The notes beneath the pieces were generated by a model. The model had not been told where the DNA came from and made no database searches. It saw nothing but the letters and a program-made list of their open reading frames with translations. The position numbers and the translations under genes are program-made. This document shows, piece after piece, positions 1 through 35,432 of a stretch of DNA of 35,432 nt (position 1 is the stretch's first letter; the number at the start of each line of letters is the position of its first letter). Source of the stretch: Betaproteobacteria bacterium (GTDB lineage: Bacteria > Pseudomonadota > Gammaproteobacteria > Burkholderiales > Rhodocyclaceae). Location: the NCBI GenBank assembly GCA_947478755.1, contig CANJXH010000009.1:1-35432 (forward strand), in the 5' to 3' direction.

Positions 1-573
1 GATGGCAAACCGCTCGACCCCAAGGACCTGATTGCCCATTTCTTCGTCGTGCTCACCGCTGGGCACGACACGACTTCGTCGGCGATAACCGGGGGCATCA
101 AGGCATTGCTGGAACACCCGGATCAACTTCAGATGCTGCGAGCGGAACCTTCAAAAATTGCAAGTGCCGCGGAGGAAATCCTGCGTTGGGTGACCCCTAC
201 CGTGCAGTTTTGTCGCACGGCGACACAAGACTATGTATTGCGTGGCCAGAACATCCGAAAAGGGGACAGTCTGGTGCTGCTCTATTCGTCAGGCAATCGG
301 GACGCGGAGGTCTTCAACGATCCGGACAGTTTTCGAATCGATCGCACCCCCAACCCCCATCTTGGATTTGGGGCCGGCGTGCATTCCTGCCTAGGATCGC
401 AATTGGCCCGAATGGAAGTTCGCTGCTTTCTGAAAGTGCTCCTAGAACGCATCGAGCATCTGGAACTGGCTGGACCCACCCCGTATATCGCGGCCAATCT
501 TGTAACAAGGTTGGAGAGATTGCCAGTGCGCTATGCCTTTTACCAAGGCAGCCCGATACGCGATGTCAGTTGA
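1..573 (+). CDS. cytochrome P450, C-terminal part (5' end outside window)
   Basis: Frame 1 is open from base 1; I-helix AGHDTTSS, EEILR (ExxR) and heme-ligand motif FGAGVHSCLG. Confidence 0.95.
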   Translation, partial: DGKPLDPKDLIAHFFVVLTAGHDTTSSAITGGIKALLEHPDQLQMLRAEPSKIASAAEEILRWVTPTVQFCRTATQDYVLRGQNIRKGDSLVLLYSSGNRDAEVFNDPDSFRIDRTPNPHLGFGAGVHSCLGSQLARMEVRCFLKVLLERIEHLELAGPTPYIAANLVTRLERLPVRYAFYQGSPIRDVS

Positions 574-632
574 GCCGTGGCTCGTCAGTCGTAACAATTG
601 CCGAGGCGAAGCCGAATCTCGATTGGGCAGTA

Positions 633-1166
633 TCAAAAAAAGACGTTCAGATTGTTCGCCAACACCGTCGCGTGATCCAGATATACAGTGCGTGACGCAA
701 TCCGAAAGCTTTCGCCATCGGGTCGAAGTACATCGACCCGGGCACCAGTAAAGACCTCTACTTCGCGATCGAGCCGATAACGATGAACCTGGAAGCAGCT
801 GCGCGCGTCCAGCTCACCGCCTTCCAGTTGTCTGGCCTGAACGTTGGTGATCAGGTGGCGCTGTATTGACGGTGGGTCTTCGGCCCACGCCCTGCCCGAG
901 GCCATGCGGATCACACGCCGTTGCAGCACGGACTTGTCGTCATCGAAATGCGCGAGCCCCGCATCTCCAAGTGAATCGCTGAACTCATTGACCGCCGTAT
1001 TGCGATGAATGGGCACCAGGTAGCGCGTATCGTCGGTGAACAGGTTCAGCCATGCCATGAAGTCACGCCCGTCAATGAGGGCCGCCTCGGCGTAGTAGAA
1101 CTGCTCAACGCGGTGCTGCAACATTAACGCGTCAAGCGCGGTCCGGGTGTCTTGTAACGCGCTCAT
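633..1166 (-). CDS. aromatic-ring-hydroxylating dioxygenase, small (beta) subunit
   Basis: ORF trimmed to MSALQDTRTALD...; beta-subunit/SnoaL-like pattern (QFYYAEAALIDGRDFMAWLNLFTDDTRYLVPIHR); start overlaps the alpha-subunit stop (ATGA). Confidence 0.9.
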   Translation of the reverse strand: MSALQDTRTALDALMLQHRVEQFYYAEAALIDGRDFMAWLNLFTDDTRYLVPIHRNTAVNEFSDSLGDAGLAHFDDDKSVLQRRVIRMASGRAWAEDPPSIQRHLITNVQARQLEGGELDARSCFQVHRYRLDREVEVFTGARVDVLRPDGESFRIASRTVYLDHATVLANNLNVFF

Positions 1167-2500
1167 TGGTGACCTCCTTCTGCATAGCGCGCTTGTGCGG
1201 CCCGGTCCATCTCGCGCCAGTTCTCGCTGGTGAGCATTTCGAGCCACCGATGGTAGAAGCCGCGCGCGGCCACTTCGGAATAGGCGCGCTGCGTCACCCG
1301 GCCCGGATAGTCGGGGTCAGGACCACGATTAACGCGGTCCCCCATCTGCACAGCGAATGGATGGCGGCGACCGATGGCACCCTTCATGGTGCGCTGGATG
1401 CCCGACCACACGGCGCTGTCTTCGGTCTCGAACAGGCCACCCGCACCGAAGGCGCGCTGCGAATTCTTCGCCCACAACTGCTTCACTTCGGGCGGCGCTG
1501 CTGCGGGCGACAATTGCCAGGTCCAGATTTCCGATTCGTCCACGCTGACCGGATGAATCACGCGTATGTGATTGAAGCCGAACAGCACCACGCCGGTCGG
1601 GAACAGTGTCATGTGCGCAGCCTGCACGTCGGCGCGAGCCTTGCCGACGCGCGCCACGGCTGCGGCGTACGAATCGTCGACCAGATAGTGTTTGACGCGC
1701 TCGCCCAGCGTCAGGTCAAGTATCGGACCATCGGTCCACAAGCCCATGCCGTGCCCTTGCGGCGACGTGAATTGCCGGCCGGTCACGGGCAACTGCATGT
1801 TGCTCATGTCCGCACCGGGCGGCACGCTCGCGATCAGCGCCGAGATATGGGTCATCTCCGGATGCAGCATGTCATTCACGAATTGTTCGGCGATGATTTT
1901 CCAGTTCGCCTTGACGATCCATTTGTTCACACCCCCCATCAACTCCATCCCGCCCTCGAAGCGATCAAGCGGGGTATCGAGGTACCAAGCCGCGTCGCCG
2001 AGATAATCAATCAGCGTCGGCGCCGACGGATCCCAGGTGCCAAATACAAGTCCCTTATAGGTATCCACCTGTGCCATCTGCACGCAGCCCCAGGCCGACT
2101 TGTCGAAACCTTCCGGAAAGACGATGTCCTCGTAGGGAACGCTGCGCAAGCTACCCGCCGTATCCCATGACCAGCCGTGGTAGGTGCAGGTGATGGCCTT
2201 GACGTTGCCGGAATCCTGGCGGATCAGTTCATTGCCGCGATGGCGACACTGGTTGAGCAAGGCCTTGACCGAGCCATCCTTTTGCCGCACAACGATCACG
2301 CGGTCGGCGCCGACATAGGTATTGAAAAAATCGCCGGGCGCGGGGATCTGGCCCGCCGGGCAGAGCAGCACCCAGGCGCGGCCGAAGATACGGTCGAGTT
2401 CCAGCTGGTAGATGGCTTCGTCGGTAAAAACGAGGGGGCTCAAGACGCCCTCGTTCATGTCGCACAGGCTGCGGACATCACCAAATCTCATATCAGACAT
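1163..2500 (-). CDS. Rieske aromatic-ring-hydroxylating dioxygenase, large (alpha) subunit
   Basis: Rieske motif CRH...CTYH (NQCRHRGNELIRQDSGNVKAITCTYHGWSWD) and D-x2-H-x4-H mononuclear iron motif (NDMLHPEMTH). Start trimmed to MSDMRFGDV. Confidence 0.94.
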   Translation of the reverse strand: MSDMRFGDVRSLCDMNEGVLSPLVFTDEAIYQLELDRIFGRAWVLLCPAGQIPAPGDFFNTYVGADRVIVVRQKDGSVKALLNQCRHRGNELIRQDSGNVKAITCTYHGWSWDTAGSLRSVPYEDIVFPEGFDKSAWGCVQMAQVDTYKGLVFGTWDPSAPTLIDYLGDAAWYLDTPLDRFEGGMELMGGVNKWIVKANWKIIAEQFVNDMLHPEMTHISALIASVPPGADMSNMQLPVTGRQFTSPQGHGMGLWTDGPILDLTLGERVKHYLVDDSYAAAVARVGKARADVQAAHMTLFPTGVVLFGFNHIRVIHPVSVDESEIWTWQLSPAAAPPEVKQLWAKNSQRAFGAGGLFETEDSAVWSGIQRTMKGAIGRRHPFAVQMGDRVNRGPDPDYPGRVTQRAYSEVAARGFYHRWLEMLTSENWREMDRAAQARYAEGGHQ

Positions 2501-2549
2501 TCGCGTACTCCTCGTCGAAGGCCGGCTGGTGCTGGCGTCGTTATTCTGT

Positions 2550-3233
2550 CTATAGCTGCTGCGCAATCGTCTTGCGCATCATGAAAAACATGACAAAGAA
2601 CCACGGCCCGAACAGCACTGCCGGCAACCAGAAAGCCAGCAGGCCATCCCAGGCAAAGGGCCCGGTCTTGAAAAAGGTCACCAGCGCGCCCGGCATGAAC
2701 AGCAGGCCGGTCCAGATATTGAAAAATCCTAACCACCGCGGGAAGACCGGTTTGATGTTGGTATCGGACAAAATGCAAAAGCCGATGGTGAGGTTCTGCA
2801 GCGCTGCCGGCGTGCCCGGCATCACCACCATCAGCCAGGCCAGATCAAAGAGCAGATAAGTGAGTTCCGGCCCGCGGTCCGGGCGGAAGGCCACGGCAGT
2901 CATCAGCATCGCGCCGACGATAATGATCACGCCACCCGCACATCCGACTGCGAGTTGGGCGTAGGTCCACATCGGATTCTCTTTTTCGATGCGTCGCAAC
3001 TGGGTCGAAATGGCACCGACCCACACGCAGTTCAGCGTGCCGGCAAACATCATCAGGATCATGCCGAAGCGGATGCCAGTGGTGTGCTCCTGGTAATAGG
3101 CCGCGACTTCTGTCGGCGTCATGGTCGCCGGCAGCGGCGGCAGGAAGCCGGCAAACGGCCAGAACGACAGGCCGAACATGATGATGGTGACGGGACCTGC
3201 CCAGGTACCGATTAGTTGCGCGCGCTTGTTCAC
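2550..3233 (-). CDS. hypothetical multi-pass membrane protein
   Basis: 227 aa with several hydrophobic segments; co-oriented and closely spaced with flanking genes. Confidence 0.8.
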   Translation of the reverse strand: MNKRAQLIGTWAGPVTIIMFGLSFWPFAGFLPPLPATMTPTEVAAYYQEHTTGIRFGMILMMFAGTLNCVWVGAISTQLRRIEKENPMWTYAQLAVGCAGGVIIIVGAMLMTAVAFRPDRGPELTYLLFDLAWLMVVMPGTPAALQNLTIGFCILSDTNIKPVFPRWLGFFNIWTGLLFMPGALVTFFKTGPFAWDGLLAFWLPAVLFGPWFFVMFFMMRKTIAQQL

Positions 3234-3257
3234 TTGGCTCTCCCTTGTTGTTGTGGC

Positions 3258-4832
3258 TTACATCGTGCGCAAAAATTCTTTCGCCGCCAGGCGCCCCGGC
3301 ATGCCGGAGACGCCGCCGCTCGGGTGTGCTCCCGCGCCACCGAGGAACAGCCCTTTCACCGGCAGACGATGATTGCCCAAGCCAAGGATTGGGCGCATCG
3401 GGCCAAAGGCGGGGAGGTCGACGTGCAGGGTGTGGCCGTTGGTCGCACCCTTGCGGCGCTCGATGTCGAGCGGTGAATCGATGAAGCGGCCGATTTCCAG
3501 CGAGTCGATGCCCGTGTAGTACTGGCTGACGTGGTCGATCATGGACTGCGTTGCTGATTCGGCCAACGAGTCCCAGCCCTGTTCCGGATGCAGCGGCACG
3601 TGGTTGGTGTACATATAGAGCACGTCCTGCCCTTCGGGCGTCTGGCTCGGTTCTTCTTCATTGGGGATGCAGCAGAAGGTGATCAACTCCTCCGACTTAG
3701 GCATCACCCCGCCGCCGGCTTTCATGTAGGTCTTGCCGCCCTGCTCGATGTCACCGATGAAGGTGAGCGGTCGTCTCAGGTTGAGGTCGTCGCGCCGCTT
3801 CTTCTGGTGCCGGTCGAGGCTCAGCCTGCCGGAGAAAGCCAGGTCGGCCTTGAGCACCGCCGTGCCGTGCGCGTTGCTCGGGATATGCTTTGCGCGTCCC
3901 ATGTCCTGCTGCGACAGCGTGCCCTCGGGCAGCAGACGGGTAAACAGCGTGATCGGGTCGCAGGTAGCGATGACGCCCTTGCTTGCCGCAAGCGTGCGGC
4001 CATCCTGCAGCACAACGCCGCGCGCGCGGCCGCCCTCGACGACGATCTGCGAGACACGCGCATTGGTCTCGATGCTGTTAGCCCCCCCACCGATCGACTT
4101 CAGCCGCGCCGCCATCGCATTGGGGATGGCTTGCTGGCCGCCCACGGCGCGATAGCAGCCGGTGCTGTGGATGAAGGCAATGAACATGTGCGACACGGCG
4201 GTGCCGGGGCGATCGCTCGGGTACTGAACGTGCGGGATGCCGTTGATGAAGTTGCGCACGATCGGGTGCCTGAAGTTGCGATCTAGATACTCGTCGGCAG
4301 AGGCAACAAAAAAGTCGGCGAACTTCTTCCAGTAGGGCATGGTCTTGAGTGCCGCCATGCCCAGAGTAGCAATCGACGCGAAATCCGGGCGTGCCAGGTT
4401 GGTCAGCATCGCGGGCACCGCCACCTTCATCAGCCGGTCAAGGAAGATGGCGTATTCGAGATAGGCCTTGGCATCGTCGGGCGAGAAATACCTGATCTCT
4501 TCCGCCGTCTTGGCTGCATCGCGCCAGAAGCACAGAGATTCACCATCCGGATGCAGGTAGGCATAGGCCGGGTCCGAGGCCTTGGTTTTGAGGCCATGGG
4601 CGGCAAGGTTGAGTTCTCGCGCCACCGGGCTCACCTGCCAGAACACAAGGTCCATCGAGCAATAGTTCACCAGATGATTGGGTGCGTCGGGAAAAGGGTA
4701 GCCCGATGCACTCATGCCGCCGATGGTGGTGTTCGCCTCCAGCACCTTCACCTTGAGGCCCTTGTCGGCGAGGTAGTTGGCGGTAGTCAGGCCGTTGTGC
4801 CCGGCACCGATCACGAGTACGTCATGTTCCAT
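3258..4832 (-). CDS. NAD(P)/FAD-dependent oxidoreductase, phytoene desaturase/CrtI-like
   Basis: N-terminal dinucleotide-binding motif VIGAGHNGLTTANYLADKGLKVKVLEAN; C-terminal GLFLGGAGAHPSGGVSGMPGRLAA. Confidence 0.9.
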   Translation of the reverse strand: MEHDVLVIGAGHNGLTTANYLADKGLKVKVLEANTTIGGMSASGYPFPDAPNHLVNYCSMDLVFWQVSPVARELNLAAHGLKTKASDPAYAYLHPDGESLCFWRDAAKTAEEIRYFSPDDAKAYLEYAIFLDRLMKVAVPAMLTNLARPDFASIATLGMAALKTMPYWKKFADFFVASADEYLDRNFRHPIVRNFINGIPHVQYPSDRPGTAVSHMFIAFIHSTGCYRAVGGQQAIPNAMAARLKSIGGGANSIETNARVSQIVVEGGRARGVVLQDGRTLAASKGVIATCDPITLFTRLLPEGTLSQQDMGRAKHIPSNAHGTAVLKADLAFSGRLSLDRHQKKRRDDLNLRRPLTFIGDIEQGGKTYMKAGGGVMPKSEELITFCCIPNEEEPSQTPEGQDVLYMYTNHVPLHPEQGWDSLAESATQSMIDHVSQYYTGIDSLEIGRFIDSPLDIERRKGATNGHTLHVDLPAFGPMRPILGLGNHRLPVKGLFLGGAGAHPSGGVSGMPGRLAAKEFLRTM

Positions 4833-4913
4833 TGGTGTTTCCTCCGAAATTTTGTGAGTTCGGCTTAATGTTGGTCAACAAAGCAATATCTGGCGGGGAC
4901 CCCATTTCGACGA

Positions 4914-6470
4914 TTACTTGAGCATGGTCCGAGCGGTATTTCGTCCGGGCCATCCGTTGTAGCCGGACATCGGATGGGTGCCGTGGCCGGTCAGCCAGAG
5001 ACCATGAATCGGTGTGCGGTAGCCGGCGAGCGAGGGGCTGGGCCGCCACATGGCAGTCTGGGATGGAATGAGGTCGAGCGCGCGGGAAGATCCACGGTAC
5101 ACCCACGGCTGGTTGAACTCTGCCGGACTGTTGGTGTGCACACCGATGATGCTTTCTCTCAACCCGGGGGAGTACTCCTCGATGTGGTCAAGCACCTTGT
5201 CGAGATAGAACGGTTTGTGGTCGGGCCATGTTCTTCCACCAGAGAGCGTGTGAGGTACGGCACCACACCAAATGTAGGCGACATCGCCCTGGCTGCCGGG
5301 CGGCACCATGGTCCGATCCAGCACGGACGGAATCGCCATGAAGAACGGCACCTTGTCGGCAATTTCACCGCGGCGGTTCGCCGCCTGAAGCCGCTGGATG
5401 AAGTCGACACTGGGGGCAATCGTGATGCCTCCAAAGTGGTCTTCCGGCAGCGCGTGTCTGGGGAAGCTCGGGCGCCGGGAAAGGGCGAGGTCGGCCTTGA
5501 AGTGACTGATCCCGTTGCCCGCCACCTGCATGAGGCGAACCTCGTCCTGCACGATCGGTGGCACCGAAGCCTTCTCGATGAGGCGGGTGAACAGGCTGGT
5601 CGGATCAGTCGAAGAGACGATTTCGCTGGCCTGCAATTCTTCGCCATTCTGCAGGACAACACCACGCGCCCTGCCGTCGCGAACGATCACGCGCTGCACC
5701 GGTGCCGAAGTGCGCACCTCGCCGCCAGCCGCCCTGACACAGGCAGCCAGCGCATCGGTAAAGGCGCCAGACCCGCCTACGGCACGCTGCAGCGGATACA
5801 GGTGCATCATCGCAAAGTAAAGGAATATGCCGGTGTTCAGCGGTTCCTCAATCTCCTGAAAAGTTCCTGTCACGGTACTTGTCGCGAAAAATGCCTTGAT
5901 CTCCTCGCGCTCGAAGCCGTTGATGATCTGCAGCGGGGACATCATCATGATGCGCGCGCCCGGCAGCAGGCTCTTGCGATGCTTCACCGCACGCCGGATC
6001 AGGCTCGCTATCGTGCGCATGCCCGGCCTGGTCGGATGGTCCATGAGATAGGGCAGGATGGTATGCGTCAACGCCATGATCGGCTGCATGAGGCGTTTGT
6101 AATAGTCGGCATCATGCTGCGACAGGCGTGCGATCGATTCGCAAGTGCGGTCGAGGTCATGGAACATCGACCATGAGGTGCCCTCCGGGCCCAGGTAAGT
6201 GTTATGGGGATCCGGGTAAACCCATTCGAGGCCGTGGCGTGAAAGATCGAGCTCATCCACCACCGACGGACGAATCATCGTAAACGGGAACTCGATCCCG
6301 TAGGTGTTCATGCGATACCCCGGTGCACCGGGGACTTCCTCGGTCAAACAGAATCCACCAACTTGCTTGTTGGCTTCCAGCACGAGAACCCGCTTACCCG
6401 CTTTGGCAAGGTAGGCAGCACAGGTCAGGCCGTTATGTCCGGCACCAATTACGATTACGTCGTGTTCCAC
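4914..6470 (-). CDS. NAD(P)/FAD-dependent oxidoreductase, phytoene desaturase/CrtI-like (paralogue of neighbour)
   Basis: VIGAGHNGLTCAAYLAKAGKRVLVLEAN; C-terminal GLWLTGHGTHPMSGYNGWPGRNTA. Confidence 0.9.
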   Translation of the reverse strand: MEHDVIVIGAGHNGLTCAAYLAKAGKRVLVLEANKQVGGFCLTEEVPGAPGYRMNTYGIEFPFTMIRPSVVDELDLSRHGLEWVYPDPHNTYLGPEGTSWSMFHDLDRTCESIARLSQHDADYYKRLMQPIMALTHTILPYLMDHPTRPGMRTIASLIRRAVKHRKSLLPGARIMMMSPLQIINGFEREEIKAFFATSTVTGTFQEIEEPLNTGIFLYFAMMHLYPLQRAVGGSGAFTDALAACVRAAGGEVRTSAPVQRVIVRDGRARGVVLQNGEELQASEIVSSTDPTSLFTRLIEKASVPPIVQDEVRLMQVAGNGISHFKADLALSRRPSFPRHALPEDHFGGITIAPSVDFIQRLQAANRRGEIADKVPFFMAIPSVLDRTMVPPGSQGDVAYIWCGAVPHTLSGGRTWPDHKPFYLDKVLDHIEEYSPGLRESIIGVHTNSPAEFNQPWVYRGSSRALDLIPSQTAMWRPSPSLAGYRTPIHGLWLTGHGTHPMSGYNGWPGRNTARTMLK

Positions 6471-6610
6471 TGTTTCCCCTCCGTGAACTTTTTATAGCCC
6501 CGCAGAACTGCAATCATCGTGGCGGTATACATGAGCAATTCGCCGAATTACACTCTTTCGCGACAACGATCACTTGACCTGACGCGATCAAGACTTGACT
6601 GGGAGTGCAT

Positions 6611-7609
6611 ATGGGAGACCTCACCGGCAATGCCGAATCGACAAAATCAACGGCCAGGGGTGGTCGCCGGTTTGAAGCCAGCAAGGTCAAGAGTTTCCTT
6701 GCCTCCGACTTCTTTACTGCCGATTACGAAGTCGTTGCCGGCGATGCATCCGAGCTTGCCTATCTCGGCGGCGTCCACCTCGGTGCTGTCGACGTCTTGC
6801 GCCATGAGGCCGTCGGCGTACACCGTGGCCACCGACGCCTGCAGCATTACCGGCAGGACCATATCGACGACTTCCTGATCTCGGTCCCTGTCCGCGGCCG
6901 AACCACAGTGATGCAGGCAAAAAGCAGTATCGCGATCGAGGCCGGCACCTTCATCATTTCGGCCACCGCCAAACCGATCACCTTCACCTCGGAATCCGCC
7001 AACTCGCATAGTACCTTCCAGACCTATCACGTCAAGGTATCGGGCTCGATGCTGCGGGTGCGCGTTCCACAGATCGACCTCTACTGCCACCATCCCATAA
7101 AGATCGACAATGGTGCCGGCGAAATCATGACTGCGATGTTTGCGCTGGCGATCAAGCAAGGCGCGGAGCTCACACTAACGCAGGCACGCAATTTCGGCGG
7201 CATGGTGATCGACGCCATAGCCAACGCAACGCGCGATGCCCCGGAGCTGGTGAGCTTCCACCCCGATTCGCGCCAGACGGCCTACGCGCGTATCCGTGAC
7301 GAGGCAGGACACTTCATCGCCTGCAACCTTTCCAACCCGGCGCTCGACCCGGCGCTGGTCGCCAAGCATTGCGGCATCTCGGTGCGCCATCTGCATGCCG
7401 CCTACGCTGCCACCGCGCAGACACTGGGATCGGTAATCAAGGAGACACGACTCAAGGGTTGCCGAATGGCGCTGCAAAGCGCAGAGTTGCGCGAGCGCAC
7501 GGTGTTCGAGATCGCCATGCGCTGGGGCTTCAGCGACCCCGCCTATTTCAGCCGCGCCTACAAGGCCATGTTCGGCGTCTCGCCGCGTGCCGATCGTGAC
7601 AGGGCTTGA
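6611..7609 (+). CDS. AraC family transcriptional regulator
   Basis: C-terminal AraC HTH (LVAKHCGISVRHLHAAYAA...FEIAMRWGFSDPAYFSRAYKAMFGVSPRADR). Start could be 6605 or 6611. Confidence 0.93.
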   Translation: MGDLTGNAESTKSTARGGRRFEASKVKSFLASDFFTADYEVVAGDASELAYLGGVHLGAVDVLRHEAVGVHRGHRRLQHYRQDHIDDFLISVPVRGRTTVMQAKSSIAIEAGTFIISATAKPITFTSESANSHSTFQTYHVKVSGSMLRVRVPQIDLYCHHPIKIDNGAGEIMTAMFALAIKQGAELTLTQARNFGGMVIDAIANATRDAPELVSFHPDSRQTAYARIRDEAGHFIACNLSNPALDPALVAKHCGISVRHLHAAYAATAQTLGSVIKETRLKGCRMALQSAELRERTVFEIAMRWGFSDPAYFSRAYKAMFGVSPRADRDRA

Positions 7610-7650
7610 GATGCCCCGTGCAGACGATCCAATGCGAGGGATCAGGTCGT

Positions 7651-8793
7651 CTACGATTTCAATGCCTGAAACGTCTTTACCGCACGCTGTATCGATGCCG
7701 CGCCATCGGCCGGCCCCAGCACCATGGGCGTCATGTCGGCAATACTGACAAAGTCGGCGCCTGCATCGATGTACTCGCGGCAGACGCCAGTGAGGTAATC
7801 CGGCGTGCCGCAGTAAAAGGACTTGCGCACCAGTTCGTTTGAGGTACGGGCAACGATGTCGCGAATCTCGGCGGCCGGGTGCTCGGCGGGCAGCCAGTGG
7901 GTCGGATAGTTCCAGCCCTCGGGCATCACGGGTGTGATGCCGACTTCCGCCCAGTTCTTGCCATCGACCCGCCCGTTGCACGCTGCGAAGTACTTGATCA
8001 GCGGGTTGTCGAGCACGACATCGAGTACATCGGGATCATCGTGCGTCGCGCACACCAGCCAGATGCCCATGCCGAATTTCTGCGGATCGCGGCCATTGGC
8101 TTCGACCTTCTCGCGCAGGCTGCGCACCAGCTGGGCGAACTTGTCGGGGTTGGTGATCGCTTGCGGAACGGCGGCCTCGAAACCATCCGCATGTTTGGCC
8201 GCAATCTCCAACAGCGTCGGCCCGCCGCCCAGGGCCCAGAACTCGGGTCTGATCGCCGGCCTTGCATCGCCCATGAAGGCATTCGTGTAATTCCAGAAGT
8301 GGCCTTCGTATGAAATGGGTTCCTGTGCATCGTAGAGCTTACGGACCAGTGCCAGCGTGTCTTCGAGCCGCTTCAGGCCCTCGGCACGCTTGTAGCCGAA
8401 AGGCTTGGTCTGCCGCGCCTCGCCGGCGCCGATCGCGCACACGACCGGCCCGCTGGTCGCGTTGGCAAGTGTCAGCAGGCGGCGCAACAGTTCAGCAGGA
8501 CCCGAACGCAGCGAGTCGGTCGACAGTCGCAAGCCAATGTCGGGATTTTTTGCCGCGATGTAGCCTGCTTCGATGAAGGGATCATAGAGGGCGCCGCCGT
8601 CAACGAAGTCTGCGGCAGGCGAGTTCTTTGGTGTCCACAGTTCCTTCGGAAACCAGGTCGACAGTTCATCCCAGAGGTAGACGAAATCGACGGCACCGGT
8701 CCCTCGCAGGGCGCCAGCATATTCCGCCAACGCCGGCAAGGGTGTGGTGCGGTGATCGTCGAGCGGAATGGCGGTGCTTATCTTTCTGGACAT
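7651..8793 (-). CDS. LLM class (luciferase-like) flavin/F420-dependent oxidoreductase
   Basis: Bacterial luciferase-like layout: DPFIEAGYIAAKNPDIGLRLSTDSLRSGPAELLRRLLTLANATSGPVVCAIGAGEARQTKPFGY. Confidence 0.88.
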   Translation of the reverse strand: MSRKISTAIPLDDHRTTPLPALAEYAGALRGTGAVDFVYLWDELSTWFPKELWTPKNSPAADFVDGGALYDPFIEAGYIAAKNPDIGLRLSTDSLRSGPAELLRRLLTLANATSGPVVCAIGAGEARQTKPFGYKRAEGLKRLEDTLALVRKLYDAQEPISYEGHFWNYTNAFMGDARPAIRPEFWALGGGPTLLEIAAKHADGFEAAVPQAITNPDKFAQLVRSLREKVEANGRDPQKFGMGIWLVCATHDDPDVLDVVLDNPLIKYFAACNGRVDGKNWAEVGITPVMPEGWNYPTHWLPAEHPAAEIRDIVARTSNELVRKSFYCGTPDYLTGVCREYIDAGADFVSIADMTPMVLGPADGAASIQRAVKTFQALKS

Positions 8794-8805
8794 GTTCTCT
8801 TTCCT

Positions 8806-9900
8806 TCAGTGATTGGTGGCCGGTCCAGCCACCTCGGCGGGAATCGTCACGCGATTGGTCCGAGAGGTCTTGGTCGCCAGCGGCAATTCCGGCCGCGTGC
8901 AGTCATAGTCGGCATTCGGTCCGCACACCTTGCCCAGCAGGTAGGACGGGATGTTCTTCGGGAAAGGATCGGAATGCAGACCACCGAAGGCAACCGGCAC
9001 CGTATCGCCGATGAAGAACACCATGTTGAATACGCCGGCCAGCGCGAGGAAACGGACAAACTTCTTGCCGGCACGGCTCAAATTGAGCTTTTCGACACCA
9101 CGCTCGGCGAAGGTCAGACCGTGGTCGTCGCGCCAGAAGTAGATCGAGGCATACACGGCCCAGCAGAAACCCCAGAGCAGGAACTCGTAAATGGGAAACT
9201 GGTAATACTCGCCTGCCCAGAGCGTCAAGCTTTGCACCGCGCCGGCATACACGTACATGCCAGTACGTAGAAAAAATCCTTCGAGCACCAGGTCCAGCAG
9301 CATGAAGCCGATGTAGACCGCAAGAAAGAGGCGCGCCGAGTTCCAGTCCGGCCGACGTGCCTGTATCCAGCGCATGACGCGTGCGCCGGCGAGCATCGGA
9401 AAAAAGACAAACCAGCAGGCGTACGAAAGACCCCAGGCGATCGGGGCCTCGGGGATGTACTGCGCGTTGGGCGACACCCAGCCCGGGATGTTGCCGTACC
9501 AGGAACCGAAGTTGGTGAATACGGGACTGAGCAGCCCGGTCGGCGCAAACCAGTTGATCGCCGCGTTTTGCCAGTACAGCGTGATCAGGGCAAGCACCAT
9601 GAGGCCGTCAGATGAAATCTCGCCATCGCGCCGCCACGGTTTGATGACGTACCCGTACATCGCGACCGCGAACAGCACGATGGTCGAGGTCTCGATGATG
9701 CGAGCGACAACAAACATCCATGCCGGTGGCACGTCCGGCCCGAGAATGGGGACCGACTTGAAGTTCGGGCCGAACACCCAGGAACCAAACAGGTAAATGC
9801 TTAGGACGACGAGCGTCGCGCCGATCGCCGCCCACAAGGTGACCGGTGCAAAGCCCCCGGTCGAGCGGGGCAATAAGGTGGATTGCGCATTCATGGACAT
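8806..9900 (-). CDS. AveC-like (spirocyclase AveC family) multi-pass membrane protein
   Basis: 364 aa polytopic protein with AveC-family-like sequence (WAAIGATLVVLSIYLFGSWV...YVYAGAVQSLTLWAGEYYQFPIYEFLLWG). Recognised without a search. Confidence 0.7.
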   Translation of the reverse strand: MSMNAQSTLLPRSTGGFAPVTLWAAIGATLVVLSIYLFGSWVFGPNFKSVPILGPDVPPAWMFVVARIIETSTIVLFAVAMYGYVIKPWRRDGEISSDGLMVLALITLYWQNAAINWFAPTGLLSPVFTNFGSWYGNIPGWVSPNAQYIPEAPIAWGLSYACWFVFFPMLAGARVMRWIQARRPDWNSARLFLAVYIGFMLLDLVLEGFFLRTGMYVYAGAVQSLTLWAGEYYQFPIYEFLLWGFCWAVYASIYFWRDDHGLTFAERGVEKLNLSRAGKKFVRFLALAGVFNMVFFIGDTVPVAFGGLHSDPFPKNIPSYLLGKVCGPNADYDCTRPELPLATKTSRTNRVTIPAEVAGPATNH

Positions 9901-9986
9901 GCTCTACCTCCTGTGAGTTTTTTTGGTCGCGAGGCGGCTCGTGCCGGCTGGCGTTATGGAACGTGTCGCAGAATATATGAAGTATT

Positions 9987-10006
9987 TGCTTTATTTCTGC
10001 TTTATT
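9987..10006. repeat. short direct repeat TGCTTTATT x2, 11-bp period
   Basis: TGCTTTATT at 9987-9995 and 9998-10006. Confidence 0.6.
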
Positions 10007-10012
10007 ATTCAG

Positions 10013-10027
10013 CTGTCAGAATGACAG
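10013..10027. promoter_or_regulatory. candidate TetR-type operator palindrome CTGTCA-GAA-TGACAG
   Basis: Perfect 6-bp arms in the divergent aveC-like/tetR intergenic region. Confidence 0.5.
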
Positions 10028-10099
10028 ACCACGCCCACCGCAACAGGAGGCACTTACAGCAAATGCGGTGACGATCGGCGATCAGCGGCTTACGGAAAA

Positions 10100-10744
10100 A
10101 TGAGAAGAAAACCCAAACAACAGCGCTCGGAACAGACCGTCGACAAGATCAAGCAGGCCATGCGCGAGATCGTCCTCGAAAAATCCTATGCCGCTGCCAC
10201 CACCAACGAAATCGCAAGGCGCGCCGGCGCCAATATTTCGTCGCTTTATTTCTTCTTCCCGAATCGCGAAGCCATCGCGCAGGCAATTTTCGAGGAGACA
10301 TCACTCAAGATCGCCCAGGTCACGCATCGGCTGGTGTTGCAAAGCCTGACCAAGCCGTTGAAAGAAGGCATGACCGACATGGTGACGGAAATCATCAACG
10401 CACTAGATGAGGAGCAGGCGTTTCTGCAAAAACTGATTGAACAGGTACCCGACCTGCGCGAAACCGCCAACGCACTGGAACAGGAACGACTCGGGCGCCA
10501 CGTGGCGCGCCTCTATATCGAGCACCACCTGGGCAAGCAGGACGAAGAAGAAATAGCCTGCAAACTGTTCTTCGTCCAGCACCTGAGCTTCGACCTGATG
10601 CGCCGATATGTGGTCGAGCGGCCGGACAATATCTCACGCGACCGCTTCATCACCGAACTGTCATCGCTGGTCACCAGTTATCTCACGGCCCAGGGCACAC
10701 CTGCAGTGAAAAAGCCGCAACGCGCGGCACGCAGGCGCAGCTGA
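10100..10744 (+). CDS. TetR/AcrR family transcriptional regulator
   Basis: N-terminal HTH typical of TetR: AAATTNEIARRAGANISSLYFFFPNREAIAQAIF. Confidence 0.93.
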   Translation: MRRKPKQQRSEQTVDKIKQAMREIVLEKSYAAATTNEIARRAGANISSLYFFFPNREAIAQAIFEETSLKIAQVTHRLVLQSLTKPLKEGMTDMVTEIINALDEEQAFLQKLIEQVPDLRETANALEQERLGRHVARLYIEHHLGKQDEEEIACKLFFVQHLSFDLMRRYVVERPDNISRDRFITELSSLVTSYLTAQGTPAVKKPQRAARRRS

Positions 10745-10765
10745 TCCGCGCCGGGTTGGTGGGGA

Positions 10766-12028
10766 CTAGGTTCTCCGCCGCAACTGGAAAGCCCGCTTGT
10801 AGGCGCGTAGCTCCCGATCGCGTTGTTCCGGTGAAACACTGGGGGTGTCCGCGGGCATGTGCTGCTTCACTTCGTCGATCTTCACCTTGGTGGCTGTCGG
10901 CTCGGGTGCGCTGCTGCAGCGCGTCCAGCGGCCGTAGAGCATGCCTTTGGCGAAGCCGCTGTTGTCGAACCAGTTCGGCACGCCCGGGTCCTTCGCTGAC
11001 AGCACGGCGCGGAACTTGCCATCCTTGCTGATCTTCGCCTGGAAGCCGTTGATCGACGCGATGCGGCGTGCCGGGTCCGTGGTGCGCCACCAGTCATCGG
11101 CGATCTGAAAATTCCAGTAGGCGCATTGTTTCGGCAATTCGGTCTCGACGATCAGGGCCTCATCATCCTTGAGGTCGTACACCATCTCCGGATAGAACTG
11201 ACCACCGACACCACCGGACGTGCTGTAGTCGCGCACGACAAACTTGTTGGTCCCGTGCTGCTGCAGCGTGCCCTTGTACAGGCGCATCCCGAAGGTGATC
11301 CAGTTCTCCACCCAGCCGCTCACCTTGCGTAGCTGCTGGTCGATCTGTTCCTTGCTCGGGCGCCCTCGGCTGACGGAACGATCAAGTCGATCGATGGCAA
11401 TGCGCGCGTCGATCTCCTTTTCCCAGTCATACGAAATCTGCCGGATCACCATGTAGTCGGCGCCAGCATCCAGTTTCCACCAGTCGCCCTTGTAGCCGGC
11501 GGGACGCTCGGCACTGAGGATCACGTCGAAGGCGCCGTTCTTGCCAAGCTTCAACTTGTCTATGCTGTACGAAGCCAGCGTCGCGCCGAGGCCGATGGGC
11601 GCACCTTGCGTGAACATCTTGGCGGCGGCCACCTGGAAATCAACAATGCGCGTCGTGCCGCGATAGCCCGAAAGGCGATAGACACCCTTGGGATCGAGCG
11701 GTGTGAACTGGTAGATGTCGTCCGGGTTGGGAAAGGCGGCGTCGAACACCTGACTGAACAAGGGCCACAGGTCCGGGTGCTCCGGGTCGGCGTACAACAG
11801 GCCGTAGTAGGCCTGCGAAATCTCGGTAAACATGAAGCGGTACATCTCCGCACGGCGCTGCGGATCGTCGCCATCCGGCATCTGCGCTACCAGTCGATCA
11901 GCCACGCCTTTGAGGGGGTCCACATAGGCCGAGAACTCCGTTCCTGCGCTGGCCGTTTCGTCGGCGAATGCGGGCGACAGACTCAGCAACGATGCTGCCA
12001 TTGCCACCAACAAGCTTATCCGTTTCAT
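10766..12028 (-). CDS. secreted protein of unknown function (possibly DUF1214-like), paralogue of 14705-15976
   Basis: Signal peptide MKRISLLVAMAASLLSLSPAFA; C-terminal half aligns closely with the 423-aa paralogue (e.g. FRAVLSAKDPGVPNWFDNSGFAKGMLYGRW). Confidence 0.8.
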   Translation of the reverse strand: MKRISLLVAMAASLLSLSPAFADETASAGTEFSAYVDPLKGVADRLVAQMPDGDDPQRRAEMYRFMFTEISQAYYGLLYADPEHPDLWPLFSQVFDAAFPNPDDIYQFTPLDPKGVYRLSGYRGTTRIVDFQVAAAKMFTQGAPIGLGATLASYSIDKLKLGKNGAFDVILSAERPAGYKGDWWKLDAGADYMVIRQISYDWEKEIDARIAIDRLDRSVSRGRPSKEQIDQQLRKVSGWVENWITFGMRLYKGTLQQHGTNKFVVRDYSTSGGVGGQFYPEMVYDLKDDEALIVETELPKQCAYWNFQIADDWWRTTDPARRIASINGFQAKISKDGKFRAVLSAKDPGVPNWFDNSGFAKGMLYGRWTRCSSAPEPTATKVKIDEVKQHMPADTPSVSPEQRDRELRAYKRAFQLRRRT

Positions 12029-12045
12029 GTCATTTTCCTTGTTGA

Positions 12046-13242
12046 TCAACCCGCAAGCACGCGGGGAAAGCGTTTGATATAGCCGGCAAAGCGTTGGTGA
12101 ATCTTTTCCTTGCTGAGACCGAATCGCTCCATCGTGTAATCGTAGGTGCCGAAGTGGCTCTGCGGCCGGCGTGCCTCGTAGTCGGCGAAGGCCTTGCGTG
12201 CTGCCGGCGTCAACTCCCGGCCGGCGCGCGCATAGATCTGCGCGATGACGTCGATGCCATGGTCGCGGATGTCGTCGTAGTACACGTCGACGATGTGCGA
12301 CTCGCCATGCGTGGCACGGAAGGCGAGGTTGTTGTCGGTGGCCGCACCAAAGAACTCGTTGAAGTCGCTGCCAAGCTGAACCGTATCGGTATGCGAGCAG
12401 TAGATCTCGCGGTTGCATTCCAGCAAGGACGCAAAAGAGGTCACCGACTTGGCCGGATCGCGATGGCAGTGCACCACCGTGGCATCGGGAAATGCCAGCA
12501 GCAGGTTTTCGAATTCGCCGATGTGCGCCGGCGACTTGAGTATCCACGGCCTGCCCCTCGCGCCGCCATCCTGCCACTGCAGGTATTGCAGCATCTTGTA
12601 CACATGGGCATAGCTCGAACGCTGACCGTGCTTCTCGATGTAGGCGCGGTGCTTCGGCGCATGGGTCTTCATCGACGAAAAAGTGGACTGGAAGGTCATC
12701 TCCATGATGAACCACTCCTCATCCGGCTCCATTGCCTCCATCGCGTGGCGCGCCATCACCTTGGGAAAGTGCGTCGCCAGCAGCTGCTCGTATTGCAACG
12801 CAAGGCCAATGCGGGGGTCGGGCGTCATGCCCTCGCTGCCGGGCAATGGCGACGGGAAAAGGATGCGCCACACCTCCAGCCGTTGCACGCCCGGGTCGGC
12901 CGACATCATGCGCTGCAGCTTGGACGTACCCGTACGCGGCAGGCCGGTGATGATGATCGGCTTGACGATCGGGTCATCAAACATCTCGGGGTGTGCCTTG
13001 CTGTCGCGTACGAATACCAGCCGGTTCGACAGCAGGCGCACGATGTCCTGAAACGTCGCGCCGATGCCGGTCTCGCTGAGCCCGGCCGATTCACGCAGGT
13101 CTTCGAGCAATATCGTCAAGCCTTCGACAAAATTGCGCTCGCCGAAATCCTCAAGGCCCGTGGCCTGCACCGCAGCGACCATCAAGGTCTCGACATTCAG
13201 GCTGGCCATGGTCAAAGGGGATGCCGCGTTGAAATCAGTCAT
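12046..13242 (-). CDS. sulfotransferase family protein
   Basis: PAPS-binding-like loop IITGLPRTGTSKLQRMMSADP; later PWILKSPAHIGEFENLLLAFPDATVVHCHRDPAKSVTSFASL. Confidence 0.9.
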   Translation of the reverse strand: MTDFNAASPLTMASLNVETLMVAAVQATGLEDFGERNFVEGLTILLEDLRESAGLSETGIGATFQDIVRLLSNRLVFVRDSKAHPEMFDDPIVKPIIITGLPRTGTSKLQRMMSADPGVQRLEVWRILFPSPLPGSEGMTPDPRIGLALQYEQLLATHFPKVMARHAMEAMEPDEEWFIMEMTFQSTFSSMKTHAPKHRAYIEKHGQRSSYAHVYKMLQYLQWQDGGARGRPWILKSPAHIGEFENLLLAFPDATVVHCHRDPAKSVTSFASLLECNREIYCSHTDTVQLGSDFNEFFGAATDNNLAFRATHGESHIVDVYYDDIRDHGIDVIAQIYARAGRELTPAARKAFADYEARRPQSHFGTYDYTMERFGLSKEKIHQRFAGYIKRFPRVLAG

Positions 13243-13288
13243 TGCGCTTTGCTTTCCGTGATGGGTTCAGAAGGTGCGACCAGCCGTA

Positions 13289-13408
13289 TCAACGTGGCGC
13301 CGACTTTTTTCGGGTGCCGACAAGCAGGCAGGGATACCAGGCCCAGGCCACCGCCGCAATGGCGACCAGCGGCACCACCAGCACCGGCGAACGACGTTTG
13401 AAACGCAT
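13289..13408 (-). CDS. candidate 39-aa small membrane protein
   Basis: ATG at 13408 preceded by GGAGGAGC; MRFKRRSPVLVVPLVAIAAVAWAWYPCLLVGTRKKSAPR*, a single hydrophobic segment flanked by basic residues. Below the ORF-track length cutoff. Confidence 0.45.
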   Translation of the reverse strand: MRFKRRSPVLVVPLVAIAAVAWAWYPCLLVGTRKKSAPR

Positions 13409-13618
13409 CAAGCTCCTCCCCTTTTTTATTGGGCCGTCAGGCCACTATTTTGATGCCTGATTTTAGCCGGCATCGGCCGCTTCGGACGCGATCACCATGC
13501 CGTGATTTGAGCATAAGGGCAGTGCCTTTTCCTGCAGCTGCAGGATGAAAGCTTGTTTACTTTTTCGTTGCCACAGCCCCTAGCGTGCTGAGGCCGAGAG
13601 GACGCCCACTTGAACTGA

Positions 13619-14146
13619 TCAATACCCCGGCGGTGGCGGCGGTGGCGGTGGAGATGTCGGCGTGCGTTGCTGTGCTTGCACGCCTTGCTGCTGCAGAGAG
13701 TCCCTGCCCGCCATCGAGGCCGGTACCGGCACGCGCTCGCCCTTGGCGTACATGCACTGGATGTAGGCATTGTCGTAACGCTGCTGGCTGCCATAGGCCG
13801 AGGCGTCGGCTGCGCCTGCGCCCGCCATGCTGCCCATGATCAGCCCGGTGCCTGCGCCCGCGCCGGCACCCTCATGCCCGCCGATCGCCGCGCCGGCCAC
13901 GGCACCGATGGCCGTGCCCACCGCCGCGCTGCGCACCGCCGCATTGTTGGCGGACTGGCTGGCTGACGCGCCGCCAATCTGCACCAGGGCATAGTCACGA
14001 CAACTCGCATCGTCGTAACGAAACTGGTCGAAGGTCTTGCTGGTGCCGGGCAAGGCCATCACGCTTGGCCCCGTGGGCACTGATGCACAACCTGCCAGCA
14101 CCAGCGCCCCCGCTGCTGCCACCCAAAGTTTCTGCCTGATCATCAT
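13619..14146 (-). CDS. glycine-zipper lipoprotein
   Basis: Lipobox LVLAGCAS; Gly/Ala zipper AVGTAIGAVAGAAIGGHEGAGAGAGTGLIMGSMAGAGAADA; C-terminal poly-Pro. Confidence 0.82.
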   Translation of the reverse strand: MMIRQKLWVAAAGALVLAGCASVPTGPSVMALPGTSKTFDQFRYDDASCRDYALVQIGGASASQSANNAAVRSAAVGTAIGAVAGAAIGGHEGAGAGAGTGLIMGSMAGAGAADASAYGSQQRYDNAYIQCMYAKGERVPVPASMAGRDSLQQQGVQAQQRTPTSPPPPPPPPGY

Positions 14147-14154
14147 GGTTCCTT

Positions 14155-14574
14155 TCACGGCCCGGGCGGCGTCGGCGAAACCTGCTGCCAGCCGCTCGGG
14201 CATTGGCTCACATAAGGGTAATAGCGCTTCGACGCCGGGCAGTAATACCAATAGCTGCTCGCCTGCGGTGCGGCCGGCGCCGGTGCCATCTGAGGTTGCT
14301 CGATATACACCTGCGGTTGCGGTTGCACGATCACCGCGGGCGGGTAGTAATACGGTTGCGGCGGGTAATACCAGCCCGGCCCCCACCAGGGACCAACACT
14401 GAAATCGAGAAAGATGCGGCTGCGAGCGTGTCCTTCATAATGCCCGCCACCGCCGTAGTGACCGCCACCACCATGGTGACCTTGGCCGCCGCCGTGTCCA
14501 CCTTCGGCCCATGTCGTGCCGACCATTGCCGACACCAAAAAAACGGATGCAATACACGCTTTGAGAATTTTCAT
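14155..14574 (-). CDS. secreted Gly/His-rich protein with Pro/Tyr-rich C-terminus
   Basis: Signal peptide MKILKACIASVFLVSAMVGTTWA, then GGHGGGQGHHGGGGHYGGGGHYEGH and YWYYCPASKRYYPYVSQCPSGWQQVSPTPPGP. Confidence 0.8.
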   Translation of the reverse strand: MKILKACIASVFLVSAMVGTTWAEGGHGGGQGHHGGGGHYGGGGHYEGHARSRIFLDFSVGPWWGPGWYYPPQPYYYPPAVIVQPQPQVYIEQPQMAPAPAAPQASSYWYYCPASKRYYPYVSQCPSGWQQVSPTPPGP

Positions 14575-14704
14575 GATTCGACTCCAAAGGTCCCAAGAGG
14601 GATTAACGTCTTTGTAGCCGATTCGTTACCCGACGATGCGGGGTGTTTTGTAAGCGCGTGTTGCAGCCATCCCCGCTATAACGGGGGATGCCAAGACAGC
14701 AGTG

Positions 14705-15976
14705 TTACCAGCGCTTTCTTAATTGCGCACCGGCACGGCGTTCGCGCAGGCTGGCGTCGCGCTGGGCTGGCGTAACCACGGGCGTGTCGGCCGGCAGATA
14801 CTTGCGCACGTCGACAAGCTTTACCTTCGTTACCGTTGGCGTCGGCTGGCTGTCGCATTGCAGCCAGCGGCCGAACAACGAACCCTGCGCGTAGCCGGCG
14901 TTGTCCAGCCAGTTGGGCACGCCAGGGTCGCTGGCCGACACCACGGCGCGGAAATTGCCATCCTTGTCGATGCGGGCGGTGTAGCCGTTGAGATTGCTCT
15001 GGCGATTGGTGTAATCCACCGTGTTCCACAGGCTGTCGTTGGTGACGATGTTCCAGTAGCGGCAGTGCTTCGGTACCTGCGTCTCGTAGATCAGGGCTTC
15101 ATCTGCGGCAATGTCGATCAGGCCCTCGACGTAATACTGCTTGGTCGTGAAGCCGCCCTGTGCCGAAAGATCACGCACCACCACCTTGTTGATCAGGCCG
15201 TCCGCGGTGTAGCTCGTCAGCCGACCGGTGGGTATGCGCGTCCAGTTGTCTGCGGCGATGGAAATTCGGCGCAACGCATCGGCAATCTCTTCCGGCGTCA
15301 TGCGCGGCTTGACTGCCGGCGTATCCAGGCGCTGGATGCCGAAGCGGCCATCCACCTCTTTCAGCCAGTTGTAGGCGATCTGCCGCACCATGACATATTG
15401 CGTGCGTTGGTCCATCTTCCACCAGTCACCCTTGTACCCGGCGGGGCGCTCGCTGCTGAGCAGCACCGAGAAACTGCCATCCTTGCCGAGATGCAGACTG
15501 TCGACATCGTAGTTGGCGAAGGTCGGCATCATGCCGCCCTGTCCGTGCGGATAAAAATCGCCACTGCCGATCTGGAAATCGATCAGGCGCACCGTGCCGC
15601 GGTAGCCGGATATTTTGTATGTGCCCTTGCCATCCAGCGGCGCGACGTAATAGGTATCGTCCGGATTGGCCGAACCGATGCTGTAGGCCTGGTTGAATAG
15701 CGGCCAAAAATCCGGATGCGCCGCATCACCGACGAAATACGCCATGTAGGCCATCGATAGCGTCTTGAACAACTGCTGGTAAAGCTCCTGCCGTTGCTGC
15801 GGATCGTCCGGGTTGGACATCAGCGACGTCGCCTTGCCAGCCAGCGGCAACAGCGGCTCGACATAACTGCGCCATTCGCGATCAATGGTCGCGGCGGTGT
15901 CGGGCGAGACATCGGCGAATGCGGTGGCGCTGTTGAGCAGACAGGCCAGCGCCAAAATGGAAATCGACTGTTTCAT
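14705..15976 (-). CDS. secreted protein of unknown function (possibly DUF1214-like), paralogue of 10766-12028
   Basis: Signal peptide MKQSISILALACLLNSATAFAD; shares RPAGYKGDWWKMD, DEALIYETQVPKHCRYWN and FRAVVSASDPGVPNWLDNAGYAQGSLFGRW with its paralogue. Confidence 0.8.
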   Translation of the reverse strand: MKQSISILALACLLNSATAFADVSPDTAATIDREWRSYVEPLLPLAGKATSLMSNPDDPQQRQELYQQLFKTLSMAYMAYFVGDAAHPDFWPLFNQAYSIGSANPDDTYYVAPLDGKGTYKISGYRGTVRLIDFQIGSGDFYPHGQGGMMPTFANYDVDSLHLGKDGSFSVLLSSERPAGYKGDWWKMDQRTQYVMVRQIAYNWLKEVDGRFGIQRLDTPAVKPRMTPEEIADALRRISIAADNWTRIPTGRLTSYTADGLINKVVVRDLSAQGGFTTKQYYVEGLIDIAADEALIYETQVPKHCRYWNIVTNDSLWNTVDYTNRQSNLNGYTARIDKDGNFRAVVSASDPGVPNWLDNAGYAQGSLFGRWLQCDSQPTPTVTKVKLVDVRKYLPADTPVVTPAQRDASLRERRAGAQLRKRW

Positions 15977-16198
15977 AGCATTTCTCCTCGTATTTTTCTG
16001 AACGCAATATTTCAATCTACCACCGACCGGACCACCGGGCGCAGGTACATCGCTTACCGTTATGGTGCGGCGGCCAGGGTGCCAACAAAAACATTTCTGC
16101 ATCGGCATCTTGTCGCCGCCATTCGTCGCCGTGCTATCTTTCACCCCCCGGCGCAGCAGCGCTGCATTTACCTACAACAAGCAATCAAGGAGAAAACC

Positions 16199-17176
16199 AT
16201 GGATATCATTGGCGGCGGCAAGATGCATGTTTACCCATCTTCGGATGAATACCCCCAAGAGAAGGGCGATCACGAGCACTTGCAGGAAAGCTATGTGCTC
16301 CACTTTTTCGACCGGGCGCAGGGCTGCGGCGGCTACTTCCGCATCGGCCATGAACCCAACTGCAACGGCGGTACCATCGCGCTGTGGAGCAACATCGTCA
16401 CGCCCGAAGGATTTTTCCATCGCGCGGACGACGTGAAGATCGCTCCCGGCGACATCACCAAGAACGGCTTCTCCGCCGACAAGGGTGCACTGGCCTACCA
16501 CTGGGATGGCAAGCAGATCACCTGGACGGTGAAGGAAAAGGACATCACTGCCAACCTGAAGCTGGAAGATTTCCACCCTGCAGTCGACGGCTACAAGCGC
16601 GACGGCAAGGTGGGCGACTATGCAGCAGCCCACGTTGAAGTGGCACTGCGCGTGACCGGCACGATCACCTCCCACGGCAAGACCTATCAGGTCGATGGCC
16701 TCGGCATCCGCGACCACGGCTGGGGCGTGCGCCACTGGAATGCCATGCTGTCGCACCGCTGGACGGTGGCGACCTTCGACAAGGACAACTCCTTCTGCGC
16801 AGTGGCGATGCATCTGAGCAGCGACGTGATCGCCAAATTCGGCTGGGTGATTCGCGGCGACAAGGTGATCTTTGCCGACAAGGTCGACATCCTCGCCAAA
16901 ATGGAAGTGGACGGCACCACCAACCGTGGCGGCACGACGACCATGACGCTCAGCACCGGCGAGATCTACACCGCGCACTTCACCCCGGTCACGCCATGCA
17001 TCAACTCATGGATCCACGGCACCGACTGCGTCGACAATTTTTCGCAGGTCACCTGGGGTGACAAGATCGGCGTCGGCTGCTTCGAGACCTCGAACAACAT
17101 GCACGCCGGCACCCGCCGTCCGCAAGTGTTCGATGGCGCCCTCTCGGCCAGCGGTTGGTACCCGACCAAGAAGTGA
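16199..17176 (+). CDS. DUF7064/AttH-like (calycin-like) protein
   Basis: 325 aa, start MDIIGGGKMHVYPSSDEYPQEKGDHEHLQESY after AAGGAGAAAACC; YQVDGLGIRDHGWGVRHWN resembles AttH/DUF7064 proteins. Family call tentative. Confidence 0.65.
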   Translation: MDIIGGGKMHVYPSSDEYPQEKGDHEHLQESYVLHFFDRAQGCGGYFRIGHEPNCNGGTIALWSNIVTPEGFFHRADDVKIAPGDITKNGFSADKGALAYHWDGKQITWTVKEKDITANLKLEDFHPAVDGYKRDGKVGDYAAAHVEVALRVTGTITSHGKTYQVDGLGIRDHGWGVRHWNAMLSHRWTVATFDKDNSFCAVAMHLSSDVIAKFGWVIRGDKVIFADKVDILAKMEVDGTTNRGGTTTMTLSTGEIYTAHFTPVTPCINSWIHGTDCVDNFSQVTWGDKIGVGCFETSNNMHAGTRRPQVFDGALSASGWYPTKK

Positions 17177-17190
17177 TTGCGATTGGTGGC

Positions 17191-17222
17191 AAAAAAAAGC
17201 CCGCGCGATGCGGGCTTTTTTG
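17191..17222 (+). terminator. Rho-independent terminator
   Basis: GCCCGC-GCGAT-GCGGGC stem-loop flanked by A8 and T6, just after the 17176 stop. Confidence 0.9.
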
Positions 17223-17292
17223 TTATTCGCCAGTAAAAAACCAGAATCGGGGAATTGATCAATGTAATCCCATGCTATACACTGCGGACAGT

Positions 17293-17571
17293 ATGATCAA
17301 AACATTCCAGCACAAGGGCCTGAAGGTCTTTTTCGAGTCCGGCAGCAAGGCAGGTATACAGCCACATCACGCTTCCCGACTGGGGCGGCAGCTGATACGG
17401 TTGGACCTGGCCAAGTCAGCGGCGGACATGAATGTGCCGGGATGGAACATGCACTCTCTGACAGGTTCACTCGCTGGTCACTATTCAGTAACGGTAAATG
17501 GCAACTGGCGGATGACCTTCATGTTTGAAGGTGAAGATGCCGTACTGGTCGACTATCAGGACTATCACTGA
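17293..17571 (+). CDS. higB: type II toxin, HigB/RelE-like
   Basis: 92 aa: MIKTFQHKGLKVFFESGSKAGI...LTGSLAGHYSVTVNGNWRMTFMFEGEDAVLVDYQDYH; followed by a HigA-type HTH gene. Confidence 0.92.
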   Translation: MIKTFQHKGLKVFFESGSKAGIQPHHASRLGRQLIRLDLAKSAADMNVPGWNMHSLTGSLAGHYSVTVNGNWRMTFMFEGEDAVLVDYQDYH

Positions 17572-17583
17572 AAGGAATTGAAA

Positions 17584-17901
17584 ATGAGTCGAATGCATAA
17601 CCCACCGCACCCTGGCGAAACCTTGCGCGAAGACGTGTTGCCGGCACTGGGATTGAGCGTAACTGATGCAGCCGACCAGCTTGGCGTGACGCGCGCTGCA
17701 TTGTCACGCGTGCTGAATGGACGTGCGGCGATATCCCCACAGATGGCGTTGCGGCTAGAGGGCTGGCTGGGTGTGAAGAACGGTGGACGCGCCGATCTGT
17801 GGATTGCGCAACAGGCGGCTTACGACTTGTCCAAGGCGCGAAAAATCGGCATCCCAAAGGTTAAACGCGCAAAGATGGATGGGCTGAAGCTGGCTGCATG
17901 A
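17584..17901 (+). CDS. higA: type II antitoxin, HigA family (XRE HTH)
   Basis: MHNPPHPGETLREDVLPALGLSVTDAADQLGVTRAALSRVLNGRAAISPQMALRLEGWLG; 12-bp gap from higB with an AAAGGA SD. Listed ORF start 17578 is TTG; ATG at 17584 preferred. Confidence 0.93.
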   Translation: MSRMHNPPHPGETLREDVLPALGLSVTDAADQLGVTRAALSRVLNGRAAISPQMALRLEGWLGVKNGGRADLWIAQQAAYDLSKARKIGIPKVKRAKMDGLKLAA

Positions 17902-17910
17902 CAACATGCG

Positions 17911-17953
17911 CCCCAACAAAAAAGCCCGCGTGATGCGGGCTTTTTTGTTGGGG
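17911..17953. terminator. bidirectional Rho-independent terminator between higA and the convergent aldehyde dehydrogenase gene
   Basis: Perfect 19-bp stem CCCCAACAAAAAAGCCCGC-GTGAT-GCGGGCTTTTTTGTTGGGG. Confidence 0.93.
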
Positions 17954-17963
17954 CGGACGCAGC

Positions 17964-19397
17964 CTATAACTTCAAGGCCTTGCGCATCGCATTGGCGAGG
18001 CCCGCGCCGTAGGGCGGCGCAATGTACTTGGTGACGTCGAACCACGGCCGCACCGCATAGCCCTTGCCGTTGGACATGGTCTTGAAACCGTCGTAGGCCA
18101 GATAGCGGCCCATGCCGCTTTCGCCAACGCCACCGAAGGGCACATCCTGCATGAAGGGGTGGAGCATCACGTCATTGAAGCTGATGCCGCCGGCGTAGGT
18201 GTTCTTGAGGATGAAGTCGCGATCCGCCTCGCTGCCGCCAATGAAATACATGGCGAGCGGACGAGAGAGCTTGGCCAGCACCTTCGCCGCGCCCTGAAGC
18301 GTGTCGTAGCTCACCACGGGAATGATGGGGCCGAAGATTTCCTCGTGCATCAGCGCGGCATCGAGCGGCGGGTTGATCACCAGCACCGGCGGGAAGGGGT
18401 CACGCGTGGCGAGCTGGTCAATGGGCGTACCGTCGAGCACTTCGACCTGTGCCCCACGCTGCGCGGCATCGGCCACCAGATGCGCAAGCCGGCTGCGCTG
18501 CCGGTCGAGATGCACGTGGGTGAAGTCCGGTCCCTGCGCGTATTGCGGGTGCATGCGCTGCAAGGCCGCCTTCACCTCGCCGACAAAGGCATCGGTGTCG
18601 CTGGCCTGCACATAGGCAAAGTCGGGCGCCATGCACACCTGTCCGGCATTGGTGGTCTTGCCGTTGATGAACTTGGCAGCGGCGTACTTGAGGTCAGCCC
18701 CCTTGACGACGATGCAGGGCGACTTGCCGCCGAGTTCCAGCGTCACCGGCACCAGATTTTCGGCCGCCGCGCGCAGCACATGGCGCGCGGTACCGGCGCC
18801 GCCGGTGAACACGAGGTGGTCGAAAGGCACTGCGGTAAATGCCTGCGAGACCTCAATGCCGCCGGTGACGACATCGACTTCATCTTCGTTGAAGGCTTCG
18901 CGCACCATGGCGGCAATCAGATCGGCCGTCTGCGGCACCAGCTCGGATGGCTTCAAGAAGGCGCGGTTGCCGGCCGCGAGGATGCTGCCCAGCGGGCTGA
19001 AGGCCAGCGCGACAGGCGCATTCCACGGCGACACCTTGCCCACCACGCCCAGCGGCTGATGGAAAACGCCGGCACGGCCGCCGATCAGGCCCATGGGGAA
19101 CTCGGGCTTGCGCTTTTCCGGACGCATCCAGCGCTCGACATGCTTCAGCGAATACTTGAGCGTGCGCACCGGCGCCATCACGTCAACCAGCAGGTTGATC
19201 GGCTCGGGGCGACCGGCAAAGTCCGCATTGATGGTGTCGGAGATGCGCTTTTCGTTTTTGATCAGCACATCCACTGCGCGACGCAGGCGGTCGATGCGCA
19301 CCGCAGCCGTCGGATAGGGATCGTTCTCGTGCGCTGCACGCAGGCGCGCGAGGCGGGCAAGCAGATCGGCACGGACGTCGGGGGCGGGGGAATTCAT
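17964..19397 (-). CDS. aldehyde dehydrogenase (coniferyl-aldehyde dehydrogenase-like)
   Basis: TLELGGKSP (catalytic Glu), NAGQVCMAPDFAYV (catalytic Cys), EEIFGPIIPVV. Confidence 0.92.
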   Translation of the reverse strand: MNSPAPDVRADLLARLARLRAAHENDPYPTAAVRIDRLRRAVDVLIKNEKRISDTINADFAGRPEPINLLVDVMAPVRTLKYSLKHVERWMRPEKRKPEFPMGLIGGRAGVFHQPLGVVGKVSPWNAPVALAFSPLGSILAAGNRAFLKPSELVPQTADLIAAMVREAFNEDEVDVVTGGIEVSQAFTAVPFDHLVFTGGAGTARHVLRAAAENLVPVTLELGGKSPCIVVKGADLKYAAAKFINGKTTNAGQVCMAPDFAYVQASDTDAFVGEVKAALQRMHPQYAQGPDFTHVHLDRQRSRLAHLVADAAQRGAQVEVLDGTPIDQLATRDPFPPVLVINPPLDAALMHEEIFGPIIPVVSYDTLQGAAKVLAKLSRPLAMYFIGGSEADRDFILKNTYAGGISFNDVMLHPFMQDVPFGGVGESGMGRYLAYDGFKTMSNGKGYAVRPWFDVTKYIAPPYGAGLANAMRKALKL

Positions 19398-19590
19398 GTC
19401 AGCTCCTTTATTCTTGATTCGCTGTTTTGCCGCAACGGGACAGCAAGGCAATGCGCGGCCTGGTGAGTGGATGCACGGATTTTACCGGGTCAGCGCCGCC
19501 GCGCTGACCACGTGTTCGGCAGCCACAATATGTCGCGACCGGCGCTACCTCAGGAGCAGACAGGTAACGGGCAGCACCGGCATGAAACAG

Positions 19591-19923
19591 CTACTTCGTG
19601 GCGAGTATCCACTGCACCAGCATCATCGCTTCCACCTCGGCAAGCTCGACGCGGGCGCTGCTGGGCGGCATCTTGGTGGCCCCCCAGTGCACCGTGGCAC
19701 CGCTGCTGCCCTTCATCACCACCTCCTGCAACATGGTCTGGGCGTTGTTGAGCCCACGAAAGCGATTGGCGATGTTCTTGAACGATGGGCCGACCATGTC
19801 CTTGTCGACCGAGTGGCAACTGAGGCACTGCTTCTGTTTCGCCATGTCGAGCATGCCGTCGGCGTGGGCCGGCGCGATGAAGGCGATGGAGAGAAAGGAA
19901 ACTGTCGCGATGATTTTTTTCAT
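19591..19923 (-). CDS. periplasmic class I cytochrome c (c-551-like)
   Basis: Signal peptide MKKIIATVSFLSIAFIAPAHA; heme motif CLSCH; distal Met in TKMPPSSA. Confidence 0.92.
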   Translation of the reverse strand: MKKIIATVSFLSIAFIAPAHADGMLDMAKQKQCLSCHSVDKDMVGPSFKNIANRFRGLNNAQTMLQEVVMKGSSGATVHWGATKMPPSSARVELAEVEAMMLVQWILATK

Positions 19924-19991
19924 GGTGTGACTCCTCTTTGTCGATAGGCAAGACGCCAGACTTCACCCTACGACGACCGTCCAGCCGCACC

Positions 19992-20005
19992 TTGATGCAG
20001 GTCAA
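19992..20005. promoter_or_regulatory. FNR/ANR/DNR-type box TTGAT-GCAG-GTCAA
   Basis: One mismatch to TTGAT-N4-ATCAA, ~75 bp upstream of the cytochrome c start. Confidence 0.6.
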
Positions 20006-20073
20006 GCGTTTGGCAGCAAGCCGGTTCCGCAGGTAGGATGCGAATTCCCCCTCGCGACAAAGACGGACTGACC

Positions 20074-21420
20074 ATGAGCCAACAAAACACCACCATCATC
20101 GGCGCCACCCCCGAGACCGTGCGCAGCTATCTGCTGGTGCTGGCCGAAGCGCTGAAAGGCACGGTGATGCCCCGGCTCGACGGCCATGCCCACTCGATCG
20201 CCGACGAGTGCGCGATGATCGCCACACGGCTGGCGCAGCAGATCAGCGGTGACCCGGCGGCAAAGGCGCTGCTGGCGATGGTGGCGACCAATGGCGCGGA
20301 CGATACCAACGATACCAACGCCGGTCGGCTTCGCGACGTGAGCGCGGAACGGCGTGCCTTTGACCTGGTCGAGACCGAGGCCAAGGCGCTGTTCGGTGAA
20401 GGCCTGCACAACGAACCGGCGCGCGCATTCGATCGGCAACGATTCGAGAACTACCTGCAACAGCATCCGCTGGGCGGGCGCGACACCTGCATCGTCGAGA
20501 CCACCATGCTCTCGGGCGGACGCTCGAAAACGACGACGCTGATCACTCAGGAAGGCGCCCGCGATCTGCCGCGCCAGTTTGTGCTGCGCCAGGACGGCAC
20601 CGGTGCCCAGCAGGAATTCACCAAAGAGCTGGTGCGTCCGATAGCGCTGGAATACCAGATCATGGCCTTCGCCCACGCCAACGGCATCAAGGCCCCGCGC
20701 ACGCTGTTGCTGGAGGCCTCGACCGAGCCGATGGGCGGCGCCTTCATGGCGATCGAGCGTTGCGCCGGCAGTGCTGCGGGCGACATGTTCAAGCCGCTGA
20801 AGTCCGACCGTTACGCGCTGGAGCTGGCGGCACAACTGGGCCAATTGCACAGCCGACCGGTGGACAGCCTTGCCGCCACGGTACCGATGCGCAGCAGCAC
20901 CGAAGCGCAACTGAGCCGGGAACTCGCCGGCATGCGCGAGGTGCATCAGCAGATGGGCACACCGAGCCGTACCGTCGATATCGCGCTCGACTGGATGCAG
21001 GAGAACATCGCCAAGGTGCAAGGCCCGCTGAGCCTGGTGCATGGCGACATGGCCTACAACAACACCATGGCCGAGAACGGCCATCTGGTGGCCTTCCTCG
21101 ACTGGGAACTGTCTCACCTCGGCAACGCGGCGAAGGATCTCGGCTTCGTCCGGACCAGTATCGAGCAGGTGCTGCCGTGGCCGCAATTCATGGCCGCTTA
21201 CGAGGCCGCAGGTGGACCGGTCTTTTCACCACTCACCATCGACTTCTACACCCTGTGGGGCCAGATGTGGCTGTACTCGATCACCCAGCAGTCCCGCGTC
21301 GGCGTGGTCAAGCATGGCCTGAAGGACATCGAGCTGGTGCACTACTGCGCGCACTTCGGGCCGGTGATCATGCAACGCATGGCGCGCACGCTGGAGGCAG
21401 TGCTGGGCAAGCCCGCCTGA
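20074..21420 (+). CDS. phosphotransferase (APH) family protein
   Basis: LVHGDMAYNNTMAENGHLVAFLDWELSHLGNAAKDLGF matches the APH catalytic/Mg-binding pattern. Confidence 0.88.
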   Translation: MSQQNTTIIGATPETVRSYLLVLAEALKGTVMPRLDGHAHSIADECAMIATRLAQQISGDPAAKALLAMVATNGADDTNDTNAGRLRDVSAERRAFDLVETEAKALFGEGLHNEPARAFDRQRFENYLQQHPLGGRDTCIVETTMLSGGRSKTTTLITQEGARDLPRQFVLRQDGTGAQQEFTKELVRPIALEYQIMAFAHANGIKAPRTLLLEASTEPMGGAFMAIERCAGSAAGDMFKPLKSDRYALELAAQLGQLHSRPVDSLAATVPMRSSTEAQLSRELAGMREVHQQMGTPSRTVDIALDWMQENIAKVQGPLSLVHGDMAYNNTMAENGHLVAFLDWELSHLGNAAKDLGFVRTSIEQVLPWPQFMAAYEAAGGPVFSPLTIDFYTLWGQMWLYSITQQSRVGVVKHGLKDIELVHYCAHFGPVIMQRMARTLEAVLGKPA

Positions 21421-21502
21421 GCTGCGCAGATACGCCGAAAGCATCGAAAAAGGCAGGCTTTTGGCGCGTGGCCGGCGTTCCGGCGATGCAGTGCCTGTGC
21501 CT

Positions 21503-21522
21503 ATAATTGTGGCAACAATTAT
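21503..21522. promoter_or_regulatory. operator-like inverted repeat ATAATTGT-GGCA-ACAATTAT overlapping TATAAT
   Basis: Perfect 8-bp arms, 4-nt spacer; TATAAT at 21502-21507; upstream of the LTA-synthase-like gene. Confidence 0.5.
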
Positions 21523-21635
21523 TCGACGCACCCTACCCCGGAAATTCAGCACATGGCAGGACCAAGGCACAGGCGCGGCTTCATGCCGCATGACGCACTC
21601 GCCGGTTTTTTTCGGTCGCTGCACAAGGTAAGCAC

Positions 21636-23726
21636 ATGAGCATGTTCCGCAGTTCTCCTGGCAAACCTGCCATCAACCTGCTCACGCTGACACCCGCCTT
21701 CCTGTTGTCCAGCGCGCTGCTGCTGGCAGGTTTCCGGGCCGCCTTCCTGTGGCGTTACGCCGATGCCGCCAGCCTTGCCGGCATGGGGCAAGATATTGTC
21801 CATGCCTTTGTCCTCGGCCTGCGTTTTGACCTCAAGGTCGCCTGTGTCGCCACCCTGCTGTGGCTGATACCGCTGGCGCTGCTGCAAGGGCTGCTGTCGC
21901 GCCACCCCGCGCGTGCCGCCACCATTGCGCGCTGGCGTGATGCCGGTCTGCTGTTCTGGTTGTGCGTGCAGGCGCTGCTGTCGGTGGTGCAGCATTACTA
22001 CTTCGGCTTTTACCAGACGCCCTTCACGCCCATGGTCTTCGGCCTCGCCGACGACGACACCGTCAACGTGCTGCGCACCGTCTGGCAGGACTACCCGGTA
22101 CTGCGCGCCCTGCTCGGCGTCGCCCTGCTCGGTTGGCTGGGCAACTGGCTGACGCACCGGCTGGCCGCCCGCATCAGCAGGGTGTGGCCACCCTCGGGCT
22201 GGTCGCGCGGCTGGCGCCGAGGCCTGCTCAATACGCTGTTGGCGATCATCGTCGTGCTGCTCGCGCGCGGCTCGCTGGCGACTTTCCCGCTGAACAAGGA
22301 AGCGTCCTGGTTCTCGCTCAACCCGATGCTCAACAATGCCGCGCGCAATGCCCCGCAGACGCTGTATGACGCCTGGCGCTCGCGACAGGATGATTCGACC
22401 AAAATCGAGCGCGCCGACGAAGGGCTCAAAGCCCACGGCTTTGACAACGTCTTCGATGCCGCGACCGCCGCCGCCGGGCATCCCGTGCATAGCATCGAAG
22501 CAGTCGAAAACCTGTTCTGGCGCACGTCACCTGCCAGCAACAGCAACGCCCGTCCGCATGTCGTATTTGTTTTGATGGAGTCCTGGAGCGGCTACATGCT
22601 GAGCTTTGACGACCCCGACAAGACCGATCTGCTGGGCCGCCTGCGGCCGCTGACCAAAAGCGACTACTGGTTCCACAACTTCCTGCCCTCGCAGGGCGGC
22701 ACCCATGCCTCGATGGAAGCGCTGCTGTTCAATACGCCCATCACGCCGCTGACGCTGGGCGCCTATCGCAAGATACCCTTTGACACCAACATCACCTGGC
22801 CTTTCCGCCAGGCCGGATACGACACCGTGCTGGTGACCGGTGGCAGCGCACTGTGGCGCGACCTGCGTGATGCCATGCGCTACCAGGGTTTCGACAAGAT
22901 CTACGACAAGGCCGACATCAGCGCACGCTACCGCGAAGCACGATCAAACGACTGGGGTGTGCCGGACGAATATCTGTTCCGCTACGCCCACGACCTCCTG
23001 CAACAGGCTGATCGCGAGGGCCGTCACCTGTTGCTGATCGTGCAGACCACCACCAACCACCCACCCTTCCAGTTGCCGCCGGAACGTCGCGTGCCGCTCG
23101 ACACGACACAGCTTCGCGCCATCTCACGCCTGCCGCCCGAGACCGTGGACAATGTCGCGCAGACCTATCGATATTCAAGCGACCAGCTGGCTGGCTTCGT
23201 CGGCGAGATCAAGTCCGGCACACTGGCGGACCACACGCTGATCGGTGCCGCCGGCGACCACAACATGCGTTATTTCTTCGGCTTCAAGCGGCCGCGCGAT
23301 TCTTACATCGCAGACTTTGTCGCCAGCTACATGTACCTGCCGCCGGCCATGCGCCCGGCGCGCGGTCTCGACATGGACGCCTTTTATTCACACCAGGATT
23401 TCTTCCCCACCTTCATGGCGCTGGCACTGCCGCCGGGCATCCGCTATTTTGCCGGCGGCGAAAACATGCTCGCGCCGCAACGCACGCAGGACTCTGCCTA
23501 CTGCTGGTATTCAGGCTTGTATGCGCGCGAAGGCTATGTCAGCGGCAAAGCCAAAAATCCGGCCGCGTTTACCTGGCAAGCGGGGCGCCTGCTGGCACCG
23601 GCCGCAACCGCGACACCTGTGTTGATGGAAAAATTCCGCCGTGCCGATGCACGTCTGGCATTGCAGGACTGGTGGATTCGCCGCCGCGCACTGGGGCAGC
23701 AAGACGCGCAAGCGACGAAACACTGA
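21636..23726 (+). CDS. LTA synthase-like / sulfatase-fold membrane phosphoglycerol transferase
   Basis: N-terminal TM region; VFVLMESWSGYMLSFDD, LPSQGGTHASMEALLFNTP, AGDHNMRYFFGF typical of the LTA synthase/OpgB-like group. Confidence 0.9.
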   Translation: MSMFRSSPGKPAINLLTLTPAFLLSSALLLAGFRAAFLWRYADAASLAGMGQDIVHAFVLGLRFDLKVACVATLLWLIPLALLQGLLSRHPARAATIARWRDAGLLFWLCVQALLSVVQHYYFGFYQTPFTPMVFGLADDDTVNVLRTVWQDYPVLRALLGVALLGWLGNWLTHRLAARISRVWPPSGWSRGWRRGLLNTLLAIIVVLLARGSLATFPLNKEASWFSLNPMLNNAARNAPQTLYDAWRSRQDDSTKIERADEGLKAHGFDNVFDAATAAAGHPVHSIEAVENLFWRTSPASNSNARPHVVFVLMESWSGYMLSFDDPDKTDLLGRLRPLTKSDYWFHNFLPSQGGTHASMEALLFNTPITPLTLGAYRKIPFDTNITWPFRQAGYDTVLVTGGSALWRDLRDAMRYQGFDKIYDKADISARYREARSNDWGVPDEYLFRYAHDLLQQADREGRHLLLIVQTTTNHPPFQLPPERRVPLDTTQLRAISRLPPETVDNVAQTYRYSSDQLAGFVGEIKSGTLADHTLIGAAGDHNMRYFFGFKRPRDSYIADFVASYMYLPPAMRPARGLDMDAFYSHQDFFPTFMALALPPGIRYFAGGENMLAPQRTQDSAYCWYSGLYAREGYVSGKAKNPAAFTWQAGRLLAPAATATPVLMEKFRRADARLALQDWWIRRRALGQQDAQATKH

Positions 23727-23800
23727 AGTAAGCCTACTAAAGCAAGGCAAGCACCACAATGCATTGCCTGCATTGCGGTGCTTGATCAGTTCGCTGCCAA

Positions 23801-24463
23801 TCAGCTCGCGGCGACAGCGCCTTCCTTGGCGACATCCTGCCAGACGGCGTTGAAGCGGCCCTCGTTATTGTTCTCGATGAAGATGAAGGGCTTGAACCGC
23901 GCGATCAACTGCCTTGCGCCGCGCAAGACCTGGGACTCGAATCCTTCGGCATCGATTTTCAGCAGATCCAGCCGACCAATGTCCGCGATGGGCGGATGCT
24001 GGTCCAGCGCCAGCACCCTGACCTTTTCGGTATTGACGGCGCCGGCGTATTTCATCTCGGCATTGAATCCCGCAGTCAGCGAGAACGCGCCGTAGTTCCA
24101 GGGCTGGTCGTAATTGCCGGTCTGGATATCGACCATTGCCTCGGCATCGCCAACACCGCATTGGCTGGCAAAGACATTCAGCCGGCCGTTCAATGCGAGG
24201 TTCGCGCACAGCACCTGAAAGATGATGCGCTGCGGCTCGAAGCAGAACAGCTTGCCGTCCTTGCAGATCTGGCTGAGGGGCACGGCGTGCATGCCGATAT
24301 TCGAGCCGACCTCGATGGCCACGCCGTCGGCCGGCAGAAGCTGCTTGAAAAGCTCGACCTCGCCCTCGCACCACTCGCCATAGAGATTCACGTACTCGCT
24401 GATCAGGTCACCATGAATCAACAGGAACTGGCCCCAGCGGCATTGCTTCAGGTAGGTATTCAT
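23801..24463 (-). CDS. FkbM family methyltransferase
   Basis: VAIEVGSNIGMHAVPLSQICKDGKLFCFEPQRIIFQVLCANLALNG plus IGRLDLLKIDAEGFESQVLRGA. Confidence 0.9.
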   Translation of the reverse strand: MNTYLKQCRWGQFLLIHGDLISEYVNLYGEWCEGEVELFKQLLPADGVAIEVGSNIGMHAVPLSQICKDGKLFCFEPQRIIFQVLCANLALNGRLNVFASQCGVGDAEAMVDIQTGNYDQPWNYGAFSLTAGFNAEMKYAGAVNTEKVRVLALDQHPPIADIGRLDLLKIDAEGFESQVLRGARQLIARFKPFIFIENNNEGRFNAVWQDVAKEGAVAAS

Positions 24464-24575
24464 CGGTTGGCGTGACGGTGTCAGAAATCAAGGCAACCCG
24501 GATGGTACACGGTACACATTTCGTCCGGAAAATCGGACTCATGTCTTACTTCCAACCGGGTGGCGTAGTCACGCA

Positions 24576-24650
24576 GAAATAAAAATGGCCCGCATTGCTG
24601 TGGGCCGTATTTGCCATTTTTGGCGTGATCGTGGAATTCAACCCTCGCCC
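24576..24650 (-). pseudogene. degenerate copy of tRNA-Met 3' half plus its terminator
   Basis: Minus strand GGCGAGGGTTGAATTCC...ATCACGCCAAAAA...ACGGCCCACAGCAATGCGGGCCATTTTTATTTC aligns with the tRNA-Met T-arm, acceptor end and terminator at 25027-25099. Confidence 0.5.
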
Positions 24651-25026
24651 GGGCGAATCAGGAAAGCTCGCGCCAATTGCGTTACCAAGCGCTTGTGGTC
24701 AGATGTTCCCCGTCGACATGGCCGTCATCTGGATCGCCATCGGAAATGTAAATGTCGCTGTGGCAACGCCCATGAGATTTCCATACAGGGTGGAACGGCG
24801 ACGATTCACGCGTTGAAGATTCACTGCTTCAATGGTGTAGTGGCGGACGCAAACCGACAAGGTGGAGATCATCACCACAATGACCAACAGCGGGCGCGGC
24901 GCCACCAGATGCAACAGAATACTGATATCCATGATTGAACGGTATTCAATGAAGTTGTTGAAGTGGGAATATATCCCATTTTTTGAGCGCTGTTATCAAA
25001 TTCGATGAAAATCGAAATTCCGGCCG

Positions 25027-25060
25027 GAAACAAAAACGGCCCACATCGCTGTGGGCCGTT
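25027..25060 (-). terminator. Rho-independent terminator downstream of tRNA-Met
   Basis: Minus strand ACGGCCCACA-GCGA-TGTGGGCCGT followed by TTTTGTTTC; perfect 10-bp stem. Confidence 0.85.
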
Positions 25061-25067
25061 CGTGTTT

Positions 25068-25144
25068 TGGTGGTGATGGGGGGACTTGAACCCTCGACCT
25101 ACGGATTATGAATCCGTCGCTCTAACCAGCTGAGCTACATCACC
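25068..25144 (-). tRNA. tRNA-Met (CAT anticodon)
   Basis: Minus strand GGTGATGTAGCTCAGCTGGTTAGAGCGACGGATTCATAATCCGTAGGTCGAGGGTTCAAGTCCCCCCATCACCACCA; cloverleaf arms pair, loop TTCATAA, CCA encoded. Confidence 0.96.
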
Positions 25145-25223
25145 GCAACCTTCAAAAGGGGGCGAATTATCGTTGCCGGGGGTTTGCCTTGTCAAGGAAT
25201 ACCCGGTAGGTGACAATCGACCC

Positions 25224-26381
25224 ATGAAAGCAGATGTATTGATCATTGGCGGCGGTTTGGCGGGTCTGGCGCTGGCTGTTGCCTTGCGCAGCTCGCAACG
25301 CTCGGTGGTGCTGGTCGAGGGGCGGGCACCGACACGGCCGGCGGAGTGGGATGCGCGCATTTATGCGGTGAGCCCGGCCAACCAGGTGTTTCTGGAGTCG
25401 ATCGGGGCCTGGCAGCATATGGATGCGCCGCGCCTGACGGCGGTGGAGGCAATGGAGATCCACGGTGACGCGCAGGGGCGGGTCGATTTCTCGGCCTACG
25501 ATTCGGGCCTGAATGCGCTGGCGTGGATTGTGGAATCGTCGGCGATGCAATGCGAACTGTGGGAATCGGCCAAGCGCCAGGGCAACCTGACCCTGCTCTG
25601 CCCGGCCCAGCCGCAGACACTGGAACGTACTGAGACCAGATCGGTGCTGACCCTGGCCGACAGCAACACGATCGAGGCCGAATTGGTGGTGGCAGCAGAT
25701 GGGGCCGAATCCTGGACCCGCTCCGCGTCCGGCATCCATGTCAATTTCCACGCCTACGACCAGCTTGGCGTGGTGGCAAATTTCAGTTGCGAAAAGCCGC
25801 ATCGCGGCACCGCCTTCCAGTGGTTTCGCGAGGACGGCGTGCTGGCCTGGCTGCCGTTGCCGGGCAACAAGGTGTCGATGGTGTGGTCGACCCATGAAAC
25901 CAATGCCATCGAATTGCAGGCACTGAACGCCGAGGCGTTGTGCGCAAAGGTGGCGCAGGCAGGCAACCATCGCCTGGGCGGGTTTTCGCTGCTGACGCCG
26001 GCGATCGGCTTCCCCTTGCGGCTGATGCGGGCCCCTTCGTGCATCGCGCCACGGCTGGCGCTGATCGGTGACGCCGCGCACACGATCCACCCGCTGTCGG
26101 GCCACGGCATCAACCTCGGATTCCAGGATGCAAAGGCGCTGGCGGAACTGTTGCGCGACAAGCCGGACCATCTTGACTGTGGCGACTACAGTTTGTTGCG
26201 GCGCTATGAACGCAGCCGCAAACAGGATGTCATAGCCTTGCAGACCGCCACCCACGGCCTGCATCGCCTGTTCTCGCCCGGTTGGCGCCCACTCTCAAAA
26301 ATTCGCAATGCCGGCTTGAATTTCACAAATTCTTTACCTGTTGTAAAAGACGCGCTGGTGCGTTACGCCATTGCTTCCTGA
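25224..26381 (+). CDS. UbiH/UbiF/COQ6-family FAD-dependent hydroxylase
   Basis: VLIIGGGLAGLALAVALRSSQRSVVLVEG; LALIGDAAHTIHPLSGHGINLGFQDAKALAELL. Confidence 0.93.
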   Translation: MKADVLIIGGGLAGLALAVALRSSQRSVVLVEGRAPTRPAEWDARIYAVSPANQVFLESIGAWQHMDAPRLTAVEAMEIHGDAQGRVDFSAYDSGLNALAWIVESSAMQCELWESAKRQGNLTLLCPAQPQTLERTETRSVLTLADSNTIEAELVVAADGAESWTRSASGIHVNFHAYDQLGVVANFSCEKPHRGTAFQWFREDGVLAWLPLPGNKVSMVWSTHETNAIELQALNAEALCAKVAQAGNHRLGGFSLLTPAIGFPLRLMRAPSCIAPRLALIGDAAHTIHPLSGHGINLGFQDAKALAELLRDKPDHLDCGDYSLLRRYERSRKQDVIALQTATHGLHRLFSPGWRPLSKIRNAGLNFTNSLPVVKDALVRYAIAS

Positions 26382-26427
26382 ACATTCCACCCCCCTGATC
26401 CCCAACTACAGAAATCCCGGAGACCCA

Positions 26428-27156
26428 ATGAAACGCCTGCTGCCCCGCCTTGCCCTTGCCCTGCTCGCCCTGACTGCCCTGCCCGCTTTTGCCCAGGCCA
26501 ATGAGGCAATCCGCAAACTGTTCGAAGACAAGCTGCACGGCCACATCGAGCAGATCACCAAGTCGCCGATTGCCGGACTGTATGAAGTGGTGGCCGATGG
26601 ACAAATTGCCTACGTCGACGAAAAGGCCACCTACTTCATCGCCGGTGGCAACCTGGTCGACACCAAGAGCATGAAGAACCTCACCGCCGAGAAAAAGACT
26701 GCGCTATCGGACAAGAAGCTCGGCCAACTGCCCTATGAGCAGGCCATCAAGCAGGTGCGTGGCAACGGCAAGCGCGTACTGGTGACGTTTGAAGACCCGA
26801 ATTGCGGTTACTGCAAAAAACTGGCGAAAGAACTGAAGTCGGTCGACAACATCACCATCTACACCTTCATGATTGCGATCCTCTCCGACGACTCGGCCGA
26901 CAAATCGAAGGCCATCTGGTGCGCCGGCGATCGTGCCCGGAGCTGGAACGAGTGGATGATCAATGGATCGATCCCGGTCGCCGCAGCCGGTGCCAAGTGC
27001 GACGCCGATGCCATGCTGGACAAGAACCTGAAACTCAGCACCAGCCTTGCCATCCGCGGTACGCCTTACCTGTACTTCCCGGCGAGCAAGCAGCAGGTCG
27101 GTGGCTATATATCGGCGGCTGAAATCGAAAAGGCATTGATCAAGGACGGCGGTTGA
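26428..27156 (+). CDS. dsbC: thiol:disulfide interchange protein DsbC
   Basis: Signal peptide; DsbC/G-type architecture with FEDPNCGYCKKL active site (CGYC) and AIRGTPYLYFPASKQQVGGYI. Confidence 0.93.
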   Translation: MKRLLPRLALALLALTALPAFAQANEAIRKLFEDKLHGHIEQITKSPIAGLYEVVADGQIAYVDEKATYFIAGGNLVDTKSMKNLTAEKKTALSDKKLGQLPYEQAIKQVRGNGKRVLVTFEDPNCGYCKKLAKELKSVDNITIYTFMIAILSDDSADKSKAIWCAGDRARSWNEWMINGSIPVAAAGAKCDADAMLDKNLKLSTSLAIRGTPYLYFPASKQQVGGYISAAEIEKALIKDGG

Positions 27157-27160
27157 TCCA

Positions 27161-28210
27161 ATGAAATACCGCAAACTCAGGCGTACTGGCCTCGATGTCA
27201 GCGTGATCTGCCTCGGCACCATGACCTGGGGTCAGCAGAACACCGAGGTCGAGGCGCACGATCAGATCGATTACGCGCTTGACCAGGGCGTCAATTTCAT
27301 GGACACCGCCGAAATGTATCCGGTGCCGCCGATCCCCGAGACGCAAGGCCGTACCGAGCAATACATCGGGACCTGGTTCAAGAAGACCGGGCGACGCAAG
27401 GATGTACTGCTGGCGACCAAGGCTGCCGGCCCCACGCACACCATGATGCGGCCCGGCCATGTACGTGGCGGACGGTTGCGCTTCACCCGCGAGAACCTGA
27501 CCGAGGCGGTGAACGAGAGCCTGAAACGCCTGCAGACCGACTACATCGACCTCTACCAGTTGCACTGGCCGGATCGGCCGGTAAACAGTTTCGGTCAGCG
27601 CGATTACCGGCACAAGATAGACCCGGAGTCGATACCGCTCGAGGAAACCCTGCGCGGACTGGAAGACCTGCTGAAGTCGGGCAAGGTACGCCATGTCGGC
27701 GTCTCCAACGAAACACCATGGGGGCTGTCGCGCTACGCGACGTTGGCCGAGTTCAAGCAGCTGCCGCTGATCGCCAGCGTGCAGAACCCCTACAGCCTGG
27801 TGAACCGCACCTTCGAGATCGGCCATGCCGAAATCGCGCTGCGCGAGGAAATCAGTCTGCTGGCGTATTCGCCGATGGCCTTCGGCACACTGAGCGGCAA
27901 GTATCTCGGTGGGGTCAGCCCGGCGGACGCGCGGCTGACGCTGTTCGACCGCTTCCAGCGCTACAAGGGCGGTACCACTGCGCAGGCAGTCGAGGAGTAC
28001 GTGATGCTGTTCCGCAAGCACGGCATCGACCCGGGGCAGGGTTCACTGGCCTTCGTCAATGATCGCGAGTTTGTCACCAGCTCAATCATCGGCGCGACCA
28101 GCGTGGAACAGTTGCGCAGCAACATCGCGAGCATTGACATCACCCTGCCTGAAGAAGTGATGAAGGGCATCGAGGATATCCATTCACGGATACCCAACCC
28201 GGCGCCCTAG
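27161..28210 (+). CDS. aldo/keto reductase (Tas-like)
   Basis: MKYRKLRRTGLDVSVICLGTMTWGQQNTEVEAHDQIDYALDQGVNFMDTAEMYPVPP; YIDLYQLHWPDR. Confidence 0.93.
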   Translation: MKYRKLRRTGLDVSVICLGTMTWGQQNTEVEAHDQIDYALDQGVNFMDTAEMYPVPPIPETQGRTEQYIGTWFKKTGRRKDVLLATKAAGPTHTMMRPGHVRGGRLRFTRENLTEAVNESLKRLQTDYIDLYQLHWPDRPVNSFGQRDYRHKIDPESIPLEETLRGLEDLLKSGKVRHVGVSNETPWGLSRYATLAEFKQLPLIASVQNPYSLVNRTFEIGHAEIALREEISLLAYSPMAFGTLSGKYLGGVSPADARLTLFDRFQRYKGGTTAQAVEEYVMLFRKHGIDPGQGSLAFVNDREFVTSSIIGATSVEQLRSNIASIDITLPEEVMKGIEDIHSRIPNPAP

Positions 28211-28237
28211 CAACGGCACCTGATCAGGAGGGAACAC

Positions 28238-28489
28238 ATGGGGCTGTTTGTTTTCCTGATCGTCATGCTGGCTGCGGCGTGGGGCATTGTGTGGGAGATC
28301 AACCAGCCGGTCGAGTTGCCGCCGCCGGTTGCAAAACATGCTCCGGCCAAGCCGTCGCTGAGTGCGACCGCCAGCGAAGTGCCCGATGCCACCGCGACGC
28401 AGGCGGAAATGCCTAGCCCCTCAACCGACGCCCTGCCCGTCGCCAATGCGCCCGAACCTGAGAGCCGCGCTGCTTCGAATGACCACTGA
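28238..28489 (+). CDS. small single-TM hypothetical protein
   Basis: 83 aa with N-terminal hydrophobic segment (MGLFVFLIVMLAAAWGIVWEI) and Pro/Ala-rich tail; AGGAGGGA SD. Confidence 0.65.
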   Translation: MGLFVFLIVMLAAAWGIVWEINQPVELPPPVAKHAPAKPSLSATASEVPDATATQAEMPSPSTDALPVANAPEPESRAASNDH

Positions 28490-28528
28490 TCGCCTGCAGC
28501 ATCCGTCGATTGAATTGGAGACAAAGTA

Positions 28529-29779
28529 ATGAGCAACCCCCTGTTTGCACCGCTGCGCATCAATACGCTGGAGATTGCGGGTCGCGTGTTCAAGACGGCA
28601 ACGACCGAGACACTGGCGACGGAGGACGGATTCATCAGCGAGGAATACCTGCGCTTCTACGAACCGTTTGCCTGGGCGAAAACGCCTCTGATCATCACCG
28701 GCAACATGTATGTGGGTCGTTCGGGGAAACCGACCTTCCGCAGTCCCGGCATAGACAACGATGACAAGCTATCGGGCCTGCGCCGCCTGACGCAGATGGT
28801 GCATGGGCATGGCGCGAAGATCGTAGCGCAGATCAACCACGTCGGGCGGCAGACCAACCCGAAAGTGGTGGGCATCGGCACGGCGCTGGCCCCGTCGGCC
28901 GTGCGCGAGATGACAACCTTCACCAAGCCGCGGGCGATGACGCTGGATGAAATCAAGCGCACGGTGGAAGAGTTTGCAGCGGCAGCCAAACGCGCGCAGG
29001 ACGCCGGCTTCGACGGTGTGCAGGTGCATGTCTCGCACGGCTATCTGCTGTGCGAATTCCTGACGCCGCACACCAACCGCCGCACGGATGAATATGGCGG
29101 TTCGTTCGACAACCGCTTGCGCCTGCCGCGCGAGGTGATCCGCGCGGTACGGGCACGTGTCGGGCCGGAATACCCGGTACTGATCAAGCTCAATGGTGCC
29201 GACAAACTGATGGTGAAAGGCGGCCTCGGCACGCCCGAACTGGTGGAGATCGCGAAGGCCTTGGTGAGCGATGGCGTGGACGCGATTGAAGTGAGCTGCG
29301 CCCACTACGAGTCCGGCTTCCCGATGCTGTGCGGCAAGTTTGACGGCTTCATCAAAACGCAGATCAAGCACGGCCAGGGCGCATTTTTGCCGAAGTGGCG
29401 GCAGTCGCTGATGGGTCTGATGGATGGCCCGCTGGCGCGCTACGCCAATCGCAAGTGGCCGACGCAGGAGGGTTTCAACCTTGAAGCCGCGCGTGCCTTC
29501 AAGGCGGCGGTGTCGGTGCCAATCATCTGCGTCGGTGGCTTCAACACACCGGAAGGCATGCGCTACGCCGTAGCCAGCGGCGGCACCGATGCGGTATCGA
29601 TTGCCCGTGCGATGGTGGCAGACCCGCTGATGGCGAAACACCTGCGCGAAGGCAGCAGCGGCCCGCGTTGCGACTATTGCAACCTGTGTGTTGCGCGCGG
29701 CGGGCGCGACGGTTTGAATTGTGTGAACCCTGCGCTGCAGGTGCAGCGCCGCGAAATGCTGAAAGCCGCCGGGTTCTGA
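28529..29779 (+). CDS. NADH:flavin oxidoreductase / Old Yellow Enzyme family
   Basis: NPLFAPLRINTLEIAGRVFKTAT; GFDGVQVHVSHGYLLCEFLTPHTNRRTDEYGGSFDNRLRLPREV. Confidence 0.93.
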   Translation: MSNPLFAPLRINTLEIAGRVFKTATTETLATEDGFISEEYLRFYEPFAWAKTPLIITGNMYVGRSGKPTFRSPGIDNDDKLSGLRRLTQMVHGHGAKIVAQINHVGRQTNPKVVGIGTALAPSAVREMTTFTKPRAMTLDEIKRTVEEFAAAAKRAQDAGFDGVQVHVSHGYLLCEFLTPHTNRRTDEYGGSFDNRLRLPREVIRAVRARVGPEYPVLIKLNGADKLMVKGGLGTPELVEIAKALVSDGVDAIEVSCAHYESGFPMLCGKFDGFIKTQIKHGQGAFLPKWRQSLMGLMDGPLARYANRKWPTQEGFNLEAARAFKAAVSVPIICVGGFNTPEGMRYAVASGGTDAVSIARAMVADPLMAKHLREGSSGPRCDYCNLCVARGGRDGLNCVNPALQVQRREMLKAAGF

Positions 29780-29785
29780 CGCGCT

Positions 29786-31156
29786 TTACGGCGCGAGGCT
29801 GATCTGCTCGCGCAGTTTGTCGACGGCGGCCTGTTCGGCTCGAACACTGAAAAACGCCCCCTCACCGTCGGCGCGCTCGGACAACACTTCGCAGTTGGCA
29901 AATATCTGGCCGCGCAATTGCTGCGCTGTCCAGGGCAGGAACAATTCCGCCTCGACCAGATCGCGCTGAAAAAAACCAACCAGCTTTTTGTGCAGCATGG
30001 CGACATCGGCCGGCCGCTTGGCGCTCATCACGATGCAGTCCGGATACTTCGCCAGGAGTGCGGCTTCGCATTCGGCCTGCGCTGCCGTGTCCCCCGGCCC
30101 ATCGCCCACGTGGTCGATCTTGTTGAAGACACGGATGCGCGGCACTTCGTCGGCATCGATTTCGGCCAACACCACGTCGGTCACTTCAAGCTGGCGCTCG
30201 AAGCCGGGGTCGGAAGCATCGATCACGTGCAGCAGCAGCGAGGCATCAAGCGCTTCTTCCAGCGTTGATTTGAAGGACGCCACCAGACCGTGCGGCAGAT
30301 TCTTGATGAAGCCGACCGTGTCGCTGACCAGCACCCGCGGGATGCTCTCCGGGTAGAGCGCCCGCACGGTGGTGTCGAGCGTGGCGAACAGCTTGTTGGC
30401 CACCAGCACTTCGCTGCCGGTGAGCGCACGCATCAGCGTGGATTTGCCGGCATTGGTGTAACCGACCAGCGCGACGCGAGCCAGGCCCTGGCTGCCGTGG
30501 CGGCGCGCGTTCTGGGTCTTGCGCTCAACTTCCATTGCCGCGATTTCCTGCTTCAGCTCGGCAATGCGGTCGCGGATCTTGCGGCGGTCGAGCTCGGTAT
30601 GCGATTCGCCGGCACCGCGGCCGCCGGTGCCGCTGCGTTGCCGGCCCTGCGGTCCGGCCAGCTTGGCGGCCTCGCGCAGGCGCGGCGCCATGTAACCGAG
30701 GCGGGCGATCTCGACCTGCGCCTTGGCCGCGCGCGAACGCGCATTGCGGTGGAAGATTTCGAGGATGACCATGGTGCGGTCCATCACTTCGCAACCGACG
30801 GCCTTTTCGAGATTGCGAGCCTGCGAGGGCGAGATTTCGTGGTCGACGAAAATCGCTTCGATCGGTTCCAGGTCAGCTCCCACCGGTGGGGGTGGCTCCG
30901 CACCCTCGACTTCATCGGCATCGGTACCGCCATTCACGTAGATGCGGATTTCCTCGCGCTTGCCGACGCCGAGATAGGCCGTGGTATCAAAGGCGTTGCG
31001 CTTCTGAGTGAAGGTCTGCACCACCTTGTAGCCCAGCGTCTTGGCCAGCTCGCGCAATTCGGTCAGAGAGGCCTCAAACTCGATGTCGCTGACGCTGGGC
31101 AATTGCACGGCGGCGACTATCGCATTGAGGGGCTTTTCGTCTGATTCTGATTGCAT
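29786..31156 (-). CDS. hflX: ribosome-associated GTPase HflX
   Basis: P-loop VALVGYTNAGKSTLM, DTVGFIKNLPHGLVASFKSTLEEA, RVFNKIDHV. Start trimmed to MQSESDEKPLN. Confidence 0.95.
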   Translation of the reverse strand: MQSESDEKPLNAIVAAVQLPSVSDIEFEASLTELRELAKTLGYKVVQTFTQKRNAFDTTAYLGVGKREEIRIYVNGGTDADEVEGAEPPPPVGADLEPIEAIFVDHEISPSQARNLEKAVGCEVMDRTMVILEIFHRNARSRAAKAQVEIARLGYMAPRLREAAKLAGPQGRQRSGTGGRGAGESHTELDRRKIRDRIAELKQEIAAMEVERKTQNARRHGSQGLARVALVGYTNAGKSTLMRALTGSEVLVANKLFATLDTTVRALYPESIPRVLVSDTVGFIKNLPHGLVASFKSTLEEALDASLLLHVIDASDPGFERQLEVTDVVLAEIDADEVPRIRVFNKIDHVGDGPGDTAAQAECEAALLAKYPDCIVMSAKRPADVAMLHKKLVGFFQRDLVEAELFLPWTAQQLRGQIFANCEVLSERADGEGAFFSVRAEQAAVDKLREQISLAP

Positions 31157-31297
31157 GGGTGGCCGTAGGGTTTGAGCGAGGGCGGATAGTACCTGAGTGC
31201 CGGCAAAGTCACGGTCACAACCGAAGTGAAAATCCTGCTCCCGACCGGGGCAGGAGCGGTTATCCTCTCGTCCCTTTTGTGATTTGGCATTTCGCTC

Positions 31298-32197
31298 ATG
31301 TGGTTTCGCAATCTCAGAATCTATCGCCTGGCCGCCGACTGGAAACAGGGCCCCGAACAACTCAACGACCAGCTGGCCAAAAACCTGCTGAAACGCTGCA
31401 GCGGCCTCGACATGATCAGCCGCGGCTGGGTGTATGCCAAGCACGACACCTTTGTTCACTCGGTGAACAAGCAGTGGCTGGTGGCGCTTGGCGTGGAACA
31501 GAAGCTGTTGCCCGCCAGCGTGATCCGTCAGGAGACGCAGGAACGCATGGCAATCATCGAAGCCGAACAGGACCGCAAGGTGGGCCGCAAGGAAATGCGT
31601 GACCTGCGCGATGCGGTGACGCAGGAACTGCTGCCCAAGGCTTTTTCACGCAAGCGCACCACCTGGGGCTGGATCGACCCGACCAACGGCTGGCTGATGG
31701 TCGATGCCGGCTCGGATGCCAAGGCAGACGAGTTTGTCGAGGTGCTGCTGCATTCCGTCGACGACATCCAGCTGCGGCCGCTACAGACGGAGGTGTCGCC
31801 CATTTCGGCGATGACCGGCTGGTTGGCGACGGGCGAGGCGCCGGCCAACTTCACCATCGACGATGATCTGGAATTACGCGCGGCCGCGTCAGCGCAATCG
31901 GCGATCCGCTATGTGAAGCACGCACTGGAAGGCAAGGAAATCCAGCAGCACATCAGCGATGGCAAGATCGCCACCAAACTTGGCCTGACCTGGAACGACA
32001 AGGTGTCGTTCGTGCTCAACGACAAGCTGCAGTTGAAGCGCCTGGCGTTTCTGGATGTGCTGAAGGAAGAAGCCGAGCAGTCCGCGCGCGAAGCCGACGA
32101 GCAATTCGACGTCGATTTCGCGCTGATGGCGGGCGAATTGAACCTGCTGCTGCCTGACTTGCTGCTGGCGCTGGGCGGCGAGGTAAAGCCGGCGTAG
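31298..32197 (+). CDS. rdgC: recombination-associated protein RdgC
   Basis: MWFRNLRIYRLAADWK...GWVYAKHDTFVHSVNKQWLVALGVEQKLLPASVI is characteristic of RdgC. Confidence 0.95.
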   Translation: MWFRNLRIYRLAADWKQGPEQLNDQLAKNLLKRCSGLDMISRGWVYAKHDTFVHSVNKQWLVALGVEQKLLPASVIRQETQERMAIIEAEQDRKVGRKEMRDLRDAVTQELLPKAFSRKRTTWGWIDPTNGWLMVDAGSDAKADEFVEVLLHSVDDIQLRPLQTEVSPISAMTGWLATGEAPANFTIDDDLELRAAASAQSAIRYVKHALEGKEIQQHISDGKIATKLGLTWNDKVSFVLNDKLQLKRLAFLDVLKEEAEQSAREADEQFDVDFALMAGELNLLLPDLLLALGGEVKPA

Positions 32198-32203
32198 GCG
32201 CCC

Positions 32204-32995
32204 TCAGGCCGACTTGCTGTCGAACACCGAGGCCGGCATCTCGTCCGGAAACGGGGCGCGGCGCAAGTGATTGCCGCCATCGACCGGCAACAGGCAGCCG
32301 GTCATGAAACATTCGTCGGCGCAAAGCCATTCCGCTGCGGCGGCAATTTCGCCGGCCGTGGCCACGCGCCCGAGAGGAACTTCGCGCGTCACCATTTTCA
32401 TGACCGCCGGGTTGTCGCGGATCGGGTCCATCATCGGCGTGTCGATGGAGCCGGGCAGGATCGAATTGACGCGAATGCGACGCGGCGCCAGTTCGACTGC
32501 GGCAAACTTCACCAGGCTGTTGGCGGCGGCCTTGGCATTGGCATAGGGCAACACCCCCGGCACGTAATGCGTCGATGCCAGCGAACTGATGGTGACGAAA
32601 GCGCCGCCATCCTTGATGATCGGTCCCAGATGTTTCAGCGCCAGGAACAGGCCGAAGTATTCGACCTCCATCGCCTCGCGCAAGTCGGCGATGCTGGCGG
32701 ATTCGATGGTGCCGGACACGACCTTGCCCACGGCATTAACGACCGCATCGACATGGCTGAGTTGTTCCTTCAGGCTTTTTGCCAGCGCCAGCACTTGTGC
32801 CTCGTCGGCGATGTCGCAGGGGAAGGCCAGGCCGCCAATTTCACTGGCGAGCTGCGCCAGCGTGTCAGGGCGCCGAGCTGACACGGCGACTTTCGCGCCC
32901 GCTGCGGCAAATCGTTTTGCTGCCACCCAGCCCACGCCGCCCGGTGACGAGGCGCCCAAAACAAGAATGTTTCTCTGTCCGGCCTTGCTGTTCAT
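32204..32995 (-). CDS. SDR family oxidoreductase
   Basis: Dinucleotide-binding GASSPGGVGWVAAKRFAAAGAKVAVSAR; active-site YANAK; IRVNSILPGSIDTPM. Confidence 0.92.
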   Translation of the reverse strand: MNSKAGQRNILVLGASSPGGVGWVAAKRFAAAGAKVAVSARRPDTLAQLASEIGGLAFPCDIADEAQVLALAKSLKEQLSHVDAVVNAVGKVVSGTIESASIADLREAMEVEYFGLFLALKHLGPIIKDGGAFVTISSLASTHYVPGVLPYANAKAAANSLVKFAAVELAPRRIRVNSILPGSIDTPMMDPIRDNPAVMKMVTREVPLGRVATAGEIAAAAEWLCADECFMTGCLLPVDGGNHLRRAPFPDEMPASVFDSKSA

Positions 32996-33076
32996 TGCGG
33001 CTGCTCCTCCGTTGATTCATGCGTCGATGCCCCGGCAGTCGGGGTTCTGGGCCGCATCATAACGGAAGCTTGCCGC

Positions 33077-34279
33077 TTACCAGTGCGTCTCGTGTTCCGG
33101 CGTGGCCGATGTGCGATGGATGGAGACATCGGCACCATCGAACTCCTGCTCGGGATCGAGACGGATGCCGACGGTTTTTTTCAGCGCACCGTAAATGATG
33201 CCGCCGCCAACCAGCGCGATGGTGATGCCCATGACGGTGCCGGCGAGCTGCGACGTGAAACTGACACCGCCCATTCCACCGAACTGCTTGAGCCCGAATA
33301 TCCCGGCGGCAACGCCACCCCACGCGCCACACAAGCCATGCAGCGGCCAGACACCGAGTACGTCGTCGATCTTCCAGCGGTTTTGTACCAGCGTGAATAC
33401 ATAGACGAACATCGCCCCGGCAAAGGCGCCGATGAACAGGGCGCCGATCGGATGCACGATGTCGGACCCGGCACAGATCGCAACGAGGCCGGCCAGCGGC
33501 CCGTTGTGGACAAAGCCGGGGTCGTTGCGGCCTGCGGCCAGCGCCGCCAGCGTGCCGCCGACCATGGCCATGAGCGAGTTCATCGCGACGAGGCCGGTGA
33601 TCTTGTCGATGGTCTGCGCACTCATGACGTTGAAACCGAACCAGCCGACGATCAGTATCCATGCACCCAGTGCCAGGAAGGGAATGCTGGACGGCGGATG
33701 TGCAGCCACGACGCCATCCTTCGAATAACGGCCACGCCGGGCGCCCAGCAGGAGCACGGCAGTCAGTCCGACCCAACCGCCAACCGCATGCACCACCACC
33801 GAACCGGCGAAGTCGTGAAACTCTTCGCCAAAGCTGGCCTTCAGCCAATCCTGGATGCCGTAGGCATGGTTCCATGCAATGCCTTCGAAGAACGGGTACA
33901 CCAGCGCCACCAGCAGGAAGGTCGCACACAGTTGCGGGTAGAACCTGGCGCGCTCGGCAATGCCGCCGGAGACAATGGCCGGGATTGCGGCAGCAAAGGT
34001 CAGCAGGAAAAAGAAACGGGTGAGTTCATAGCCGCTTTTTTGCGCCAGGACGTCGGCGCCCACCAGAAAGTGGGTGCCATAGGCGATGCCGTAACCAATG
34101 AAAAAGTAGGCGATGGTCGAGACGCAGAAGTCACAGAGGATCTTGACGAGCGCGTTGACCTGATTTTTCTGGCGTACGGTGCCGAGTTCGAGGAAGGCGA
34201 AACCGGCATGCATGGCGAGAATCATGATCGCGCCCAGCAGGATGAACAGGACGTCGGTTGAAGTTTTCAGGTTTTCCAC
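33077..34279 (-). CDS. amt: ammonium transporter (Amt/MEP/Rh family)
   Basis: Polytopic; FAFLELGTVRQKNQVNALVKILCDFCVSTIAYFFIGYG, DFAGSVVVHAVGGWVGL, WPLHGLCGAWGGVAAGIFG. Confidence 0.95.
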   Translation of the reverse strand: MENLKTSTDVLFILLGAIMILAMHAGFAFLELGTVRQKNQVNALVKILCDFCVSTIAYFFIGYGIAYGTHFLVGADVLAQKSGYELTRFFFLLTFAAAIPAIVSGGIAERARFYPQLCATFLLVALVYPFFEGIAWNHAYGIQDWLKASFGEEFHDFAGSVVVHAVGGWVGLTAVLLLGARRGRYSKDGVVAAHPPSSIPFLALGAWILIVGWFGFNVMSAQTIDKITGLVAMNSLMAMVGGTLAALAAGRNDPGFVHNGPLAGLVAICAGSDIVHPIGALFIGAFAGAMFVYVFTLVQNRWKIDDVLGVWPLHGLCGAWGGVAAGIFGLKQFGGMGGVSFTSQLAGTVMGITIALVGGGIIYGALKKTVGIRLDPEQEFDGADVSIHRTSATPEHETHW

Positions 34280-34311
34280 TTTAGTGCCCCCATTGATCTG
34301 ACCGCACCAAA

Positions 34312-34328
34312 TAGCAACATCCGTTCCC
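34312..34328 (-). promoter_or_regulatory. candidate sigma54 (-24/-12) promoter for amt
   Basis: Minus strand GGGAACG-GATG-TTGCT versus TGGCACG-N4-TTGCW; GG and GC separated by exactly 10 nt; ~35 nt upstream of the amt ATG. Confidence 0.6.
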
Positions 34329-34378
34329 GAAAGTGACGGCTTAAGGAACAGTTACTTAGAAGATAGATGGTGATCTGA

Positions 34379-34427
34379 TGGCACTTTTTTGGTGCCGAAT
34401 AATATTTTCAGCTTTAATTTGGTGCTG
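34379..34427. promoter_or_regulatory. candidate paired NtrC-type enhancer sites
   Basis: GCAC-TTTTTTG-GTGC (34381-34395) and GCTT-TAATTTG-GTGC (34411-34425), resembling GCAC-N7-GTGC. Confidence 0.55.
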
Positions 34428-34452
34428 ATTTTTATTCTCGGAGTGGGTCGGA

Positions 34453-35432
34453 TTATTTTGGTGCATACCCCCGGGGCAGCAGCGCCCACATCTGCCCTTT
34501 TTGCTTCATCTTGCCCGCCATCTCACCAGCGGACGGGCCGCTGCCCCAATAGAAATCAGCCCGCACCGGGCCGCGGATGGCGCCGCCGGTATCCTGCGCC
34601 AGCATCAGCCGCTGTAGCGGCACTTCCGAATTCGGGCGGGTCGTGGACAACCATACCGGGCTGCCCAAGGGCGTGGCACGGGTATCGACCGCAATGGTGC
34701 GCTCCGGCGTCAACGCGACAGTCAGCGCACCGGGCGGGCCGACACCGGTGAGTGGCACCTCGCGGAAGAACACCATGCTGGGGTTGGCGTTGAGCATTTC
34801 CTGTAGCCGCTTCGGGTTGGCCGCGGCCCATGCCTTGATGCCCTGCATCGAGGTCTGCTCGATTTTCATCTCACCCTGGTCGGCCAGCCAGCGTCCGATG
34901 GCCTTGTACGGATGTCCGTTCTGGTCGGCGTAGCTGATGCGGATGCGTTGATCGTTGCCAAGATCGACCTGCCCCGAGCCCTGTATCTGCAAGAAGAACA
35001 ATTCGACGGCGTCGCTTGCCCAGAGGAGCACGTCGTCGCGACGCTTGCTCTCCTGCCGGCTCCACTCGGCACGCGAAAAATAGGGCACCAGTCTTTTCCC
35101 TTCGAGCCGCCCACGCAGGCGCATGTTCTTGAGTTCCGGAAGTATCTCGGACAGGTCCACCGTGATCAGGTCGTTCGGCACTGCAAAGGCGGGGTATGCA
35201 AACTCCTTGCTCTGCTTGCGACTACCCTTGATCACTGGCTCGTAATAACCGGTGACCAGACCGTCACGCGTGCCGTCCGCGTTGACCAGTTGCCAGGGTT
35301 GCAATTGCGCCTCGAACCAGTCGCGCAGCTTGTTGCGGTCAGCAGTCTTTGCCGAGGCGCAGGTGGTGGCCCACGTCGCCTGACGTTCGAGTACTTTGCA
35401 TGAGGCGACAAAGGCATCGAAAGCCGGGGCAA
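34453..35432 (-). CDS. mltA: membrane-bound lytic murein transglycosylase A (5' end outside window)
   Basis: DGLVTGYYEPVIKGSRK, FFLQIQGSGQVDL, MLAQDTGGAIRGPVRADFYWGSG; frame stays open to the window edge (APAFDAFVASCKVLERQATWATTCASAKTADRNKLRDWFEAQLQPWQLVN). Confidence 0.94.
   Translation of the reverse strand, partial: APAFDAFVASCKVLERQATWATTCASAKTADRNKLRDWFEAQLQPWQLVNADGTRDGLVTGYYEPVIKGSRKQSKEFAYPAFAVPNDLITVDLSEILPELKNMRLRGRLEGKRLVPYFSRAEWSRQESKRRDDVLLWASDAVELFFLQIQGSGQVDLGNDQRIRISYADQNGHPYKAIGRWLADQGEMKIEQTSMQGIKAWAAANPKRLQEMLNANPSMVFFREVPLTGVGPPGALTVALTPERTIAVDTRATPLGSPVWLSTTRPNSEVPLQRLMLAQDTGGAIRGPVRADFYWGSGPSAGEMAGKMKQKGQMWALLPRGYAPK

Follow-up and report, generated by a model that had tools for sequence, protein, structure and literature searches.

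Gene content of the region

Profile searches of the window (the whole stretch of 35,432 nucleotides analyzed here) confirmed an oxidative gene set at 1 to 16.1 kb (Table 1). The original prediction had named a P450, a Rieske oxygenase, paired CrtI-like flavoproteins, an LLM enzyme, an AveC-like protein, a sulfotransferase, and AraC and TetR regulators, and every one of these families was recovered at or near its predicted position. It had also described the genes as uninterrupted by housekeeping genes, and none is present in the window before about 25 kb. Absent from that prediction were an unnamed membrane protein, called TMp here, two DUF1214 proteins, and a continuation of the set to about 21.4 kb by related genes (DUF7064/DUF7065, ALDH, and APH). 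A sulfatase-domain gene at 21636 to 23726 is weakly LtaS-like and was left out of the cluster.

Table 1. Features of the oxidative gene set and its extension
Feature	Position	Strand	Evidence
Cytochrome P450 truncated by the contig end, C-terminal 190 residues	1..573	+	PF00067 5.6e-29, motifs
Rieske oxygenase beta subunit	633..1247	-	PF00866 6.3e-38
Rieske oxygenase alpha subunit, HcaE/BphA clade	1163..2566	-	PF00355, PF00848; HcaE model 435 bits, cut-off 830; PDB 1uli biphenyl dioxygenase
TMp, unnamed ~230-aa multi-helix membrane protein	2550..3233	-	No Pfam, NCBIfam, or PHROG match
CrtO/CrtI-type FAD oxidoreductase 1 (CrtO1)	3258..4832	-	PF01593; CrtO model 239 bits, cut-off 1000
CrtO/CrtI-type FAD oxidoreductase 2 (CrtO2)	4914..6470	-	PF01266/PF01593; CrtO model 300 bits, cut-off 1000
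AraC-family regulator, oriented divergently from the CrtO2-Rieske group	6605..7609	+	PF12833, PF14525
LLM-class flavin/F420 oxidoreductase	7651..8793	-	PF00296 2.4e-25; F420-dependent relatives in PDB
AveC-like multi-helix membrane protein	8806..9900	-	PF17198 4.8e-50
TetR-family regulator	10100..10744	+	PF00440, PF17918
DUF1214 protein a	10766..12060	-	PF06742 4.7e-05, slightly under curated cut-off; 45% to DUF1214 protein b
Sulfotransferase-family protein (Sulfotransfer_3), RTGTS motif	12046..13242	-	PF13469 1.3e-32; PDB 2zq5, 2z6v
DUF1214 protein b	14705..16144	-	PF06742 1.3e-06
DUF7065/DUF7064 protein, recurrent cluster partner	15794..17176	+	PF23213 3e-48, PF23212; 40% relative near AveC of own contig C53
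Aldehyde dehydrogenase (ALDH)	17964..19451	-	PF00171 5e-72
APH-like small-molecule kinase, recurrent cluster partner	20038..21420	+	PF01636 7.6e-23

Several of the minus-strand genes are tightly packed. CrtO2, CrtO1, TMp, and the Rieske alpha and beta subunits follow one another with gaps of 81, 24, -17, and -85 bp. The AveC-like and LLM genes are separated by 12 bp, and those for the sulfotransferase and DUF1214 protein a overlap (-15). The true start of the Rieske beta subunit is probably near 1166 to 1196. The open reading frame of DUF1214 protein a runs to 12715, with homology stopping at about 12060, and homology of the DUF7065/DUF7064 protein begins at about 16100. A promoter scan of the window found nothing above chance. 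Profile searches of the window revealed no polyketide synthase domain or terpene synthase, and no scaffold synthase or cyclase was recognized in it. It also has no carotenoid biosynthesis genes, TonB receptor, CoA ligase, or oxygenase redox partner.

Oxygenases and the AveC-like protein

The P450 fragment retains the heme-domain motifs FxxGxxxCxG, ExxR, and AGxDT; its N terminus is missing because of the contig end and not because of mutation. When its 190 residues were compared with the PDB, the nearest solved chains were a CYP125 ancestor and P450terp. The original prediction had suggested a hydrophobic, possibly polycyclic or terpenoid/steroid-like substrate, and a terpenoid/steroid-like one fits these closest relatives of the fragment. 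The Rieske oxygenase has the features of a two-subunit ring-hydroxylating enzyme, with Rieske ligands and the D-x2-H-x4-H motif for mononuclear iron in the alpha subunit (PF00355, PF00848) and an accompanying beta subunit (PF00866). It did not reach the 3-phenylpropionate dioxygenase (HcaEF) equivalogs NF042946 and NF042947 (435/830 and 127/230 bits).

The AveC-like protein scored 170.6 bits against PF17198 (curated cut-off, 26.6). Such genes occurred in 3 of 399 sampled Pseudomonadota genomes and in 1 of 369 genomes in the class sample, and the genome contig collection that was searched held no close relatives of the window protein. A profile built from three AveC paralogues matched two loci, whereas one built from all 13 AveC proteins yielded no searchable block. 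AlphaFold predictions were too weak for both AveC (three sequences; pLDDT 58, pTM 0.63) and TMp (single sequence; pLDDT 52.5), and a fold search of the PDB with this weak AveC model returned nothing below E 0.1.

Expansion of the gene families across the genome

The genome is a MAG of 2.63 Mb (95.9% complete, 0.45% contamination). It encodes 12 AveC-like proteins, about 12 strong CrtO-like proteins, 12 P450s, and 37 TMp copies, the last scattered genome-wide; the single genus mate sampled has no AveC, one CrtO, one P450, and one weak TMp. The families recur in clusters on contigs C29, C53, C3, C30, C58, C6, and C28, every one with a different combination, and several of these clusters adjoin housekeeping genes. 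Relatives of the APH-like kinase are encoded on contigs C29, C86, C53, C30, C82, and C3 and also on Hydrocarboniphaga contig C6. The gene set of the window is one of many variable clusters drawn from about a dozen expanded gene families and not a single dedicated cluster or fixed pathway. The set that had been predicted as one cluster at 1 to 16100 is real, but it has many variable counterparts and its boundaries are wider.

Contamination or a chimeric assembly was rejected as the chief explanation on three grounds: HflX, RdgC, and UbiH-type genes are present on the window contig, other cluster contigs have open reading frames that by eye resemble DnaA/DnaN/GyrB, DnaX, and cell-division genes, and contamination is 0.45%. 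A 2.6-Mb genome with 12 AveC-like and 37 TMp genes amid oxidative enzymes suggests a lineage with an unusual, putative hydrophobic-compound chemistry.

Co-occurrence in other genomes

Co-occurrence in other genomes, which the original prediction implied, held in part, and the prediction was not refuted on this count. Clusters with AveC, CrtO, TMp, and Rieske genes are present in a Hydrocarboniphaga sp. MAG (RYN_594) and in a moss MAG, but the complete set was found together nowhere else that we examined. TMp lay within 15 kb of AveC in 7 of 13 cases in Hydrocarboniphaga (expected, 0.34; P about 1e-8), where P450-AveC clustering was not above chance (2/31; P = 0.19). CrtO was near AveC in 2 of 3 cases in the moss MAG (P about 0.0015), in which AveC is accompanied by CrtO, Rieske, or TMp. 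These P values are rough because paralogues are not independent. Four modules in Hydrocarboniphaga have TonB-dependent receptors beside them, an arrangement suggestive of uptake and catabolism. Contigs of both MAGs also have CoA-type genes, judged by sequence appearance. M. branderi was considered and rejected: AveC adjoins a P450 there, but the FAD proteins that it has as a pair are unrelated to CrtO.

Proposed function and alternatives

From sequence, we propose with a probability of about 0.5 that the region represents one among many modular clusters that oxidatively convert, and most likely break down, hydrophobic compounds of a polycyclic or terpenoid/steroid-like kind. This combination is named in no paper or family model that we found, and the original prediction had likewise not assigned it to a named pathway. 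In the proposed order of steps, substrate hydroxylation by the P450 and two-subunit Rieske oxygenase would come first, followed by oxidation or desaturation by the paired CrtO-type flavoproteins and LLM enzyme. The AveC-like protein, embedded in the membrane, might then perform a non-redox step on the hydroxy-ketone products, such as dehydration, isomerization, or the closing or opening of a ketal/hemiketal ring. Side-chain aldehydes would be oxidized by the ALDH, and polar groups would be added by the sulfotransferase and APH-like kinase. TMp is a putative membrane partner, and AraC and TetR would control separate divergent gene groups. A KstD equivalog beside a P450 elsewhere in the genome and the lack of polyketide and terpene synthases in the window favor this reading. 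The lack of a TonB receptor, CoA ligase, and redox partner in the window speaks against it, as do the lack of a full-score HsaC-type dioxygenase in the genome and the failure to find the complete set in other genomes. More speculatively, this could be a lineage-specific metabolic system in which the 12 AveC-like and 37 TMp proteins are modules exchanged among many P450/Rieske/CrtO oxidation clusters, acting as non-redox cyclases/isomerases or as partners. AveC chemistry would then be a general catabolic tool for spiroketal/polycyclic terpenoids and not a macrolide speciality, a tentative idea that we consider rather unlikely.

The genes might instead serve biosynthesis or lipid remodeling, producing specialized lipids by decorating a terpenoid that the cell makes or scavenges (hopanoid, carotenoid-like, or sterol-like). 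The sulfotransferase and APH-like kinase, which would supply the polar groups, attach groups and do not break carbon chains, and CrtO relatives act on carotenoids. However, the window contains no recognizable scaffold synthase or cyclase, its Rieske oxygenase is of the HcaE/BphA type, and the related Hydrocarboniphaga modules have TonB receptors, all of which argue against biosynthesis. Even though characterized AveC is biosynthetic (PMC13303154, PMC6642093), we regard this alternative as doubtful, if the least so of those considered. A role as an accessory to canonical 9,10-seco steroid degradation, modifying side chains or rings ahead of the KstD/KshA/Hsa steps, seems slightly less probable again. 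It is consistent with the CYP125-like P450 fragment, with a KstD equivalog in the genome (797.8 bits; cut-off, 789), with HsaC/BphC-like dioxygenases in the moss and Hydrocarboniphaga MAGs (245 to 272 bits), and with the listing of Hydrocarboniphaga among predicted steroid degraders (PMC4810484). However, the KstD gene is on another contig (C62, beside a P450), and this 95.9% complete MAG has no full HsaC-type extradiol dioxygenase, the best match being partial, at a contig end, and scoring 38.9 bits. Furthermore, a scan of four other Rieske oxygenases, all single-subunit, gave no match to a steroid-hydroxylase model.

Finally, in a genome packed with expanded oxidative and lipid families, the genes could be chance neighbors that share no pathway. 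The genome-wide spread of 37 TMp copies and many other family members would allow this, as would the change of combination from cluster to cluster. Nevertheless, the co-directional genes overlap or nearly touch, the Hydrocarboniphaga orthologue of the window AveC likewise adjoins CrtO, TMp, and Rieske genes, and co-location exceeded chance in two other genomes. We consider chance improbable.

Comparison with known systems

Among solved structures, the P450 fragment is closest to mycobacterial cholesterol/terpenoid side-chain P450s (CYP125, CYP142, and CYP124), a comparison that covers 190 residues only. The two flavoproteins are about 32% identical to each other, have an N-terminal FAD motif, and match the CrtO beta-carotene ketolase model over its full length. 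However, their scores of 239 and 300 bits are far under the cut-off of 1000 for that equivalog (NF045689), and the window lacks carotenoid biosynthesis genes. The predicted CrtI-like label is thus correct for the family, but these are distant relatives of CrtO. The AveC-like protein shares PF17198 and a multi-helix architecture with AveC, the avermectin spirocyclase/dehydratase, whereas AveC belongs to macrolide biosynthesis and the window has no polyketide synthase. The literature searched gave no characterized AveC-like role outside spiroketal polyketide biosynthesis. The window protein may nonetheless have AveC-like activity toward a different substrate.

Two uncharacterized loci resemble the window. 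Plasmid pSA2 of Novosphingobium resinovorum SA1 (283 to 308 kb) has a P450, a CrtO relative (38%), a phosphotransferase, a Rieske oxygenase, TMp, and an LLM protein inside 15 kb. Unlike the window, it has no AveC match and no Rieske beta annotated beside the alpha, and cytochrome c oxidase subunit 3/4 genes follow TMp. Hydrocarboniphaga contig C105 differs in having a MalT/LuxR regulator and a TonB-receptor-sized open reading frame, and no LLM, sulfotransferase, AraC, or P450 relative was recognized over the 40 kb examined. However, it encodes the orthologue of the window AveC (46% identity; support, 100/97). The gene directly before that one encodes a CrtO-type flavoprotein (38%), and genes for TMp and a Rieske oxygenase are close by. 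With CrtO-type neighbors in both genomes, this pair of AveC orthologues is a defined entry point to AveC-like function outside macrolides.

Gene content and organization

The window spans all of contig C9, which belongs to a draft genome of 2.63 Mb in 193 contigs (completeness, 95.9%; contamination, 0.45%), and G+C content is uniform along it at ~60%. The original prediction placed an oxidative cluster at 1-16100. Profile searches recovered every family that it named, at or near the predicted coordinates. It had overlooked two DUF1214 proteins and TMp, an unnamed membrane protein. DUF7065/7064, ALDH, APH, and a HigBA cassette extend the set of related genes to ~21.4 kb. The first housekeeping genes appear at ~25 kb (tRNA-Met, UbiH-type, DsbC, HflX, RdgC, and MltA). 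The P450 remnant, 190 residues long, retains its I-helix, ExxR, and heme motifs.

Cluster genes at the start of the window
Gene	Position	Strand	Remarks
P450	1-573	+	Profile search; truncated at contig end
Rieske beta (RHObeta)	633-1247	-	Profile search
Rieske alpha (RHOalpha)	1163-2566	-	Profile search; Rieske and iron ligands intact
TMp, unnamed membrane protein	2550-3233	-	
CrtO-type flavoprotein 1 (CrtO1)	3258-4832	-	Profile search; N-terminal FAD motif intact
CrtO-type flavoprotein 2 (CrtO2)	4914-6470	-	Profile search; N-terminal FAD motif intact
AraC	6605-7609	+	Profile search
LLM	7651-8793	-	Profile search
AveC-like	8806-9900	-	Profile search
TetR	10100-10744	+	Profile search
Sulfotransferase	12046-13242	-	Profile search

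There are three tight minus-strand groups: CrtO2-CrtO1-TMp-RHOalpha-RHObeta (gaps of 81, 24, -17, and -85), AveC-LLM (12 bp), and sulfotransferase-DUF1214 (-15). This spacing suggests that the genes within each group are cotranscribed. AraC is divergent to the first group and TetR to the second. A promoter scan gave a signal no higher than chance.

At 17193-17949, the HigBA toxin-antitoxin cassette is flanked exactly by two terminator-like repeats, as if it had inserted into a terminator and duplicated it. The repeats (17193-17224 and 17918-17949) are bidirectional, 32 nt long, and 97% identical. At 24576-25059, adjoining tRNA-Met, a second terminator-like pair (88%) surrounds ~420 bp.

The families are expanded in this genome

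In this genome we counted 12 genes for AveC-like proteins, 12 strong relatives of CrtO along with two weak matches, 12 P450 genes (14 match rows, with two genes each split in two), and 37 TMp genes. The corresponding counts in the one genus mate sampled were zero, one plus two weak, one, and one weak. In samples of genomes, each including this one, AveC relatives occurred in 2 of 101 from the family, 1 of 369 from the class (this genome itself), and 3 of 399 from the phylum. The 37 copies of TMp (~230 aa) are the window gene and 36 more sites in 2.63 Mb. In four plasmid records (Pseudonocardia, Novosphingobium, Rhodococcus, and Mycobacterium), the TMp relative precedes genes resembling subunits 3 and 4 of cytochrome c oxidase.

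We read the AveC contigs and 15 more stretches of the genome. Genes outside the window were called by selecting ORFs in a simple way and by their similarity to those of the window, rather than with a trained gene finder. The same families recurred in varying combinations. On C29, for example, two AveC lie with TMp, DUF1329, a Rieske oxygenase, APH, DUF1214, a sulfotransferase, and an amine-oxidase-like flavoprotein. C30 combines DUF1214, APH, DUF7065, and CrtO with two sulfotransferases, and C82 carries ALDH and APH together with three TMp and an amine-oxidase-like protein. The predicted gene set stands, as one of many mixed clusters. By eye, C82 also holds DnaA-, DnaN-, and GyrB-looking ORFs and C30 continues into ORFs resembling cell-division genes, so the clusters look chromosomal.

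AveC neighborhoods in other genomes

Scanning genome_contigs with a profile of three AveC paralogues identified a moss MAG (three AveC genes) and a Hydrocarboniphaga MAG (eight). In a tree, the window AveC pairs with that on Hydrocarboniphaga C105 (46% identity; support, 100/97), which directly follows a CrtO relative; TMp lies ~5 kb upstream of this AveC, and ~4 kb downstream is a Rieske oxygenase. This CrtO is in the clade of CrtO1 yet is closer to the CrtO on C58 of our genome; therefore, orthology of AveC does not necessarily extend to the whole AveC-CrtO pair. Three AveC on Hydrocarboniphaga C2 are accompanied by CrtO, amine-oxidase-like, TMp, AraC, and Rieske relatives. In the moss MAG, C55 combines AveC with CrtO and Rieske, and C120 combines it with TMp, CrtO, and an amine-oxidase-like gene.

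We tested colocation within 15 kb of AveC against uniform placement: in Hydrocarboniphaga, 7 of 13 TMp (0.34 expected; p ~1e-8), 2 of 7 CrtO (p ~0.013), and 2 of 31 P450 (p 0.19); in the moss MAG, 2 of 3 CrtO (p ~0.0015) and 1 of 5 TMp (p 0.11). These p-values are too optimistic because of tandem paralogues, and both MAGs were picked via AveC. Co-occurrence of AveC with CrtO, TMp, and Rieske is observed in the two MAGs. LLM, sulfotransferase, and DUF1214 are present in other clusters of our genome but were not seen beside window-type AveC in other genomes.

On Hydrocarboniphaga C6 (L046/L063), one AveC-like gene sits amid five APH-like kinase relatives and three amine-oxidase-like flavoproteins. 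A moss MAG AveC (L045) is surrounded by a Mla-type operon and LipB-, PBP-, and RlpA-like ORFs; by eye, these look betaproteobacterial, and the deposited Rhodospirillales label may be wrong. A second unnamed membrane family (~265 aa; L033, 9771-10565; relatives in L046, L035, L072, and L085) repeatedly adjoins AveC-like genes and a KstD gene, and had no match in Pfam or NCBIfam.

Predicted function and comparison with known systems

Among solved structures, the P450 fragment is nearest to ancestral CYP125, P450terp, and other CYP125/142/124 enzymes. Such enzymes oxidize sterol or terpenoid substrates. Four TonB-dependent receptor ORFs adjoin the AveC/CrtO modules of Hydrocarboniphaga C2, and AveC contig C47 of our genome carries a receptor plug domain, which favors uptake and breakdown. 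Our best reading is that the window encodes a predicted module for the oxidative catabolism of a polycyclic compound resembling a terpenoid or steroid. Structure predictions, based on shallow alignments, were uninformative.

Contig C62 (L072) has a KstD equivalog above cutoff adjoining a P450 and a ferredoxin-like ORF, together with an SDR, a DUF1329-like protein, and a second-family membrane protein. It is probably a steroid or related ring-dehydrogenation cluster. DUF1329 proteins adjoin this KstD gene and also occur on AveC contigs C29, C47, and C83. A full HsaC-type dioxygenase was not found in the genome; therefore, the canonical seco-steroid pathway is not supported.

In avermectin biosynthesis, AveC catalyzes non-redox spiroketalization and dehydration (PMC13303154, PMC6642093). 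The AveC-like protein might perform a dehydration, ketal, or isomerization step. A Novosphingobium plasmid has P450, CrtO, phosphotransferase, Rieske, TMp, and LLM genes together and, unlike the window, is without AveC. The window Rieske alpha scores far under the HcaE equivalog cutoff; among solved structures, it is nearest to biphenyl dioxygenase.
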